Assembly (NCBI GenBank): GCA_030527235.1
Contig: JAUNBL010000001.1
Span: 74,294 to 138,293 of the forward strand
Direction of reading: 5' to 3'
DNA: 64,000 bases
From: Clostridia bacterium
Lineage (GTDB): Bacteria > Bacillota > Clostridia > UMGS1883
Shown here: in pieces, positions 1 through 64,000 of the stretch
Numbering within the stretch: position 1 is the stretch's first letter
Layout: the number at the start of each line of letters is the position of its first letter
Notes under the pieces: generated by a model
Database searches by the model: none
The model's input: only the letters and a program-made list of their open reading frames with translations
Told to the model about the DNA's origin: nothing
Position numbers and translations under genes: made by a program

Positions 1-64
1 TTTCCGTCAGTTTTTCAATAGCCTTCGGATCGTCGCTGCTGATAGCGTTGTTTTTGTAACTCAT
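1..64 (-). CDS. Start of an unrecognised ICE gene, cut by the window edge
   Basis: Only the first 21 codons are present. They begin MSYKNNAISSDDPKAIEKL and run off the left edge. An ATG at 62-64 follows an AAAGGAGG ribosome binding site (about 70-79) with normal spacing, directly after the stop codon of the TrbL-like gene. It is therefore the next gene of the same transfer operon. The visible part is polar, has no signal peptide, and does not allow a family call. Confidence 0.6.
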   Translation of the reverse strand, partial: MSYKNNAISSDDPKAIEKLTE

Positions 65-78
65 ATAAAAATCCTCCT

Positions 79-918
79 TTATGTACCGAATAATTCTTTA
101 ACAATTCTGTCTGCTCCTTTGATTAAACCTACCAAAACGAGCATATTAAAAATCACCTCGCCGATATACTTCCATATCATAGTGACCGTCGTAATGCTTG
201 TATCTATCGTCGGTGTACTGTGCGACGCAAATGCCGAAAATATGATACACGAAAGCACAATAACCGCACCCTCCATACAAACTCCGACATACGATTTCAA
301 AAACGATTTCCCCATAAACGATGTTGTTTCCCCTGCAAATGAGGAAAGGGGAACGGGAGCTATCGCCGTATAGATATACAGCTTAAAAAATCTGCCGTAC
401 ACGGTCATAATCATTATGAATGACAGTACCGTTATGAATAACGAGCCGAGTATCGTTACAAGCCAAAGCGGAATACTCGCCCAAAAGCCTGTGTCCTCGA
501 CTGCCTGTTCAATCGCTGCCGGGAGCGTAACAGAAGCTCCGCCGATACCGCCGAGAGAGCCTGCGATTTGTTCCACGATTCCGCCGCAAATGGTGTATAT
601 TGCCGTCATCAAGTCCATTGCATAAGTAATTGCCACCTTTGCAGCACAAAAGCGTATGAAATGCTTTAAGGCATATTCCGGTCGTTGAAAATCACGGAAC
701 GATGCCGTTGACTTAAATATGCTCATAGCAAAAAAGAGGACCAATAAGCCAAGTCCTATGGCTTGAAGTCCGCCGTTTATGCCGGAAATTACATTCCATA
801 TAGCACCGCCTTTGAAGTTTTGCGGCGAGGTTGTAATCAGCGACCATATTTCAGTCATTTTATCGTTCCAAGTGGAAAACGCATTTTCGAGGTTGGCTAC
901 AATCCAATTATCGCTCAA
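79..918 (-). CDS. TrbL/VirB6-like conjugation channel membrane protein
   Basis: Predicted polytopic membrane protein of 279 residues, with hydrophobic segments near residues 45-70, 90-115, 145-190, 215-235 and 250-270. Its size, hydropathy and place after the Maff2 gene match the VirB6/TrbL-like proteins of Tn1549-type ICEs, which form part of the inner-membrane channel of the type IV secretion apparatus. The start chosen is TTG at 918, preceded by AGGAGGAGG. The longer reading frame from 963 would begin inside the transcription terminator of the upstream toxin gene and has no ribosome binding site, so it is rejected. The gene is separated from maff2 by a toxin-antitoxin module, which is unusual. 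The family call is by resemblance; the gene-order argument is strong. Confidence 0.8.
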   Translation of the reverse strand: MSDNWIVANLENAFSTWNDKMTEIWSLITTSPQNFKGGAIWNVISGINGGLQAIGLGLLVLFFAMSIFKSTASFRDFQRPEYALKHFIRFCAAKVAITYAMDLMTAIYTICGGIVEQIAGSLGGIGGASVTLPAAIEQAVEDTGFWASIPLWLVTILGSLFITVLSFIMIMTVYGRFFKLYIYTAIAPVPLSSFAGETTSFMGKSFLKSYVGVCMEGAVIVLSCIIFSAFASHSTPTIDTSITTVTMIWKYIGEVIFNMLVLVGLIKGADRIVKELFGT

Positions 919-949
919 AGGTAATTCACCTCCTCCTGTCCTAAAACGC

Positions 950-980
950 AAAAAAGCCATCACTTTTTATGGTGATGGCT
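950..980 (-). terminator. Intrinsic terminator after the toxin gene
   Basis: On the minus strand AGCCATCAC (980-972) and GTGATGGCT (963-955) form a perfect 9 bp stem with an 8 nt loop, followed by a run of T. It lies 20 bases after the toxin stop codon and closes the toxin-antitoxin transcript before the TrbL-like gene. Confidence 0.85.
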
Positions 981-999
981 TAAAACTTATAAATTTATT

Positions 1000-1485
1000 T
1001 TATTTTTTATATTCCCTGCAAAGACCTTCCAAGAGAATAAAATCATTACATCTTTTTGCAAGTCCCGTTGAATTTCCGTGTTCTATCTTATGCTTATAGA
1101 CATTTGAAGCATTTTTCCGTATCTTTTCTTGAATAGACTTTATATAACGATATTCAGACAGCAACAAAGCTCTGTAATGCTCATCCTTTTCCTTGCTGAT
1201 GTCAACATAGAAACATTCCGAAAGAGGAACGGGAAACATATTATTTAAGTTGATAACAGCATATTTTTTAATCTTTATAAAATCAATCATTTCAGACATT
1301 TTATTATGCTTCGGCTTAAAAGACGATAAAGGTGCAAAATAATCGAAACCGTTTACTTGCAAAACAATCCCTATATATTTACGCTCATTTTGTTGTCCTG
1401 CCTGCTTGTTGTGAAACAAATGCGGAGCGTGAGGGGATAAATAATCTATGTACTTATTTTCTATTTGATAAAACCTTATATCCAT
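1000..1485 (-). CDS. Type III toxin-antitoxin endoribonuclease, ToxN/AbiQ family
   Basis: A 161-residue protein with the layout of ToxN/AbiQ toxins. An N-terminal strand (RFYQIENKYIDYL) is followed by YIGIVLQVNGFDYFAPLSS and then F-K-x-K-H, the stretch carrying the family's conserved Ser and Lys of the active site. Then come INLNNMFPVP, a YRALLLSEYRYIKSIQEKI helix and a C-terminal CNDFILLE segment. Family members cut RNA at A-rich sites and are held inactive by a repeat RNA encoded just upstream; that RNA is visible here at 1531-1645. The start is ATG 1485 behind AAGGAG. The gene has its own promoter and terminators and sits between maff2 and the trbL-like gene of the transfer operon. Likely roles are element maintenance or abortive phage defence; this part is inference. 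Confidence 0.88.
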   Translation of the reverse strand: MDIRFYQIENKYIDYLSPHAPHLFHNKQAGQQNERKYIGIVLQVNGFDYFAPLSSFKPKHNKMSEMIDFIKIKKYAVINLNNMFPVPLSECFYVDISKEKDEHYRALLLSEYRYIKSIQEKIRKNASNVYKHKIEHGNSTGLAKRCNDFILLEGLCREYKK

Positions 1486-1508
1486 TTATTACTCCTTGAA
1501 CATATAAC

Positions 1509-1530
1509 AAAAGGGCAAGCAAGCTTGCCC
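1509..1530 (-). terminator. Terminator between antitoxin RNA and toxin gene
   Basis: The minus strand reads GGGCAAG, a 4 nt loop, CTTGCCC, then TTTT. Type III toxin-antitoxin loci typically carry a leaky terminator at exactly this place so that antitoxin RNA is made in excess over toxin mRNA. It ends 24 bases before the toxin start codon. Confidence 0.85.
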
Positions 1531-1645
1531 CCTGTTACACTCGCATTCAGAGCAGCGAAACGCTCGCTTGTAAATTTCTTGATTAGAGCCAAGAGAAGCT
1601 CGCTTTATAAGTTTCTCATTTATAGGGCTGAGATACACCCCTGTT
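1531..1645 (-). ncRNA. ToxI-like antitoxin RNA: three pseudoknot repeats of about 36 nt
   Basis: Three diverged repeats lie between the promoter and the terminator. Each has the order helix-1 5' arm, helix-2 5' arm, helix-1 3' arm, helix-2 3' arm, which is an H-type pseudoknot. Helix 1 is GGGG/CCCT in unit 1 and GAGC/GCTC in units 2 and 3. Helix 2 is TCTCA/TGAGA, TCTTG/CAAGA and TCGC/GCGA. Both helices change on both sides together, so pairing is kept. A-rich spacers (AACTTATAAAGC, AATTTACAAGC) separate the units, as expected for toxin cleavage sites. The flanking TAACAGGGG words are 108 nt apart, three times 36. No protein frame is conserved here. Confidence 0.85.
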
Positions 1646-1697
1646 AGCATTGTATGCAAGAAAGATAAAATTGATACATCTACCTTTCCGCATATTT

Positions 1698-1726
1698 ATT
1701 CTACTATACATTTTGAAAAAAGTCAA
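1698..1726 (-). promoter_or_regulatory. Sigma-70 promoter of the type III toxin-antitoxin module
   Basis: TTGACT (1726-1721) and TAGAAT (1703-1698) are separated by exactly 17 bases. Transcription would start near 1691 and run through the antitoxin repeats. This is one of the best promoters in the ICE half and makes the module independent of the transfer operon. Confidence 0.85.
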
Positions 1727-1806
1727 TAGATTTTAAGCGTTTTCGTCTTTTTGCACTAAAATTTTTTTATTCTCTAGGAATTATGATTTTGCAAAAGTTC
1801 GGATAA

Positions 1807-1838
1807 ATATGATTATCTGAACGTTCAGATAATCATAT
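1807..1838. repeat. Perfect 32 bp palindrome over the maff2 stop codon
   Basis: Each half reads ATATGATTATCTGAAC. The palindrome has no spacer and covers the last codons and stop of maff2. As RNA it would form a hairpin of up to 14 bp followed by an AU-rich stretch rather than a clean U tract. It may act as the maff2 terminator or mRNA 3' stabiliser, or as a binding site. It sits at the border between transfer genes and the toxin-antitoxin insert. Confidence 0.8.
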
Positions 1839-2154
1839 CGAGTATATCTTTCGCAAATGCAATGATGACGCCGCCGAAGAAGGTCAGAAATCCGTTTGCT
1901 CTCTGCGATGCGTCGTGCGATTTAAGCGACAGACCTATCTGCACGACACCAAAGCCGAGCAGGATTAGTCCGATAGCCTTAATTGCCGAGAAGATAAAGT
2001 CTGAAAGGCTGTTTATCGTTCCAAGCGGGTCAGCGGCAAAAACCGTTCCCGTGAGTGCGGTCATCATAACCGCAAGCACCGTAAGTACAAGTTTAGCCTT
2101 GCGGAGAATTTTCTGTGCTTTCGCTATTTTCTGAATTGTTTTCTGATTTTTCAT
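1825..2154 (-). CDS. Maff2 family mobile element protein (VirB2/TrbC pilin-like)
   Basis: A 109-residue protein with a basic N-terminus, a cleavable-looking signal sequence ending near FAADP (about residue 41), and two hydrophobic segments near 53-75 and 88-106. This is the size and shape of VirB2/TrbC-type conjugative pilin subunits. The sequence matches the Maff2 family found between virD4 and the VirB6-like gene in Tn1549-type ICEs. The ATG at 2154 follows TGGAGGT and lies 62 bases inside the end of the virD4-like gene, so the two are translationally linked. The pilin role is inferred from topology and place. Confidence 0.85.
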   Translation of the reverse strand: MKNQKTIQKIAKAQKILRKAKLVLTVLAVMMTALTGTVFAADPLGTINSLSDFIFSAIKAIGLILLGFGVVQIGLSLKSHDASQRANGFLTFFGGVIIAFAKDILDMII

Positions 2155-3982
2155 TGTCTGTTACCTCCAAAATTTCAGTTTGTTTTGTTTGTGGGTTTGC
2201 AAAATCGAATGTTTTTACATTGTCCCCGTCAACCTCCAATAGCTTGATATTTGATAAATCCTCGTTTATGGTAAAGGATAAATCATTTCGTAAATATTTT
2301 TCCGACTTGCTGTGCTTGTACGGCACAGCTTTTCCGTCTGCGGTTTTTGCAATATTCGGGTGCGACAGTATATCGAATTTTTTATCAATTAACGGTCGCT
2401 CGCCACGAATAAAGATAAGAGCGTTGCTGTTGTCAAGCAATCGTACCTCATCAAGCGTTAAAAGCTCACGCCCGGCGTTTTGGTAATTGGTGTTACTGCT
2501 GCCGTGCTGACCTTTTGTAATACCTCTTGTGCGTGTGTCAATGGTTTCTTTTCCGAGCATTTTTGAAATATACTCGTGTGTGCTTTGCTCGTTGCCGCCG
2601 AGGTAAAGCAGCGTATCACAGTTACCCGTGATGTTTTCCCAGCTATCCTTGAATAATGCTTTTAACTGTGCCATATTCTGAATAATAATTGATACCGAAA
2701 TACGCCGTGACCGCATTGTTGCAAGTATGCGTTCAAAGTTATCGGGCAGAGCGACATTGGCAAACTCGTCCATCACGATATGCACTGGGATAGGCAGCTC
2801 GCCGCCGTGATTATTGTCCGCATTGAAATACAACGCTTGAAAGGCTTGTGTATATAACATTCCGACAAGGTAATTAAAGGAATTGTCATTGTCGGGAATA
2901 ACGCAAAATATGGCGCGCTTGCGTTCGCCGAGAGTGCCTATATCAAGATTATCGTATGAAGTCATTTTCGCTATCTCCGGCAAGTTAAATGCCGCAAGCC
3001 GCACCGCCGCTGAAATCAATATACTTTTCGCCGTTTTGCCGCTTGCCTGTTTGAAAATTTTATATTGCCGTACCGCAATATGCTCCGGCTTTTCGTCCTC
3101 CAAGCCTTGAAAAAGAATATCCACAGGGCTTTGATAGCCGCTTTCGTCCTCATCTTCAACGGTTGCTGCGTTTTCGATTAAAAACATCAGCATTTCAAAG
3201 GTCTGTTCTTCGGGCGGAGCTTCGTGCAGAAGATAGAGCATCAAGGCACTATCAAGAGCAATTTCGGATTTTTCCCAAAACGGGTCGTTCTGCGATGCGT
3301 TTTTCGGTGTTGTATTCTGAATAAGGTTTGAAATCAGCTTTATAACATCTTCATCTTTGCGGATATACACAAACGGATTATATCCGTCCGAGTTTTCCGG
3401 CTCGATTAGGTTGAACACCTTAATATCATAGCCGTTTTCGATGAGTAACGGTGCAATGCTTCGGAGCATTTCGCCCTTTGGGTCTGCGACTATGAAAGAA
3501 GTGTTGCACTGCATTAAATTCGGTTTTGCGTAAAACCGGGTTTTTCCGGCGCCGCTGCCGCCGACCACAAGCACATTGAGGTTTCGTCTGTGCTTTTTTG
3601 CGTTTAAGCCAAGCCGCATATTTTGAGATAGAATGATGTTTTTATAGCTGTCCTTATCCATATACCGCTTGACAACGCTTTTGACATTGCCCCAGCGAGC
3701 CGAGCCGTGTTCCTCGCCCGGTCGGCGGTTTTCTCTTGACGAAAAATACACGCCGATACCCATTGCATACAAAAACAAGAAAATGAGTACGGCTTTTAAG
3801 CTATACTCATTCAATGTGATGTGCGTAGGGTTATTCATAGCGGCTGTCAAACGGTCAAGCAATTCAAACAGCTTTATATTCTCCTCATAGCACCCGGCAA
3901 CCATTAAGGCAAGCCATATAACGAATACCGAGAGTATTCCGAGTAGGATATATATTGTCTTTTGATTTTCCTGCCTGTTCAC
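2093..3982 (-). CDS. VirD4-like type IV coupling protein (TraG/TraD family ATPase)
   Basis: A 629-residue coupling protein that brings the relaxase-DNA complex to the secretion channel. Two N-terminal membrane segments lie near residues 8-30 and 62-80. The Walker A motif GGSGAGKT is at about 141-148 and the Walker B-like VHIVMDEFANV near 400; an ALIFIRGERPL segment lies late in the protein. The acidic, Ser/Asn-rich tail is variable in the family. The start is a GTG at 3982. It belongs to the VirD4-like group of Clostridia ICEs and is transcribed towards maff2, overlapping it by 62 bases. Confidence 0.92.
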   Translation of the reverse strand: MNRQENQKTIYILLGILSVFVIWLALMVAGCYEENIKLFELLDRLTAAMNNPTHITLNEYSLKAVLIFLFLYAMGIGVYFSSRENRRPGEEHGSARWGNVKSVVKRYMDKDSYKNIILSQNMRLGLNAKKHRRNLNVLVVGGSGAGKTRFYAKPNLMQCNTSFIVADPKGEMLRSIAPLLIENGYDIKVFNLIEPENSDGYNPFVYIRKDEDVIKLISNLIQNTTPKNASQNDPFWEKSEIALDSALMLYLLHEAPPEEQTFEMLMFLIENAATVEDEDESGYQSPVDILFQGLEDEKPEHIAVRQYKIFKQASGKTAKSILISAAVRLAAFNLPEIAKMTSYDNLDIGTLGERKRAIFCVIPDNDNSFNYLVGMLYTQAFQALYFNADNNHGGELPIPVHIVMDEFANVALPDNFERILATMRSRRISVSIIIQNMAQLKALFKDSWENITGNCDTLLYLGGNEQSTHEYISKMLGKETIDTRTRGITKGQHGSSNTNYQNAGRELLTLDEVRLLDNSNALIFIRGERPLIDKKFDILSHPNIAKTADGKAVPYKHSKSEKYLRNDLSFTINEDLSNIKLLEVDGDNVKTFDFANPQTKQTEILEVTDNEKSENNSENSESTENSPQG

Positions 3983-4040
3983 GAGGTATCCCTTACTATC
4001 ATTAAAATTTGAAGCATTGTTATCAGTCCTTTCCGAAAAT

Positions 4041-4090
4041 AAATAAAAGGGGCAGCCCCTGCATAAGTTTCCTTATACAAAAGCTGCCCC
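4041..4090 (-). terminator. Intrinsic terminator after the InlB-repeat gene
   Basis: GGGGCAGC and GCTGCCCC form an 8 bp stem around a 26 nt loop on the minus strand, followed by TTTTATTT. It lies 17 bases after the stop codon of the gene at 4107 and separates it from virD4. Confidence 0.85.
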
Positions 4091-4106
4091 CAAATGTGTG
4101 ATAGGC

Positions 4107-4883
4107 TTACTTACAGAATTTTTCGTTGTAAATTTCCATAAGTTCATTTAATCTTTTATTCTGTTCTACCCATTGTGCCGTGACGGGTACCCCCGTCTTT
4201 TCGTCAATGTAATTGCCAAAGGCGAGGATTTCATCATTACTTGCATAAACTCTCTGCACCGCCGGAGCGTTATACATCACCGTTCCGTTTGGAATCCATT
4301 TTGCGTAAACGGTATCGCTTTCATTGAAAGTAAACTCCGCTACCCGATTTTCCTTTGTTTGCGGGTCTGAATACCAACCGTCAAAGTCATAGCCGTATCT
4401 TGTCGGAATAAACTCCGTAAGCGATATTGTTGTTCCAAGCGGTTTTACAACAGACTCAATGTATGAGCCGTCCTCTGCGGCAAAGGTGAGAGTGCGTGTT
4501 CCTGTCAAGCTCCAATGTGCATAGAGCGTTGTATCGGAATAATACTCGGTGTCGGACGATACCTTTTCGCCGTTTTCGGTAAACCAACCCTCAAACTGAT
4601 AGTCGCTGTTACGATACGGCAGTGGAAGTTTGATTTTATTCTGCTCCGTAACGGCTTCTGTGATGTCGGTTTTGTAAATTCCGCCGTATAATGAGCCGCC
4701 GTTACAATTAAGCGTTATAACTCTTTCGCCTTTTAAGGAATATAGTGTTTTTTCCTTTCCGCACTCACATACATAAACCTTTGAATCCTGTTTTGTATAT
4801 TCGTGCGTGTGTGCCGCCTGTGCGGCAAATGAGGTTGATAAAATGAGCATTGCCGCAAAGCTCGCAAATACTGTTCGTTTCAT
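4107..4883 (-). CDS. Secreted protein with two InlB-type B repeats
   Basis: A 258-residue protein with a signal peptide (MKRTVFASFAAMLILSTSFAAQA). A short Cys/His segment (HTHEY, then VCECGKEK) resembles the repeats of the large surface protein encoded next in the element. Two copies of the Listeria/Bacteroides InlB B repeat follow, recognisable by FEGWFTENG...LYAHW and FDGWYSDPQ...VYAKW. There is no LPxTG motif, SLH domain or membrane anchor, so it is probably secreted or held by other surface parts. The start follows GGAGGAATTTCAA. Function is unknown; a role in cell-cell contact during transfer is a guess from context. Confidence 0.8.
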   Translation of the reverse strand: MKRTVFASFAAMLILSTSFAAQAAHTHEYTKQDSKVYVCECGKEKTLYSLKGERVITLNCNGGSLYGGIYKTDITEAVTEQNKIKLPLPYRNSDYQFEGWFTENGEKVSSDTEYYSDTTLYAHWSLTGTRTLTFAAEDGSYIESVVKPLGTTISLTEFIPTRYGYDFDGWYSDPQTKENRVAEFTFNESDTVYAKWIPNGTVMYNAPAVQRVYASNDEILAFGNYIDEKTGVPVTAQWVEQNKRLNELMEIYNEKFCK

Positions 4884-4969
4884 TTGAAATTCCTCCGTTT
4901 CAATAGTTTATTTTCGGTATCTTTATTGTATCACCATATAAAAAGACCGTCAAAAAATTTTCTGAAACG

Positions 4970-4995
4970 AAAAAAGACGAACATTGTGGTTCGCC
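4970..4995 (-). terminator. Intrinsic terminator after the small zinc-ribbon gene
   Basis: On the minus strand GGCGAAC, a 6 nt loop and GTTCGTC (one G-T pair) are followed by TTTTTT. It abuts the stop codon of the gene at 4996. Confidence 0.75.
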
Positions 4996-5196
4996 TTATT
5001 TATATCGTATGACAGGCACATTTTTCATCTTGCCGCCTATTTTCTGCCGTTGCAGAGCAAACACCATATCGGGAGTTCTTTCAAAAAATCCAATATCTTT
5101 TTCCCAACTCATACCGCATTTACAATGTTGTAATCCGATAAATTGCTGTTTCATTTTATGTCCGCAATTCGGGCATATTTTATTACTTGCACCCAT
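4996..5196 (-). CDS. Small zinc-ribbon protein of unknown function
   Basis: A 66-residue protein with CPNCGH near residues 8-13 and HCKCG near 29-33, a likely four-ligand zinc ribbon. A GGAGC ribosome binding site lies 8 bases before ATG 5196, and a terminator follows the stop. It lies between the large surface protein and the InlB-repeat protein. The family is not recognised; the codon use and signals make it a real gene. Confidence 0.65.
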   Translation of the reverse strand: MGASNKICPNCGHKMKQQFIGLQHCKCGMSWEKDIGFFERTPDMVFALQRQKIGGKMKNVPVIRYK

Positions 5197-5244
5197 TTTT
5201 ATGCTCCGTTCCTAATATATGTTTTATCATATCACAAGAATGCA

Positions 5245-5274
5245 GAGAAAGCAACCATTTGCGGCTGCTTTCTC
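5245..5274 (-). terminator. Hairpin after the surface-protein gene
   Basis: GAGAAAGCA and TGCTTTCTC form a perfect 9 bp stem 15 bases after the surface-protein stop codon. No T run follows, so it may be an mRNA 3' end hairpin rather than an efficient terminator. Confidence 0.5.
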
Positions 5275-5289
5275 CCATTTGCACAAAGG

Positions 5290-7586
5290 TTATTTCACCC
5301 AAGTTTCGGAATTATCGTGTGTGTTTGCAAGGTGTGTGTTGCTTGCCTCTGCTATCGCATAAAACGCCCAATGCAAATTGTTTTTAAGGTCGGTAAACTT
5401 ATTGAGCAACGAAAGATTTTTATTGATATATCCCTCGTCAGCAATTCTGCCGGTTGCTTTGTTTACAACAGTTACAACTTCTGCTCTTGTAATAGCGTTA
5501 TCGCCTTTGAATGAGCCGTCAGCGTAGCCGTTAAGCCAGCCTGCGTGTTTTGCATAGGCAATATCGGAATATGCCCAATAATTTGTTGCAACATCGGTAT
5601 ATTTTACTGTGTATCCGTCCTTTTTAACATCGCTGAACAATGCATCAAAGCGCACCGTCATTGCTACAAATTCCGCACGGGATATGTTTTCGTCCGGCTT
5701 AAAGGTGTTGTTGTCATAGCCCTTGATAATGCCGTATTTTTCGATATATCCGATAAACTTTGAATACCATTCACTTGACTTGACATCTGCAAAGTCGGAT
5801 TTGCCGCTTATCTTTTCGCCTTTCTTTTCGGAAATAAGCCTTGCAAAGATAGCAGCAGCTTCAGCACGGCTCATATTATTGTCCGGTCTGAAAGTGCCGT
5901 CACCATACCCGAAAATATATGCCTTATGCTCTGATGCCGGAAGTATCAGCGTACCGTTTTTATCCGTTGTGCCGTTTGCTGAATTGTTCTTTTTATCCTT
6001 TAAGGTAATGGTAACATCAGCTTTGGAGTTACCTTTGCTGTCGGTTGCCTTAATGGTGTAGTAGTTATCATTTGTCAAATCTGCACCATTCGGAAGTGTC
6101 AATGTAATATTTCCATCTTTATCGGTTGATTTTGAAACAGATACAGTTTTGCCGTTTTTGTCAGTTACTGTAATATTTGTGATATTGGAACTGATGTAGC
6201 TGCCACCGCTGCTGCCGCCACGACCACCACCACCCGAAGATGAACCACCGCCGGACGATTTCACCGGAAGTGTAACCTTACCGTTTGCATCGGTTGTGCC
6301 TGTCTTTTCGGTTGCCTTGTCCTTAATGGTAACCGACACACCTTTAACAGCTTTATTTTCTTTGTCGGTAACTGTTACGGTTGTCTGATTTGAGGTAGTC
6401 AAAGTCTTATCATCGGGAAGTGTAACGGTAATTTTGCCGTCTTTAATCTCGATAAAGGCATTTTCGATTTTGCCCTTTGTGTCTTCAACCGTGATGTTGT
6501 ATTCGGTTTTGGTTTCCTCGGTATCGGTCTTGCCATCACCGTCCGTATCTTTGCCGGGGATAGTTTCGGAAATATCCGTTTTTCCGTCCTTATCCGTTAC
6601 ACCCTCATTTGACGGTGGAAGAATAATAACTCCGTCTTTATCGGTAACACCTGTCAAAGACTTTGTTTCCGTACCCTCAAAAGCTTTTTCGGAAACAATA
6701 ACACTCATATCCTTTACAGCCGTATTATCTGCCTTATTTGATACGGTTACGATAATTCTGTTCGCATAATCAAACTTTACACCTTCGGGTAATTCAACAG
6801 AAATGTTTTCTGCCGATTTAACGCTGTCGTCCTCATTTTTGATTTCCGCATTATGTTTGATATGTGCCTTTTCAATAGCTCCGACAGCATTTTTCACTGT
6901 TACAATATATCCGTCAACTTCGCCGTAGCCGTTGAAATCGGTAACATCAATGTTTGTCGGCGGCACGGTTGCTTTTCCGTTTTCGTCCGTAACATTGCTT
7001 TCCGTTCTGTCGGATTTGTCTGTGAAAATAACGGTCATATCCTTAACAGGCTTATCCTCACTATCGGTAATTGTTGCGGTAATGCGGTTGCTTATGTCGA
7101 TTAGGCTGCCTTCGGGAAGCATAACATTTATCTGTCCCTCACCGATAGTAACAAAAGCATTTTCGATAGGCTTTGTTTCGTCTGTAATTAAAACATTGTA
7201 GCCGTTGACTTTTGCTTTTCCCTCGCTGTCGGTAATATCCTCCGAAAGCGGCGGAACAACCATTTTTCCGTTTTCATCAGTTTTGTCTGTCAAGCTCTTT
7301 TCAGCCTTATCCGAAACGGTAACGGAAATGTCTTTCAAAGGATTTCCGTCTTTGTCGGTTACGGTTACTGTAATACGGTTTGAGTAGTCAATACTTGTTC
7401 CGTCCGGCAATGCTACAGAAATTGTGCTGTCATCATTCAGCTTTACAAAAGCGTTTTCGATAGCTCCGCTCTCGTCATTGACAAACACATACATTCCGTC
7501 AATGCGTACTTTACCCGTATCGTCCGTAAAACCATCTTTGGCGGTCGGCAATGTGATTTTTCCGAACATATCGGTTACGCCTTTTT
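5290..7586 (-). CDS. Surface protein, 3' exon: Ig-like repeats and three SLH domains
   Basis: The downstream exon of the gene split by the group II intron, contributing 765 codons and the stop. It holds four to five repeats of about 115 residues with the pattern IENAF-x-LPDG-NRITVTV-D-GK-x-LPP, likely Ig-like or carboxypeptidase-regulatory-like folds. A Gly/Ser-rich hinge (GGGSSSGGGG) follows, then three S-layer homology domains marked by GYGDGTFRPDNNMSRAEAA, GYDNNTFKPDENISRAE and GYADGSFKGDNAITRAE. SLH domains bind secondary cell wall polymer and would hold the protein on the surface. Without splicing the only start would be the internal ATG at 7569, which lacks a signal peptide. It is probably an adhesin or aggregation factor carried by the element; that role is inferred. 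Confidence 0.85.
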
Positions 7587-7635
7587 GTTGCGATAGGTAA
7601 GCTATTGATATTATCTCTTGCTTTTCCCCCGCCTA

Positions 7636-7669
7636 ACACTGTACGTGCGACTTTCACCGCATACAGCGT
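7636..7669 (-). ncRNA. Group II intron domain V
   Basis: A 34 nt hairpin on the minus strand with lower stem ACGCTGT/ACAGTGT, upper stem TGCG/CGCA closing around gtGAAAgt, and the two-base CG bulge before TACAGTGT. This is the catalytic core of group II ribozymes. The triad at the base of the stem reads CGC rather than the commoner AGC. Confidence 0.85.
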
Positions 7670-7730
7670 CCCATCATTTTACTTTAACTAATTGTCCTAT
7701 GTATTTGCGTTTTAATCATATTTATTCGTG

Positions 7731-9584
7731 TCATTTGATTTCTTCTAATCCTGCTAACACTCGCAGCTTGTTGAGTTTTTTCATTCCATTTTCGGATATT
7801 TTCAGACCTTTTACATATTTTGAGATGACATCTGGACTTTTTGCGTGAATTAAAATGTGAATATCTTTTGTAACAAATATAAGATTTTTATATGTATCAT
7901 CTCCGCCAAGCTCTCTCGGCATTTTATGATGACATTCCATATTTCCTATTGTTAGTTTCTGACCTGTTATTGCACATTTTCCGCACTGTCCCGTGTATAG
8001 TGAAATTCTATTATCATTGTATTCTATTGACATATTTCTTGCTGGATTTTCAAGCATATATCTCATAATATCAATGTCAATATCAAAAGATTTATATATT
8101 TCATTTCTACCTTCAGGAGTGTATGAGCTAATGCTTGCCTTAATTCCTCTGGGCGTTCTGTATTTGCAGTATCCAATAGGAATGATTGGCTTGTCCATTA
8201 ACCACCTTACTTGTTTTGATTTGCCATATCTATGTAAAAGAAATTTACTGTCAAATTTACCCTCTTTACTTGTATTGAGCCTATTTTGCATTGTATTTCT
8301 GACTTCAAATTGTATCTCTCTAAAATCTTCAAAAATATGCGTTGCTATACAGTAATAATTTTGAATACCTATTACTGTTGAGTTGTATTTACAAATTCTT
8401 GTGAATAACTGCATATCATTTTCGGGCTTTTGAATTGCTTTGATTTGTTCTTTTAGCTTTTCTTTTGCCCTTAGACGAGCCTTATCACACATCTTTGTTT
8501 TTGCCACGTTCTTATTCGATTTTTCCCTAAGTTTCAATTTGAAGCCAAGAAATTCACTGTATTTTCTTTTGAGATTCGTTATACCTGTTTTATTTTCTGA
8601 CACTTCTAATTTCAATCTGTGATTTAACCATTGGGTTGTTGCGAATTTAATTTTGTTCGCATCACTTCTTGTTTTACAGAATATCTTGAAGTCGTCAGCA
8701 TATCTAACAATATACATTTCTTTAAGGTTTGTAGTTCTTAAATCTCTGTATTCGTGCGCCAAATCTCTAACTCCTGATTTTCTTATTTGCATTTGCGGTG
8801 GTTTTTTCATTACTTTCCACTGCAAGTGCCATTGTGAAGCAATCCACCAATCCAATTCGTTTAATACAACATTTGCCAATAAAGGTGATAATATACCACC
8901 TTGCGGTGTTCCTTTTTGTGGGTATTCAACCGTTCCGTCAGGTAATAAAACTGGTGCTTTTAGCATTTGTTTTATTACTTGTATCAACTTTGTGTCGGTA
9001 ATGCCTAAAGTCCATAGTTGCCTTAATAGTTTTCTGTGATTGACATTATCAAAGAAGCCTTTTATATCAACATCTACCACATATTGCATATGCGACCGTT
9101 GCATTAGTCTAACACTTTCGGCTATTGCATTTTCAGCACTTCGGTTAGGTCTAAATCCATAAGATTTTTCATAGAACTTTGCCTCACAAATTGGTTCAAG
9201 GATTTGCAAAATACATTGTTGTATTATCCTATCTTCAATACAAGGTATTCCAAGAGGTCTTTTCTTTCCGTTTGGTTTTGGAATTTCAACTCTTTTTACC
9301 ATTTTGGGATGGTAGTTTTGCAACTTTCGCTGTATGTATGCCAAGAACATTTCTTCACTCATATTTTTAAAATATTCAATGTTTTTCTTGTCCGTTCCGG
9401 CAGTGTGACTACCCTTGTTTGCTTTTATAGACCTATATGCAAGTTTTATGTTGTTAGGTGATGTTATTAACTCCATTAAGTTATTGAAGTTATTTCCCTT
9501 TGAACTTTTTGCATACAATTCATCTTGCAAAATCTGCATATCATAATAATTTGCGATTGTTGCCTTATGATTTTTCACATTCAC
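7731..9584 (-). CDS. ltrA: Group II intron reverse transcriptase/maturase with HNH endonuclease
   Basis: A 617-residue intron-encoded protein. The reverse transcriptase domain spans about residues 60-380, with GIPCIEDRIIQ, YGFRPNRS, DIKGFFDNV, GTPQGGILSPLLAN and the catalytic YADD in VRYADDFKIF. A maturase (X) region follows. The C-terminus carries an HNH-type nuclease: CGKCAITGQKL, then ECHHKMPRELGG and NLIFVTKDIHILIHA. Together these allow intron RNA splicing and retrohoming. The start is GTG 9584 behind AAGGAG; an ATG upstream is followed at once by a stop. No frameshift or stop interrupts it. Confidence 0.95.
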   Translation of the reverse strand: MNVKNHKATIANYYDMQILQDELYAKSSKGNNFNNLMELITSPNNIKLAYRSIKANKGSHTAGTDKKNIEYFKNMSEEMFLAYIQRKLQNYHPKMVKRVEIPKPNGKKRPLGIPCIEDRIIQQCILQILEPICEAKFYEKSYGFRPNRSAENAIAESVRLMQRSHMQYVVDVDIKGFFDNVNHRKLLRQLWTLGITDTKLIQVIKQMLKAPVLLPDGTVEYPQKGTPQGGILSPLLANVVLNELDWWIASQWHLQWKVMKKPPQMQIRKSGVRDLAHEYRDLRTTNLKEMYIVRYADDFKIFCKTRSDANKIKFATTQWLNHRLKLEVSENKTGITNLKRKYSEFLGFKLKLREKSNKNVAKTKMCDKARLRAKEKLKEQIKAIQKPENDMQLFTRICKYNSTVIGIQNYYCIATHIFEDFREIQFEVRNTMQNRLNTSKEGKFDSKFLLHRYGKSKQVRWLMDKPIIPIGYCKYRTPRGIKASISSYTPEGRNEIYKSFDIDIDIMRYMLENPARNMSIEYNDNRISLYTGQCGKCAITGQKLTIGNMECHHKMPRELGGDDTYKNLIFVTKDIHILIHAKSPDVISKYVKGLKISENGMKKLNKLRVLAGLEEIK

Positions 9585-10334
9585 ATATACATCATCTCCT
9601 TACGGAGTATGACAATTTCTATTGTCCTACTCGACTTTGTGAATTAGTACATAGAATTTAGTCTTTGTAAAATGACTTGTGGCTATCCCTCCACTATGTT
9701 ATCCATAGTTTCAACGGTACTGTGCCACTACCTTCAATTAGATAAAATTGAGTTCCCTCGACTTCCTTTGTTCAATTAGAGTCGTTTCCTCAATAACACT
9801 CCCTTGTAATAGGTTTGTTGATGAGTGTTCTAACCTTACCACGTTCCAATAATTCTATCATTAGTCATACTTAGGTGCTTCCTATGAGCCTGATTGCTTG
9901 ATTGTGCCTCTAACACAATAAGGATTTTCATAACATCGAGTTTTACTCACCCTCACAATCACTGCATTTAGCAGTATGCACATTTCTATACATTCGACTT
10001 ATAGACCCGTACATTCAGAAGTTCGTCAGATATTCCTATCATTCTCACCATATATGACCGACACCCGACCTATCATACCCTCGACCACCTCTGGTTCGCA
10101 TTTCCTCAGCATTTTCTGTTAGGGGGTACTCTCAGCCTTACTTCACCGAGCTTCGCACCTTAGTTGTATTACACCAACTAACGCACGTCGGAGTATCAGT
10201 GCAGGCGTTTCAAGGCGTTACTCTCTCATTCCACCTGTCAAATTATTAGTTCTCCTAATTTTCCTCATATTAAATTGTATATATAACTGAGGTTCGATTA
10301 GTGCGTAAGCTTTTCACTTACGAACGTGTCGCAC

Positions 10335-13300
10335 CGATGTAGTCCGCATCTCCGAGCGTTATAACCGTAACGCCCTGCTGCGGCTGTCCGTGCTGGTCGG
10401 TAACAGTTATAATAACGGGATATTCACTTGTCGGCTTAATGCCGTCCGGCAAATCAACAACAATATTGTTGCTCTCGCCGATGTAAACCTCGCAATTCGG
10501 AATAACGACATTCATTTTGTCGGTAGCCTTTACGACAAATGTGTTTTTCTTATCCTCGTCATCTTTGCCGACCGTGCCGCTGTTATCACCGGTAGAGGTT
10601 TTGTTGTTCGGAACTTTAAGCTGACCGTTTTCATCTGTTTTACCTGTTGCTGCGTTATTGTTTACATCATAGATAAAAATCTGCAACTCCGATTTCGGCT
10701 GCTGTGAATCCGTGTTAATTGCAGTTATAATGGTTTGGTCTGCATAATCAAGCAGTCTGCCGCTTGGCAATTTGATAGTTACATTATCATTGATGTCAAT
10801 GCTGATTTCACTATCAAAAATCGGTTTCCCGTTTGCGTTGGTTACAAGAATAGAAAAATCTCCGACTTTGGAATTACCGTCCTCGTCCGTGCGATCTTTC
10901 TCTACAAGCTGCGGAATTGATGCTCTTGAAAGCACCTCACCGCAAGTCAAGCACTCAATATGTTTTTCTCCGGCGTGTTCGATAGTAGCAGGCTCGTCAA
11001 TTATCCAATCGGACGGATTATGTCCCGTCATATCCTTGTAATCTGCCGTATATGTTTTACCGCAGTTTTCGCAAGTGTAGACGGTATATCCGGAAGCCGT
11101 ACAAGTCGGCTCGGTTACATCAGCAATATAACTGTGATTGATTTTATCGGTGTAATCGCTGATATATTTATAATCACAGTTTTTACACTCATACACCGTA
11201 TATCCGAGAGCCGTGCAAGTCGGAGCAGTAACGGTCTTTTTATAATCGTGCGCCGCCTTATCTACATAATCAGCCTTATAGCTATCTCCGCAGCTTTCAC
11301 AGGTGTAAATTGTATATCCCATTTCTGTGCAAGTGGGTGGAACTACGGTTTTATTGTAGGTGTGCTTTTCACAGTCGGTTAAATCGCCGATATACTCCTT
11401 GCCGCAGTCGGGGCAAGTATAAACGGTATAACCGTGTTCGGTGCAAGTTGGCGGAATAACCTTTTTGTCATAATTATGTTCTGTCTTATCAGTATAATCC
11501 GCAACATAGGTATCACCGCAGTCGGCACAAGTGTAGGTTGTAAATCCAAATTCCGTACAAGTCGGGTTTGTAATTTCTGCTTTGTAATTATGAGAGAGCT
11601 TGTCTGTATAATCTGAAATAAATTCATCATCACAGTTTTTACAAGTGTATGTTGTGTATCCCATAGCCGTACAGCTCGGAGCAGATACGGTCTTTTTGTA
11701 ATCGTGTTCTGCCTTATCGGTGTAATCGCCAACATAGCTGTCATCACAGTTATCGCATTTGTATTCTGTATAGCCCATAGCTGTGCAAGTCGGAGCAACT
11801 ATCTTTTCGGAATAGCTGTGTCCTTTCGGAAGTGCTAATACCGTACCACACTTTTCACAGGTTTGCGGCTCTGTGCAAGTAGCAGCCTCGCCGGGTGTGT
11901 GTCCCGTTGCAGATTCCGCTTTAATCATCTTTTCTTTACAGCCTGCATTGGTGCAGTGATACTCAATTACACCGTCTGACGTACAGGTAGATGAAGTTAC
12001 AGAATGACCTCCATCCCAATTATGACCTGTCGGCTCTGTGTAATCCGATACAAATGTCTGTCCGCACATAGTACAAGTTGAGGTCGTATAGCCTTTATCG
12101 GTACAGGTCGGCTCTTTGGTGATACGCTCATAGGCGTGTGAAATAATCGGTGTCATATCGGTTATATATGAGTTGCCGCAGATTTCACAAGTATGATTTG
12201 TATAACCTGTCATTCTGCAAGTAGGCTGTACTTTTTCTGTCTTGTATTTATGCTCGCCGACGGGAGTGGTTTCCTCATAAAAGCTGCCGCACTTGTCGCA
12301 AAGGTTTAATTTCAAACCACCCTGTTTACAAGTAGCTTCTCTTATGGTGATTGCCTTGTAATTATGCCCGGTTGCCTTTGTGTAATTTCTCTTATCGAGA
12401 TTTCCGCAGCCATCGCACTGCCAGCGTTCATAACCGAGGTTATCGCAAGAGGGAGCAACGGTTTCAAGGTAGCGGTAATCGTGTTCGTGCTTTTCGGGAA
12501 GTACGATTATTGTACTGTCATCGTCTTTCTTATCCTCCAAAAGCCACACATACGATACACCGTTTTCAACCATTGTTTCACCGTCGTATTTATAACTGAT
12601 TTCATAGTACACGGGGTAATATCCGGCTTTGGTGTAATTCGGTGCGGAGGTCATATAACAGTCGGAGGCGGTTTTGCCGTAACGGATTTTTGTATGCACA
12701 CCGCTGTCGGATAAATCGGATACGCTTACCGTATGTGCGTCACCGTCCGCCGTTCCGTAATAAGAAGATACAACCGACTTTGCCGCAACATATTCGCTTG
12801 TGGTATAGCCGCAGTCATCGCACTTTTCCGTGAGATAAAAGCGGTTGTTGCCGATCTGTCCGTCAATCGTGCTTGTAAGGTCGTGCGACTCTTTCTTGAT
12901 ATTAGCCTTTGCATAAGTTCCTTTGCAGAATTGGCAGTATTCGCCCTTCTTTAATACGGTTGTGTGCTGATGTTCGTCATACAACTCGTAAGTCGTATTA
13001 TCAAAGTCGATAAAAAAGTTGTGGTCGCAGGAGTTCAAGCCATAAACATTGTTGTTGAAGTTATATGCTCCCGAACCGTCAACGGAGTTAATTGTGCCGC
13101 AAGTCTGACACACAGACTTTGTGTAATGATACCCCGTATAGCTTGCATCCACGCCGGGAGTGCCGCTGTCCGTGTTACCTTTTTTCTTGCCCTCAAGGTC
13201 ATAACCGTCTGACCACTTAACACCGTGATTCATAGCCGTCTGTCCCGATTTGGTGTATTCGGGTACACGGTAGGTTAAAACAGTTGTGTGCTTATTGCAT

Positions 13301-13506
13301 ACCGGACACCACTGTGTTTCATAGGTTACGGTTGCGTTCATATCAAGTTCATTGGTTCTGTTATTTGTTTTCAGCCAATTATCCGCAGGATCTACATATG
13401 TGTTGCTTTGTGCCGCAAAGACCGACACGGGGAGTGTGCCTGCAACAAGAATAACTGCAAGCAGCATTGAAATAACCGATTTCATAGAAAAATGTTTGGT
13501 TTTCAT
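10335..13506 (-). CDS. Surface protein, 5' exon: signal peptide and Cys/His repeats
   Basis: The upstream exon supplies 1,057 codons plus one base. It begins with a signal peptide ending near VSVFAAQ (about residue 32). From about residue 340 there are some 13 tandem repeats of about 38 residues: H-x-Y, then PTCT-x-GYT-x-YTC-x-x-CG, then DYTD. Each repeat has three Cys and one His and could bind metal or be held by disulfides. An Ig-like region follows, in which the intron lies. Without splicing, translation runs five residues into the intron and stops at 10318, giving a protein with no SLH anchor. The gene lies between pcfB and a small zinc-ribbon gene. Exact function is unknown. Confidence 0.85.
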
Positions 13507-13553
13507 AGAATAAAATTCTCCTTTACAAATTTATAGTTTGGTTTATACATTAC

Positions 13554-13579
13554 GAAAAGCCGCCATATTTACGGCGGCT
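13554..13579 (-). terminator. Hairpin after pcfB
   Basis: AGCCGCC, a 7-8 nt loop and GGCGGCT are followed by TTTTCG on the minus strand, 29 bases after the PcfB stop codon. It separates the mobilisation genes from the surface-protein gene, which then needs its own promoter. Confidence 0.7.
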
Positions 13580-13607
13580 CTCGGTAGCGTGGTTGTGTAA
13601 TGTTCAT

Positions 13608-14294
13608 TTACTCTCTGCCTTTCCGGTTTTTCTTTTTGCGTTTTTTCTGCTGCGGCTGCTTGTGTTGTATAGCCTTTTCCTTTTCGGGAGCAGGCTTTTT
13701 CTTTTCTTCCAAATCAGCCTTTATGTCCTCAATCTTCTTTCTGACCGAGGGTTTAGTACCGTTGCCCGTTTTTGCCGTATCCTCGAATGAGATAGATTTG
13801 CTCCCGTGCGGATTTTCGTTTGTTTTCTCCGCACGGGACGGACGGTTTTTTGAGTTTTCGTCCTTTGTATTATCCGATGTAACCTCCGTCTGTTCGGGTG
13901 CCTCCGGCTCAATTTCGTGTTCCGTTGCGGAATACCCGAGCTTTTCCATAATGTAATTAAGCCGGGGTATATCGTCTTGAAATGCGATAACATCGCATAA
14001 GCCGTTATCATTTGTCTTGTCTGCAACAGGACGGTACATTATCCCGTAATTTTTTGCTTCGGCATTGAATTTTTTGAGGTCAGCTTCTTTTATCTGCATA
14101 ATACAAAGCTGTTTGCCCGTTTTAAGCATTTGCTTTAATTTTGCGACGCCCTCCGTCTTGCCGTCGTCATTTGCAAGTGCCATAACGATTGCTGCAAGGT
14201 TTTTTACACCGAGGGCGGTTAGCTTGACCGCCGATTCGGTCATTTGGATAGCTTCTTTCGCCATTAAATCAGCGACTTCTCCGCTTGTGTTCAT
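13608..14294 (-). CDS. PcfB family (DUF3801) conjugation accessory protein
   Basis: A 228-residue protein. The N-terminal 130 residues match the PcfB/DUF3801 family (DLMAKEAIQMTESAVKLTALGVKNLAAIV, then KQLCIMQIKEADLKKFNAEAKNYGI and PRLNYIMEKLGY). The rest is acidic linker followed by a very Lys/Arg-rich tail. In pCF10, PcfB binds the relaxase and couples it to the transfer channel. Here the gene starts 26 bases inside the relaxase gene, so they are translated together. The basic tail could contact DNA; that is inference. Confidence 0.88.
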   Translation of the reverse strand: MNTSGEVADLMAKEAIQMTESAVKLTALGVKNLAAIVMALANDDGKTEGVAKLKQMLKTGKQLCIMQIKEADLKKFNAEAKNYGIMYRPVADKTNDNGLCDVIAFQDDIPRLNYIMEKLGYSATEHEIEPEAPEQTEVTSDNTKDENSKNRPSRAEKTNENPHGSKSISFEDTAKTGNGTKPSVRKKIEDIKADLEEKKKPAPEKEKAIQHKQPQQKKRKKKNRKGRE

Positions 14295-15633
14295 TTTCTC
14301 TCAACTCCTTGTCTGCCTGTTTCTGCAAAGCGAGCGCCTGCCGTTTTTTCTCGGCAATTTTATACGAATCCTTAAATATTGCTTTGCACAGTCTGATTTC
14401 TTTTCGGAGTTCGTTAAGCTCCGTATTGATTTCTTTCGCTTGGTCTTTGACCTCATCACAACTTTCATCAGTCCTTTCTTCATATAATTTTTTACGCCGT
14501 GTAATTAAAATCTCAACTTCGGCTTCTTTGTCCTTTTGGTATTTCTGCAAATCTTCGCCCGTTTCGATGCCGTGAGAAAACAAAAACTTGAATTGCTTTT
14601 GATAGCGGTCAAACTTAATCATTTCATCACGCATAAAAAACGACACCCTTTGAGGTGTCTGCTTACGCTGAATTTTTTTGAATAAATAGAGGTAGTGAAA
14701 GTAGAGGGCAACAAAGCCTTTTAACTTCTTGCCCTTTACATTTTTAATGTTACCTCTGAATTTGTATTGTTTTTTCGGCATCTCGGACGGTGCAGCCGTG
14801 ATAATTCCGTTTCGGGTTGCGATTATCCTTTCCAAAATCTCCACTTCACTGTAACCATTACCGAGATTATCAAGCCTCATCGGGCGTTTTGCGTTCGGTG
14901 CAATTATTGAGGTGTACTTTATATTCGTACCTTTGCGGTGAATGACAAAACCACGCTTTTTTAAGTTCTGCCAAAACTGTTCCATTGTGTATGAGCATTT
15001 TATGATTTCGTCAATATCACGACGAATACTTCCACGAATGGTTGGTCTGCCTTCTTTTAATGCAAGCCATTCCGCATAGTGCATACCTCGCCTTTGCGGA
15101 TTTTTAATTACCGAAAGACAGTTTTCAATACAAATAGCGTCCGATATTCCTCGAATGTCTATGAAATAGTCCTTGAAATTATTTCGATATTTGTAGCCGT
15201 CCACATAGGATACGGAGTTTATAATCAGATGATTATGCAAATGGGCGTGGTCAAGATGTGTTGCAACAACCACTTCGTATTTATCCGCAAACAAACGCTC
15301 CGCAAGTTCAAGTCCGCATTTATGGGCAACCTCCGGCATTGTTTCAAAATCCTTAAAAGACTGCACCAAATGATATGCAAGCACGGCGTTTTTATGTCCT
15401 GCCTTTCCGAAAAACTCCTGTGTGTCTATCATATCTGCGTATGGGTTATCTGTCGTGCAGTTATATGCTTTGACATAAAGGCAATTTTCGGTCTTGTCCT
15501 CATTTTTGATATATTTGATTACACCCTCTACCGCATCAATGTCGGGTTTTATACTTGTCTTGTCGGGATTGGCGATATAGTTAAGACTTGAATCGAGCCT
15601 TGATTTAACCGTCCATATTTTCGTAATTGCCAT
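14269..15633 (-). CDS. Relaxase/mobilisation nuclease
   Basis: A 454-residue MOB relaxase that nicks at oriT and leads the strand into the recipient. The N-terminus MAITKIWTVKSRLDSSLNYI carries the early motif. The three-His metal site is visible in THLDHAHLHNHLIINSV (about residues 129-145). A long basic and helical C-terminus follows from about residue 270. The ATG overlaps the mobC stop by one base (TAATG), and the 3' end overlaps pcfB. Together mobC, relaxase and pcfB form the DNA processing operon. Confidence 0.93.
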   Translation of the reverse strand: MAITKIWTVKSRLDSSLNYIANPDKTSIKPDIDAVEGVIKYIKNEDKTENCLYVKAYNCTTDNPYADMIDTQEFFGKAGHKNAVLAYHLVQSFKDFETMPEVAHKCGLELAERLFADKYEVVVATHLDHAHLHNHLIINSVSYVDGYKYRNNFKDYFIDIRGISDAICIENCLSVIKNPQRRGMHYAEWLALKEGRPTIRGSIRRDIDEIIKCSYTMEQFWQNLKKRGFVIHRKGTNIKYTSIIAPNAKRPMRLDNLGNGYSEVEILERIIATRNGIITAAPSEMPKKQYKFRGNIKNVKGKKLKGFVALYFHYLYLFKKIQRKQTPQRVSFFMRDEMIKFDRYQKQFKFLFSHGIETGEDLQKYQKDKEAEVEILITRRKKLYEERTDESCDEVKDQAKEINTELNELRKEIRLCKAIFKDSYKIAEKKRQALALQKQADKELRENEHKRRSR

Positions 15634-15935
15634 TATCGGACGCTCCTCACAAGACGCATAATATCGTTTTGCATTTGCAGCACGGTTTCAATTTTATCTT
15701 CCGAAATATACTGCTGTGCATTTGCGATATGTGCTATCTGATTTATGTTGTTTCCGATAGCGTTTATCTCACGAAGCAGTCTTACATATTCATCGGGTGG
15801 ACGGGGGCGAATAATATTGCCCATAATCAGCTTGCGAATATATGGCTCCATTTTTAAGGCACAAGCGGCGGCATTTGTTTTCAGCCTCTTGTGTTCCTGT
15901 TCGGTGAGCCGTACCGATATTTTGATTTTATCCAT
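15633..15935 (-). CDS. mobC: MobC-like relaxosome protein
   Basis: A 100-residue protein starting at ATG 15935 behind GAGGTG; the longer frame lacks a ribosome binding site. An N-terminal ribbon-helix-helix-like segment (KISVRLTEQEHKRLKTNAAACAL) should bind oriT. The later LREINAIGNNINQIAHIAN stretch is typical of MobC, which helps open the DNA around nic. It is the first gene downstream of the candidate oriT. Confidence 0.88.
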   Translation of the reverse strand: MDKIKISVRLTEQEHKRLKTNAAACALKMEPYIRKLIMGNIIRPRPPDEYVRLLREINAIGNNINQIAHIANAQQYISEDKIETVLQMQNDIMRLVRSVR

Positions 15936-15970
15936 TGTTAAAATCACCTCATTTCTTTTAGCCGTGCGGC

Positions 15971-16054
15971 GGGGTATTAGGGGCATTGCCACTAACAAGC
16001 GGGCGTTTTGCCGTCAAAATGCCGTGCTTGCTAATACAAATGCTCACGCATTTG
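15971..16054. other. Candidate origin of transfer (oriT)
   Basis: The stretch upstream of mobC holds nested inverted repeats: GTATTAG (15974-15980) with CTAATAC (16031-16037), CAAGC with GCTTG inside it, and GGCGTTTTG (16002-16010) with CAAAATGCC (16014-16022, one mismatch). A further perfect hairpin CAAATGC/GCATTTG lies at 16037-16054. oriT sites usually lie next to mobC and the relaxase gene and carry such repeats beside nic. The nic site itself cannot be named. Confidence 0.55.
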
Positions 16055-16187
16055 TTTCCTTATCCCCGTCCGCCGTCGGCGTTATACTTTCCGCCGGGAA
16101 AGCCTCCTTTACATTCCGCATTCGTCCTTGCAGGGACAGTTTTTCAAGCGAGCGCACAAACGCTTCTCTGTTGTAATTGGTGTTCAT
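16044..16187 (-). CDS. Small 47-residue ORF before the mobilisation genes
   Basis: Starts at ATG 16187 with GAGGT eight bases upstream. It encodes a soluble basic/acidic peptide beginning MNTNYNREAFVRSLEKLSL and containing GRMRNVKEAFPAES. Its stop lies in the loop of an oriT-side hairpin. There is no recognisable domain. The good ribosome binding site and its place at the head of the mobilisation operon support it. Confidence 0.5.
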   Translation of the reverse strand: MNTNYNREAFVRSLEKLSLQGRMRNVKEAFPAESITPTADGDKETNA

Positions 16188-16222
16188 TTTTGATTACCTC
16201 ATCTTTCATAAATTTTTGTATC

Positions 16223-16247
16223 AAAAAAGCCTGCCATATGGGCAGAC
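16223..16247 (-). terminator. Terminator after the XRE regulator gene
   Basis: GTCTGCC, a short loop and GGCAGGC are followed by TTTTTT on the minus strand, 15 bases after the stop at 16262. Confidence 0.85.
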
Positions 16248-16261
16248 TGCTTTGCGTGTGT

Positions 16262-16723
16262 TTATTTGCGTTTTTTGTATGTTCCGCAGGCATTCTTTAT
16301 GTGGTTGTAATCATCATAGGTGATTTCTCCACGCATTAACGCCTGCCGAGCTTCATACACCTTTTTCAAGTGTCGGTTTACGGTCTTGCAGTTATCGGGG
16401 AACGACAGCGATACGACATCTCCGTTTTTGCTCCAATTAAGTCCGTAAAGCATATCAATCTTAAAAATTGTGTGGAGCGTTTCAAGCTCGGAATTGACAG
16501 ACAGCCTTGATATTGCAAACCTGTGTATGCCGAGCAACCTTGCCAGCTTTGCGGTAATCTGCGGTTTTGCGTAAATTCGCTCTCCTTCGTATTGTCCTAT
16601 GCGTGTCCCTGCGGTCTTTTTCGCAAAGCCGACCTTTTCGCCGAGTTCCGACTGCGACAAGCCGTTATATTGTCTGCACAGCTTTATCGTTCTTCCTATG
16701 GGTTTTGGTTTTTTGTTATTCAT
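16262..16723 (-). CDS. XRE-family helix-turn-helix regulator
   Basis: A 153-residue protein. Residues 10-70 form a Cro/CI-type HTH (IGRTIKLCRQYNGLSQSELGEKVGF, then GTRIGQYEGERIYAKPQITAKLARLLGI). The C-terminal part (LETLHTIFKIDMLYGLNW, then YEARQALMRGEITYDDYNHIKN) is not recognised. The gene is closed by its own terminator and sits upstream of the mobilisation genes, so it may control transfer; no operator could be assigned. Confidence 0.8.
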   Translation of the reverse strand: MNNKKPKPIGRTIKLCRQYNGLSQSELGEKVGFAKKTAGTRIGQYEGERIYAKPQITAKLARLLGIHRFAISRLSVNSELETLHTIFKIDMLYGLNWSKNGDVVSLSFPDNCKTVNRHLKKVYEARQALMRGEITYDDYNHIKNACGTYKKRK

Positions 16724-16753
16724 TTATCATCATTCCTTTCATATTTTCGGGCA

Positions 16754-16785
16754 TAAAAAAACCGACAAGATTTCTCCTGCCGGTT
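16754..16785 (-). terminator. Terminator after the CtkA/HipA-like kinase gene
   Basis: AACCGGCA and TGTCGGTT (one G-T pair) enclose a 10 nt loop and are followed by TTTTTA on the minus strand, 19 bases after the kinase stop codon. Confidence 0.8.
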
Positions 16786-16803
16786 ATGCCTTATTTGATT
16801 TTA

Positions 16804-17712
16804 TTATCTTTGCATATCATCGTGCTTTTTTGACTTTTCTTTTAATTTATTTAAGGAAAAATCAATGATACGCTCTTTTCTTGCCGTGAGCATTGTTTTG
16901 TAAAACTCCTTTTGAAGCTCTGTTACGGTAGGCGTATTGTCTATAATTTCATAGATTTTCTTCATATCAATACGGCTTGCTATCCGTTTGAGAGCCTTGT
17001 TGCAGTCCGGAAATTTACCCTCCGACAAAAATTTGAAGTAATTTATCTTTTTGCCGTTATAGGTTATAGCAGATAACGGTATATCGAAAATCCTGTGATT
17101 AAGCTCATTTTTGTCACTTAATATCTTCTTCATTAAGTCCTCGTCCGCCTGTGGGTACAGACTGCTGCCGCAATCAAATACCGGGGCGAGCGTTACTTCA
17201 TCGGTAGCGTTGTTATATAAAAATCCCCAATTTCCGTTGTGTCTGTCCCAATTTCCTATCAGAGCGTCCACGATAAACATATCCCAAAACCTTGTTTTAA
17301 GTGTTTCGGAATCCATCGCTGTCTGTTCGTCAATGGTGGACAAAATATCTGCAAGCTCCGTACCGTAACCGTTTCTTTCGGAGTCAATAATGCGGTTTTT
17401 GAGTGATGCAAAATCTTGAAGCGTTATCCCTTGCGAGGTAAAATCCTTGCAGGCAACAACAACTTTTTCCTTGCCCTTGCTTGTGTAGGTTCCGATAACC
17501 GTTTCCTGTACGGGTATTCCCACAGACTCAAAAACCTTGCAGCCGATGTATTCGCTGATACAGCTGTTTGTATAGCTCATTTCCTTATTTATTGTAGGGA
17601 ACGGCGGAAATTTCAGCATATATTGCTCGCCGTTATACAAAACCGAAATTTTACCGCCGTTGGCTCCGGCATAAGTTTTGTTTTTTTGCACCGCATTTGT
17701 AAAGTCTATCAT
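16804..17712 (-). CDS. HipA-like/CtkA-type protein kinase
   Basis: A 302-residue protein with the HipA C-terminal kinase layout found in CtkA. The nucleotide-binding N-lobe contains YMLKFPPFP, with a likely ATP-binding Lys. The catalytic loop is DALIGNWDRHNGNWGFL (about residues 154-170) and the metal-binding segment APVFDCGSSLYP follows. Substrate is unknown. It overlaps the upstream HTH gene by four bases (ATGA), so the two form one operon behind an operator-containing promoter, like hipBA. It could be a toxin of a two-gene system or a regulatory kinase of the element; the sequence does not decide. Confidence 0.78.
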   Translation of the reverse strand: MIDFTNAVQKNKTYAGANGGKISVLYNGEQYMLKFPPFPTINKEMSYTNSCISEYIGCKVFESVGIPVQETVIGTYTSKGKEKVVVACKDFTSQGITLQDFASLKNRIIDSERNGYGTELADILSTIDEQTAMDSETLKTRFWDMFIVDALIGNWDRHNGNWGFLYNNATDEVTLAPVFDCGSSLYPQADEDLMKKILSDKNELNHRIFDIPLSAITYNGKKINYFKFLSEGKFPDCNKALKRIASRIDMKKIYEIIDNTPTVTELQKEFYKTMLTARKERIIDFSLNKLKEKSKKHDDMQR

Positions 17713-18170
17713 ATATCATCCTGCCTTTCCATTCTTAAATATTTATGCCGTAAGTACCACGCTTGCTCACTTGAAATGAGGTTTTCAACCTCTGCGGAAT
17801 TTATATCGGCATTTAGCTCGCACCAGCATATATCCCAATGATAATCCTTTTCGCCGCTGTCTACAATTTTCCACGATTTTTTCATTCGTTCAAGCGATTC
17901 TGCAAGGTTCTTCGGCAGTCCGCACTCAAAGTGCGTTTCGTCCGTCGGCATACCTGTTTCAGAGCTGTATTCGCCGTTTTCAAGCTCCATTATATCCTCC
18001 ATAGAGCAGTTCAAAGCTTTTGCTATCTGCTGTACGGTTTTTGCATTGCACTTTTGAATTGAGGTTTTCCCCGAACATATATCTATAACGGTTGTTTTCG
18101 GTACGCCGCTTATCTTTGAAAGCTGATACTTCGTAATATTTTCGCTGTTGAGTAAATTCTGTAATGTCAT
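17709..18170 (-). CDS. HTH regulator, likely antitoxin partner of the kinase
   Basis: A 153-residue protein from ATG 18170 (GGACGG upstream). An XRE-type HTH spans residues 5-60 (LLNSENITKYQLSKISGVPKTTVIDICSG, then TVQQIAKALNCSMEDIMEL). A C-terminal domain follows with WKIVDSGEKDYHWDICWCELNADIN. It lies directly upstream of the HipA/CtkA-like kinase and overlaps it by four bases. Its promoter holds an inverted repeat between -35 and -10, which suggests autorepression. Confidence 0.8.
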   Translation of the reverse strand: MTLQNLLNSENITKYQLSKISGVPKTTVIDICSGKTSIQKCNAKTVQQIAKALNCSMEDIMELENGEYSSETGMPTDETHFECGLPKNLAESLERMKKSWKIVDSGEKDYHWDICWCELNADINSAEVENLISSEQAWYLRHKYLRMERQDDI

Positions 18171-18205
18171 TTTCAGCACCGTCCTTTCAACATTATTATA
18201 CATAT

Positions 18206-18234
18206 AGTATATCGGAATACCGACCTTTTGTCAA
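18206..18234 (-). promoter_or_regulatory. Promoter with built-in operator for the HTH-kinase pair
   Basis: Consensus -35 TTGACA (18234-18229) and -10 TATACT (18211-18206) are 17 bases apart. The spacer holds the inverted repeat TCGG-tatt-CCGA (18223-18212), a good position for a repressor site bound by the HTH protein. Confidence 0.82.
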
Positions 18235-18273
18235 TATGCACGGAGCTTTTTCATCAATATGCACTATGATTTT

Positions 18274-21200
18274 TTACCTTGCCATAGCGTATTCACGCTT
18301 TTGCTGCGGCGCTTGTGCATCGGAAACATCGGTGTCGATAACATTATCGTCCTTTTTATCCATTTTGAGCAGCGCTTCAACTGCGGCAAGGCGTTTTGTT
18401 TTTTCCTGCAATTCCGCCTCCTGCGGAAACGCCCGTTTTGCTTCAACCTTTGCGGTTTCGTACTGTGTATTCGTGTTTGCAAGCTCCTCTTTGGATATTT
18501 CAAGCCGTTTTTCAAAACCGTCCAAAGCATTGTCGATACGCTGAATATTACCGAACACATCTGTTCCGAGTTCAACCTTGTGCGACAAGCTCCCGACAAG
18601 GGTTACATAGAACAATTTTTGAAAGCTGTCAAAGGAAAGCTCCATAGAAAAACCTCGGTAATCACCGATGTTCACCGGCTCCTCCGAGGTCATTTTCTTG
18701 CAGCGTTCAATAAGAGCATTACCCGCTTTTTCCTTTTCAAAATATCCAAACCCGTCAATCGTCATTGTGTTGAATTTATCCTCAGCCTTCGGATACTGAT
18801 TGACAGTTTCAATATCCTTTTCAAGACCTTTAATTCTTGCTGCGATTTCCGCAATTTGTTTGGGGTAGAATTTCACAACCTTATCTTCGAGGTCGTAAAT
18901 CTGCGACATAAAGGACGATTTTATCAGCTTCAGCTTGGACACTTCCATATCAAGCTCCATTTTCTCCTTGATGTGCGGATTACCTGTCGAGAGCGCCTTT
19001 ATCTCCGCAAAGGACAGGGCGGTTGGGTCAATATCGTCCGCAACTCTGACGGGAGATTTTGAAGTAAATATCTGCGATATAAACTTCTGTTTCTGCTCGA
19101 CGGTCTGCCACATATAAGTGTCAAAGGTTCCTTTGGTTACATAGCGGTAAATATGCACTTTCTCGTTTGTGTTGCCTTGTCTGATGATACGCCCGGCTCT
19201 CTGTTCGAGGTCTGCCGGACGCCACGGGCAGTCAAGGTCGTGCGAGGCATAGAGCAGTTTTTGCACATTTGTCCCTGCACCCATTTTTGAGGTAGAGCCG
19301 AGAAGCACACGAACATCACCGCTTCGCACTTTCTTGAATAATTCATCTTTTTTAACCTCTGTGTTTGCATCGTGAATAAAAGCAACCTCATTTTCGGGTA
19401 TGCCTTTTTGGAGCAGTTTTTCCCGTATGCTGTTATATACCGAGAATGTACCGTCCGATTTCGGTGTAGATAAATCACAGAACAAAAGCTGTGTAGCTTT
19501 TCTATCTGCTGTGTCTTTCCATATATCATACACACGGTTTGCACATACCGATACCTTTGAGGTTTCATCATCGGGGAGCATAGGATTTATCATTCTTTGG
19601 TCGAGTGCCAATTTTCTGCCGTCGTTTGTTATTTTCAGCATATTGTCAACACTCGGATCAACAGTCCTTTTACGCACTTCCTCAGCTCGTTCTCCGAGGT
19701 CTGCCACCATATCCTTTTGGAATTGGGTCGGCTCTGCAACCTCGTTGTGATATTCAACCTCCGGCACGGGCAAATTCAACATATCCGCCGTCTGAATATC
19801 GGCAACCTCTTTGAACATCGCAATGAGTTCGGGCAAGTTAAAGAATTTTGCAAACCTCGTTTTCATACGATAACCACTGCCTTCGGGTGCAAGCTCCATT
19901 GCCGATACGGTTTCACCAAAGGTAGACGCCCAGCTATCGAAGTGCTGCAAACCTCTGTCTTGGAGCGATTTATACTGCAAATACCTCTGCATAGTATATA
20001 ACTCAACCATACTGTTTGATACAGGAGTTCCCGTTGCAAATATAACACCCTTGCCGCCCGTAAGCTCGTCAAGATACTGCGTTTTCATAAACAGGTCGCT
20101 TGATTTTTGTGCTTCGGTTTGGGCAATACCGCCGACATTCCGCATTTTTGTGTAAAGGAAAAGGTTTTTGTAAAAGTGTGCTTCGTCCACAAACACTCTG
20201 TCAACACCGATTTCTTCAAAGGTAACAACATCGTCCTTGCGTTCTTGGTCATTGAGCTTTTTTATCTTTGCTTCAAGCCCACGCTTTGTCTTTTCCATCT
20301 GCTTTACGGTGTAACGCTCCGCATTTTCGGCCTTGGCTTCGGCTATGCCGTTCAAAATTTCATCAAGCTGGTTTTGAAGTATGGCTTTCTGCCGCTCTGC
20401 CGACATCGGTATTTTCTCAAACTGACTATGCCCGATAATGACCGCATCATAATCGCCCGTTGCGATACGACCGCAGAATTTTTTGCGGTTTTTCATCTCA
20501 AAGTCCTTTTTTGTTGCAACAAGAATATTTGCCGCCGGATATAACTGCAAAAATTCGCTTGCCCATTGCTCGGTCAAGTGGTTGGGTACTACAAACAGCG
20601 ATTTATTGCAAAGTCCGAGCCGCCGTGATTCCATTGCTGCCGCAACCATAGTCCAAGTCTTGCCGGCGCCGACTACATGACCGAGTAAAGAATTGCCGCC
20701 GTACATAATTCGTGCAACAGCGTCCTTTTGGTGTTTCCTCAGAGCTATTTCGGGGTTTATTCCGTTGAAGGTTATATGGCTGCCGTCATACTCACGGGGA
20801 CGGATAGAGTTAAACCGAACATTGTAGATTTTACATAAGTCATCACGCCTGTCGGGGTCTTTCCATATCCAATCCTCAAAGGCTTGCTTGATTGACGCCT
20901 GCTTTTGCTGGGCGATGGTGGTTTCCTTGATATTCAGCTTTGCAACCTTGTTACCGTTTTCGTCGTAAATATAATCAAAGATACGCACATCACGCAGATT
21001 AAGCGAATCCTCAATAATTTTGTAAGCGCTGATACGGCTTGTACCATAGGTGTTGGTAGCCTTAACGCCCTTATCGGCGCTCTTGCCTTGAATATTCCAC
21101 TCACCCGTAAGATTTGAATATTTGACCTCGATTTTGCTTTGCGCATAATAATTCGGCGAAAGAAGCTCAAACACAAACTCCTCGATATACTTTTCGGGTA

Positions 21201-24200
21201 TCCAAGTCGTGCCGAGCTTTACGGAAATTTCACCCGGCGTTAAGTCTTTCGGCTGTACCTTTTCAAGATATTCCGCATTGACACGGTATTCGGAGCTGTC
21301 TTTTGAAAACTGCTCCGCTTGACTTAATTTTGCACGAACATTGCCGGATAAATATTCATCGGAGGTTAGGTATTTCGGCTCGCTTTCGGAGAATGTTTCG
21401 TGTTCGGGGTTTAAGAAGATTACACCCTTTAAGTCCGCATAAAGCTCCTGTTCGGTCTTGCCCGACAGTGTTTCCATAAAGGGTATGTCAATTTTCGCCT
21501 TTTCCGCCAATGACACCGCCAACGCTTCATCTGCCGTATCAACCTTTGTTACCTCGTGTTTGGCTCGGATAGTTCTTTTGGTGAACATATCCGCCTTGCG
21601 TTCAAGGTTTCCGTTCTCATCAAGAATTTCCAGAGAACATAAAAGGAAGTAACTGCTGTCCTCCGAAAAGGCAAGAGCATTGCCACGGGAATTGATAAGA
21701 CCGTATTTTTTTGTATAGTCATCATAGAGCGTGTTCAGCTTTGCCTGTTGTGCCTTAATTTCATTATCGGAATAGTTTTCCGTCTGATATTCGATTAAAG
21801 TCCTCACGCAGTCCCGAAGCTCTATCATACCTTTTACTCGGTTTTCAGCCGTTGCGTTCAGCTCAATCTTACGCATAAGGCTGTTTTCTCTGAAATACAC
21901 CTCTCCGTCAACAACCGTAAAGCTGAAATTGCGAACATTCGGGTCTGCCGGGATTGTTATTTCCTCGTCATTTGAAACATCGTCAAATTCGTATTCCGTT
22001 ATGCTTGCGTGAATATTTTGAATCGCACCGTCAAGCTGCTCGGCAAGTGAAATATCCTCATTCGGCTCACAGGTAAGGGCAGGACCGAAAGGACCGCTGA
22101 CCTCTTTGAGTTCGCCCATAACCATATCGGGGTTGTCAAGAAAATACTGATTTATTGGCTGTCCTGTTTCGTGTTGACCGACATTTACCCATTCCGGCAT
22201 AATATCCGTCATACGCTCTCTTTTCTGCAAAAACAAAATATCCGCCGTAACCTCTGTCCCGGCATTTTTCTTAAAGGTGTTATTCGGCAAGCGTATTGCA
22301 CCGATTAAATCGGCTCTTTGAGCTATATATCGACGCACCTTTGAATTACGCTTATCCATAGTGCCGGAGGAGGTGATAAAAGCGATAACGCCGCCCGGTC
22401 GCACCTTATCCAAAGTTTTCGCAAAAAAGTAGTCGTGAATGAGGAAATTATGCTTGTTGTACTTTCTGTCAAGCAGCTTAAAATCTCCGAAAGGCACATT
22501 GCCGATTGCCACATCAAAGAAGCTGTCGGGAAGCTCGGAGTTTTCATAGCCTTGTATCGCAACGGAATTTTTCTGATAAAGTTGTCCGGCAATTCTTCCC
22601 GTAATACTGTCAATTTCCACGCCATACATTTTACTGCCGCTCATACTCTCCGGCATAAGTCCCATAAAATTACCTATCCCACACGACGGCTCCAAGATGT
22701 TACCCTGCGTAAATCCCATATTGGAAAGCGCCTTATACATTGCCTTGATTACAACAGGCGGAGTGAAGTGTGCGGTAAGTGTTGACGCTCTCGCTTGCTC
22801 ATACTCATCGGGGGAAAGAGTGGCGTATAGCTCCTTAAATTCCTCCGACCAATTTTCTTTGGATTCATCAAAAGCGTCCGCAAGACCGCCCCAGCCGACA
22901 TACTGTGATAATATCTCCTGTTCTTCGGGAGTAGCAAGACGGTGTTCAAATTCGAGATTATGAAGTAAATTTACGGCTTCAACATTCCTCTTAAATTTCT
23001 CTTTCGGTGTACCGTAACCGAGTTCATCATTTGTAATTTGAAAATTGCGTCTGTCCGACAACGGTATTTCGGGATATACAACCGTGTTTTGCACTCTCTG
23101 CGGCTTTGCTTTTTGAAATTCTGCCGTAAGCTGCGGTTTTGCCTGCTCTGCAATTATACTCTTGACAAAATCTATGCTCTCACTGCGGAATATGGGAAAA
23201 CCCGTACTGTTTTGAAAGGTTATATCCTTTAATGACACCTTGTTAAAATCAGTATTTACGCTGTCTACAACAAATTTGCGGTCATCAATGGTGAGTTCCG
23301 TTCCGATAAGGTTTTCGGCGGTTTCGGTTACATTATCAATTTGCGATGTTTCCGTCTGTTGTGCTTGTGCAGGCACAACCTTATCCGCTGACAAAAGCCG
23401 TTTATAGTTTCTATCCTCATCAGCAATGACAACATCATATCCGGCATAGAGCAGCTTGTTGACATATTCGTCCGTAATGTGTTTCGGAAAGCCACACATC
23501 GGGTAGCGTGTTCCGTCGATTTCCTTTGAGATTACAGTTATATCAAGCACATCTGCCGCCTTTTGTGCGTCATCTCCGTAGACTTCATAAAAATCACCGA
23601 GTGGAATAAGGGCAACGGTTTTTGAGCCGTTATCGTCTTTGTGAAGCTCTGCAAGATATTCGGAGAACGGCTGCTGCGGTTGATTTTCTTTTTCAAACCG
23701 TTCTTCGATTAAAGCTCTATATAAAGCCATATCATCATCTGTCAACAGGTCGTTTCGACTGTAATCAAGGTTAATTTCAACATAACCGATATGTGACTCC
23801 TTTTCATCATCGGACATTTTTGAAATTCGTGTTTGTATATTTTCATTAACCGAGGTTATTTCCACACCGTAACGAGCTGCATATTTTTTCAGATTTTCAA
23901 CCGTTTCCGCATCATATGCAAGTCCTGTTGAAAGACCGCCGTTTTCGTCAAAGGAAAGTATATCGTTCAGTATATGGCGGTATATTTCATCACCGCTGTA
24001 TATCTCTCTGCCGATTTCCGCTTTCAAAGTGTTTCCTTCAAAAAATGCTTTATTATCATCGGACACAGACTTCAAGAATTTATCAACCGTATTTTCTTCG
24101 TCGGCATCGTGTATAGCGTAAATATATCCGTTATCCGAAAGTATCTCTGCATATTCCTCCAAATCGTATGCCGGAAAGCTGATTGCTCCATCCGACACGG

Positions 24201-26901
24201 AAAGTCCGAGAATTTCAGACACGGCGGTTGCTTCATCTTCGTGCAATTCATAGGTATCTCCGTGTTTTTCAAAGGATACGCATTTTATATCGGATATTTC
24301 CTCCTCAAAATGATAACTGCCGTTTCTGTCATAAACGCTCACTGCCGCACCGCTGACTTTTTTCATTGCATTTGCAATAACATATCTGTCGTATTCATCA
24401 CGGAGCATATCATAAACTTCAAATTCATTGGCATCAAGCAGCATTGAAGCACCGTTATTCGCAAATATATCTTTCTCATATTTGTCAATGGTGTTTACAA
24501 AATAAACAATGCGTTTCGGCAAAGTAGCCGCCTTTTCTTTATCAGACATATCCTTAACACTTTCAACAAACGCTATTTGTTCACTGCGTATACGCTGTTG
24601 TTCCCGTTCTTTCAAAATGTCGGGAATATTTTTCTCTTTATCCTCTGCGGTGAAATATTTATCCTCGTCAATAAGACGGGTGATACGCTTTTCAAGGTCA
24701 TTCCATTTGACAAGTGTTTTCCCGTAAGGCTTTGAATAATCGCCAAGACTGAATTCAATACCTTTTCTGCTGTTTTGAAAGTGAATATAATTATGAGAAC
24801 CACCATAGGTAGTACCGTGCAGCTTTTTCAAGTAGTCAACCCGTTCCTTGCGGTCGGTATGCTCTCTGAAAAACTCCGCCGTATCATACTTTCTGTAAAT
24901 ACCCTCGTCAATAAAGTATTTATCGATAAAGTCCTCTGTGATAAATCTGTCAGCAGCCGTATCGGTAAGCCTTTGCGAAGTATATGTTTTACGCTCAAGC
25001 TGTAAATCGGAAAGCTGTTTATACACACGCTCCGGTCGATACATACGAAAACGCATTATATCCTCATTTTTGTTTCGCTCGACAAGAGCCGCCGTTATTT
25101 CCGTAAGCTCCGATAATTGCTCCGGATTATTAAGCATTTCCGTGATACGCTTTGTGCTGTCGGGAAAACCGCCCTTAAACCATTCCTCATTGAACATATC
25201 TTTTAGGTCGGGAAATTCGTCATAATCAAGGTCTTTCTCCATATACCAAAATGCGTCTGCTGCCTTTTTCAGTTCATAACTCCGCATTTGTAAAAGCACA
25301 CTTGACGGTGCATATCTACCCAAATCCAAAAGCTCGTCAATGCGTTTTGCCGCATCCTCCCAAGAAATGAGCTGAGCAGTGTTTATATTTGCCGTATTAC
25401 CGTATGAAATACGAATACCTTGCTCACTCCACCAAGCAGACACATTCCGTCCGTCAACAACAAAGCCTTTACCGGAAGTACCGTAAAGGCTTTTAAGAAA
25501 TTCTGATTTATCCGCAAGAGATTTATTCTTTGAAAATTCTATGCAAATATCTAAACGGCTTTGAGGGTTTAATGAGCCATCGCATAAAACTTCGTCAATA
25601 ATCTGCCCCGGCATAGAAAAAGCAGCACCGAAAATTTCGTGTGCTGCTCTCTGTACGGCTTCTCTCTGTTGTTCTTCTGTCGGAATGAGGTCGAACAGAC
25701 TTAACTGTAAACCACCTCCGGCAGTACGATTTCTTCCGCTGAATGGAGTAGGTTGTTCATCAGTCCCGTCCACATCATCGGGTCTTTTGCTTTCAGTTCC
25801 TCGTTCACGCCCTCTGTCTGTGCCAATTCCCGGACTATCATCTGTATCTGTTCTGTCGCTGTCCTCTGTACTTCCAACAGATGCTCCGTTATTTTGCCTG
25901 TTATCATCAAGCTCGTGTATAGGCTCGGTCTGTGATTTTTGAGGAATTTCCTCCGCATCTGTCCGTATTTGCCTATCTGTGCTTCGGTCTGCGGTGCTGT
26001 CAAGTTCGGTATCAGATACCCGTTTACTTCCGTGTATGTTATCTCTGTCATAATTATCCGTCCTTTCATTATTTATTGTTGGTGCGTCTTTTTCTTTGAC
26101 TTCATTATACACCGCATTTTCCTTTTCCGCAAAATTTTTTCGGGCATTTATTTCTTCACGGACCTCCGCACGGATGGTTTCGGAGATATTCCGCAGCGTT
26201 TCCTCCGATATGCTTGATACCGCATTACCCAAAACCGAAAGTGCCGGAATTGTGTTGAAGTTCATAATATGCGGAAAGTCCTCACGCTCAAACACTTCAT
26301 CAGCGTTGATTCCGAGCCTTCGCAATACCGTATATGCAATACTTGTTTCCGCCGTCTGCTGAAATTCAACATCAATATTTAATTCGTCCAAGCCGTCCAA
26401 AAAGCTGTTTTCTTTTGCGTATTTGAGTTCCGAAAGGTAGTCGGCTTTGCTGTCCTCTACCGCATTTTGTGCTGCACTGATAACGGCATCCGTAATACTG
26501 CTTTTGGATTTCAGTTCACCGAAAGAATTTTCAAGAGTTTCGATAATAGCTTCGTCAAACCGACTGTTGTATTGCCATAACCGCACTCTTGTATTGTCAA
26601 GGCTGTGCGTGTCGGAAATATCGAAAACATAGTCAAGATATTGTCCTCTGTCGCCCTCACGGAGCAGGGCAATACCTTTAGCGCCACGGTTTATCCAAGA
26701 CTTTAACCGTTTATTCCAAATATCAATGCTTGCACACGCCGTTGCGTCCGGGCGTTGAGCATAAATAAATAGCTGGTCTTGAAAGGAATATTTATATTGC
26801 CACGCCGCACTTTTCAAAAAAGCCGTCCAATTCTCATAATCGGCAAGGCATTTGCCGATTTCGTTCGACAATGCAGATATATTTTGCAGCTTGCTTGCCA
26901 T
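18274..26901 (-). CDS. Giant polyvalent protein: DNA methylase plus SNF2-type helicase
   Basis: A 2,875-residue protein typical of Tn1549-like ICEs. The N-terminus (YSFQDQLFIYAQRPDATACA, then WINRGAKGIALL) resembles ArdC-like antirestriction domains. A polar linker at about 283-400 is overprinted by tnpV. A MutS domain I-like segment (IPLGDFYEVYGDDAQKAADVLD, then YPMCGFP) lies near 1095-1140. An N6-adenine methylase-like domain has NILEPSCGIGNFMG (about 1404) and the catalytic-type GNVPFGDF (about 1470). A superfamily 2 helicase follows: GHVVGAGKTW (about 2077), DEAHFYKN (about 2242), ATGTPVSNSM (about 2292) and QRAGRIIRQG (about 2570). Such proteins are thought to enter or protect the DNA in the new host. 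GGAGGTG precedes ATG 26901. Confidence 0.9.
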   Translation of the reverse strand: MASKLQNISALSNEIGKCLADYENWTAFLKSAAWQYKYSFQDQLFIYAQRPDATACASIDIWNKRLKSWINRGAKGIALLREGDRGQYLDYVFDISDTHSLDNTRVRLWQYNSRFDEAIIETLENSFGELKSKSSITDAVISAAQNAVEDSKADYLSELKYAKENSFLDGLDELNIDVEFQQTAETSIAYTVLRRLGINADEVFEREDFPHIMNFNTIPALSVLGNAVSSISEETLRNISETIRAEVREEINARKNFAEKENAVYNEVKEKDAPTINNERTDNYDRDNIHGSKRVSDTELDSTADRSTDRQIRTDAEEIPQKSQTEPIHELDDNRQNNGASVGSTEDSDRTDTDDSPGIGTDRGRERGTESKRPDDVDGTDEQPTPFSGRNRTAGGGLQLSLFDLIPTEEQQREAVQRAAHEIFGAAFSMPGQIIDEVLCDGSLNPQSRLDICIEFSKNKSLADKSEFLKSLYGTSGKGFVVDGRNVSAWWSEQGIRISYGNTANINTAQLISWEDAAKRIDELLDLGRYAPSSVLLQMRSYELKKAADAFWYMEKDLDYDEFPDLKDMFNEEWFKGGFPDSTKRITEMLNNPEQLSELTEITAALVERNKNEDIMRFRMYRPERVYKQLSDLQLERKTYTSQRLTDTAADRFITEDFIDKYFIDEGIYRKYDTAEFFREHTDRKERVDYLKKLHGTTYGGSHNYIHFQNSRKGIEFSLGDYSKPYGKTLVKWNDLEKRITRLIDEDKYFTAEDKEKNIPDILKEREQQRIRSEQIAFVESVKDMSDKEKAATLPKRIVYFVNTIDKYEKDIFANNGASMLLDANEFEVYDMLRDEYDRYVIANAMKKVSGAAVSVYDRNGSYHFEEEISDIKCVSFEKHGDTYELHEDEATAVSEILGLSVSDGAISFPAYDLEEYAEILSDNGYIYAIHDADEENTVDKFLKSVSDDNKAFFEGNTLKAEIGREIYSGDEIYRHILNDILSFDENGGLSTGLAYDAETVENLKKYAARYGVEITSVNENIQTRISKMSDDEKESHIGYVEINLDYSRNDLLTDDDMALYRALIEERFEKENQPQQPFSEYLAELHKDDNGSKTVALIPLGDFYEVYGDDAQKAADVLDITVISKEIDGTRYPMCGFPKHITDEYVNKLLYAGYDVVIADEDRNYKRLLSADKVVPAQAQQTETSQIDNVTETAENLIGTELTIDDRKFVVDSVNTDFNKVSLKDITFQNSTGFPIFRSESIDFVKSIIAEQAKPQLTAEFQKAKPQRVQNTVVYPEIPLSDRRNFQITNDELGYGTPKEKFKRNVEAVNLLHNLEFEHRLATPEEQEILSQYVGWGGLADAFDESKENWSEEFKELYATLSPDEYEQARASTLTAHFTPPVVIKAMYKALSNMGFTQGNILEPSCGIGNFMGLMPESMSGSKMYGVEIDSITGRIAGQLYQKNSVAIQGYENSELPDSFFDVAIGNVPFGDFKLLDRKYNKHNFLIHDYFFAKTLDKVRPGGVIAFITSSGTMDKRNSKVRRYIAQRADLIGAIRLPNNTFKKNAGTEVTADILFLQKRERMTDIMPEWVNVGQHETGQPINQYFLDNPDMVMGELKEVSGPFGPALTCEPNEDISLAEQLDGAIQNIHASITEYEFDDVSNDEEITIPADPNVRNFSFTVVDGEVYFRENSLMRKIELNATAENRVKGMIELRDCVRTLIEYQTENYSDNEIKAQQAKLNTLYDDYTKKYGLINSRGNALAFSEDSSYFLLCSLEILDENGNLERKADMFTKRTIRAKHEVTKVDTADEALAVSLAEKAKIDIPFMETLSGKTEQELYADLKGVIFLNPEHETFSESEPKYLTSDEYLSGNVRAKLSQAEQFSKDSSEYRVNAEYLEKVQPKDLTPGEISVKLGTTWIPEKYIEEFVFELLSPNYYAQSKIEVKYSNLTGEWNIQGKSADKGVKATNTYGTSRISAYKIIEDSLNLRDVRIFDYIYDENGNKVAKLNIKETTIAQQKQASIKQAFEDWIWKDPDRRDDLCKIYNVRFNSIRPREYDGSHITFNGINPEIALRKHQKDAVARIMYGGNSLLGHVVGAGKTWTMVAAAMESRRLGLCNKSLFVVPNHLTEQWASEFLQLYPAANILVATKKDFEMKNRKKFCGRIATGDYDAVIIGHSQFEKIPMSAERQKAILQNQLDEILNGIAEAKAENAERYTVKQMEKTKRGLEAKIKKLNDQERKDDVVTFEEIGVDRVFVDEAHFYKNLFLYTKMRNVGGIAQTEAQKSSDLFMKTQYLDELTGGKGVIFATGTPVSNSMVELYTMQRYLQYKSLQDRGLQHFDSWASTFGETVSAMELAPEGSGYRMKTRFAKFFNLPELIAMFKEVADIQTADMLNLPVPEVEYHNEVAEPTQFQKDMVADLGERAEEVRKRTVDPSVDNMLKITNDGRKLALDQRMINPMLPDDETSKVSVCANRVYDIWKDTADRKATQLLFCDLSTPKSDGTFSVYNSIREKLLQKGIPENEVAFIHDANTEVKKDELFKKVRSGDVRVLLGSTSKMGAGTNVQKLLYASHDLDCPWRPADLEQRAGRIIRQGNTNEKVHIYRYVTKGTFDTYMWQTVEQKQKFISQIFTSKSPVRVADDIDPTALSFAEIKALSTGNPHIKEKMELDMEVSKLKLIKSSFMSQIYDLEDKVVKFYPKQIAEIAARIKGLEKDIETVNQYPKAEDKFNTMTIDGFGYFEKEKAGNALIERCKKMTSEEPVNIGDYRGFSMELSFDSFQKLFYVTLVGSLSHKVELGTDVFGNIQRIDNALDGFEKRLEISKEELANTNTQYETAKVEAKRAFPQEAELQEKTKRLAAVEALLKMDKKDDNVIDTDVSDAQAPQQKREYAMAR
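25701..26051 (-). CDS. tnpV: TnpV family protein, overprinted inside the giant gene
   Basis: A 116-residue protein read in the +1 frame of the giant gene on the same strand. It starts at ATG 26051 behind AAAGGACGG. The sequence is that of the TnpV family: MTEITYTEVNGYLIPNL, then GKYGQMRRKFLKNHRPSLYTSLM, TGKITEHLLEVQRTATEQ, and a C-terminal AEEIVLPEVVYS. The frame is open, helical and hydrophobic in the normal way. The matching part of the giant protein is disordered, rich in Asp, Arg, Ser, Thr and Gly. TnpV is named from transposon Tn4451; its function is unknown. Confidence 0.85.
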   Translation of the reverse strand: MTEITYTEVNGYLIPNLTAPQTEAQIGKYGQMRRKFLKNHRPSLYTSLMITGKITEHLLEVQRTATEQIQMIVRELAQTEGVNEELKAKDPMMWTGLMNNLLHSAEEIVLPEVVYS

Positions 26902-26935
26902 TTGATTTCACCTCCAATAATTTATTTTGCAAATA

Positions 26936-27088
26936 TTATTTATCCTCTTTTTCGATAGGCACATATTTTGTGCAAGTTTGTCCGTTATGAAATTCCATAT
27001 ACGGACACATAGGTTCGTGTGGGTCAAGTTTCAATGCGTCCGCACCTGTCTTGCAGTTCGGGCATAATTGTTTTTTATCATCATTCAT
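26936..27088 (-). CDS. Small Cys-rich protein (50 residues)
   Basis: Starts at ATG 27088 with AAAGGAGCG upstream and ends 34 bases before the giant gene begins. It has CPNCKTG near the N-terminus, then MCPYMEFHNGQTCTKY, giving four Cys and one His for a likely zinc site. Family not recognised. The pattern of short Cys pairs recurs in the element's other small proteins. Confidence 0.65.
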   Translation of the reverse strand: MNDDKKQLCPNCKTGADALKLDPHEPMCPYMEFHNGQTCTKYVPIEKEDK

Positions 27089-27116
27089 TTTTTATCGCTC
27101 CTTTGTTTTTTTGCAT

Positions 27117-27154
27117 AGAAAAAGAGCATTGAAATTTGCGCTTTCAATGCTCTT
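27117..27154 (-). terminator. Strong intrinsic terminator inside the accessory operon
   Basis: AAGAGCATTGAAA and TTTCAATGCTCTT form a perfect 13 bp stem with a 7 nt loop, followed by TTTCT on the minus strand. It ends the transcript of the small genes from the parAB side before the Cys-rich protein and the giant gene. Confidence 0.85.
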
Positions 27155-27174
27155 ATCGTGTTTGCTATTAAATT

Positions 27175-27549
27175 TTATCTGCACATCTGCATCGGCTCAC
27201 GAAGCCGCTTTGCCATTTCAATGCCCTCGGCTGCTGTTGTGATTTCGCCGTTTTCTATCATTTCGAGCAGCTCCGCACGGTGTTTTGCATTTAAGCAATA
27301 CACGCTCCGGCACAGCCTTTGAACAGTTCCGAGAGTATCACGCTCGGTATTGATAAGCGTTTTCACGATTTCGCCGACTTCATCATTTGCGTTAAGCTGA
27401 ATTTGAAGTGTACGGCGGTTATCGAGGTATATCATACTCGGCACTATCAGTATGCCGATGTTCTGCAAGCTGTCACGGAGTTCGGTTTCTCTGCAAGTCA
27501 TATCTACAAGTAAGTTGTTTGTTATAAAGTTTATTTTAGCTGTCATCAT
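27175..27549 (-). CDS. Uncharacterised ICE protein (124 residues)
   Basis: Starts at ATG 27549, nine bases after GGAGC. It has no signal peptide or membrane segment. Visible segments are INFITNNLLVDMTCRETELR, GILIVPSMIYLDNRRTLQI and VQRLCRSVYCLNAKHRAELLEMIENGEI. The last is helical and could contact DNA or a partner. Family not recognised. It is the last gene of the small-gene run, before a strong terminator. Confidence 0.65.
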   Translation of the reverse strand: MMTAKINFITNNLLVDMTCRETELRDSLQNIGILIVPSMIYLDNRRTLQIQLNANDEVGEIVKTLINTERDTLGTVQRLCRSVYCLNAKHRAELLEMIENGEITTAAEGIEMAKRLREPMQMCR

Positions 27550-27596
27550 AAAAATCACGCTCCTTTTTCTGTACTTTTATTATACAATAATTTCGG

Positions 27597-28142
27597 TTAT
27601 CTTTCAAAAATTTCTTGCTTTTGTTTTTTCGGAAATTCCCAGCCGTACACCTTGCCGATTTCATCACCGAGCCTGTGCGTCAGCCTTGTAATATCAGCTC
27701 TTGTTGCCGTTCTGTTATACAGTTTTTCTTTGAAATTTTCTATCTGATAATCCGAAACGCCGTTTTTGAAGGTGCGGTACAGATAATGATTTGTTCCGTC
27801 GTGATGAATTGCTCTGCACCGAAAATCGCCTTTTTTATCAACATACCATTCGTTGTAATCACATTCCGGACATAAGCAATCACGGATATTTCCGCTTTTT
27901 ATTGTTTTATATCCGGAAAATCTGCCGTTCCATAAGCCGAGGTCTGCTATAACGATAATTTCTCTCGGAAGCTGTATGTTAAGATTTGCACGCTCATCAT
28001 AAAAGTTCATTTCATTGCTTTCGCACATCTTTTCATATAGGAAATCTTCGCTCGCATCGCCATATATTTCGGTTAAGCTGTCCCGCCAATCCTCAAGGTC
28101 AAGATTTATATCGGACCATACTATATGTTTTTCTTCAGCCAT
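27597..28142 (-). CDS. Uncharacterised ICE protein with Cys pair (181 residues)
   Basis: Starts at ATG 28142 behind GGAGAG, four bases after the previous stop; the longer frame overlaps that gene. Features are an acidic N-terminus (WSDINLDLEDWRDSLTEIYGD), IIVIADLGLWNGRFSGYKTI, CLCPECDYNEWYVD and DGTNHYLYRTFKNG. The Cys pair with later Cys and His suggests a small zinc knuckle. Such proteins recur in Clostridia ICEs between parB and the SNF2 gene. Function unknown. Confidence 0.65.
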   Translation of the reverse strand: MAEEKHIVWSDINLDLEDWRDSLTEIYGDASEDFLYEKMCESNEMNFYDERANLNIQLPREIIVIADLGLWNGRFSGYKTIKSGNIRDCLCPECDYNEWYVDKKGDFRCRAIHHDGTNHYLYRTFKNGVSDYQIENFKEKLYNRTATRADITRLTHRLGDEIGKVYGWEFPKKQKQEIFER

Positions 28143-28146
28143 AATA

Positions 28147-29190
28147 TCATCTCTCCGTTTCACGCTCTGTTTTGCTCTTTTCGGGTGCGGCATATTTTTT
28201 AAGTGCGTTCATTGTTTTAAGCGTGCAGCCCTCAAAATCCGCCTTGCTTTCCATAAAGTGTTCCGCCGTTTCTCTGAAATTCTTTGTCCCGACATCACAT
28301 AATGTGCCTTTGGAAATTCCCTCAATGTGAGAGAAGAAGTCCTGCGGTTTCTTATATAGCTTTGCAGCTTCCAAAATATCATCTTTGGATATTGTAAGCT
28401 CAACAAACTGACCTCCGGCATTTGCATCGGGGTTATAATAAATCTCCGTAACACCGTTTGTGGTTTTGTAAAACTTGTCCTCGTCGATAGCGTCGTAGTG
28501 TTTCTCAACAAATTTCAAATCCTTGTAGGTCTGCAATGCCTGTTTATCATAACAATAGATGTATGCGTTATATGTATTTTTGCGTGGATCACACCGTATA
28601 TAAAATACATTTTTATCTGTTGTTACCTTGTAGCCGCAGACATCTTTGTCGCTTGCAAGCCTTTCAGCTTTTAAGTCGTATGCTGCATTGTGCATTGCAA
28701 CCCTGCTTTTGAGAATAGGCGTGTCTGCTTGGAATCTGAGGTAGTTTACAACATTATCACATTCAAGAGCAAAATCGGGAGTATGATATTTTTCATAATT
28801 CTCTTTGTTTTCAAGTAGGGAATCAGTCTGCAAACGCTCGTCAACGGAATTATCAAAATAACAGCGGATATAGCAGACGCAGCCACGATTTAATTCTTCA
28901 TTTTTGCTCGGTGCAAAGGTGTATTCAAATTCCGACTGCTCAATTTTTTCAAGCGTATATCCCGGTGTGTCTTTCGGGCGGTATGTACTTTTGCCACGCT
29001 CCATAAGCTCGGCAAATTCACAGATGTGAAAAACATTATATCCGATTTTTGTATGATAATCGTCAATATATGTGCATTTCCTGTCTGACATAGAGCCGTC
29101 CGAAAATTTAACCGTAATGCTTTCGCCGTCTTTTATTCGGAAAAGCTCGTTATAACGGCTGTCTATGAAGCGTATTTCTTTCTGTTCCAT
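28147..29190 (-). CDS. Uncharacterised ICE protein (347 residues)
   Basis: A soluble protein beginning MEQKEIRFIDSRYNELFRI. The first 70 residues form a compact unit (ITVKFSDGSMSDRKCTYIDDYH, then YNVFHICEFAELMERG). A second part (YNAYIYCYDKQALQTYKDL, then VTEIYYNPDANAGGQFVELT) suggests a beta-rich domain. The C-terminus is charged. It overlaps the upstream gene by one base (TGATG type junction), so it lies in one operon. It resembles proteins seen in related elements, but I cannot name a domain. Confidence 0.65.
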   Translation of the reverse strand: MEQKEIRFIDSRYNELFRIKDGESITVKFSDGSMSDRKCTYIDDYHTKIGYNVFHICEFAELMERGKSTYRPKDTPGYTLEKIEQSEFEYTFAPSKNEELNRGCVCYIRCYFDNSVDERLQTDSLLENKENYEKYHTPDFALECDNVVNYLRFQADTPILKSRVAMHNAAYDLKAERLASDKDVCGYKVTTDKNVFYIRCDPRKNTYNAYIYCYDKQALQTYKDLKFVEKHYDAIDEDKFYKTTNGVTEIYYNPDANAGGQFVELTISKDDILEAAKLYKKPQDFFSHIEGISKGTLCDVGTKNFRETAEHFMESKADFEGCTLKTMNALKKYAAPEKSKTERETER

Positions 29191-29777
29191 CAGCGTTCAA
29201 CCTCCTTGTGCGATTTTTTCTTAACCTTTTCGACTTCAAGCCTTTTATTAAGCCATTCGGGGTAATGCTCCGGTTTCAATATTCCGAGAACATCATATCT
29301 TTCAAAGCGAGTGCTTTTGTTCGTAAAACAGTTTTTACAAAATACTGCGTGTCCTCTTGCTTCATACCTTGCACCGTTGCCACCCGTACACCGCATAATC
29401 TGATGTGCCTGCGTCTGACATTCGGGGCGAAGCACCTCTGCCTTAATAACAATTATTTTGCCTTCATAATTTTGGCTTGATGAAGTATCGCACATATCGG
29501 CTGTGATAAAGCCTTTTGGCATATCTTTTTCAGCAATTTTAACTTTTTCAATCTGCTCATTTAATCTGCACAAAAAACTCTTTGCAAGCTCAATAAAGCT
29601 ATTGCTTACAACAGAATTTGTATATCTTTCAAAAAGGTCATTGCGTTCACAGTCGGTCAGCATATAATAATGACCATCCCGGTCGTTCAGATTCATACCA
29701 AGTACAATTTCTTTATCACCGATATGTATTGAATTTATGACTTCATATCCGGCAATATATCTTTTTTTATCACTCAT
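29190..29777 (-). CDS. Uncharacterised ICE protein (195 residues)
   Basis: The start taken is ATG 29777 (MSDKKRYIAGYEVINSIHIGD), because the longer frame lies inside the previous gene. Its ribosome binding site (AAGGTG) is weak, so coupling to the upstream gene is likely. Later parts are FITADMCDTSSSQNYEGKI, GHAVFCKNCFTNKSTRFERY and LGILKPEHYPEWL. One Cys pair is present. Function unknown; it forms a tight operon with both neighbours. Confidence 0.65.
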   Translation of the reverse strand: MSDKKRYIAGYEVINSIHIGDKEIVLGMNLNDRDGHYYMLTDCERNDLFERYTNSVVSNSFIELAKSFLCRLNEQIEKVKIAEKDMPKGFITADMCDTSSSQNYEGKIIVIKAEVLRPECQTQAHQIMRCTGGNGARYEARGHAVFCKNCFTNKSTRFERYDVLGILKPEHYPEWLNKRLEVEKVKKKSHKEVER

Positions 29778-29967
29778 TTCTATGTTCACCTTCCATATCT
29801 TTAAGGCGTATCGTACTGACAATTCTGTATCCGTGCTTATTTGCAAGAGTCTTTAACTCGGCTATGAGATTTCGCCGTTCCTCTCGCCGCACGGCTTTCA
29901 TTGCTTCATAGGCGGTAATGTCAGTACAACCGCTGCCGTTAAGTCTGTCGTTTATCTTTTCGCACAA
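29770..29967 (-). CDS. Small helical ICE protein with TTG start (65 residues)
   Basis: The frame opens with TTG at 29967, with GAGGTG six bases upstream, and overlaps the next gene by eight bases. It encodes CEKINDRLNGSGCTDITAYE followed by a basic helix (AMKAVRREERRNLIAELKTL). Family unknown. Confidence 0.55.
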   Translation of the reverse strand: MCEKINDRLNGSGCTDITAYEAMKAVRREERRNLIAELKTLANKHGYRIVSTIRLKDMEGEHRNE

Positions 29968-29977
29968 TCACTTCACC

Positions 29978-30232
29978 TCACCGTTCATTCGTTTTAGGCG
30001 GCTTCTTCATAACCTCAATAGCCTTGATTTCATCAAGCGCCCGCTTGCAAAAATCTTTTTGTGCCGCAAGCAGATTTGTAAAATAATGTCCCCAAAAATA
30101 ATCATCTTTGCCTTTGCATTGCCAAGTTACAAAGCTATTCGGATTCTTTTCGTGAACGCCAAGCACAAATTCAGCGCTGCCGACCGTTATTTGATTTACA
30201 ATAATAAAGCCTTGATTTTTTCGCCATTCCAT
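29978..30232 (-). CDS. Small ICE protein (84 residues)
   Basis: Starts at ATG 30232, with GGAG nine bases upstream. Segments GFIIVNQITVGSAEFVLGVH, VTWQCKGKDDYFWGHYF and LAAQKDFCKRALDEIKAIE suggest a short beta sheet followed by a helix. Part of the operon running from repA towards the SNF2 gene. Family not recognised. Confidence 0.6.
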   Translation of the reverse strand: MEWRKNQGFIIVNQITVGSAEFVLGVHEKNPNSFVTWQCKGKDDYFWGHYFTNLLAAQKDFCKRALDEIKAIEVMKKPPKTNER

Positions 30233-30238
30233 AATCAA

Positions 30239-30355
30239 TCACTCCGTTTCTTTTTTGTCAGCTTGCCCGGCAGAGATAAAGCAACACATAAATACAATGC
30301 CAAGAAAGCCGCCGACTGCAACACCGGATAGGAATATAAGTATAAGTTTTAACAT
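30239..30355 (-). CDS. Tiny membrane protein, DUF3789-like (38 residues)
   Basis: One membrane segment (LILIFLSGVAVGGFLGIVFMCC) is followed by a polar tail AGQADKKETE. Length and shape fit the DUF3789 small proteins found in Clostridia mobile elements. The second of two ATGs (30355) has GGAG eight bases upstream and is preferred; it lies two bases after the parB stop. Function unknown. Confidence 0.6.
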   Translation of the reverse strand: MLKLILIFLSGVAVGGFLGIVFMCCFISAGQADKKETE

Positions 30356-30357
30356 AT

Positions 30358-31281
30358 TCATCGCTCCATTTCATTTTCCCGTTGCCTGCGCCATTTATCA
30401 AGCAGCTTCAAGATAATTTCCTCCATCTTTGCTTTTGAATAGCTTTTCGGGAAGTATTTTTTTAATTTTTCCTCGCCAAGCGTAATTTTAACCGTTTCGG
30501 GTTTCTGTTCCATCATAATACTGTCAATTACAGCATTGCTTAAATTTCCCTCCTGATGAAATTTTCGCATTTTTCGTGCCTGTGCGATAGAAGGAGAGGT
30601 TTCCTCTTTTTCAATGGACTGCATAACCGCCGCTTGCTCCTTTGAGCCGAGATAAGATATTTCAACGGCAGCGTTCATTGCAATTTGGTTATTATCCACC
30701 ATATCCAAAATAGGATCTATGAGGTTTGTTAAGCGGATGTATCGCCGTATTTGGTCTTTGCTTTCACCGACTTGCTCGCCCAAAATCTCACTTGATTTTT
30801 TTCCGTCAAAATTGTGCGCAATTTGCTCACAATTTTCTTTTGTCGGTCTGCCCGCTTTTCTTTTCATAGCTTCTAACTTCATTTGATAGGCAAACGCTTT
30901 CTCGCTTGGCAAGATGTGTTCTCGTTGCAAATTACTGTCTACAAGCAAAATTGTAGCAGTATCATCATCAAGGTTTTTTATCACAACAGGAATATCGGTT
31001 ATCCCGGCAAGCTCACACGCTTTCACTCTGCGATGTCCCGAAAGTATTTCATAGCCGCCGTCCTTGTGTGGTCTTGCAATTACGGGTGTGAGTACGCCGC
31101 ATTGCTTGATACTCTCGACAAGTGCGTCCATATCTTCATCAAGTTTCACCTTGAACGGTTGCTCCGTAAACGGTTTTAACTCAGATATGGGAACAGGCTT
31201 TATTTCTTCGGTGTTCCGCTGTTCCTCGCTCTGAAAAATACTATCGTATGATTTCAGACTTATGTTTAGTCCGTTGCTCAT
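30358..31281 (-). CDS. parB: ParB/Spo0J-family partition protein
   Basis: A 307-residue protein. The N-terminal ParB/Srx-like domain has PISELKPFTEQPF, then VIARPHKDGGYEILSGHRRVKACELAG, carrying the nucleotide-binding GHRR motif (about residues 86-90). The HTH region follows (LREQVGESKDQIRRYIRLTNLI-like, about 165-190). The C-terminus is basic. It starts behind GGAGG and overlaps parA by 41 bases. With ParA it should stabilise the excised circular element. No parS site was identified. Confidence 0.92.
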   Translation of the reverse strand: MSNGLNISLKSYDSIFQSEEQRNTEEIKPVPISELKPFTEQPFKVKLDEDMDALVESIKQCGVLTPVIARPHKDGGYEILSGHRRVKACELAGITDIPVVIKNLDDDTATILLVDSNLQREHILPSEKAFAYQMKLEAMKRKAGRPTKENCEQIAHNFDGKKSSEILGEQVGESKDQIRRYIRLTNLIDPILDMVDNNQIAMNAAVEISYLGSKEQAAVMQSIEKEETSPSIAQARKMRKFHQEGNLSNAVIDSIMMEQKPETVKITLGEEKLKKYFPKSYSKAKMEEIILKLLDKWRRQRENEMER

Positions 31282-32056
31282 TGTCCATAACCTCCTTTGT
31301 TAGATTTCTGTACGCATCGGCAACCTTACCATTTTTGTCGTAGCTGTAAATGCTTTTGCCGACCGCAGAGGTTTCCGCCGCTTTTATCGAAAGCGGTATT
31401 TCCGTTTTGAAAACCTTAATGTGGTTGCCATAGGTGTTTCGGATAAGCTGAGATATATCCTTTGCAAGATTTGTGCGACCGTCAACCATAGTCAGCAGTA
31501 TTCCGTTGATTTTAAGTGTCGGGTTAAGCTGCCGTTTAACCTTTGCAACCGTACTGAGCAACTGTTCAAGCCCTTTTGCCGGAAGGAAATGCGACTGCAC
31601 GGGAATAATTACCTCATTTGCCGCCGTGAGTGCGTTTATTGTAAGCATACCGAGCGACGGAGTGCAGTCTATCAGCACATAATCGTAATTGTCCTTTATC
31701 TGTGAAAGATAATTTTTCAGCACACGCTCACGGCTCATAGTGTTCACCAAAAATGTTTCCATCCCGGAAAGTTCAATGTTTGCCGGAATAAAGTCCACGC
31801 CCTCCGAATGATGTAAAATACCCTCACTGTGTTCCGTCGGTTGCTCATTGATGCTCTTTTCCATAAGGCTTGAAATTGTAACCGACAATTCATCGGGATT
31901 TGGATAACCCAAGCATTGTGTTAAGCTGCCCTGTGCGTCATAGTCGATTAAAAGCACCTTTTTACCCTCGTTTGCAAGTCCGATACCTAAATTTACGGTA
32001 GTTGTTGTTTTGCCTGTTCCGCCTTTCTGATTTGATATTGCGATTATTTTACCCAT
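31241..32056 (-). CDS. parA: ParA/Soj-family partition ATPase
   Basis: A 271-residue deviant Walker A ATPase. The motif KGGTGKTTTTVNLG starts near residue 10; DYDAQGSLTQCLG (Walker A') and YVLIDCTPSLG (Walker B) follow, then PVQSHFLPAKGL. The start is ATG 32056 behind GGAAAGG; six further residues in the longer frame lack support. It lies upstream of parB and downstream of repA, as in plasmids, which supports independent maintenance of the circular form. Confidence 0.93.
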   Translation of the reverse strand: MGKIIAISNQKGGTGKTTTTVNLGIGLANEGKKVLLIDYDAQGSLTQCLGYPNPDELSVTISSLMEKSINEQPTEHSEGILHHSEGVDFIPANIELSGMETFLVNTMSRERVLKNYLSQIKDNYDYVLIDCTPSLGMLTINALTAANEVIIPVQSHFLPAKGLEQLLSTVAKVKRQLNPTLKINGILLTMVDGRTNLAKDISQLIRNTYGNHIKVFKTEIPLSIKAAETSAVGKSIYSYDKNGKVADAYRNLTKEVMDNEQRTKHKSEIIR

Positions 32057-32243
32057 AAAAACCTTTCCTTTCATTTTCTAATCTTGATATAAGCATTTCT
32101 CCGTCAAGCCGTGTTAAGGCACGGAACCATTCGGAACGAAAAAAACGCTTGATTTCTGCTCTGCATTGCGGCGAATATGTATGCCTGTAATCTTTTACCG
32201 CTTGCAGAATTATGGCATTTGCCAGCAGTTCGATATTTTCCAC
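32049..32243 (-). CDS. Small helical ICE protein between repA and parA (64 residues)
   Basis: The second GTG (32243) is preferred because GGAGG lies eight bases upstream. The protein is helical (IELLANAIILQAVKDYRHTY, then IKRFFRSEWFRALTRLDGEM) and overlaps the parA start by eight bases. The RFFRSEWFRALT segment recurs in small proteins of related elements. Function unknown; the place suggests a role in replication or partition. Confidence 0.6.
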   Translation of the reverse strand: MENIELLANAIILQAVKDYRHTYSPQCRAEIKRFFRSEWFRALTRLDGEMLISRLENERKGFYG

Positions 32244-32261
32244 ATACACCGCCTCCGATTC

Positions 32262-33278
32262 CTATACATTTGCCATATCGTATTTTACTTTTGCCGCAAA
32301 CCAATTATCTGCCGTTTCAAACGACCGATAAATCGTTGTAATTAAAAATGCCCGGATATTCCGGACATCTGATGTGTTGCTCCGCAGGGCGAAGTCTATA
32401 TATTCAATATGCGACGAGTCAATTTTTAAAAATCTGCTCTTTACAACCTCGTGAGGATATTCCTGTTTGTTTATGCGGATTGTCGGCTCGTCGCTGCATA
32501 CCACATCGACCATAATTGCCACAATTTCATCAAGCCACGCCTTACTGTACCTTTCCGAGATAATGTCATAGTCAATGTTTTTCTTGATTAGCTTTTCATA
32601 CTTTCGCCGATTTTCTATCCATCGTATCGTATCAATGCCTTTTGGTGCAGGCAAGGGAGGAGAGTTATTCTCATTTCCACGATTGATAGGATAGGATATG
32701 ATTTCAGTATCGCTCGATTCAGTATTATTCTTTTCAGTATCGTTAAAATCAGTATAGTTATTATTAGTATTATTTGAGTATGATTTCGGAACTTCTTGAA
32801 TTTCGATTTTCATATCTCTTGAAGTATGATTTTCATACTTCTGCAAGTTTGAATTTAATACTTCTTGATTTTCGATATTCATACTTTCGGTATTTTGATT
32901 TTCATACCGCTTTTCTTTTGGGTTATGTATAAAGTTTTTTACATAGATTATGTTCGGTCTGCCAAGCCCTTGTCGTTTGCGTTCAATAAGTCCGATTCCG
33001 TTTTCAAGCTCGTCAAGCAGCTTTAATGCCTTTTGCCTTGCACAACCGAAATCGCTCAAAATATCATCAATGGTGTAGATAATATATACACGATTTTCCT
33101 CGTCAAACCAACAGTTTTTAACCGATAAACTCATCCGGTCGAGCATAAAACTGTATAAGACCTTTGCTTCCACAGATATTCCGGCAAGCGTTTCATCTGT
33201 AAACAAGACTTTGGGAATACGGTAAAACGAAAACTGCTCCGCTTGACTTCCGTAAAAATATTCAAATTGTATCGACAT
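32262..33278 (-). CDS. repA: RepA_N-type replication initiator
   Basis: A 338-residue protein. The N-terminal 130 residues match RepA_N initiators (FYRIPKVLFTDETLAGIS, EAKVLYSFMLDRMSLS, then YTIDDILSDFGCARQKALKLL winged-helix region). A low-complexity Asn/Thr/Ser linker (NTNNNYTDFNDTEKNNTE) leads to a C-terminal domain with YSKAWLDEIVAIMVDVV. It starts at ATG 33278 behind AAAGGAGG. Such initiators let ICEs replicate after excision. A terminator-like hairpin lies 31 bases upstream of the start, so expression may be attenuated. Confidence 0.88.
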   Translation of the reverse strand: MSIQFEYFYGSQAEQFSFYRIPKVLFTDETLAGISVEAKVLYSFMLDRMSLSVKNCWFDEENRVYIIYTIDDILSDFGCARQKALKLLDELENGIGLIERKRQGLGRPNIIYVKNFIHNPKEKRYENQNTESMNIENQEVLNSNLQKYENHTSRDMKIEIQEVPKSYSNNTNNNYTDFNDTEKNNTESSDTEIISYPINRGNENNSPPLPAPKGIDTIRWIENRRKYEKLIKKNIDYDIISERYSKAWLDEIVAIMVDVVCSDEPTIRINKQEYPHEVVKSRFLKIDSSHIEYIDFALRSNTSDVRNIRAFLITTIYRSFETADNWFAAKVKYDMANV

Positions 33279-33308
33279 TGTTGTGCCTCCTTTCCGTGTG
33301 TGATTGCA

Positions 33309-33346
33309 TAAAAAAGAACGCCTTATGGTTTGTTATAAAGCGTTCT
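33309..33346 (-). promoter_or_regulatory. Terminator hairpin in the repA leader (possible attenuator)
   Basis: AGAACGC with TTAT/ATAA inside pairs to GCGTTCT, then TTTTTT on the minus strand. It ends 31 bases before the repA start codon, downstream of a TATAAT-like box at about 33527-33532. Transcripts from upstream would stop here unless read-through occurs, as in attenuation-controlled initiator genes. An orphan AAAAGGAGG without a start codon lies just upstream. The other sequence in 33347-33540 shows no gene. Confidence 0.6.
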
Positions 33347-33485
33347 CAGTTGATATTTTATTAAATTTTGACCTCCTTTTGCAGGGTATAACTTTTGTCT
33401 TTAACTTAACATTACCGTTATTAAAGACGAAAATCTTGTAAATTTCGGGTTGGAAAAAGAACTGAAATATATCAAGATAAATCGC

Positions 33486-33512
33486 AAAATCCCTGATTTT
33501 ATGCGGCTTTCA
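33486..33512. repeat. Direct repeat copy A flanking the integrase remnant
   Basis: Shares 23 of 27 positions (one gap) with 33763-33788. The common core is ATTTTATGCGG, followed by a variable base and TTTCA. It lies on the ICE side of the truncated integrase. Confidence 0.7.
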
Positions 33513-33539
33513 CCGTTTGTCTTTATTATACCATAGGGG

Positions 33540-33698
33540 CATTCGCACGCTTCGTTGTTAATCGAACTTGGCTTTCAGCCTTTGTTAGTATCAGAGAGAT
33601 TGGGACACGAGAACATTGAAACGACGCTTCAAACGTACTCACATTTGTACCCAAACAAACAGCGTGAAGTAGCTGATAAACTAAGAAGTATCGTATAA
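33540..33698 (+). pseudogene. Tyrosine recombinase, C-terminal remnant
   Basis: 52 codons in one open frame ending in TAA: HSHASLLIELGFQPLLVSER, then LGHENIETTLQTYSHLYPNK. The first His starts the HxxR-type region (here the partner of LRHSHAS), LGH is the second conserved block and the Tyr of TYSHL is the nucleophile. Everything upstream is missing: the sequence changes abruptly to non-coding DNA before 33540. It is on the opposite strand to the ICE genes and points to guaA. It is probably left from an island that used the guaA 3' end. Confidence 0.88.
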
Positions 33699-33762
33699 AT
33701 CCGACCGATACAATTTTAATTTATAGTACGCTTTTAGTACGCTTAACGATTTTAAGTCCCCG

Positions 33763-33788
33763 AAAAGCCCCATTTTATGCGGGTTTCA
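33763..33788. repeat. Direct repeat copy B beside guaA (possible att remnant)
   Basis: Imperfect copy of 33486-33512, 13 bases before the guaA stop. It lies within a hairpin made of CCCC...GGGG arms (about 33759-33794) that may also end guaA transcription. A short direct repeat TAGTACGCTT (two copies at about 33724-33744) lies just before it. These are the features expected around a recombinase attachment site. Confidence 0.6.
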
Positions 33789-33801
33789 GGGGATTTAGTC
33801 G

Positions 33802-35334
33802 TTATTCCCACTCGATAGTAGCCGGAGGTTTGGAGGTGATGTCGTAGACGATACGGTTTATATGAGGGACTTCGTTGACAATGCGATTGGATACTCTCTC
33901 TAAAACGTCGTAAGGAATGCGCGCCCAGTCCGCCGTCATAAAGTCGGTTGTGGTCACGGCGCGGAGAGCAATTGTGTAATCGTAGGTGCGTTCGTCCCCC
34001 ATCACGCCAACGCTTCGCATGTCGGTAATCACGGCAAAGTACTGATTTATGTTTCTGTCAAGTTTGGCGACTGATAATTCCTCGCGGAAAATCGCGTCTG
34101 CTTCACGCAAGATATCAAGTTTGTCTTTCGTAATGCAGCCTATTACTCTTACGGCGAGCCCGGGTCCGGGGAACGGTTGACGCCACACAAGATTGTCCGG
34201 AATACCAAGCGCAGTACCGAGTGCGCGAACCTCGTCCTTAAAAAGCATACGCAAAGGCTCCACAATTTCCTTAAATTTAATGACGTCGGGAAGCGCACCC
34301 ACATTATGATGACTTTTGATTTTTGCGCTTTTTCCGCTGCCGGATTCAACAACATCGGGATAAATAGTGCCTTGGACAAGATAGTCAACCTCGCCGATTT
34401 TATTGGCTTCGTCCTCAAAAACGCGAATAAACTCCTCGCCGATAATGCGGCGCTTTTGTTCAGGTTCACGCACGTTGGCAAGTTTTGAGAGGAAGCGTTC
34501 CTCGCAGTTGACTCGAATAAGGTTTATGTCAAACTGTTTGGTGAATACTTCTTCGACTTCATCGCCTTCGTTTTTACGTAAAAGACCGTGGTCAACAAAT
34601 ATACACGTGAGATTCTTCCCGACGGCGCGAGACAAAAGCACTGCAGCAACTGAGCTGTCCACCCCGCCTGAGAGCGCGCACAGCACTTTCTTACCGGCGT
34701 ATTTTTCTTTCGCCTGCGCAATATAGTTTGCAGCGTAGTCTGCCATCTGCCAGTCGCCTTTGCAGCCGCATATGCCGTAGAGGAAATTACGCAGCATGTC
34801 AAATCCGCGAGGCGTGTGGTTTACTTCGGGGTGAAACTGCACAGCGTAAAGCTTTTGGGCGGGATTTTCAAATGCGGCTACGGGACAAGTATCAGTCTCG
34901 GCCGTAACGCTGAAGCCTGAGGGGACGCTGTCAACATAATATGTATGGCTCATCCAGCATTGAGTTTCGCTTTCCATGTTTTCAAAAAGACGGCTCTGCC
35001 CGAGGCGAAGCGTCATTTTGCCGTACTCTCTGCTGTCTGCGCGCTTAACGCTGCCGCCGAGCATATGGCTCATGAGCTGAGCCCCATAGCAAATGCCGAG
35101 CACGGGAACGCCAAGCTCAAAGATGGCCTTATCACACATCGGAGCGTCTGAATCGCATACTGTGGCGGGACCACCGGTGAAGATTATTCCCTTGGGTCTG
35201 CAGGCGCGAATTTCGTCAATTGTACGTGTATAAGCAAGCACCTCGCAGTAAACGTTCGCTTCGCGTACGCGGCGTGCAATCAGCTGATTGTATTGGCCGC
35301 CAAAGTCTATTACCAAAATAGTTTCCTTGTCCAT
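33802..35334 (-). CDS. guaA: GMP synthase (glutamine-hydrolysing)
   Basis: A 510-residue enzyme that converts XMP to GMP with glutamine and ATP. The class I glutaminase domain comes first, with GICYGAQLM (catalytic Cys about 83) and the His-Glu pair in QFHPEVNHT. The ATP pyrophosphatase domain has the P-loop LSGGVDSSV (about 223). The dimerisation domain ends [17 protein letters not shown]. The length is normal. The 3' end is intact although it adjoins the island scar, as happens when insertion at guaA regenerates the coding end. Confidence 0.97.
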
Positions 35335-35353
35335 TAAAGCACCTCCGTAAAAA

Positions 35354-35746
35354 TTAAAACCGACGCTTTCTGTGCATCAGATAATTCGTAAGTTCAAATA
35401 ATAAAAACCATACGATGAGTATGACAAAAGTGTATAATGTAAATTGCAGGCAATTCCAAAGCGCACTGCTATTTCCAATGCAATATACGGCGGCTCTTGC
35501 CGCGCCTACTATGAGTACGATAACGCTGCATTTCAAGAATGAAGAGAACACGCTCTTCTCGGTAACAAACGCATTTATCACCGAAACGACTGCCAAGTAA
35601 AGAGGTACGAGCATTATTCCGACAATGTCGGCAAGAAACAAAAAGCCCATAAAATAATTAAGCGAGGCAAAGCTTTCGCTTAAGAGAAGCCCTATGTAGC
35701 ACGCCGCATGATAGCAAAACGGCATATAAAACCAAAAAGGTCTCAC
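35354..35746 (-). CDS. Small membrane protein of unknown function (130 residues)
   Basis: Four predicted membrane segments (about residues 8-26, 35-58, 72-92, 103-122) and a basic tail ending HRKRRF. The start is the GTG at 35746, eight bases after AGGAGG. It lies 19 bases upstream of guaA on the same strand, perhaps co-transcribed. Family not recognised. Confidence 0.65.
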
Positions 35747-35860
35747 GCCAAACACCTCCTAAATAATATAATAACATACTTTTTTCATATTACAAGTTTT
35801 TTCGCGCGAAAAAAAGACTGTGATTTGCGTGGAGGGTTACGGGCGTATTGTAAACGCGCA

Positions 35861-35910
35861 GAATGTCAAAGAGGGCAAGTAACCGCTGTATCTTGTCCAC
35901 TTTGACATTC
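35861..35910. repeat. Long hairpin after the agmatine operon
   Basis: Two 19 nt arms (35861-35879 and 35892-35910) match at 17 positions around a 12 nt loop; the outer GAATGTCAAAG/CTTTGACATTC is perfect. It lies 29 bases after the arcC stop. There is no T run, so it may be an mRNA 3' end structure or processing site rather than a classic terminator. Confidence 0.7.
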
Positions 35911-35938
35911 ATGCGGAGGCCGCTACTTTCAGCCTTTT

Positions 35939-36877
35939 TTACATACTTATCATTGTGCCGCTCTCGCCTCGAATTGCAAGGGGAGCTTTTTTCAGCGCCG
36001 CAATAACACATTTTCTGCCATGCTTGCTTTCGGCAAACTTGATAGCCGCGCGAACCTTTGGAAGCATGCTTCCTGCGGCAAAATGCCCTTCGTCACAATA
36101 GCGGCGCGCTTGGTCCGTTGTCATGTGCTCAATCTCGCGCTGATTTTCCCTGCCAAAATTTATTGCCACTCGCTCCACTGCAGTCAGGATGAACAGATAC
36201 TCAGCGTCTACCATCTGCGCTAAAAGCGCGGCGGAAAAGTCCTTGTCGATAACGGCATCGACACCTTCGTAATCGCCGCTTCCACGGCGGATGACCGGTA
36301 CGCCACCCCCGCCGCAGGCGATAACGACGAACTCGTTGTCAAGAAGGTTCAGAATCGAATCACGTTCGACAATGTGGACCGGCATGGGGCTTGGAACCAT
36401 GCGCCGCCAGCCGCGGTTAGCGTCGGGCGCAAACACCTGCCCTGTTTCCTCCATAATTGTTTTTGCCTCTTCTTCGCTGTAATAACCCCCGATGGGTTTT
36501 GTCGGGTTTTGAAATGCGCTGTCTGCGGGGTCAACCACCACCTGTGTAACCATTGATGCAACATGCCACGGCATCTTTTGCGCACGCAGCTCGTGTACAA
36601 TGCCTTTTTGAAGGTGGTAGCCTATATATCCCTGACTCATCGCGGTGCATTCGGGCATCGGCATAACGGGAATTTTAGGGAGTTTTTTTGCACCCTCGGC
36701 AAATGCGAGGTTTATCGTGCCCACCTGCGGTCCGTTGCCGTGAGTAAGAATGATTTCATAGCCTTGGGAGATGAGTCCTACGAGCGAGGGCGCGGCATCG
36801 GCAATTCGCGCCTGTTGCTCTTGTGCGTTGTCTCCCAAAGCGTTGCCGCCCAGCGCAATGACTATTCGAGACGCCAT
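35939..36877 (-). CDS. arcC: Carbamate kinase
   Basis: A 312-residue amino acid kinase-fold enzyme. It uses carbamoyl phosphate and ADP to make ATP, CO2 and ammonia, the energy-yielding last step of agmatine breakdown. Marks are IALGGNALGD at the N-terminus, ILTHGNGPQVG, PIGGYYSEEEAK, VVIACGGGGVPV and the DAVIDKDFSAALLA block. ATG 36877 follows GAGGTG, four bases after the aguA stop; the longer frame lies in aguA. It is the last gene of the operon. Confidence 0.95.
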   Translation of the reverse strand: MASRIVIALGGNALGDNAQEQQARIADAAPSLVGLISQGYEIILTHGNGPQVGTINLAFAEGAKKLPKIPVMPMPECTAMSQGYIGYHLQKGIVHELRAQKMPWHVASMVTQVVVDPADSAFQNPTKPIGGYYSEEEAKTIMEETGQVFAPDANRGWRRMVPSPMPVHIVERDSILNLLDNEFVVIACGGGGVPVIRRGSGDYEGVDAVIDKDFSAALLAQMVDAEYLFILTAVERVAINFGRENQREIEHMTTDQARRYCDEGHFAAGSMLPKVRAAIKFAESKHGRKCVIAALKKAPLAIRGESGTMISM

Positions 36878-36881
36878 ACAA

Positions 36882-37979
36882 TCACCTCTTGACCGCCGGA
36901 ATCTGTTGCGTAATGCAGTGAATATTACCTCCGCCAAGCAGAATTTCGCGTGCGTCTATTCCTATAATTTCTCTGTCGGGAAAGGCTTCTTTTAGTGTTT
37001 TTGCGGCATTGTCATCGTTTGCATCGCCAAGACGCGGAAAGATGATTGCACCGTTTACAATATAGAAATTTGCATAGGAGGCGGCTAACCTGTCACCCTC
37101 TTGCCGCGGGAGAGTACCTTCGACAGCATCTACGCCTTCACTCTCTTCTTTGGTGATGAGTACGGGTTTTGGAAGCATGAGTTTATGAATCTTAATCTTT
37201 CTGCCTTTGGCATCACTTTCGCGTTCGAGAATTTCCAGGCATTCTTGACATATTTCATACTGAGGGTCGCTTTTATCCTCGGTCCATGCGAGAATTGCTT
37301 CGCCGGGCTTTACAAAAGAGAAGATGTTGTCTACATGGCCGTTTGTTTCATCAAGATATATGCCGCGCTTTAGCCAAATAATTTTCTCAAGGTTGAGATA
37401 TTCTTTGAGCGTACTTTCAATTTCTTCCTTTGTAAGATGACTGTTGCGCCCTTCGCTCAAAAGACATTCCTCAGTGGTGACGAGAGTTCCTTCGCCATCG
37501 ACATGAATAGAGCCGCCTTCCAAAATAAACCCTTTTGTGCGATATGAATCCACCCGCTCTATCTCGCAGACCTTCTGCGCAAGCGAATCATCTTTATCCC
37601 AAGGAAAGTACAGCCCGTCCACTAAGCCGCCCCATGAATTGAACTCCCAGTCCACGCCGCGTATTTCACTGCCGTTTGTGACAAAGGTGGGACCGCAGTC
37701 ACGCATCCAGGAGTCGTTGTTGGAAATTTCCACAACGCGGATATTTTCCGGCAGCATATGGCGAGCGTTTGCGTATTGATCATAGTTTACCGCTACGGTG
37801 ACAGGTTCAAAGCGCGCTATAGCCTTTGCTACCTCCACAAAGGTGTGCTGCGCCATTTTTCCGCCCAGACGCCAATTATCCGGACGCTGAGGCCAAATTA
37901 TATACGTTCCCGCATGCGGCTCAAATTCGCCGGGCATACGAAACCCGTCGCTTTTAGGGGTAGAGGTTAAAGATTTCAT
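36882..37979 (-). CDS. aguA: Agmatine deiminase
   Basis: A 365-residue enzyme of the guanidino-group modifying superfamily that hydrolyses agmatine to N-carbamoylputrescine and ammonia. Marks are [34 protein letters not shown], the [11 protein letters not shown] block, DETNGHVDN and the catalytic Cys (about 355) in [11 protein letters not shown]. The WPQRPDNW form and the neighbouring transporter, carbamoyltransferase and kinase support agmatine rather than arginine as substrate. It overlaps aguD by four bases. Confidence 0.96.
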
Positions 37980-39331
37980 GAAGAAACTTCCTTTCCTGCC
38001 TTTGCGGCAATGATTTCTCCTATAACAACAGCGATGATAGTACCTATCAGGAGTGGTATTTTTTCTCCCATCTCAGCGCCGCTAAACGGTATTATGCTGA
38101 ACAGTACGCTTATGACAAGCAGCACAAGCGGGACATATGTCATCAGCGCAAGGCGTGTGCTGCCGCCGTTTACCTTATACGGGCGCGGTGTTTTGGGGTC
38201 TATGCGGCGAAGTTTGAGAAACGCGGGAAACATCAGCACGTATGACAGCAGCAGCGTAATCATGTTAAGCGCGAAAAAACTCCAGAACAAATCCTCGCTC
38301 GGAATGAGCGGCGCAATGAGAACGATGGCAGAAGCTATTACGCCGTTGGCAATGTTGGCGCCTTGAGGCATATCACTTTTGCTCTTGTAGGAGAAAACTT
38401 TGGGCAGACTGCCCTGTGAAGCCGCGTACTGCGCAACATAGTTAACTCCGAGCGACCATGAAATGAGGTTTGCAATAAGAGTGTAAAGAAACATCAGCCC
38501 GAAAAGAATAATCAGAATTCCGCCGCTTGACTGCGTCAAGAGCATGAAGCTCTCAATGAGTCCGCTCGATGCCGACAGCTCCTCTACCGGTATGGCAACG
38601 CTTATTCCGAACGCTGCAAGCAGATAGAAAATCGCAATAAACGTACCGCCGAGGATTATGGCGCGCGGTATCTCTTTGCTGGGGTTTTTCATTTGTGAAG
38701 CAAACGTTGTCACTACTTCAAAGCCAAGGAAATTGAAAATAATGACCGAAATGTTTGACAAGCTTCCCACATCCAGACCGGGTACAAGCGAAGTGAGGGT
38801 AAAAGTATTTGCCGCGCCGCGTGTGACGGCGGCGTATATACCGAGGCCGCCGATAGCGAGCATGATTGCAGCTTTGAAGAAAGCTGCAATATTCAGAATC
38901 CATTTGCTTTCGCTTACCGAATAGCTGCTCACGGCGACAACAAGCCATATGAAAAGCAGCTGAATCAAGAGCAACGGGAAAGTGCCGATATTAATACTGA
39001 ATATCTGCATCAAGACATCGGTGAAGAGTACGGCAAGCGAGCCCATCCACAGCGGAAAGTTAATATAGTAATACCACGCTACTCTGCTGCCCCACTTCAC
39101 GCCGTAGGCGCGCTTGACCCAGTCGTATATGCCGCCCTCATCTTCGTAGGTAGTTCCCAATTCTGCGGAAATTTGCGCATAGGGCAGGAAAAACCCGATG
39201 AGCAGAAATATCCACCAAAAAAACTGCGAATTTCCGATGGCGGCCGCCGGCGCCGCGGACTCTACCACCAGCACTACGCAGACCGCCGCGAGAACTGCGT
39301 CGAGCAATCTAAATTTCTTTGCTTTCGGCAT
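37976..39331 (-). CDS. aguD: APC-family transporter, likely agmatine/putrescine antiporter
   Basis: A 451-residue membrane protein with about 12 transmembrane segments and the APC-superfamily layout. The start [20 protein letters not shown] leads to a short first helix; [22 protein letters not shown] and [12 protein letters not shown] are typical APC segments. Its place between ptcA and aguA makes exchange of outside agmatine for inside putrescine the best call. Substrate is inferred from the operon, not from residues. Confidence 0.88.
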
Positions 39332-39333
39332 AA

Positions 39334-40341
39334 TTACAATACCTTGGACAGGGCGTGGCAGACTTCCGCTTTTACCGCCGCGCTGCGCTCGCTTTCTGAA
39401 ATTTTATCGCGGAGAAGATAGACCAGAATAGCGCGCATCGCCGTGAGGCGGTTTTCCGCTTCGTCAAAGGCGATAGAGTAATGCGCGTCCAGCACCTCGT
39501 CTGTGACCTCTTCACCGCGTGTGGCTGGCAAGCAGTGTAAAAACTTTGCATGAGGCTCTGCTTTTGCCATCATTTGCGCCGTAACTTGATACTTGGGCAT
39601 AAATATCGCGAGCCGCTCTTCGCGGGAAAGCTCCTTGTCGTAGAGGCCGTACCATACGTCTGTGTATACGAAGTCCGCTCCGCTGAGCGCCGTGTCCTCG
39701 TCTTCTGTAACGCTCACGCTGCCGCCGCTTTCGGCACAGTTGCGCTTTCCTATGGCGAGCATGGTTTCAGAAAGCTGTTTTTCTCTGGGTCCGAACTGTA
39801 CGAAATCCATACCGAGCTTGGTGGTCATCATCATTGTCGAGGCGCAAACCTGCGTAGCATCGCCGACAAAGACTATCTTACAGTCCTCTATTCTTTTACC
39901 GCAGGGCAGATGCTCAACCATGGTAGTAGCGTCACCTATTTCCTGTGTAGGATGATTGTAATCTGACATTCCGTTTATCACAGGCACACTTGCACAGCGG
40001 GCAAGATTAGCAACGGTTTCGTGCCTGTCCACGCGCGCCATGATAATGTCTACTAAGCGGGAAAGCACTTTTGCCGTGTCCTCCATTGTTTCGTGTCCGC
40101 CGAGCTGTATCTGACCCGGGGCTAAATACTGCGCGTGTCCGCCGAGCTGTGCCATTGCCGTTTCAAAAGAAACCCTTGTGCGTGTGGAGCTTTGCTCAAA
40201 TATCATGCCAAGGTTTTTGTTTTTAAGAAGCGGCGGGTAGTAGCCATGCTTTATGGACTTTTTAATCGCGAGTCCCAGGTCAATCATGTTGAGGATTTCC
40301 TCTTTGGTAAAGTCCTGTGTGTCAATAAGATGTTTCAGCAT
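39334..40341 (-). CDS. ptcA: Putrescine carbamoyltransferase
   Basis: A 335-residue transcarbamylase that splits N-carbamoylputrescine with phosphate to give putrescine and carbamoyl phosphate. It carries the carbamoyl phosphate motif [10 protein letters not shown] (about residues 51-60), DYNHPTQE and FLHCLPA. The segment [12 protein letters not shown] has the YGLY mark that separates putrescine from ornithine transcarbamylases. It is the first gene of the operon and starts behind GGGAGG. Confidence 0.93.
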
Positions 40342-40393
40342 ATTTTTACCTCCCGAATTATTCTTCTAACACAGTATTTCCAAAAAAAATGTG

Positions 40394-40422
40394 AGTATAC
40401 AAATTTCATGTTTACATTTCAA
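40394..40422 (-). promoter_or_regulatory. Promoter of the agmatine deiminase operon
   Basis: TTGAAA (40422-40417) and TATACT (40399-40394) are 17 bases apart on the minus strand. The start point would lie about 45 bases before ptcA. It overlaps the divergent promoter at 40411-40440, so the two may exclude one another. Confidence 0.7.
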
Positions 40423-40440
40423 CGTTTTGTGTTATATAAT
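40411..40440 (+). promoter_or_regulatory. Promoter of the GH2-uvrC operon
   Basis: TTTACA (40411-40416) and a consensus TATAAT (40435-40440) are 18 bases apart. Transcription would begin about 28 bases before the GH2 start codon. Confidence 0.75.
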
Positions 40441-40474
40441 CTTTGCAAGAAACTATTTCGGGAGGGAAACTGCC

Positions 40475-42793
40475 ATGAAAAGAATACGCGAAAGCTTTGA
40501 CTTCAACTGGATGTTTTACAAGGGAGATTTGGAAATAGGGTACGCCATAAAAGCAGGGTGTACAGGTTCTTTTACGGCCTTAGATAAAAACAAGGACGGA
40601 GAATGGACACAGATTGCTTACAGCGACAAAGAGGCTGTGATAGATATTGACGAAAAGCGTTGGACAAAGGTGAGCATACCACACGACTTTATCGTGGGGG
40701 GAGATTTTTCACGCGGCGAGTGGGATGCGCAGGGGTTTTTGCCGACCGGCGTGGGATGCTACCGCAAGGTGTTCCGCGTTGAAGAAGACCTTTTCGGAAA
40801 GAAGATTTCACTGGAGTTTGAGGGAGTGTCACGCAACTGTACTATATGGTTAAACGGGCATCTTGTATTGAATCATTTTTCCGGATATACGGGCTTTTGG
40901 CTTGATATGACGGATTTCTTGAACTACGGCGGCGAGAACGTTATCTTTATCAAAGTGGATGCGCGCGAGTTTGAGGGCTGGTGGTACGAAGGCGCGGGCA
41001 TATACCGCCACGTTTGGTATACTGTCACCGACAGAGTTCATGTGGGCAGGTGGGGAACGTATGTCACTACACCGCAGATAAGCGAGACACATGCCGATGT
41101 CAGGATTGAAGCACAGATTGAAAACGAGACGGCGCACGAAGAGGCAAGCGTTCTGGAAACTGTTATTTATGACGAAAACGGAGGCATTGTGGCTTCCGGT
41201 GAAACGAGCGTTGTAATTGCGCCTCAAGGCAAGACTGTAACTGTGCAGAATCTTCGCGTGCCAAAACCCATGCTTTGGGATATTGACAGCCCATGCCTTT
41301 ATATCGCAAAGAGTACGATAAAAGGACATGATACATACGAGACGGCGTTTGGGATTCGCAAGATAGAATTTACAAAAGAAGGCTTTTTCTTAAACGGGCG
41401 CCATGTACTCATAAAAGGGACGTGCAATCATCAGGATTTTGCCGGCGTCGGCTCAGCTCTGCCCGACAGCATAAATGAATATAAGATTAAAAAGCTTTTG
41501 GAAATGGGCTCCAACGCATACCGCTCATCGCATCATCCGGCAACACCGGCGCTTTTGGACGCTTGTGACAGGCTGGGAATGCTTGTTATGGACGAGAACC
41601 GTAAACTGGACTCGTCTGAGCGCGGGCTTGCGGACATAGACTCGCTGATTCTGCGGGACCGCAACCATCCGAGCATTATCATGTGGTGTTTGGATAACGA
41701 GGAGTCAATCCTGGGGACAAAGGTAGGTAAGCAAATTGAAACCACGCTTCGCGACCGCGTACACAGCTTGGACTCTACGCGTCCTACCACAGTGGCGATG
41801 AACCACGGCTGGAACGAAAACGGATATGAGGAATGTATGGATATAATGGGATACAATTACGGACAGAGGGGCGAGCAGTATATTAAGGATATGGCCGAAT
41901 ACCCCGACCGTATGATGATATGTACAGAGAGTACAAGCTCCACCACAACGCGCGGGATTTATAAGGACGACACTGAGCGTGGCTACTGCACGAGCTATGA
42001 GACGAATCTTGCAAGCTGGTGCTGCACGCACGAAAAATCGTGGCTTGATTTGATTAAGCATCCGAGGCTTACGGGCATATTTGTCTGGACCGGGTTTGAC
42101 TATCGCGGCGAGCCTACGCCATATTCGTGGCCGTGCGTTAATTCTCACTTCGGAATTATGGACACCTGTGGTCTTCCCAAGGATGCGTACTACTATTACA
42201 AATCAGTATGGACCGATAAGCCGATGGTGCATTTTATGCCGCACTGGGATTTGAAGAGAAATGGCGAAAAAGTCAATGTGAGGATATTTTCCAACAGTGA
42301 GACAATAGAGCTGAAGCTGAACGGAAAATCACTCGGTGAAAGAGCTATGGTGAAGAATGCGCACCTGGACTGGGAGGTTGAATATGAAGAGGGCGAGATA
42401 GAGGCGATAGGCAAAAACGGAGGCGTGCAGGTGTGTGCCTTTTCACGTATGACGTCCGGCGCTCCGTACAAGGTGGAGCTCTGCTGCGAGAGAGAAGATA
42501 TAAGCTTTGACGGCAGAGACACAGTTGTCGTGCGTGCGTGCGTTACGGACGTGCGCGGAAACGTGGTACCGTTCGCATCGAATGAGATTGAATTTTCCGC
42601 GAGCGGCGGGCGCATAATAGGCGTTGGAAACGGAGACCCTGCCGACCATTCGAGCGACAAGTCGCGTTTTCGCCGAGCCTTTAACGGATATTGCGTCGCG
42701 CTTGTTCAGGCGACGGGCGAAACGGATAGTTTGACTATATGCGCCGCTTCAAAGGGGCTTGAGGACGCAAGCATATGTTTGAAGAAAAAATAA
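40475..42793 (+). CDS. Glycoside hydrolase family 2 (beta-galactosidase-like)
   Basis: A 772-residue cytosolic enzyme (no signal peptide). ATG 40475 follows GGGAGGG. The N-terminal sugar-binding jelly roll (WTKVSIPHDF, then GCYRKVF and GVSRNCTIWLNG) leads to an Ig-like domain and a TIM barrel. The likely acid/base Glu is in WCLDNEES (about residue 409) and the nucleophile Glu in ICTESTSS (about 484); both motifs fit GH2. The ASGGRIIGVGNGDP segment belongs to the C-terminal domain common in Clostridia and Bacteroidia members. Activity could be galactosidase, glucuronidase or mannosidase. It overlaps uvrC by 19 bases. Confidence 0.88.
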   Translation: MKRIRESFDFNWMFYKGDLEIGYAIKAGCTGSFTALDKNKDGEWTQIAYSDKEAVIDIDEKRWTKVSIPHDFIVGGDFSRGEWDAQGFLPTGVGCYRKVFRVEEDLFGKKISLEFEGVSRNCTIWLNGHLVLNHFSGYTGFWLDMTDFLNYGGENVIFIKVDAREFEGWWYEGAGIYRHVWYTVTDRVHVGRWGTYVTTPQISETHADVRIEAQIENETAHEEASVLETVIYDENGGIVASGETSVVIAPQGKTVTVQNLRVPKPMLWDIDSPCLYIAKSTIKGHDTYETAFGIRKIEFTKEGFFLNGRHVLIKGTCNHQDFAGVGSALPDSINEYKIKKLLEMGSNAYRSSHHPATPALLDACDRLGMLVMDENRKLDSSERGLADIDSLILRDRNHPSIIMWCLDNEESILGTKVGKQIETTLRDRVHSLDSTRPTTVAMNHGWNENGYEECMDIMGYNYGQRGEQYIKDMAEYPDRMMICTESTSSTTTRGIYKDDTERGYCTSYETNLASWCCTHEKSWLDLIKHPRLTGIFVWTGFDYRGEPTPYSWPCVNSHFGIMDTCGLPKDAYYYYKSVWTDKPMVHFMPHWDLKRNGEKVNVRIFSNSETIELKLNGKSLGERAMVKNAHLDWEVEYEEGEIEAIGKNGGVQVCAFSRMTSGAPYKVELCCEREDISFDGRDTVVVRACVTDVRGNVVPFASNEIEFSASGGRIIGVGNGDPADHSSDKSRFRRAFNGYCVALVQATGETDSLTICAASKGLEDASICLKKK

Positions 42794-44589
42794 AAAAGCT
42801 GCCTATGCTCCCCGGAGTATATATAATGAAGGATAAAAACGGTAACGTTATATATGTAGGGAAGGCAAAAAAATTAAAGAACAGAGTAAAGCAGTATTTT
42901 GCGAAAACTTCTACACACACGCCCAAGGTGGCGGCTATGGTGGAGAAGGTGGCGGATTTTGAGTACGTGATATGCGACAGTGAGATTGAGGCGCTGGTTT
43001 TAGAGTGCAATCTGATTAAGGAAAACCGGCCCCGCTATAATTCATTGCTCAAGGATGACAAGCATTATCCTTATTTGAAAATTACAAATGAGGATTTTCC
43101 GCGTCTGCTCTATGTTCGCCGCATAGAGAAAGACGGCGCGCGTTACTTCGGACCGTATCCGAGCGGGTTTTCAATACGTGAGACATACGACCTTATCCGC
43201 CGCGTGTTCGCGATAGCGCATTGCAAGAAACGTTTTCCGGAGTCAATAGGAAAAGATCGCCCCTGTCTATATCATGCTATGGGGCGCTGCTGCGCCCCAT
43301 GTGCGGGAAATGTTTCTTCGGAGGAGTATAAAAAAATATTTGACGATATCACCAAGCTGCTAGAGGGCAGGGAGAAAGAACTTATCTCAAGCCTCGACGC
43401 GAAAATGAGGCTTGCGTCTGACAGTCTGGAATTTGAAAAGGCGGCGTCTTTGCGCGACGCGATTGCATCAATAAAACATTTGAGCGACAGTCAAAAAGTT
43501 ATATACGCAAAAAGCGCCGATACCGATGTATTTGCTGCCGCTGCGCTTGACACGATGGCGTATGCAGAGGCTTTTTACATCAGAAACGGCAAAATGGTGG
43601 GCAGGGGCGAGTTTGACCTTTCCGGCAGTGAAGCGGTTGATGAGGCCGCTGCATTATCCGATTTTTTGTTGCAGTACTATTCGGGAGAGGCCGCAGTTCC
43701 CAAACGAGTCATACTCTCGCACAAAATAGAGGATGCCGACACTCTTGCGCAGTTCCTTTCGCAAAAGAGAGGAAACAAGGTCACGGTGAAGACGCCTGAG
43801 CGAGGCGAACATAAAAAGCTTGCGGAAATGGCATATAAAAACGCGCAGAAGGCGATTGAAAATGCCCGGACACAAGCGCAGGAGGAGAAGCTGAAGGCGC
43901 GGGCTGTGGTAATGCTTGCCAAGGCGCTGCACCTTGATGTCATTCCTGACAAGATAGAGGCATATGACATTTCGCACACTTCAGGAACGCAGACAGTAGG
44001 CTCTATGGTTGTGTTCAAGGCGGGCAAAAGCCGCCGCAGCGAATATAAGAGGTTCAAAATAAAAACCGTTGTCGGAGCAAATGACGTAGCGTGTATTCAA
44101 GAGGTACTCACCAGGAGGTTTACCCACAAAGGGGACGGTTTTGACGAGCTTCCGGATTTGCTGCTCGTAGACGGCGGGCTTCCGCAGCTTAACGCGGCCT
44201 TAGAGGCGCTTGAGGAGCTGAATTTAGACATTCCCGTTTTCGGCATGGTCAAAGACGACAGACACAAGACACGAGATGTATTGGCGCGCGAGGGAGAGGT
44301 GCATTTGAAGCCGACAAGCGCGGAGTTCAGGCTGGTAAGCGCTATTCAAGACGAGGTACACCGCTTTGCAATAGAGTATCATCGCCAGTTGCGTTCAAAG
44401 CGCATGGCAGAATCAGAGCTTGACGCAATCTCCGGCGTGGGAAAGGTGAGAAAAAAAGCGCTTTTGAACCGCTTCAAAAGCGTGCGCGCAATCAGAGATG
44501 CGACAGAGGAGGAGCTTGCCGAGGTAAAGGGCATAGATAAGCGAACCGCGAAGGCAATCAAAGATGCACTTCGCGGTGAGAAAGATTAG
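42775..44589 (+). CDS. uvrC: UvrABC excinuclease subunit C
   Basis: A 604-residue nucleotide excision repair nuclease. An N-terminal GIY-YIG domain (LPGVYIMKDKNGNVIYVGKAK, about residues 10-95) makes the 3' cut. A Cys-rich segment (GRCCAPCAG) and the UVR helix (about 200-235) follow. The RNase H-like nuclease has DLLLVDGGLPQ, and the C-terminus has helix-hairpin-helix motifs (ISGVGKVRKKALL, VKGIDKRTAKAI). The start lies inside the GH2 gene and the 3' end meets the convergent pseudouridine synthase gene with a 32-base overlap. Confidence 0.97.
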   Translation: MFEEKIKKLPMLPGVYIMKDKNGNVIYVGKAKKLKNRVKQYFAKTSTHTPKVAAMVEKVADFEYVICDSEIEALVLECNLIKENRPRYNSLLKDDKHYPYLKITNEDFPRLLYVRRIEKDGARYFGPYPSGFSIRETYDLIRRVFAIAHCKKRFPESIGKDRPCLYHAMGRCCAPCAGNVSSEEYKKIFDDITKLLEGREKELISSLDAKMRLASDSLEFEKAASLRDAIASIKHLSDSQKVIYAKSADTDVFAAAALDTMAYAEAFYIRNGKMVGRGEFDLSGSEAVDEAAALSDFLLQYYSGEAAVPKRVILSHKIEDADTLAQFLSQKRGNKVTVKTPERGEHKKLAEMAYKNAQKAIENARTQAQEEKLKARAVVMLAKALHLDVIPDKIEAYDISHTSGTQTVGSMVVFKAGKSRRSEYKRFKIKTVVGANDVACIQEVLTRRFTHKGDGFDELPDLLLVDGGLPQLNAALEALEELNLDIPVFGMVKDDRHKTRDVLAREGEVHLKPTSAEFRLVSAIQDEVHRFAIEYHRQLRSKRMAESELDAISGVGKVRKKALLNRFKSVRAIRDATEEELAEVKGIDKRTAKAIKDALRGEKD

Positions 44590-45427
44590 CTAAAATACCG
44601 GTATCTTCAAAGTCGAAAATTATTTTATATGCGGTAAGCGCCTGACCGCCGCCGCTTTTTGCTCCGTATTTCGTATCGCCGACTATCGGGCAGCCCAGAT
44701 ACGAGCAAAGCGCACGGATTTGGTGGCTTCGCCCGGTGTGAAGCTCAACCTCGAGGACGCTGACGGCGCCTCGCGAAAGAACACGGTACGATGTTTTTGT
44801 GTATTTGCCGCCGTCTTTAACGACGGCGCTTTTGTTGCGGAAAGCGTCTTTTTCAATATACCCTTCCACAGTGTCAAAATCCTTGGAGGGGGCGCCTTCT
44901 GTTTGGCAAATATAAAACTTACGCACCCGGCGCGCTCTTATATATGAGTTCATCGCGCGCAGTGCGGCGGCGTTTTTTGCGCCGATAACAAGTCCGGAGG
45001 TGTTGACGTCAAGACGGTTGCAAAGCGCGGGAGAGAAGCTTTGCTCATTTTCGGGCGAGTAGACGCCCTGATTAAGCAGATATGTTTTGAACATATCGAC
45101 AAGCGTTTCGTTTTTTTTCACCCCGCCGCTTTGACAGGGGACTCCGCATGGCTTGTTTATCACGGCTATGTTTTCGTCCTCGTAAATAATTTCAATAGCG
45201 CGCTTCGCCTTTGTAAACCCTTTTTCGGCAAAACAGTCGTCAGGAAGATAAACGCGCACAATATCTCCTTCCTCTAAAATTCGCGCCGCCTCAGCGCGTG
45301 CAGAGTTGATTTTTATGTCTTTCCTGCGTATGGCCTTGTAAATTAAGGCGCGCGGTACGCCCAGCTTTTCCAAAAATTTGTCGCACCGCTGCGCGGCATC
45401 GTTTTTATTGATGAAAAATTCACGCAT
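44558..45427 (-). CDS. RluA-family RNA pseudouridine synthase
   Basis: A 289-residue enzyme. An S4-like RNA-binding domain comes first (QRCDKFLEKLGVPRALIYKA). The catalytic domain has NKPCGVPCQSGG and CNRLDVNTSGLVI, where Asp is the catalytic residue of the RLDxxTSG motif (the usual His before Arg is Asn here). GRSHQIRALCSYLGCPIVGDTKYG follows. The target uridine (23S rRNA or tRNA) cannot be told. It is convergent with uvrC. Confidence 0.9.
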   Translation of the reverse strand: MREFFINKNDAAQRCDKFLEKLGVPRALIYKAIRRKDIKINSARAEAARILEEGDIVRVYLPDDCFAEKGFTKAKRAIEIIYEDENIAVINKPCGVPCQSGGVKKNETLVDMFKTYLLNQGVYSPENEQSFSPALCNRLDVNTSGLVIGAKNAAALRAMNSYIRARRVRKFYICQTEGAPSKDFDTVEGYIEKDAFRNKSAVVKDGGKYTKTSYRVLSRGAVSVLEVELHTGRSHQIRALCSYLGCPIVGDTKYGAKSGGGQALTAYKIIFDFEDTGILANLSHREVHL

Positions 45428-45577
45428 ATTCTCACCTCGGATACATTATATATTGTGTTTAATGGCACGTCAACACAATTATGTTGTCAAATTGCACAAC
45501 ACATTGCGCAAAAAGGCGCTGCGATGTTTGCAAAGGTGCCGAAATTTAGCATTTTACAAAAAAATAAATAAAAATGC

Positions 45578-45606
45578 TTGCAATTTTTTTTTAGTTGAGG
45601 TATAGT
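45578..45606 (+). promoter_or_regulatory. Promoter of the S10 ribosomal operon
   Basis: TTGCAA (45578-45583) and TATAGT (45601-45606) are 17 bases apart, with a T-rich spacer. This gives a leader of about 250 bases before rpsJ. Confidence 0.75.
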
Positions 45607-45862
45607 AAAACGGCTGTGACATGACAGACGATGAAGCGGGAGGTTGCTGCCCTTAGGGACAGGTTTTTCCGTGGAGAATGTCCGGTTCGCGAAATCGGGC
45701 GGCAGTCACTGTACAACATGATATTTGCGCCGTATACAGCGCAATAACACCATGTGGTACCCGGAACAGTATTCCGGGTTTTGGTTTGACCGGGAATGAA
45801 ACACCCGGCAAGGTGTACAGTTGTCATATACGTCACAAGAAAAACTTTTAGGAGGCATATGT
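45607..45862 (+). promoter_or_regulatory. Structured leader of the S10 operon with attenuator-like hairpin
   Basis: The leader has no convincing ORF. It holds a hairpin CCCGGAA/TTCCGGG (45760-45778) followed by TTTTGGTTT, like an intrinsic terminator, then a competing CCGGG and CCCGG pair at about 45790-45808. A smaller hairpin lies near 45646-45662. This layout suits transcription attenuation of the ribosomal operon, as with r-protein leaders elsewhere. The regulator is unknown. The stretch 45428-45577 shows no gene. Confidence 0.55.
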
Positions 45863-46243
45863 ATGGCAGCGAAACAGAAAGTAAGAATCAGATTGAAGGC
45901 GTATGATCACGTGCTTCTTGACCAGTCCGCAGAAAAAATTGCGGAAACCGCCAAGAGAACGGACGCCAAGGTATCGGGTCCGATACCGCTTCCCACAGAG
46001 AAAGAGATTATTACAATCCTCAGAGCGGTGCACAAGTACAAGGACAGCCGTGAGCAGTTTGAGCAGAGAACTCACAAAAGGCTTATAGACATCCTTGACC
46101 CCACGCCCAAGACGATGGATGCACTCGGAAAACTTGACGTGCCGGCAGGTGTGAGCATCGACATAAAAATTATCGACGCGGCGGCCAAGAAAAAAAGCTC
46201 AAAGAGCGCGGCGTCTCCCGCTAAAAAGAAGACGGGCAAATAA
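45863..46243 (+). CDS. rpsJ: 30S ribosomal protein S10, with long basic tail
   Basis: 126 residues from ATG 45863 (TTAGGAGG upstream). The core ([20 protein letters not shown], then [17 protein letters not shown] and [16 protein letters not shown]) is normal and also serves NusB-linked antitermination. Bacterial S10 usually stops near residue 103; here 23 more residues follow, rich in Lys, Ser and Ala ([15 protein letters not shown]). First gene of the S10-spc-alpha cluster. Confidence 0.97.
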
Positions 46244-46310
46244 TTGCGCACAGAGGTCAATGTTGGCGCGCAGCGCCAACCAATAACCATTTATAAGGAG
46301 GATATACAAT

Positions 46311-46934
46311 ATGCAAAAGGCAATTATCGGAAAGAAGATAGGCATGACTCAAATCTTCACACCAGAAGGAAAAGTAGTTCCGGTTACGGTAATTGAAGCG
46401 GGTCCCTGTTCGGTCGTGCAGAAAAAGACCGTTGAAAAGGACGGATATGAAGCGCTTCAGCTCGGATACGGAGCAGTTTCGGAAAAGCATGTTTCCAAGC
46501 CCCTGCGCGGGCATTTCGCAAAGGCAGGAGTTACGCTTAAAAAGGTTCTGCGTGAGTTTGCGCTTGAAGGCGAATACAACGTGGGCGATGAAATTAAGTG
46601 CGACTTGTTTGCGGATGGGGATAAAGTTGACGTAACGGGTATAAGCAAAGGTAAGGGATACGCCGGTACGGTAAAAAGGTGGGGCACGCACCGCGGACCT
46701 ATGACGCACGGCAGCGGCTATCACAGAGGCCCCGGCTCCATGGGCGCTTGCTCGACGCCTTCGCGCGTTATGAAAGGAAAGAAGCTTGCGGGACACATGG
46801 GCGTTGAAAAGGTTACAATTTTGAACCTTGATGTTGTAAGAGTAGATGCGGAGAGAAATCTTCTGCTTGTGCGCGGCGCCATTCCGGGTCCCAAGGGCGG
46901 AATTGTTACCGTAAGAAACGCAGTTAAGGCGTAA
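46311..46934 (+). CDS. rplC: 50S ribosomal protein L3
   Basis: 207 residues, normal length. [20 protein letters not shown] and the loop [21 protein letters not shown] near the peptidyl transferase centre identify it. The 67-base gap after rpsJ is the longest in this part and holds a GC-rich hairpin (GTTGGCGC/GCGCCAAC, 46262-46280), perhaps an RNA processing or stability element. GGAGG precedes the ATG. Confidence 0.97.
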
Positions 46935-46963
46935 AGCCGTAAGACGGAAAGGAGATGTAAACT

Positions 46964-47587
46964 ATGCCTAAGGCAGCATTATATAATATGCAGGGCAGTC
47001 AGATTGGCGAGGTTGACCTTCCGGAAACTTGCTTCGGAGTGCAGGTTAACGAGAGCGCGATTCACGCGACGGTTGTAAACTACCTTGCAAATCAGAGACA
47101 GGGTACACAGAGCACAAAAACCCGCACGGAAGTTGCGGGCGGCGGCAAGAAACCTTTCAGACAGAAGGGAACAGGCCGCGCAAGGCAGGGCAGCACACGC
47201 GCTCCGCAGTGGTACAAGGGCGGCGTTGCGCTCGGACCTAAGCCGAGAGACTATTCGTATTCCATAAACAAGAAAGTTAAGAGGCTCGCGCTTATCAGCG
47301 CACTCAGTGCAAAAGCGGCGGAAAATGAGGTTAAGGTAATAGACGATATTAAGCTGGACGAAATTAAGACGGCGAATATAGTGAAGCTATTAAAGGAAAT
47401 TGGCGTTGCGGGCAAAGCTCTCATCGTTACAAAAGATAAAAATGAGAACGTGTATCTTTCCGCGAGAAACATAAAAGGTGTTAAGGCAAGCTTCATAGGT
47501 ATGCTTAATGTTTATGATATTCTCAACCACACTGACTTCATTGTTTCACAGGACGCTGTTGACAGACTTGAGGAGGTGTATGCGTAA
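46964..47587 (+). CDS. rplD: 50S ribosomal protein L4
   Basis: 207 residues. The long loop [19 protein letters not shown] that reaches into the exit tunnel is present, followed by [17 protein letters not shown]. In enterobacteria L4 also represses the S10 operon; whether it does so here through the leader is unknown. The stop overlaps the rplW start by one base (TAATG). Confidence 0.97.
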
Positions 47588-47877
47588 TGGAAGCTTATGA
47601 TATCATCAGAAAGCCTATCATTACCGAACATTCAATGGAGCAAATGGCGGAACGCAAGTACACGTTTGAGGTTGACAAAAGAGCCGGCAAAATTGAAATC
47701 AGGAAAGCGATAGAGGAAATCTTTGGCGTCAAGGTTGAAAAGGTCACAACAATGAATGTTCTCGGTAAGGAAAAGAGAATGGGTGCGAACAGTGGGATGC
47801 GTCCCGATTGGAAAAAAGCCATAGTTAAACTGACCGAGGATAGCAAGTCGATAGAGTTCTTCGAAGGACTAATCTAA
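47587..47877 (+). CDS. rplW: 50S ribosomal protein L23
   Basis: 96 residues. [35 protein letters not shown] and [13 protein letters not shown] are typical. L23 sits at the tunnel exit and docks signal recognition particle and trigger factor. Translation is coupled to rplD by the one-base overlap. Confidence 0.97.
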
Positions 47878-47893
47878 GAGGAGAGTGAACTGA

Positions 47894-48727
47894 ATGCCTA
47901 TAAAGAAATATAAGCCGACTTCTCCGGCGCGCAGACAGATGACGGTTTCCACGTTTGAGGAAATCACAAAAACTACTCCGGAGAGATCGTTGGTAGAGCC
48001 GCTTAATAAAAGTGCCGGCAGAAATTCATACGGCAGAATCACCGTTCGTCACCGTGGCGGCGGCAACAAGAGGAAGTACAGGATAATAGATTTCAAACGC
48101 GACAAGGTTGACATGATGGCGACCGTGACGGCGATTGAATACGACCCCAACCGCAGCGCTAACATCGCGCTCGTACAGTACGAGGATGGAGAAAAACGCT
48201 ACATTATTGCTCCGCACGGCATCCGTGTGGGTGACAAGATAGAGTCCTCCGTTCACGCCGATATTCGCCCAGGAAACACTCTCCCGATATCGGCAATCCC
48301 GGTAGGCAGCATTATTCACAATATAGAGCTTTCGCCTGGCAAAGGCGGCCAGCTTGTCCGTTCGGCAGGCAACAGCGCGCAGCTTATGGCGAAGGAAAAC
48401 GGTTATGCTCAGGTGAGACTTCCTTCTGGCGAGGTCAGGATGATAAGACTTGACTGCAAAGCTACTATAGGTCAGGTTGGAAATCTCGACCACGAGAACA
48501 TTTCTATCGGCAAAGCGGGAAGAAAAAGACATATGGGCTGGCGTCCCACTGTGCGCGGTGTTGTTATGAATCCCAATGACCACCCGCACGGAGGCGGCGA
48601 GGGCAAGTCGCCCATAGGAATGCCCAGTCCCGTTACGCCGTGGGGCAAGCCCGCTCTCGGATACAAGACGCGTAAGCATAAGAACCCCACAAACAAGTTC
48701 ATTGTGAAGCGCCGTAACGAGAAGTAG
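47894..48727 (+). CDS. rplB: 50S ribosomal protein L2
   Basis: 277 residues, full length. [19 protein letters not shown] and the C-terminal [21 protein letters not shown] block, with the conserved His near the peptidyl transferase centre, are intact. It needs 16S-23S contacts for subunit joining. A 16-base gap with GGAGAG precedes it. Confidence 0.98.
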
Positions 48728-48743
48728 TAAGGAGGATTGAATA

Positions 48744-49022
48744 ATGAGCAGATCGGTAAAAAAAGGGCCTTTTGCGGAGCCAAAGCTGTTGGCGAGAATT
48801 GAGGCCATGAATCAGACGGGCGAGAAGCGCGTTCTTAAAACCTGGTCGCGCAGCTCCACGATTTTTCCCGAAATGGTTAGCCACACAATAGCCGTTCATG
48901 ACGGGAGAAAGCACGTTCCCGTGTATATAACGGAGGATATGGTAGGTCATAAGCTGGGTGAGTTTGCGCCCACAAGGACCTTCCGCGGTCACGCCGGCGC
49001 AAAGAGCGCGGCAACGAAATAG
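48744..49022 (+). CDS. rpsS: 30S ribosomal protein S19
   Basis: 92 residues. [20 protein letters not shown] and the [20 protein letters not shown] block identify it. It binds the 16S 3' domain in the head together with S13. AAGGAGG precedes the ATG, with a 16-base gap after rplB. Confidence 0.97.
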
Positions 49023-49054
49023 CGCTCTACTAACAAAGTAAGGAGGAAACGACT

Positions 49055-49402
49055 ATGGAGGCTAAGACAGAAGCCAGAGCGGTGCTGCGCTATGCGCGCA
49101 TATCGCCGCGAAAAGTCAACATTGTAAATAACCTTATCAGAAACAAATCCGTCGGCGAAGCTATGGATATCCTGAAAAACACACCCAAAGCCGCCTCGGA
49201 ACTGCTTATAAAGCTTCTCGGAAGTGCGGTTGCAAACGCCGAGAACAATTTCGGAATGTCAGCGGATACGCTCTATATTTCAGAGCTTTACGCCAATGCG
49301 GGTCCTACGCTTAAGCGTGTACGCCCGAGAGCGCAGGGCAGAGCGTTTAGGATAAGAAAGAGAACAAGCCACATCACACTCGTTGTGAAGGAAAAAGAGT
49401 AG
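49055..49402 (+). CDS. rplV: 50S ribosomal protein L22
   Basis: 115 residues. The N-terminus [20 protein letters not shown] and the C-terminal hairpin [18 protein letters not shown], which lines the exit tunnel and is the site of macrolide resistance changes elsewhere, are normal. AAGGAGG precedes it. Confidence 0.97.
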
Positions 49403-49416
49403 AGGAGGCGAACTTA

Positions 49417-50133
49417 ATGGGTCAGAAAGTTAATCCCCACGGCTTAAGGGTGGGTATAATCAAGGATTGGGACTCCAGATGGTACGCCGATGACAAGACT
49501 TTCGGCGACAACCTTGTAGAGGACCAGAAAATTCGCACATATCTTAAAAAGAAGCTTTACGCGGCCGGAGTTCCAAGAATTGAAATCGAAAAGGCCGCCA
49601 ACACGATAAAGCTGTTCATTCACTGCGCAAAGCCCGGTATTGTAATCGGCAAGCAGGGCGCAGACATTGAAAAGCTTAAGGCAGCGCTTTCCGCGATGAC
49701 CGGAAAAAAAGTGTTTATCAATATCGTGGAAATCAGAGTGCCTGATTTGAACGCACAGCTTGTGGCTGAGTCCATTGCGGCGCAGCTTGAAAAGAGGACA
49801 TCGTTCCGCCGCGCCATGAAGGGCGCCATGAGCCGTAGTATGAAAATGGGCGCGAAGGGTATCAAAACCTGCTGCAGCGGACGTCTCGGCGGCGCAGAAA
49901 TAGCCCGCAGCGAGCATTACCATGAGGGGACAATTCCCCTGCAAACGCTTCGTGCGGACATTGATTACGGTTTCTGCGAAGCGAACACCACTTACGGTAA
50001 AATAGGCTGCAAAGTCTGGATTTATAAAGGCGAAGTTCTTGAAGGAAAGGCGACGGCGCCCGAAGAGACTATGCCGCGTCCCCCTCAGGAAAGACGCGCA
50101 CCCAGGCCTAAAAGGGAAGGGGGCCGCAGATAA
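49417..50133 (+). CDS. rpsC: 30S ribosomal protein S3
   Basis: 238 residues. [20 protein letters not shown] opens it. A KH domain with [18 protein letters not shown] (GxxG loop) and the C-terminal [17 protein letters not shown] follow. The last 20 residues are Pro/Arg-rich ([17 protein letters not shown]), a common clostridial form. It helps form the mRNA entry tunnel. The stop overlaps the rplP start by one base. Confidence 0.97.
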
Positions 50134-50573
50134 TGTTAATGCCCAAGAGAGTAAAATACAGAAAGCAGTTCCGCGGCAGAATGACAGGAAAGGCGACGCG
50201 CGGAACAAAAGTTAACTACGGAGATTTCGGCCTTGTAGCGATTGAACCGGCATGGATAACGAGTAACCAGATAGAGGCGGCTCGTATTGCCATGACCCGT
50301 TACGTGAAGCGCGGAGGTCAGGTTTGGATTAAGATATTTCCCGACAAACCCATTACCGAAAAACCGGCTGAGACCCGTATGGGAAGCGGTAAAGGTTCTC
50401 CGGAATACTGGGTTGCCGTTGTAAAGCCGGGCAGAGTTATGTTTGAAATAGGCGGCGTTGAAGAAACGTCGGCGCGCGAGGCGCTTCGTCTCGCTATGCA
50501 TAAGCTGCCAATCAAATGCAAGATTGTTTCCCGCAAGGAACAGGAAACGGAGGCGCAGGCAAATGAAAGTTAA
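50133..50573 (+). CDS. rplP: 50S ribosomal protein L16
   Basis: 146 residues beginning [27 protein letters not shown]-like [20 protein letters not shown] and [16 protein letters not shown] are typical; L16 shapes the A-site region and tRNA binding. It overlaps rpmC by 11 bases, so the two are translated together. Confidence 0.97.
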
Positions 50574-50763
50574 AGAAATACGCGATATGACGACAGAGGA
50601 ATTGCAGATGAGTCTGTACGACCTCAAAAAGGAATTATTCAACCTTAGATTTCAGCATGCGACAAACCAGCTTGACAATCCTATGCAGATAGGCGACGTT
50701 AAGAAAACTATCGCAAGAACATTGACGGTTTTGCGTGAGCGCGAAATTAAGGGAACGGATTGA
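50563..50763 (+). CDS. rpmC: 50S ribosomal protein L29
   Basis: 66 residues from ATG 50563, inside the end of rpl[21 protein letters not shown] and [20 protein letters not shown] are the two-helix hallmark. The ribosome binding site GGAGG lies in the rplP coding region. L29 sits by the tunnel exit next to L23. Confidence 0.96.
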
Positions 50764-50781
50764 GGAAGGAGGAGCATCTAA

Positions 50782-51039
50782 ATGACCGAAAGAAATCACC
50801 GCAAGGTAAGAATCGGCAGAGTTGTAAGCGATAAGATGGATAAGACTATTGTGGTCGCCATTGAGGACAACGTAAAGCATCCTCTGTACGGAAAAATTGT
50901 AAGAAGAACACAAAAAATCAAAGCGCACGACGAGGCGAATGAGTGCGGCATAGGCGATCGCGTTAAGGTTATGGAAACGCGTCCGCTCAGCCATGATAAG
51001 AGATGGCGTCTTGTACAGATTATGGAGAAGGCGCGCTAA
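50782..51039 (+). CDS. rpsQ: 30S ribosomal protein S17
   Basis: 85 residues. [20 protein letters not shown] and [19 protein letters not shown] are the standard OB-fold sequence that binds the 16S 5' domain early in assembly. GGAAGGAGG precedes ATG 50782, with an 18-base gap after rpmC. Confidence 0.97.
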
Positions 51040-51063
51040 ACTAACCAGAAGGAGTGAAACGAC

Positions 51064-51432
51064 GTGATACAGCAACAAACTCTGTTAAAGGTTGCCGATA
51101 ACACCGGCGCGAAAGAGCTTATGTGCATACGCGTCCTCGGCGGTTCTTTACGAAGATACGGAAACATCGGAGATGTTATTGTTGCTTCCGTTAAGAAAGC
51201 GGCACCGGGCGGCGTAGTTAAAAAGGGCGAGGTTGTCAGAGCTGTTATAGTCCGTTCCGTTACGGGCGTTAAGCGTTCGGACGGCAGCTATATCAAGTTT
51301 GACGAGAACGCCGCCGTTATTATAAAAGATGATAAGAGCCCCAGGGGTACACGTATTTTCGGACCGATTGCCAGAGAACTTCGTGATAACGATTACATGA
51401 AAATTCTCTCGCTCGCTCCGGAAGTGCTGTAA
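51064..51432 (+). CDS. rplN: 50S ribosomal protein L14
   Basis: 122 residues with a GTG start (51064) behind [26 protein letters not shown] and the [16 protein letters not shown] block are diagnostic. It forms intersubunit bridges with L19 and h14. Confidence 0.97.
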
Positions 51433-51446
51433 GGGAGGTAGCGGCA

Positions 51447-51773
51447 ATGAGTAAAAGAATTCATATTAAAAAAGGCGATCAGGTTCTTGTAATATCAGGT
51501 GACGACAAGGGCAAGAAAGGTAAAGTGTTGAGTGTTATTCCCTCCAAAGGCCGAGTAGTTGTCGAGGGCATCAATATGGTCACCAAACATAAAAAACCCC
51601 GCAGTCAGACGGACGTAGGCGGCATAATCCACCAAGAGGCGCCTATTTCCGCGACAAAGGTAATGCATATATGCGACAAGTGCAAAAAAGCCACACCAAT
51701 TGGGTATATGATTCTTGAGGATGGCTCTAAGGTGCGCAAGTGCAGAAAATGCAACGAAACTTTTGGTGACTGA
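51447..51773 (+). CDS. rplX: 50S ribosomal protein L24
   Basis: 108 residues. The KOW motif (KGDQVLVISGDDKGKKGKV) starts the protein and initiates 50S assembly. The C-terminus has two Cys pairs (CDKCKKATPIGY, then CRKCNETFGD), the zinc-ribbon form found in many Firmicutes. GGGAGGTAG precedes the ATG. Confidence 0.97.
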   Translation: MSKRIHIKKGDQVLVISGDDKGKKGKVLSVIPSKGRVVVEGINMVTKHKKPRSQTDVGGIIHQEAPISATKVMHICDKCKKATPIGYMILEDGSKVRKCRKCNETFGD

Positions 51774-51796
51774 TTATTGAAAGGAGGTAAAGACCA

Positions 51797-52339
51797 ATGT
51801 CAACAGTAGCAACGCTTTACAAAGAAGAGATAGCTCCTGCTCTTATGAAAAAGTTCGGATACAAGAGCACAATGCAGATACCTAAGCTTGATAAAGTGGT
51901 TATTAACATTGGTGTGGGCGAGGCCAAGGATAATCCCAAGGCGCTTGAAGCCGCAGCAGGCGACGTTGCCATGATTACCGGCCAGAAGCCTGTTATAACT
52001 AAGGCTAAAAAGTCTGTTGCGAATTTCAAACTCAGAGCAGGCATGAATATCGGTGTGAAGGTAACGCTTCGCGGCGAGAAAATGTACGAATTTGTAGACA
52101 GGCTCTTTAACATTGCTCTTCCGAGAGTTAGAGATTTCCGCGGTATTAACCCCAACGCGTTTGACGGCCGCGGCAACTATTCCCTCGGTATAAAGGAGCA
52201 GCTCATATTCCCTGAAATTGATTATGATAAGATTGACAAAATCAGGGGCATGGATATCATATTTGTTACCACAGCTAAAACAGACGTAGAGGCGCGTGAG
52301 TTGTTAATGCTCATGGGTGCGCCCTTTACCAGAAGCTGA
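51797..52339 (+). CDS. rplE: 50S ribosomal protein L5
   Basis: 180 residues, normal. [39 protein letters not shown] and [20 protein letters not shown] are intact. L5 binds 5S rRNA and the P-site tRNA. GAAAGGAGG precedes it. First gene of the spc part together with rplN and rplX. Confidence 0.97.
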
Positions 52340-52355
52340 GGGGAGGTTTTATACA

Positions 52356-52541
52356 GTGGCAAAAAAATCAATGATTTTGAAGCAGCAAAAGCCCGCCAAA
52401 TTTTCAACGCGTGCGTATACGCGCTGCAAAATTTGCGGCAGACCCCATGCGTATCTGCGCAAGTACGGAATTTGCCGTATTTGCTTCAGAGAACTTGCGT
52501 ATAAAGGTCAAATCCCCGGAGTCAGGAAGGCCAGTTGGTAA
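52356..52541 (+). CDS. rpsZ: 30S ribosomal protein S14, zinc-binding type Z
   Basis: 61 residues with a GTG start (52356) behind GGGGAGG. The four zinc ligands are Cys 24, 27, 40 and 43 ([22 protein letters not shown]). This short C+ form is usual in Firmicutes; a zinc-free paralogue may exist elsewhere. A longer frame from 52317 has no support. Confidence 0.97.
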
Positions 52542-52568
52542 TAAGCTTTTGGAAAAGGAGGTTTACTC

Positions 52569-52967
52569 ATGCAGATAACAGATCCTATCGCGGATATGCT
52601 TACCCGCATACGGAATGCTAACAGTGCTAAGCATGCGACGGTTGACGTACCCGCTTCCAATATGAAAAAGTCCATAGCTCAAATCCTCAAGGATGAAGGC
52701 TATATAAAGGACTTTGTTGTGACGGAGGACGGTCGTCAGGGCATGATTACAATAACGCTTAAATACGGAGCTAACAAAGAGAAGGTTATTTCGGGTCTTG
52801 AGAGAGTTTCCAAGCCCGGACTGCGCGTGTATGCCGGCAGGGAAGAACTTCCCAGAGTTTTGAAGGGGCTTGGCATAGCAATTATCTCAACTTCAAAAGG
52901 CGTTATGACGGATAAGGCGGCGCGAGCCGAAGGGATGGGCGGAGAAGTTCTCGCGTTCATCTGGTAA
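52569..52967 (+). CDS. rpsH: 30S ribosomal protein S8
   Basis: 132 residues. [20 protein letters not shown] and the C-terminal [18 protein letters not shown] with GGEVLAFIW are diagnostic. S8 nucleates the 16S central domain and in E. coli represses the spc operon by binding its mRNA near rplE; such a site was not identified here. Confidence 0.97.
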
Positions 52968-52997
52968 TCAATTATTTAGTTAGGTGGTGAAGTCAAA

Positions 52998-53546
52998 ATG
53001 TCGAGAATAGGTAAAATGCCTATCACCGTACCTGCCGGTGTGGATGTAAAAATCGCAGACGGCAATGTTGTGACGGTAAAGGGACCCAAGGGTACGCTTT
53101 GCCAGGCGCTTCACGGTGACATGCTCATAAAGCAGGAAGGCGACGTTCTCACGGTAGAGCGTCCGAACGATGAAAAGAAAAACAAATCTCTTCACGGACT
53201 TACAAGAAGTCTTCTCGCAAATATGGTACACGGCGTAACAGAGGGCTTTTCAAAACAGCTTGAGATAAACGGCGTGGGCTACAGAGCGCAGAAGCAGGGC
53301 AATAAACTCGTTCTCAATCTTGGCTACTCACATCCCGTTGAAATGGATGCTGTCGATGGAATCACCGTTGACGTGCCGGCTCCCAATACGATTATTGTGT
53401 CGGGTGCGGATAAGCAGGTTGTGGGCGAAGTAGCCGCAAAGATAAGAGAGAAGCGTCCGCCGGAGCCTTATAAGGGTAAGGGAATTAAGTATTCCGATGA
53501 GCGCATAATCCGTAAGGAAGGCAAGGCCGGTAAGGCTAAGAAATAA
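52998..53546 (+). CDS. rplF: 50S ribosomal protein L6
   Basis: 182 residues. [38 protein letters not shown] and [20 protein letters not shown] are standard. It supports the sarcin-ricin loop region where GTPase factors bind. TAGGTGG precedes the ATG. Confidence 0.97.
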
Positions 53547-53561
53547 GAGAGGAGATTTAAG

Positions 53562-53918
53562 ATGGTCAGTAAGCCGAGCAGCAATAAGGCGAGACTTAAA
53601 AGACACGGCAGAATCCGCCAACATATCAGCGGCACTCAGCAGCGCCCGCGTCTTTGCGTCTTTCGCAGTCTTAAAAATATCTATGTTCAGGTCATTGACG
53701 ATGTTAAAGGCGTAACTCTCGTGTCCGCCTCCAGCCTTGAATTGAAGGATACTTACGGCGGAAACAAGAGCGCAGCTAAAGAAGTTGGAAAGCTGATTGC
53801 ACAAAAGGCGACCGAGAAAGGCATCAGCGAGGTTATATTTGACCGCGGCGGCTATATTTATCATGGCAGAGTGGCAGAGCTCGCGGCAGGCGCCCGAGAG
53901 GGCGGTCTGAAATTCTAA
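53562..53918 (+). CDS. rplR: 50S ribosomal protein L18
   Basis: 118 residues. [20 protein letters not shown] and [20 protein letters not shown] are typical. It binds 5S rRNA with L5. GAGAGGAG precedes it, with a 15-base gap after rplF. Confidence 0.97.
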
Positions 53919-53934
53919 CAGAAGGAGGGAGATT

Positions 53935-54432
53935 ATGTCAGAGCGTATTGACGCATCAGCAATCGAAATTAAGGAAAAACTCGTTCATATAAACCGCGTT
54001 GCAAAAGTTGTAAAGGGCGGAAGAACCTTCCGTTTCAGCGCGCTGATTGTCGTTGGAGACGAAAATGGCCACGTTGGTTGCGGGTTAGGCAAGGCGGCCG
54101 AAATTCCCGATGCTATTCGCAAGGGTATTGAGGACGCAAAGAAGAACATGGTTTCTGTTCCTCTGTTGGGTTCTACCATTCCGCACGAAACTATCGGAGA
54201 ATTCGGCGCGGGCAAAGTTTTGCTTAAGCCTGCCAAGGAAGGTACCGGAGTTATTGCCGGCGGCGCTGTAAGAGCGGTTGTGGAGCTTTGCGGAATTAAA
54301 GACATCAGGACAAAGTGCCTCCGTTCAAACAATCCGAGAAATGTTGTTAAAGCTACAATCGAGGGCCTTTCCTCGCTCAAGTGTGCGGAAGAAGTTTCGC
54401 GTTTGCGCGGTAAAGCCATCGAGGAACTATAA
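53935..54432 (+). CDS. rpsE: 30S ribosomal protein S5
   Basis: 165 residues. The double-stranded RNA-binding domain ([20 protein letters not shown]) and [20 protein letters not shown], then [19 protein letters not shown] are intact. S5 takes part in decoding accuracy; spectinomycin resistance changes map in its N-terminal loop in other species. AAGGAGG precedes it. Confidence 0.97.
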
Positions 54433-54445
54433 GGAGGAGTAACAA

Positions 54446-54625
54446 ATGGCAAAGCTTAAAATTACTCTGAAAAAGAGCGTAATCGGCTGCAAGGACGACC
54501 AGATAGCTACCGTGAAAGCTCTCGGACTCAAAAAAATACGCAATACGGTGGAACTTAACGACACTCCGCAAATTCGCGGCATGGTTAAGAAGGTCATCCA
54601 CCTGATTGATTGTGAAGAAATCTAA
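54446..54625 (+). CDS. rpmD: 50S ribosomal protein L30
   Basis: 59 residues, AAGGAGG upstream of ATG 54446. It begins [19 protein letters not shown] and continues with [18 protein letters not shown] and [12 protein letters not shown], the normal short bacterial form. It lies between rpsE and rplO as expected. Confidence 0.96.
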
Positions 54626-54646
54626 CTTTAGGGAGGAGGAGCAGCG

Positions 54647-55087
54647 ATGAAACTCTATGAGCTGAAAGCCGCGCCCGGCAGTACTTCCAAGCCCAAACGC
54701 AAGGGCAGAGGTCCCGGCAGCGGCAACGGCAAGACGGCGGGACGCGGTCATAAGGGTCAGAACGCAAGGTCCGGCGGCGGAGTAAGGCCGGGGTTTGAAG
54801 GCGGACAGATGCCTTTGTACAGGCGCTTGCCTAAGCGTGGTTTCACAAATATTTTTGCTAAAAAATATGTTGAAATCAATGTTTCGGAGCTCGATAAATT
54901 TGAAGACGGCCAGACGATTGACGCAGATGTACTCAAGGAAGCTGGCGTCATAAAGAAAATATGCGACGGCGTTGTTGTAATGGGCAGAGGCGAGATTACT
55001 AAGAAGCTTACCGTACAGGCCGCAAGATTTACAAAAGGCGCTCAAGCGAAGATTGAGGCCGCCGGCGGGAAGGCGGAGGTGATCTAA
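54647..55087 (+). CDS. rplO: 50S ribosomal protein L15
   Basis: 146 residues. The Gly/Arg-rich N-terminal extension ([20 protein letters not shown]) threads the 23S rRNA, and [18 protein letters not shown] follows. The stop codon is directly followed by the secY GTG without a spacer, so secY translation is coupled. Confidence 0.97.
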
Positions 55088-56371
55088 GTGTTTCAAACAC
55101 TCAGAAACGCGTGGAAGATTCCCGACCTCAGGAAAAAAATCCTCTACACGGTATTTTTGCTTGTAGTATTCCGTTTTGGAAGCCATATTCCCGTGCCGTG
55201 GATTGACTCGGCCGCGATTTCTACGTGGCTTGATTCTGCGGATGGCAACTCGCTTTTCAATCTGCTTGATATGTTTTCGGGCGGTGCGTTCTCAAACGCA
55301 ACGATTTTTGCGATGTCCATCTCGCCGTATATCAACAGCTCCATTATTATGCAGCTGTTAACCGTTGCCATTCCCGCTCTTGAGAGAATGTCAAAGGAAG
55401 GCGAAGAAGGCAGAAAGAAAATCACCCAGATTACACGTTGGCTTACGGTTGTTCTCGCGGCGCTTCAGGCATTCGGTCTGTATGTTACGCTGCACAACCA
55501 AAGCGCGATTAACGTACCTGCGGGACTCCCCGGCTGGCTTGTTGCGCTGACGATTGTCCTTGCTTTTACGGCCGGTACAGCGTTCCTCATGTGGCTGGGC
55601 GAGGAAATCACGGGTAAGGGTATAGGAAACGGCATTTCAATGCTTATCTTTGCCGGTATTGTTGCGAGAATACCGACGATGGCGTATTCCGCGTATAACA
55701 ATTTCAGCGAGTGGTACTGGCTTGTTCTGCTTTTAGTTTACGCACTTGTCTCCATCATGTTTGTGGTGCTTGTGAACAGTGCGGAGCGCCGCCTTCCGGT
55801 GCAGTACGCGAAGCGTGTTGTGGGACGTAAGATGTATGGCGGTCAGTCAAGCTATATTCCGATTAAAGTCGCAATGGCGGGTGTTATTCCGATTATATTT
55901 GCAATGTCTATCATGAGCTTCCCCGGCACGCTTGCAATGCTTTTTGGGCAGAGCAACGGCGGTGTGCTTATGGACATTTCCAACTTTATAACGGGCGGCG
56001 CGCTGTATCCGCTGCTGTACTTCCTTTTGATTGTCGGATTCACATATTTCTACACGTCAATCACGTTTAACCCCGTAGAGGTTTCCAATAATATCAAAAA
56101 GAACAACGGCGCTATTCCGGGACTTCGCCCGGGCAAGCCCACAAGCGATTACATTGCCAAGGTGCTCTCACGTATTACTTTGGCGGGCGCAATATTCCTT
56201 GCAATCGTTGCGGTGCTTCCGATTATTATTTCGCTCTTCACAGGAAAGGCTCTGGCAGAGCTTACACTTTCGGGAACCTCACTGCTCATCGTTGTAGGCG
56301 TTGCGCTTGAAACAGTTAAGCAGATAGAGTCGCAGATGCTTATGCGCCACTACAAAGGCTTCTTGGAATAG
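55088..56371 (+). CDS. secY: Protein translocase subunit SecY
   Basis: A 427-residue, ten-helix channel protein starting with GTG at 55088. It has FRFGSHIPVPWID in the first helix and loop, the plug region, SMLIFAGIVARIP, and the cytoplasmic loop AKRVVGRKMYGGQSSYIPIK that meets SecA and the ribosome. RPGKPTSDYIAKVLSR follows. It carries most secreted proteins, probably including the ICE surface proteins. Confidence 0.97.
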   Translation: MFQTLRNAWKIPDLRKKILYTVFLLVVFRFGSHIPVPWIDSAAISTWLDSADGNSLFNLLDMFSGGAFSNATIFAMSISPYINSSIIMQLLTVAIPALERMSKEGEEGRKKITQITRWLTVVLAALQAFGLYVTLHNQSAINVPAGLPGWLVALTIVLAFTAGTAFLMWLGEEITGKGIGNGISMLIFAGIVARIPTMAYSAYNNFSEWYWLVLLLVYALVSIMFVVLVNSAERRLPVQYAKRVVGRKMYGGQSSYIPIKVAMAGVIPIIFAMSIMSFPGTLAMLFGQSNGGVLMDISNFITGGALYPLLYFLLIVGFTYFYTSITFNPVEVSNNIKKNNGAIPGLRPGKPTSDYIAKVLSRITLAGAIFLAIVAVLPIIISLFTGKALAELTLSGTSLLIVVGVALETVKQIESQMLMRHYKGFLE

Positions 56372-56383
56372 GATTGGTTTAAG

Positions 56384-57016
56384 ATGAAACTCATTATTTT
56401 GGGCGCGCCGGGTTCCGGCAAGGGAACACAAGCTGAAAAGATTTCTCAAAAGCTTGGTATTCCCGCAATCTCCACCGGCGCCATAATACGCGAGACCGTT
56501 GCCGAGGGAACGCCTGCCGGAAAGGCGGCGCAAAAGTATATAGAGAGCGGTAACCTTCTGCCGGACGATGTCATAATCGCCATGATAGAAGAAAGGCTTG
56601 CTCAGCCAGATTGTTCAAACGGCTATATTCTTGATGGCTTCCCTCGCACGCTGCCCCAGGCAGAGGCTGCAGAGAAGATGGGTATTGAGGTTGACAAGGT
56701 ACTCAGCATGGAGGTTGCTGACAGCGCTATTGTAGAGCGATTGTCGGGCCGACGTGAATGTGAAGCTTGCCACACCCCGTACCATGTCCTGTTTAACGCA
56801 CCGGCAAAGGAAAATGTGTGCGACAAGTGCGCGGGCAGGCTCATCTGCCGAAAGGATGACGAGCCGGAAACGATTCAAAAAAGACTTAATGTATATCATA
56901 CTCAGACAGAACCGCTTAAGGAGTTTTACGAGAAGAAGGGTTTGCTCGTAACGGCGCGCGGACACGAGGAAATATCCGATACCACGAAGGAAGTTTTCTC
57001 CGTACTGGGTATATGA
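56384..57016 (+). CDS. adk: Adenylate kinase, zinc-lid type
   Basis: A 210-residue kinase that balances ATP, ADP and AMP. The P-loop is GAPGSGKGTQAEKI at residue 7. YILDGFPRTLPQAE binds AMP. The lid has two Cys pairs (ECEACHTPYHV, then VCDKCAGRLI), so it should bind structural zinc, as in Gram-positive enzymes. It lies 12 bases after secY. Confidence 0.97.
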   Translation: MKLIILGAPGSGKGTQAEKISQKLGIPAISTGAIIRETVAEGTPAGKAAQKYIESGNLLPDDVIIAMIEERLAQPDCSNGYILDGFPRTLPQAEAAEKMGIEVDKVLSMEVADSAIVERLSGRRECEACHTPYHVLFNAPAKENVCDKCAGRLICRKDDEPETIQKRLNVYHTQTEPLKEFYEKKGLLVTARGHEEISDTTKEVFSVLGI

Positions 57017-57029
57017 TTGAAGGCGCAGT

Positions 57030-57785
57030 ATGATTAAACTCAAAACGGCAAGCGATATACGGAAGATGGAAAAGAGCGGGCAAATAGTGGCGATGGCTCT
57101 TGAAGCGGCGAAAAACACTATAGCGGTCGGGATGACGACGCAGCATTTGTGCTCCGAGGTGGAAAACGCCATTCGTTCGCAAGGCGCGGTACCGTCGTTT
57201 CTTGGGTATCACGGATACCCCGCTGCATGTTGTATTTCTATTAACGATGAGGTTGTGCATGGTATCCCTTCCAAGTCGCGGATTATCTGTGACGGCGACA
57301 TTGTGAGTGTTGACGTGGGCGCCCTTTACGATGGATTTCATGGCGATGCCGCGAGGACTTTTGCAGTCGGCAGCGTTTCCGATGAAGCGAGACGCCTTAT
57401 AGAAGTTACGGAAAAATGCTTTTTTGCCGGCGCGCAGATGGCGCGCCCCGGAAACCACATCTCAGATATCTCACTCGCCGTACAGACACTTGCCGAGAGC
57501 GAGGGCTACGGCGTGGTGCGTGAGCTGGTGGGACACGGTATCGGTCAAGACATGCATGAGGACCCGGAGGTTCCGAACTTCAAAGGTGTTGGACGCGGAG
57601 TGCGATTGGTGAAGGGAATGACGATAGCTGTTGAGCCCATGATAAATATGGGCGGCAAAGAAGTCGTATTCTCCCAGACCGATGGCTGGACCGTTACTAC
57701 CAAGGACGGGTCGCTTTCGGCTCATTACGAAAACACCATGGCAATTACGTCGGAAGGGCCTCTGATATTAACGGTTTTGAGGTGA
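57030..57785 (+). CDS. map: Methionine aminopeptidase, type I
   Basis: A 251-residue enzyme that removes the initiator Met. The five metal ligands are visible: Asp in VSVDVGALYDGFHGDAART (two), His in LVGHGIGQDMHEDP, Glu in GMTIAVEPMI and Glu in SAHYENTMAI. The position between adk and infA is normal for Firmicutes. Confidence 0.97.
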   Translation: MIKLKTASDIRKMEKSGQIVAMALEAAKNTIAVGMTTQHLCSEVENAIRSQGAVPSFLGYHGYPAACCISINDEVVHGIPSKSRIICDGDIVSVDVGALYDGFHGDAARTFAVGSVSDEARRLIEVTEKCFFAGAQMARPGNHISDISLAVQTLAESEGYGVVRELVGHGIGQDMHEDPEVPNFKGVGRGVRLVKGMTIAVEPMINMGGKEVVFSQTDGWTVTTKDGSLSAHYENTMAITSEGPLILTVLR

Positions 57786-57789
57786 AACG

Positions 57790-58071
57790 ATGCTTGAATG
57801 CGGATGTGTTGTTCGTTCGCTTTCGGGACATGACGCAGGCGGGTGCTTCGTGGTGCTGCGATGCGGAAACGGTTTCGCATATGTGTGCGACGGAGCGCGA
57901 AGGCGGTTTGAGTGCCCTAAGCGTAAGAATGCAAAGCATCTTAAGCTTCTTGATGTGCAAAAGGTGCAGAGCGCCCAGTGCGACGCGCATGTGAGGCGCG
58001 CCTTAAAGAGCATCGGAGCGGTACGCACAAGAGGATATTTCAGATTAAAGGAGGAAGGCTGCTTTGTCTAA
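57790..58071 (+). CDS. KOW-domain RNA-binding protein (L14e-like)
   Basis: A 93-residue protein. The start [20 protein letters not shown] fits a KOW/L14e-type RNA-binding fold. A basic stretch ([20 protein letters not shown]) and [19 protein letters not shown] follow. Such a gene between map and infA is typical of Clostridia; its role at the ribosome is unknown. It begins four bases after map and overlaps infA by eight bases. Confidence 0.8.
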
Positions 58072-58282
58072 GGAAGATGTAATTGAAATGGAAGGCACAG
58101 TTCTTGAATCGCTGCCCAACGCAATGTTTCAGGTAGAGCTTCTGAACGGGCACAGGATTTTAGCTCATATTTCAGGCAAGCTGAGGATGAATTATATTCG
58201 TATCCTGCCCGGCGACAAGGTTACGGTAGAGCTTTCTCCCTATGACCTTAAGCGCGGCAGAATAACTTGGCGTGCAAAATAA
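58064..58282 (+). CDS. infA: Translation initiation factor IF-1
   Basis: 72 residues with a TTG start (58064) behind AAAGGAGG, inside the end of the KOW gene. [20 protein letters not shown] and the OB-fold core [20 protein letters not shown] are standard. A TTG start on this factor may limit its level; IF-1 abundance affects start selection. Confidence 0.96.
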
Positions 58283-58300
58283 AGCAAGGAGGTAATTTTG

Positions 58301-58414
58301 ATGAAGGTAAGGCCTTCGGTAAAACCCATTTGCGAAAAATGCAAAATCATCAAAAGAAAAGGCAAAATTATGATAATCTGCGAGAACCCCAAGCATAAGC
58401 AAAAACAAGGCTAA
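58301..58414 (+). CDS. rpmJ: 50S ribosomal protein L36, zinc type
   Basis: 37 residues. [20 protein letters not shown] and [15 protein letters not shown] hold the three Cys and one His zinc site. AAGGAGG lies before ATG 58301. Confidence 0.96.
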
Positions 58415-58565
58415 GCCAAACGCAGACGCGGCTGAAACGCTTATAGGGCGTTTGTTTGCAAGAGGCTGATTAATTGTAAGCAAAAAAGCGGTGTACGGCT
58501 TGAAAGAGAGCGCAGTGAGTGCTTTGTTTCAAGTTGGGAGTCTAAAGAAAGGATTGATTTATTGT
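58415..58565 (+). promoter_or_regulatory. 151-base leader before rpsM with an extended hairpin
   Basis: The longest gap in the spc-alpha part. CTTGAAA (58499-58505) and TTTCAAG (58527-58533) enclose an inner AGCGC/GTGCT pair. It has no T run. In other bacteria the alpha operon is controlled by S4 binding a pseudoknot just before rpsM, so this is a candidate site. No clear promoter was seen. Confidence 0.45.
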
Positions 58566-58934
58566 ATGGCAAGAATCGCCGGTGTTGATTTGCCCAGAGA
58601 AAAGCGTGTTGAGATTGGTCTCACATACGTTTACGGCATAGGCAGAAGCAGCGCTAATAAAATCCTTGCGGAGACGGGCGTTAATCCCGATACCCGAGTA
58701 AAGGATTTAACCGAAGAAGAATTGGCAAAGCTGCGCGACGCTATTGACAAAGAGTATACGGTTGAGGGTGACCTCCGCCGTGAGCGTGCTCTTGATATTA
58801 AGCGTCTTATCGAGATAGGCTGCTATCGCGGTATCCGTCACAGAAAGGGACTTCCCGTTCGTGGACAGAGAACTAAGACAAATGCCCGTACGAGAAAAGG
58901 TCCCAAGCGCACAATAGCTAACAAGAAGAAGTAA
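58566..58934 (+). CDS. rpsM: 30S ribosomal protein S13
   Basis: 122 residues from ATG 58566; the longer frame lacks a ribosome binding site. [20 protein letters not shown] and the C-terminal [18 protein letters not shown] are diagnostic. The tail touches P-site tRNA. It opens the alpha part of the cluster. Confidence 0.97.
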
Positions 58935-58947
58935 GGAGGAACGCGAT

Positions 58948-59343
58948 ATGGCTAAAACAGTAAAGCGTACTGTGCGCAAGCGCAAGGAGCGCAAGAATAT
59001 TGAGCGCGGCGCAGCGCATATTCGCAGTACATTCAACAATACTATTGTCACAATGACAGATGTTAATGGCAACGCGCTTTCGTGGGCTTCTGCGGGTGGT
59101 TTGGGATTCCGCGGCTCAAGGAAGAGCACGCCCTTTGCTGCTCAGATGGCGGCGGAAACTGCGGCAAAGGCTGCTATGGAGCACGGCCTGAAAGCAGTTG
59201 AGGTTTATGTAAAAGGGCCGGGAGCCGGTCGTGAAGCCGCTATTCGCGCGCTTCAGGCGGCAGGACTTGAAGTTAGCATGATAAAGGACGTTACGCCAAT
59301 TCCGCATAACGGCTGCCGTCCGCCGAAGAGAAGAAGAGTTTGA
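58948..59343 (+). CDS. rpsK: 30S ribosomal protein S11
   Basis: 131 residues. [20 protein letters not shown] and the C-terminal [16 protein letters not shown] are standard. It lies by the platform and mRNA exit. AAGGAGG precedes it, with a 13-base gap after rpsM. Confidence 0.97.
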
Positions 59344-59358
59344 TGGAGGTGTACTAAT

Positions 59359-59985
59359 ATGGCTAGATATACTGGTGCGGTGTGCAAGCTTTGCCGCCGC
59401 GAAGGTCAGAAGCTTTTCCTCAAGGGCGACCGCTGCTATACAGATAAATGCGCTTTTGTCAAGAGGAGCTTTGCGCCCGGTCAGCACGGACAGGGCAGAA
59501 AAAAAGTTTCCGAGTACGGACTTCAGCTTCGTGAAAAGCAGAAGGTTAAGAGGTATTACGGAGTTTTAGAGAGCCAGTTTGCCAACTATTTTGAGATGGC
59601 GAACGCGCAAAAGGGAATTACGGGCGAGAACTTGCTCACAATTCTTGAGAGCCGGTTGGACAATGTCGTTTACAAGGCAGGCTTCGCTTTTTCTCACGCA
59701 GAGGCGAGGCAGCTTGTCCGTCACGGGCATTTCACCGTTAACGGAAGCCGTGTAAACATTCCGTCTTATCTGGTAAAAGAGGGCGATGTTATTGCTATTG
59801 CCAACAAGAGCAAGTCTTCCGAGAAGATAAAGACCGTGCTTGAGAGTGCGGGCGGCAAGGTAGTGCCTGCATGGCTTGATGTAGATGCCGAGGCGGGTAC
59901 CGTAAAAATCCTCAATCTTGCAAAGCGCGAGGACATTGACCTGCCCGTCAACGAAACTCTTATCGTCGAGTTGTACTCCAAGTAA
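59359..59985 (+). CDS. rpsD: 30S ribosomal protein S4, with zinc-binding N-terminus
   Basis: 208 residues. Cys 9, 12, 26 and 31 ([10 protein letters not shown], then [10 protein letters not shown]) form a zinc site as in some Gram-positive S4 proteins. The S4 RNA-binding domain has [20 protein letters not shown] and [16 protein letters not shown]. It nucleates 30S assembly and may regulate this operon. Confidence 0.97.
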
Positions 59986-60035
59986 TACCCTATTCACTGT
60001 TTAATTAAATAAATAAGTAGGAGGGCTTATCTTTA

Positions 60036-60992
60036 ATGAATGATTTGAGATTTGAAAAGCCTCATCTTGAGAAAGTTGAGCTTTCGGAAGACGGTTCCTA
60101 CGGAAAGTACACGGTAGCGCCGCTTCAGCGCGGCTACGGTACTACGCTTGGAAACTCGCTGCGCCGCATGATGCTCTCGTCGCTTGAGGGCGCGGCAGTA
60201 ACCTCCATTAAGATTGACGGTGTTCTGCACGAGTTCTCCATAGTTCCCGGTGTTACGGAGGACATTTCGGAGATCGTACTCAACATTAAACAACTTATTA
60301 TAAAGCTCCATTGCGACGGCCCCAAAACGGTATACATCGAAGCCGAAGGCGCCGGCGAGATTTGTGCTCGCGATATAAAGGCAGATGCTGATGTGGAAAT
60401 AATCAATCAGGATCTTCACATTGCGACACTTAATGAAGATGCGAAACTTTATATGGAGATTACCATAGGAAAAGGCAGAGGCTACGTTTCTGCCGAGAGG
60501 AACAAGGCGATGGGTCAGCCCTTTATCGGCCTTATTCCGGTTGATTCCATTTACACCCCCGTACCCAAGGTGAATTACTATGTGGAGAACACCAGAGTGG
60601 GGCAAAATACGGATTATGACAAGCTTACAATTGAAGTCTGGACCAACGGTACAAAGACTGCGGACGAGGCGATAAGCCTTGCCGCGAAAATCATCAACGA
60701 CCACCTTATGCTCTTTATTCAACTCACCGATGAGGCGATAAATATTGAAACTATGGTGGAGAAGGAAGAGACCAAGAAAGCCAAGGTTCTCGAGATGACC
60801 ATTGAAGAGCTCGACCTTTCGGTTCGTTCTTACAACTGCCTCAAGCGCGCCGGTATAAACACCGTTGAGGATTTGACACAGCGCAAGGAAGAAGAGATGA
60901 TGAAAGTCAGAAACCTCGGACGCAAGTCCCTTGACGAGGTTTGCAACAAACTGCAGGCGCTGGGTTTGTCCTTCGCGCCCGACGAAGACTAA
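60036..60992 (+). CDS. rpoA: RNA polymerase alpha subunit
   Basis: 318 residues. The N-terminal assembly domain has [20 protein letters not shown], and the C-terminal domain (from about 250) has [16 protein letters not shown] and [12 protein letters not shown], which bind UP elements and activators. The 50-base gap after rpsD carries GTAGGAGGG. Confidence 0.98.
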
Positions 60993-61008
60993 AGAAGGAG
61001 GTAATCAC

Positions 61009-61353
61009 ATGCCCGGCACAAGAAAACTCGGACGCCCCACAGACCATAGAATGAGTATGCTTCGTGGTCAAGTCACGGCGCTCCTTGAGCATGGAAAAAT
61101 TGAAACAACACTTACGCGTGCCAAAGAGGTTCGCTCCATAACCGAGAGAATGATTACGCTCGGTAAGAAGAACACTTTGCACACGAGAAGGCAGGCGCTT
61201 TCGTTCATCACAAAGGAGGATGTCGTCAAAAAGCTTTTTGACGAAATTTCTCCCAAGTATGCCCAACGCGCCGGCGGGTACACAAGGATATTAAAGACAG
61301 GCGTTCGTCGCGGAGATGCTGCGCCGACGGCTATAATAGCCTTAGTAGATTAA
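61009..61353 (+). CDS. rplQ: 50S ribosomal protein L17
   Basis: 114 residues from ATG 61009 (AAGGAGG upstream). [19 protein letters not shown] and [20 protein letters not shown] are diagnostic. Last gene of the ribosomal supercluster, closed by a strong terminator. Confidence 0.97.
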
Positions 61354-61356
61354 AAC

Positions 61357-61388
61357 AAACGGCCGGCAGGTAAGCCGGCCGTTTCAAT
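61357..61388 (+). terminator. Terminator of the ribosomal supercluster
   Basis: ACGGCCGGC and GCCGGCCGT form a 9 bp GC-rich stem with a 6 nt loop, followed by TTCAATTTT, directly after rplQ. Confidence 0.85.
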
Positions 61389-61402
61389 TTTGTGGAGTAG
61401 AT

Positions 61403-62215
61403 ATGAAAAAGCTGCTTATAACAGACCTTGATGGAACTCTTTATGACTGGCTGAACTTCTTTGTACCTTCATTTTACGCAATGGCAGACAGTGTTGCCAA
61501 AAAAACGCTTACTCCGATTGAAGAGGTACTTCGGGAATATAGGGAACTACATGTGAAATACAAAAATGTGGAACACCCATATACCACATTGGAGCTGCCT
61601 TGTGTGAGGGAGCGTTTTGGAAATCTTTCGCGAGATGAGCTCAAAGAGCGCCTCAATGATGCGTTTCATGCGTTCAATTCCATGCGAAAAAAAAAGCTTC
61701 GCCTGTTTGACGGGGCGGCGGAGACGCTGGAACGCTTAAAAGACGCATCTGTAACTATTGTAGGGTTTACTGAGTCTGGTGAAGAGAACGGTTACTACAG
61801 ACTGCGAAAGCTCGGAATAGACCAATGCTTTGCAAAGGTTTATGTGTGGGACAGTTACTATACAGCGCATCCTAAATCTCAAAAAACTGTGCGTTTGAAT
61901 GTGAAAAAACCTTGCCCGGAAGTTTTGCACAGAATCTGCGAGAGCGAAGGCGTTGGTGTAAAGGATGCAATTTACTGCGGCGATAGTATGACAAAAGATA
62001 TATACATGGCGCACTATGCCGACATGGAATGCATCAGAGTATGCTGCGCTAAAGAGAATGAGGACAGCTACGAGAAATTAAAGGCAATTTCACACTGGAC
62101 GCGCCGCGACTACGAGGAGGAGGCAGAGCGGCGAATCTGCATTGAAAAAGAGCATATCGAACCCGATTATGTGGTATACGATTTTGGACAGATAGAAAAA
62201 ATAATTATTAAATAA
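61403..62215 (+). CDS. HAD-superfamily hydrolase
   Basis: A 270-residue phosphatase-like protein. All four HAD motifs are present: DLDGTLYD (residues 8-15), VGFTES (about 120), the Lys in VKKPCPEVL (about 170) and YCGDSMTKDIYMA (about 192). A helical cap lies between motifs I and II. Substrate is unknown. It stands alone between two terminators, with GGAG before ATG 61403. Confidence 0.85.
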   Translation: MKKLLITDLDGTLYDWLNFFVPSFYAMADSVAKKTLTPIEEVLREYRELHVKYKNVEHPYTTLELPCVRERFGNLSRDELKERLNDAFHAFNSMRKKKLRLFDGAAETLERLKDASVTIVGFTESGEENGYYRLRKLGIDQCFAKVYVWDSYYTAHPKSQKTVRLNVKKPCPEVLHRICESEGVGVKDAIYCGDSMTKDIYMAHYADMECIRVCCAKENEDSYEKLKAISHWTRRDYEEEAERRICIEKEHIEPDYVVYDFGQIEKIIIK

Positions 62216-62250
62216 AAGAACCAGCCGACCATTTTTCGGCTGGTTCTTGC
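62214..62250. terminator. Bidirectional terminator between convergent genes
   Basis: AAGAACCAGCCGA and TCGGCTGGTTCTT form a 13 bp stem around a short loop between the HAD gene and the convergent GGDEF gene. A or T runs lie on both sides, so it can serve both strands. Confidence 0.8.
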
Positions 62251-62255
62251 TATTG

Positions 62256-63908
62256 CTATATTGTTATTGGCTTATGCTTGTCCTTGTACATCTCCTCATC
62301 CGCACGGCGAAAAATATCGGCCACTGATGTATCCCCTTTCTCAAAACTCGCAAAGCCGCAGGCGATGCCGTCGGTAACGGGAGTGTTTTTAGGCGCGTTC
62401 TTTATTTCCGCTGCGAGCGCCTTGTAGTAGTCGCTGCAAGAAATGGGTTCTCCCAGCAGGAGTACGACAAATTCGTCTCCGCCTATGCGGTATACCGTGT
62501 GACCGGCAAAGACCGCACGGATTATTTTTGCGCAGTCTTTCAAAAGTACGTCACCCGCCTCATGACCAAAATGGTCATTTGTGCGCTTGAGTCCGTTTAT
62601 GTCTAAAACGGCAACAGTTAGCCTCCGTAAATCTTCCGGCTTTCTCTCAATAGCCGCCGCAATTTGATTGTACGCGGCTTTATTGGATAATCCGGTAAGA
62701 GCATCGGAATATGCCATCTCGCGCAAAATAGAGGCTCTGGTGTTCTCCGCTATGATACGCTTAAAACTGACGATTAGGCGAATGAGAAGTATGAAAATGA
62801 AAACGATGATAAAGGCTCGGACATATCTGATTTCGGACGCGAGATGAAACAGTATTGACAGCGCATCAAGCATACCGCCGGCGAGGGGGATTAACATTGA
62901 AAAGAAAAGGAATTTGGCTCCGGGTTTTTTGAGGACAAACGCCTCATATACCGTGATAAACAGAATTGTCAGTCCCGTTATCAAAAGCATGATGAAAAAA
63001 ACTGGAACAGTGCCGTAAAAATCAACCACACCAGAGAGCTGAAGCGCCAGCGCAGTTAAAATATAAACACAGTCGAGCGCGGCCACACCGTAGGCAAACT
63101 TTGAAAACTGAGCCTTTACAGAGGTGACTACATATAGCAGAGTAAGCGGCAGCAAAAACGACAAAAGCGTCATGTCAAGAATATTGTTGGAGACGGGCAG
63201 CGGAAACAGAAAACTCATATAATTAAAATCGATTAAAAACCACCCGCCAAAGTAAATGAACATAAGCGAAAGATATATGCCCGACAGGAAGCGTGTTTTC
63301 ATAATCCAAAGTAAAACTGTCGTAATGAGCATGAAAAGCCCTGTCAGAAGAACGGTTATAGAAATAATTATCGAAACGGTATGCTCGTTGAGTATTTTTG
63401 TAATGAGCTGCTGTGTGCTGCCGAAATGCAGTGTTGATAAAAAGGAATCAAAAGCGCTGGAGCGAAAAGAATAAATATTTTCAATACGCACAGTAACGGT
63501 ATCTGTCGCAGAAATCCCGCCGGAAACAAACCCGTCCCAGTAGTTCCCGCCGGAGCTGCTGAACGGAGGTGAGGGCACAGAGGCGTATACTTCTTCATCG
63601 TTTACGCAAATTGTAATATTTGCGTTGTCAACACGAAAAACCACATGCATTCCGGAGGGGATATCCTGTGTGAAATTCCCGTTTATCACCATAACCGGTT
63701 CGGTTGATATAATTTGCGAGCCGCTTGTAAGAGCAAAAGTTTCGTTTTCATTGTTCATACGATATGTTCCGACAACGGCAACATGCTCCAGAGCGTCAAA
63801 CGAATGTGAAAGCGGCGCCTCGGAGGTGTATGACACGCAAAGAAATACGGCGGAAGCAATTACAGAAACCGTAAGAAGAGCTCCTATAATTTTATCGGAA
63901 ATAGACAT
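62256..63908 (-). CDS. Membrane sensor diguanylate cyclase (GGDEF)
   Basis: A 550-residue protein. A first membrane helix (about 7-29) leads to an outside domain (about 30-170) of beta-rich type with FRVDNANITICVNDEEVY, like the sugar-binding sensor domains of 7TMR-DISM proteins. About seven membrane helices follow (about 175-390). The GGDEF domain (about 395-550) has DALTGLSNKAAY, DINGLKRTNDHFGHEAGD and the intact RIGGDEF active site (about 470). It should make cyclic di-GMP on an outside signal. GAGGTG precedes ATG 63908. The last 90 bases of the window upstream show no clear promoter. Confidence 0.9.
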   Translation of the reverse strand: MSISDKIIGALLTVSVIASAVFLCVSYTSEAPLSHSFDALEHVAVVGTYRMNNENETFALTSGSQIISTEPVMVINGNFTQDIPSGMHVVFRVDNANITICVNDEEVYASVPSPPFSSSGGNYWDGFVSGGISATDTVTVRIENIYSFRSSAFDSFLSTLHFGSTQQLITKILNEHTVSIIISITVLLTGLFMLITTVLLWIMKTRFLSGIYLSLMFIYFGGWFLIDFNYMSFLFPLPVSNNILDMTLLSFLLPLTLLYVVTSVKAQFSKFAYGVAALDCVYILTALALQLSGVVDFYGTVPVFFIMLLITGLTILFITVYEAFVLKKPGAKFLFFSMLIPLAGGMLDALSILFHLASEIRYVRAFIIVFIFILLIRLIVSFKRIIAENTRASILREMAYSDALTGLSNKAAYNQIAAAIERKPEDLRRLTVAVLDINGLKRTNDHFGHEAGDVLLKDCAKIIRAVFAGHTVYRIGGDEFVVLLLGEPISCSDYYKALAAEIKNAPKNTPVTDGIACGFASFEKGDTSVADIFRRADEEMYKDKHKPITI

Positions 63909-64000
63909 GGCGAATCACCTCGTTGTCAAAAAACCTATTGCGACAATTCGTATTGTGCCGTATAGAGCTTAAAATAATGACCTTTTGGTGACATAAGCTC

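What the first reader, a model, noticed from the sequence alone, without database searches (positions are those of the whole stretch)
5290..13506. Group II intron whose splicing restores a 1,822-residue surface protein exactly in frame
Joining 10335 to 7586 obeys both intron end rules (GUGYG and AY), gives 5,469 coding bases (divisible by 3) and rebuilds one domain repeat: DADYI-E-KGVTDMFGKITLP. Unspliced RNA gives a secreted protein without SLH anchor and stops five residues into the intron. Splicing could therefore switch between released and wall-bound forms.
Basis: partly seen in the sequence, partly recalled or inferred. Interest (0 to 1): 0.76.

Follow-up and report, generated by a model that had tools for sequence, protein, structure and literature searches.

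The report
Mobile intron inside ICE surface-protein gene
A self-splicing mobile intron sits inside a surface-protein gene carried by a conjugative element; removing it rebuilds the exact protein that related, intron-free elements encode, which is a clean example of known biology, and nothing here shows that splicing works as a switch.

Summary
On the minus strand, 7587-10334 is an intact 2,748-nt group II intron with its own reverse transcriptase/maturase. It interrupts a gene made of exon 1 (10335-13506) and exon 2 (5290-7586). Joining them gives 5,469 nt, a stop-free 1,822-aa protein. Three tests independent of the reading frame support the splice sites. (1) Uninterrupted homologues in three related genomes read gap-free through the junction (GDADFIEKGKTDIYGKITLP against spliced GDADYIEKGVTDMFGKITLP), one in a syntenic conjugative element. 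(2) EBS1 (CGATGT) pairs 6/6 with IBS1 (ACATCG); the same alignment column pairs perfectly with each intron's own exon in 18 of 27 related introns (at most 4 in 500 shuffles). (3) The Rfam D5-D6 model ends at 7587, and relatives share the 3' end TTACCTATYNNNAY. The 'released versus wall-bound switch' is unsupported. There is one D5-D6, so no C. tetani-type alternative 3' sites. Homologues are intron-free. Relatives of the intron sit in conserved motifs of VirD4, topoisomerase and UmuC genes, where a switch makes no sense. A truncated secreted product from unspliced RNA follows for any intron in a secreted-protein gene. Verdict: new member of a known kind, like Tn5397 orf14 or Ll.LtrB.

The parts
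10335..13506 (-). Exon 1 of the surface-protein gene (3,172 nt): N-terminal signal-like sequence, Cys/His-rich repeats, first Ig-like repeats; ends after base 1 of a codon (phase 1)
   Evidence: 63-65% identical to uninterrupted homologues; signal sequence judged by eye
10335..10340 (-). IBS1, ACATCG, last six bases of exon 1
   Evidence: pairs 6/6 with EBS1
7587..10334 (-). Group II intron, 2,748 nt, GTGCG...AC
   Evidence: Rfam hits; family ends GTGYG and TTACCTATYNNNAY; uninterrupted homologues
10054..10254 (-). Intron 5' ribozyme domain match (Rfam group-II-D1D4-5)
   Evidence: 162.8 bits, E=1.3e-36, model 1-201/201
9933..9938 (-). EBS1, CGATGT
   Evidence: aligned column pairs 6/6 with own IBS1 in 18 of 27 introns, at least 5/6 in 24; shuffled maximum 4
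9996..9999 (-). Probable EBS2, AGTC, facing GACT at 10341-10344
   Evidence: aligned column has at least 4/5 pairs with the stretch just 5' of IBS1 in 20 of 27 introns; 4 bp in this intron read by eye
7731..9584 (-). Intron-encoded protein, 617 aa, GTG start with AAGGAG upstream: reverse transcriptase with YADD, maturase region, C-terminal HNH-like endonuclease
   Evidence: NCBIfam group_II_RT_mat 353.7 bits above cutoff 300; Pfam RVT_1 E=4.5e-38; HNH 0.0047 and GIIM 0.021, both below cutoff
7587..7671 (-). Intron domains 5 and 6, 3' splice site after 7587
   Evidence: RF00029 58.1 bits, model 1-77/77; stable fold z=-3.8
5290..7586 (-). Exon 2 of the surface-protein gene (2,297 nt): Ig-like repeats, Gly/Ser-rich linker, three SLH stretches, stop
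   Evidence: 54-62% identical to uninterrupted homologues

Best explanation
[quoted passage not shown] Transcription of the gene yields a precursor in which the intron, helped by its own maturase, splices itself out with 10335 joined to 7586. EBS1-IBS1 pairing chooses the 5' site and D5-D6 the 3' site. The ligated mRNA encodes the same 1,822-aa SLH-anchored protein that intron-free relatives of the element encode. Splicing neutralises the insertion; it is not shown to regulate anything. Shown by sequence: anatomy, pairing, restored frame, identity of the restored junction with uninterrupted homologues. Inferred: that the RNA is spliced in the cell, and the intron's mobility.
For: Rfam D1-D4 and D5-D6 complete. 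Joined frame 1,822 aa. Uninterrupted homologues G020:C14 (1,970-aa frame), G026:C38 (1,919), G027:C5 (1,874) and G027:C8 (1,231), gap-free at the junction, the first three with IEKG. G026 keeps the same gene order on both sides (MobC, MobA, DUF3801, surface protein, Flg_new, T4CP), T4CP 82% identical, with no intron. EBS1-IBS1 covariation 18/27 perfect against at most 4 in shuffles. Intact maturase. Related introns restore host frames at conserved motifs: topoisomerase TDSDREGEN^IA, DHH GDYDC^DG, VirD4 DEFGN^MP and DPKG^E, UmuC KSFY^AS. Published precedent of in vivo splicing from an ICE gene: Tn5397 orf14 (PMC4430133).
Against: No RNA data. Only one genome (a draft assembly, 82% complete by the listing) holds the intron at this site. 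Small changes in the 2.7-kb RNA could abolish splicing without being visible here.
Confidence: 0.9

Rival explanations
1. Regulated switch: the cell controls splicing so that unspliced RNA gives a released 1,062-aa protein and spliced RNA a wall-bound 1,822-aa protein.
For: Unspliced frame ends after five intron codons and lacks SLH. C. tetani C.te.I1 makes surface-protein isoforms by alternative splicing (PMC3919590).
Against: No regulatory feature found. Single D5-D6 and no alternative 3' site. Intron-free homologues make only the full protein. Relatives of the intron interrupt enzymes at catalytic motifs. Even in C. tetani splicing ratios hardly changed with conditions (abstract of PMC3919590).
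Confidence: 0.05
2. Brake on the host gene: the intron splices, but the freed intron re-targets the ligated mRNA through EBS-IBS and lowers expression, as reported for Ll.LtrB on a relaxase mRNA.
For: Perfect EBS1-IBS1 match remains in the ligated mRNA. Mechanism shown for Ll.LtrB (PMC6003770). It is compatible with, not exclusive of, the best explanation.
Against: Nothing specific to this locus; the pairing is needed for splicing anyway.
Confidence: 0.3
3. Dead insertion: the intron no longer splices and the surface-protein gene is knocked out.
For: Many bacterial group II introns are truncated or inactive (PMC4424553). No expression data.
Against: Ends, EBS1, D5-D6, and maturase all intact, and both exons open over 5.5 kb.
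Confidence: 0.07

Closest known systems
Group II intron in orf14 of the conjugative transposon Tn5397 (C. difficile)
   Same: IEP-encoding group II intron inside a coding gene of a clostridial ICE; splices perfectly from its host gene in vivo with its IEP (PMC4430133)
   Different: Different host gene (orf14, no SLH surface protein); splicing there was shown experimentally, here only predicted
Ll.LtrB of Lactococcus pRS01
   Same: Mobile group II intron interrupting a gene of a conjugative element, splicing restores the frame (PMC6003770)
   Different: Relaxase gene; group IIA; its effect on host mRNA was measured
C.te.I1 of Clostridium tetani
   Same: [quoted passage not shown] starts GUGCG (PMC3919590)
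   Different: C.te.I1 has no IEP, four D5/6 motifs with four alternative 3' sites, and a 5' site shifted 8 nt upstream; here one D5-D6, canonical 5' site, complete IEP
ltrA-type introns on Enterococcus, Lactiplantibacillus and Priestia plasmids (for example NZ_KP342511, NZ_CP138643, NZ_CP032530)
   Same: IEPs about 45-50% identical over nearly full length, same intron ends and EBS1 column, inserted in conjugation and DNA-metabolism genes with frame restored
   Different: Other target genes; different EBS1/IBS1 sequences

Membership tests
Mobile group II intron (ribozyme plus IEP) | 5' GUGYG and 3' AY ends | tested here: met
   GTGCG...AAC; relatives share both ends
Mobile group II intron (ribozyme plus IEP) | Conserved ribozyme domains D1-D4 and D5-D6 | tested here: met
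   RF02004 162.8 bits, RF00029 58.1 bits, both full-length
Mobile group II intron (ribozyme plus IEP) | EBS1-IBS1 pairing | tested here: met
   6/6 here; 18/27 perfect in the same column across relatives, shuffles at most 4
Mobile group II intron (ribozyme plus IEP) | Reverse transcriptase/maturase encoded in domain 4 | tested here: met
   TIGR04416 353.7 bits, cutoff 300; RVT_1
Mobile group II intron (ribozyme plus IEP) | HNH endonuclease domain in IEP | tested here: inconclusive
   HNH E=0.0047, 17.5 bits against cutoff 21.4; CxxC...HHK...N pattern visible by eye
Mobile group II intron (ribozyme plus IEP) | RNA splicing and retrohoming activity | not testable with these tools
   needs RNA or mobility assay
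Alternatively splicing surface-protein intron (C.te.I1 type) | Several downstream D5/6 motifs each followed by an ORF | tested here: not met
   single D5-D6 in 4000-10400 at E up to 5 and in the whole window at gathering score; no second TTACCTAT-type 3' end in exon 2 plus 3 kb
Alternatively splicing surface-protein intron (C.te.I1 type) | No IEP; 5' site shifted 8 nt upstream | tested here: not met
   617-aa IEP present; canonical site restores the frame

The most novel reading that the evidence does not exclude
A group II intron whose partial splicing sets the ratio of released to wall-anchored forms of an ICE surface protein, and so tunes cell contact during conjugation.
Probability: 0.05. 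Interest if true: 0.65.

Novelty: new member of a known kind. Interest (0 to 1): 0.25.

Why it matters
It is a well-supported case of a bacterial gene that annotation pipelines would call as two broken genes plus an intron ORF, while the intron-free allele in a syntenic element shows the intact product. If splicing were regulated, it would add an IEP-carrying, single-3'-site example to the one known surface-protein intron (C. tetani). As it stands it illustrates a general rule visible in this intron family: insertion at conserved protein motifs of mobile-element genes, with exact frame restoration.

Tried and rejected
Alternative 3' splice sites as in C. tetani: looked for extra D5-D6 and 3'-end motifs downstream, none. 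Viral contigs for IEP relatives: none. A striking codon-phase bias of this intron family (22 phase 1, 3 phase 0, 1 phase 2 among 26 distinct sites, homologous sites collapsed by hand) first looked like selection on splicing or translation, but a target preference for G-13 A-12 plus a purine at -1 already predicts 62-64% phase 1 in coding DNA, leaving P about 0.01-0.02, so it is mostly target choice. The second own-genome intron (C86) and the G009 intron fragment are cut by contig ends and could not be tested for a complete joined frame. dN/dS of exon 2 after insertion was not computed: only one intron-bearing allele is known.

Full report
Observation. The minus strand holds, in order, exon 1 (13506 down to 10335), a 2,748-nt intron (10334 down to 7587) and exon 2 (7586 down to 5290). 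Joining the exons gives 5,469 nt and 1,822 aa without an internal stop. The unspliced frame adds GATRS and stops. Exon 2 has three SLH stretches and Ig-like repeats; exon 1 has no confident Pfam family.

Intron identity. Rfam finds the 5' domains (RF02004, 162.8 bits) and D5-D6 (RF00029, 58.1 bits, all 77 model positions) on this strand; the D5-D6 match ends at 7587, exactly the proposed 3' end, without reference to any reading frame. The D5-D6 segment folds better than all 200 shuffles (z=-3.8). The internal ORF is a group II reverse transcriptase/maturase above the curated NCBIfam cutoff, with a weak HNH match.

Empty sites. A 180-aa query spanning the predicted junction found uninterrupted genes in three genomes of the same order: G020:C14, G026:C38, G027:C5, and a more distant paralogue in G027:C8. 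All align without a gap across the junction; the three closest read IEKG there. DNA at the site: G026 GACTTTATT|GAAAAAGGC, G027 GATTATATC|GAAAAGGGC, window GACTACATC[G intron A]AAAAGGC in codon terms. G026 carries a syntenic element: MobC, MobA, DUF3801, the surface gene, the Flg_new protein, T4CP and Maff2-like genes in the same order, T4CP 82% identical. G027's site (ATATCG) could still pair 6/6 with EBS1 counting one G-U, so it could be a homing target (inference).

Splice-site pairing. Boundaries were located in related introns from plasmids and genomes. In 11 introns aligned first, one column pairs with each intron's own last six exon bases at 5/6 or 6/6 in all 11. In 27 introns at distinct sites the same column is perfect in 18 and at least 5/6 in 24; when exon ends are shuffled among introns no column exceeds 4 in 500 trials. 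In the window this is CGATGT (9938-9933) with ACATCG (10340-10335). A second column pairs with the bases just upstream (EBS2-IBS2) in most relatives; in the window only 4 bp.

Relatives. Of 33 introns with both ends located, joining the flanks gives an open frame through the junction in 32 by a loose criterion (at least 70 aa). Several land inside textbook motifs: type IA topoisomerase, DHH phosphoesterase, VirD4 Walker B and DPKG, UmuC, SNF2-like helicase, CCA-adding enzyme (motif names are my reading of the sequences). Exact removal is therefore the rule for this family, and the window is one more case.

Mechanism and rivals. The best explanation is splicing that neutralises a retroelement insertion. 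Precedents are Tn5397 orf14 (PMC4430133) and Ll.LtrB (PMC6003770). The surface-protein switch has one relevant precedent, C.te.I1 (PMC3919590), but its defining features (multiple D5/6, no IEP, shifted 5' site) were tested and not met here. That failure does not by itself exclude an intron-retention switch; what is missing is any evidence for one, and retention products are expected from any intron. A mild brake on expression by intron re-targeting of the ligated mRNA is plausible and compatible.

Verdict. Observation correct and well placed; splicing interpretation well supported by comparative evidence; switch unsupported. New member of a known kind, interest about 0.25.

Noticed in passing
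G000:C86 (locus L021), own genome: A second, related group II intron (IEP 52% identical) whose 3' exon encodes a DNA cytosine methyltransferase-like protein (reads QSFSIAGKRLGF at the splice); its 5' end is cut by the contig start.
   Followed up: partly
G009:C131 (locus L022, near base 55 of the contig): The first 34 bases of a 97% identical intron lie at a contig end inside another surface-like gene (CHAP-like region, Cys/His and Glu-rich repeats) in the same bacterial family; the rest is not assembled.
   Followed up: partly
L033-L077 (related introns): Codon-phase bias: 22 of 26 distinct insertion sites are phase 1. A target preference for GA at -13/-12 and a purine at -1 explains most of it (62-64% expected, P about 0.01-0.02 for the rest).
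   Followed up: partly
L025:4247-6979 (roe deer rumen MAG): A 72% identical intron in a different gene has the same six exon bases (ACATCG) before the splice site.
   Followed up: partly
window 33300-35334: The conjugative element's rep gene lies next to the 3' end of guaA (GMP synthase), which suggests integration at the guaA 3' end; att sites were not sought.
   Followed up: no

Follow-up and report, generated by a model that had tools for sequence, protein, structure and literature searches.

The surface protein encoded in the window (the whole stretch of DNA that was analysed, 64,000 nucleotides) is read here, with a probability of roughly 0.57, as an S-layer-anchored fibrillar protein whose Cys/His repeats would form the stalk of an ICE conjugation module, with a Zn2+ ion at each repeat junction. 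Unit count, split gene, domain order, gene neighbourhood, ligand bookkeeping and strand couplings are results of the analysis; that a metal is bound, that it is zinc, that the units form a rod and that the protein acts as an adhesin in mating are inferences, which would fit together as follows. Each 38-aa unit would fold as a three-stranded antiparallel beta meander, and the units would stack head to tail into a rod. Each junction would hold one Zn2+ on C1 (the Cys of PTC) of unit n and on the His, C2 and C3 of unit n+1; the sequence evidence makes it probable that zinc ions link neighbouring repeats. At the start of the array, a cap His placed two residues ahead of the His of unit 1 (HEH, aa 340-342) would supply the missing ligand, and the last unit would have dropped C1 because nothing follows it; the window protein would then have 14 sites. 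The C-terminus would be anchored in the wall by the SLH domains, with the Ig-like domains adding length, so that the N-domain would be pushed away from the cell, and the N-domain would then probably contact recipient cells or host surfaces.

The array is carried by an ORF of 1062 aa at 10318..13506 on the minus strand. A surface protein ending at 10318 was rejected, since a group II intron of 2.7 kb (7587-10334, minus strand) splits the gene while relatives are uninterrupted; the ORF at 5290-7569 is the second half. Judged by its Rfam domains (RF02004 at 10054-10254 and RF00029 at 7587-7671, both on the minus strand), its maturase, its GUGYG...AY type ends (here GTGCG...AC) and the empty site in relatives, the insert is a group II intron. 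Comparison with uninterrupted relatives showed that the flanks fit an intron running from 10334 to 7587. Two loci read straight through the site, one from Ructibacterium gallinarum (L074), with 95% identity in the best segment, and one from a roe-deer MAG (L076). The surface gene would thus consist of 13506-10335 and 7586-5290, with a predicted product of 1822 aa if spliced; single-frame long relatives reach 1740-2164 aa, a few being shorter. Since the gene is interrupted, the full-length anchored protein would need splicing in this strain. In a relative from Monoglobus pectinilyticus (NZ_OY725736.1, L006) the surface gene is annotated as two ORFs with a 4-base overlap, the break lying inside the repeats.

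The domain order in uninterrupted relatives is signal peptide, N-domain with CxxC pairs, Cys/His repeats, Ig-like repeats and SLH, and the second gene part is contiguous and in one frame with the Cys/His repeats there. The Ig-like repeats at the end of exon 1 go on, of the same kind, in exon 2. The protein shows several marks of a fibrillar adhesin, namely an export signal (a signal peptide recognised by eye), a wall anchor (three SLH stretches) and a stalk of repeated domains (14 Cys/His units and the Ig-like repeats). The N-domain had no Pfam match and no known adhesive domain was recognised in it; its AlphaFold2 model was unusable (pLDDT 40.7). It was matched in 29 of 391 Clostridia genomes, in some only partly. 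PHROGs gave nothing on the ORF with the Cys/His repeats, and PADLOC gave nothing on the three proteins submitted.

Table 1 Features of the surface gene and of the neighbouring transfer genes (window coordinates)
Feature	Position	Strand	Basis
VirD4-type coupling protein	2093..3982	-	T4SS-DNA_transf E 1e-57
Small secreted InlB-repeat protein, one HTH...CEC segment	4107..4883	-	Flg_new E 1e-18; segment kept in L074, L076
Second gene part: Ig-like repeats and three C-terminal SLH stretches	5290..7586	-	SLH E 5e-33, Big_1 E 2e-19
Group II intron within surface gene	7587..10334	-	RF02004, RF00029; uninterrupted site in L074, L076
Intron-encoded reverse transcriptase/maturase	7731..9584	-	TIGR04416 E 1e-105, above cut-off; RVT_1
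First Ig-like (MG3/Big-like) segments, end of exon 1	10335..10905	-	Weak bMG3 match, below cut-off
Cys/His array, 14 units (aa 342-867), HEH cap aa 340-342	10906..12483	-	Unit table of surface protein; AlphaFold2 of units 8-10
N-terminal domain, ~aa 32-335, four CxxC pairs	12502..13413	-	CxxC at aa 67, 133, 191, 229; conserved in relatives
Signal peptide, ~aa 1-31	13414..13506	-	By eye from sequence
DUF3801 (PcfB-like) protein	13608..14294	-	PF12687 E 2.5e-23; L006 relative annotated PcfB family
MobA/VirD2-type relaxase	14269..15633	-	PF03432 E 4e-30
MobC/NikA-like relaxosome protein	15633..15998	-	PF05713, PF21983

The initial annotation had counted thirteen Cys/His repeats of about 38 residues. 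These were confirmed, and a 14th tandem unit, which lacks C1, had been missed. The unit lengths are 39, 38, 38, 38, 41 and 27, then seven times exactly 38, and finally 39 aa. His, C1 and the Cys pair are present in 13 of the 14 units, while the last unit keeps its His and CxxC without C1; the Cys pair of unit 5 is CxxxC and unit 6 is the 27-aa short form. PTC stands at C1 in 8/14 units and CxxCG is found in 10/14. The motifs H-x-Y, PTCT, YTCxxCG and DYTD, which had been ascribed to every repeat, hold as a consensus but not literally, occurring in 11, 7, 4 and 4 of the 14 units, respectively. TRF found no DNA-level tandem repeat over the array (0 rows), so that recent duplication of the repeats was ruled out and the copies appear to be old and conserved at the protein level.

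The variable positions of the repeat fall between the conserved ligands. This, together with the occurrence of the repeat on LRR_5, dockerin and other surface proteins, is what would be expected if the repeats were themselves a binding surface (for host glycans, mucin or the recipient wall) in which the metal is structural, an explanation compatible with an inter-repeat site. It is nevertheless considered unlikely as the main function, though it fares best among the alternatives: repeat number is variable, with 8 to 23 HMM matches in long ICE-type ORFs, as would be the case for a stalk, and the array has the N-domain on one side and the Ig/SLH part on the other.

The proposed inter-repeat site predicts that every junction carries one metal, that arrays open with a His or Cys cap and that they close with a unit lacking C1. 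Since the chain order (His, C1, CxxC, His, C1, CxxC) allows several groupings of ligands, the ends of arrays are what tell them apart. In a first set of 61 proteins, with one first and one last unit per protein, C1 was present in 51/57 first, 424/434 internal and 7/57 last units, and a His or Cys at position -2 of the unit His was found in 37/57 first, 14/434 internal and 0/57 last units, a minority of the starts thus being without a cap. This tally leaves out units without His and proteins with fewer than two units. Arrays thus tend to have a spare ligand at the front and no C1 in the final unit, as needed if the site consists of C1(n) and the His, C2 and C3 of unit n+1. Over the junctions and starts of the same set, 50 of 86 places had a cap where C1 was missing before them, compared with 5 of 476 where it was present. 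There were 14 such places without C1 inside arrays, of which seven had a spare ligand and seven had none; four of those seven ligands came from one protein group (CAH, CTH), one from elsewhere, and two were really the starts of lipoproteins. A His at -10 of C2 in an N-domain unit was considered as a C1-to-His swap and dropped, because it could equally be the unit's own His.

C1 and the next His are also linked. Among 542 CxxC-anchored units (from 591 array units, after short and duplicate units had been dropped) both were present in 430, both absent in 70, C1 alone was present in 2 and His alone in 40; among 102 cluster representatives the corresponding numbers were 76, 16, 1 and 9. As expected for a zinc domain, the four Cys/His ligands are thus kept or lost together, with exceptions. 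Units in the first set are not independent, because about half of the proteins (31/65 ORFs, by motif) are homologous ICE-type proteins.

A held-out set of 20 further loci had not been used in forming the rule. The original parser split arrays at odd Cys spacing and so created false first and last units; with it, C1 was found in 17/31 last vs 100/106 internal units, the cap in 3/29 first vs 2/106 internal units, and a cap in 5/33 places without a preceding C1 vs 0/125 with one. A later parser defined a single first and a single last unit for each protein and allowed wider Cys pairs. With this parser, 17 held-out proteins had C1 in 4/17 last vs 135/140 internal units (P 5e-12) and the -2 cap in 3/17 first vs 3/140 internal units (P 0.017), numbers which are sharper and not fully blind, because the parser was changed after the split arrays had been noticed. 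Most held-out starts thus had no cap at -2; a cap within four residues was present in 7/17 first vs 12/140 internal units. The last-unit C1 rule is clearly repeated in the held-out loci and the cap rule weakly. Several of the held-out proteins start differently, and six of the loci (L135-L140) carry one N-domain family.

Redox cross-links outside the cell had been put forward as a function of the repeats. Disulfides, for example from C1(n) to a Cys of the next unit, would give a redox-locked rod in which the His is only structural; the loss of C1 from last units would fit such a bond as well, and the protein looks exported. Against this, of 72 first units 39 had a His and 4 a Cys as the spare ligand, and the repeat His was present in 411 of 413 internal units (in arrays preselected for a His in half or more of the units; the array-end and repeat-His tally omitted 33 of 114 arrays, which did not pass the His/C1 filter). 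Three Cys per unit would moreover leave one unpaired, and Clostridia are mostly anaerobes. Disulfides are therefore held to be improbable, more so than a binding surface.

The fold of the repeat was approached from couplings and models. An AlphaFold2 model of window units 8-10 with 26 further rows had a pLDDT of 96.3 and three strands per unit (3-8, 16-22 and 28-34); the rows were overlapping windows of few arrays, all chosen for exact 38-aa spacing, and the pTM of 0.68 means that the angle between units is not fixed by the model. Couplings in 267 units, from which columns over 85% conserved were omitted, exceeded the shuffled maximum of 2.93 for the pairs 20-31, 8-19, 4-23 and, barely, 2-23; the pairs 15-33, 20-29 and 14-36 lay just under it. 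These pairs suggest antiparallel pairing of b1 with b2 and of b2 with b3, which would bring the His of a unit next to its C2/C3, and C1 next to the following unit's His. Couplings and model together point to a meander of three strands in which C1 lies at one end of the unit and CxxC at the other. Between neighbouring units no coupling was above the shuffled maximum (best 1.48 vs 2.53).

Structure comparison gave few matches. Foldseek against the PDB returned 800 matches, none at E<=0.001. Against BFVD two hits reached that level, one an SLH-domain fragment and the other an LRR protein, in phage-labelled records; both probably contain the same repeat. In a further comparison with the PDB three chains reached a Z of at least 2. 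The best, 4fum (Z 2.5, rmsd 3.9 over 75 residues), is weak and may mean only a common arrangement, the second is the zinc protein ZPR1 (2qkd, Z 2.3), and the match to 4wve (Z 2.1, rmsd 6.3, 90 residues) is very weak. No convincing entry for the repeat was found among the solved structures of the PDB.

The initial annotation had taken the three Cys and one His of each repeat to bind a metal. Metal binding as such is supported by the ligand bookkeeping, but each site most likely draws its four ligands from a pair of adjacent repeats. Zinc sites within one repeat, made up of its own His, C1, C2 and C3 or of C1, C2 and C3 with the next His, would turn the array into a string of zinc ribbons, for which it speaks that 13 of the 14 window units have three Cys and a starting His and that C1 and the next His are lost together. 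Such sites leave unexplained why last units lose C1 while keeping His and CxxC, and why arrays start with an extra His or Cys; the couplings and predicted strands also separate C1 from CxxC by the length of one strand. The array-end pattern speaks against intra-unit models, and they were set aside as the best reading and are regarded as quite improbable. A different metal, or an iron-sulfur cluster, in the sites is very improbable: CCCH sites can bind Fe-S clusters or copper, but it would be unusual to find fourteen clusters outside the cell, and a mixture of CCCH and HHCC sites is typical of zinc. If zinc stapling between repeats is true, the stiffness of the fibre could depend on free zinc, and a zinc-dependent conjugation fibre would, if real, tie gene transfer to metal availability.

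The surface gene is encoded among transfer genes. Upstream of it lie the genes for the DUF3801 protein, the relaxase and the MobC protein; downstream lie those for the small InlB-repeat protein and VirD4, followed by weaker TrbC-like and TrbL-like matches, and this order is kept in several relatives. Among 44 loci with the N-domain, SLH was found downstream in all 26 loci with room for it (23/23 without three duplicates). A relaxase was present upstream in 14/35 loci (11/32 without the duplicates) and VirD4 downstream in 13/21 (12/20), with VirD4 identities at these loci of 23 to 99%; because the queries were the window proteins, diverged transfer genes escape this count. RepA_N, ParA and ParB genes are found further along, and guaA (GMP synthase, 33802-35334, minus strand) ends beside them at 33802, which suggests that the element sits at the 3' end of guaA. 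With a long rod between N-domain and SLH anchor beside transfer genes, the protein is best read, by analogy, as an adhesin for conjugation or colonisation; its part in mating would follow from gene position and analogy.

The source genome carries a second, diverged surface gene, whose start ends at the edge of contig C73 (loci L007 and L009 correspond to C73/C14), and contig C14 opens with a C-terminal part matching this diverged copy. The two contigs seem to represent a second, diverged element of the same type, with the assembly break perhaps lying within the repeats.

Further genes of the region were recorded as well. A ToxN (type III toxin-antitoxin) match (E 3e-46; 1000-1485, minus strand) lies between the TrbC-like and TrbL-like genes; for a ToxI RNA candidate near it, no tandem repeat was found at 1400-2000 and no direct repeat at 1486-1824. 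Near the relaxosome genes a gene with a HipA-like C-terminal domain was found (16804-17712, minus strand, E 1e-14). An ICE protein of 2875 aa (18274-26901, minus strand) has matches to MutS domain I, a SNF2/ResIII-type helicase and an Eco57I-type methylase. A gene of the peptidyl-arginine deiminase (PAD_porph) family (36882-37979, minus strand, E 5e-125) is located near guaA.

An HTHEY/CECG segment had been noticed in the nearby InlB-repeat protein and taken as a hint that the two proteins interact. The segment is present, and no evidence for an interaction with the stalk protein was found. It has His, His, Cys and Cys without a C1 or a next His at the repeat spacing and therefore looks like a lone capped site; it is better read as one isolated, putative capped site. 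The HTHEY...CECG pattern occurred only in the window, L074 and L076 among 22 sources scanned, and more distant InlB-type neighbours were found in L037, L042 and L009.

Such a Cys/His repeat had been called uncommon for Gram-positive surface proteins. Within Clostridia this is not so: a two-unit profile found the repeat in 99 of 391 sampled genomes. In 398 genomes drawn from the phylum it was found in 14, seven of them outside the class. An ICE-only distribution was rejected after a search outside ICEs, since LRR_5, dockerin and other proteins carry the repeat too; further non-ICE carriers have Ig-like or FN3-like parts, recognised by eye. Matches to the protein were found in two plasmid and three phage records, and of six pattern matches in viral contigs none was confirmed as the repeat.

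Pfam and NCBIfam gave nothing on the repeats of the window protein. No convincing family was found on relatives either (five other repeat proteins with Pfam, four of those with NCBIfam). In L086 zf-CHY scored 33.5 bits for the whole protein against a cut-off of 31.3, and in L088 EGF_LMN_ATRN passed its whole-protein cut-off over the repeat region; no single stretch passed in either case, and both passes were judged to be due to chance. Among the entries listed by a literature search, judged by title and start of abstract and with subscription papers mostly outside its scope, none described the repeat or the protein; a search on the ICE at the same level likewise listed none on the element's surface protein, and peptide fragments of the protein retrieved papers that were unrelated by title. 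Since the repeat occurs in 99/391 genomes without a convincing family entry, many surface proteins may carry an unrecognised module. It is a tentative proposal, held at somewhat less than even odds, that the repeats constitute an undescribed and widespread extracellular family of Clostridia which would build rods by inter-repeat zinc stapling, with a His cap and a C1-less end, and which would serve in ICEs as mating or colonisation fibres.

Like zinc ribbons and C2H2 fingers, the window repeat has a CxxC knuckle with His and Cys ligands. A three-unit profile indeed matched C2H2 finger proteins in the PDB (best 2i13, E 1e-8), in gapped alignments resting on the short CxxCG and with no single 2i13 stretch below E 0.06, so that these matches were judged superficial; no Pfam zinc family was found on the window protein. 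Unlike those fingers, the window repeat is exported, and it is modelled with three strands, no helix and predicted sites between units.

The G5-E modules of the staphylococcal proteins Aap and SasG are thin beta rods, and zinc there joins molecules; the title of 4fum speaks of zinc-dependent intercellular adhesion. The likeness of the window protein to these modules (4fum, 4wve) would lie in the rod. In Aap/SasG zinc joins molecules, whereas in the window protein it would join repeats of one chain. Pfam holds a model for G5, which had no match in either half of the surface gene.

Fibrillar adhesins with stalk repeats are long multidomain surface proteins, as set out in the part of the source drawn on here (PMC8286594). 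Like them, the window protein has an N-domain, many repeats and a wall anchor; unlike the adhesins in that part of the source, it has a Cys/His-rich stalk with a predicted metal at each junction, and none of its parts was recognised as a known adhesive domain. PrgB and other conjugation adhesins of Gram-positive plasmids are surface proteins encoded with transfer genes, again according to the part of the source used (PMC6540685). The window protein sits likewise among transfer genes and would plausibly contact recipients; unlike PrgB as covered there, it has an SLH anchor and other domains, and the likeness is one of gene context. The window protein would thus be a fibrillar surface protein of a known sort, built with a new repeat and with an unusual metal arrangement proposed to lie between repeats.
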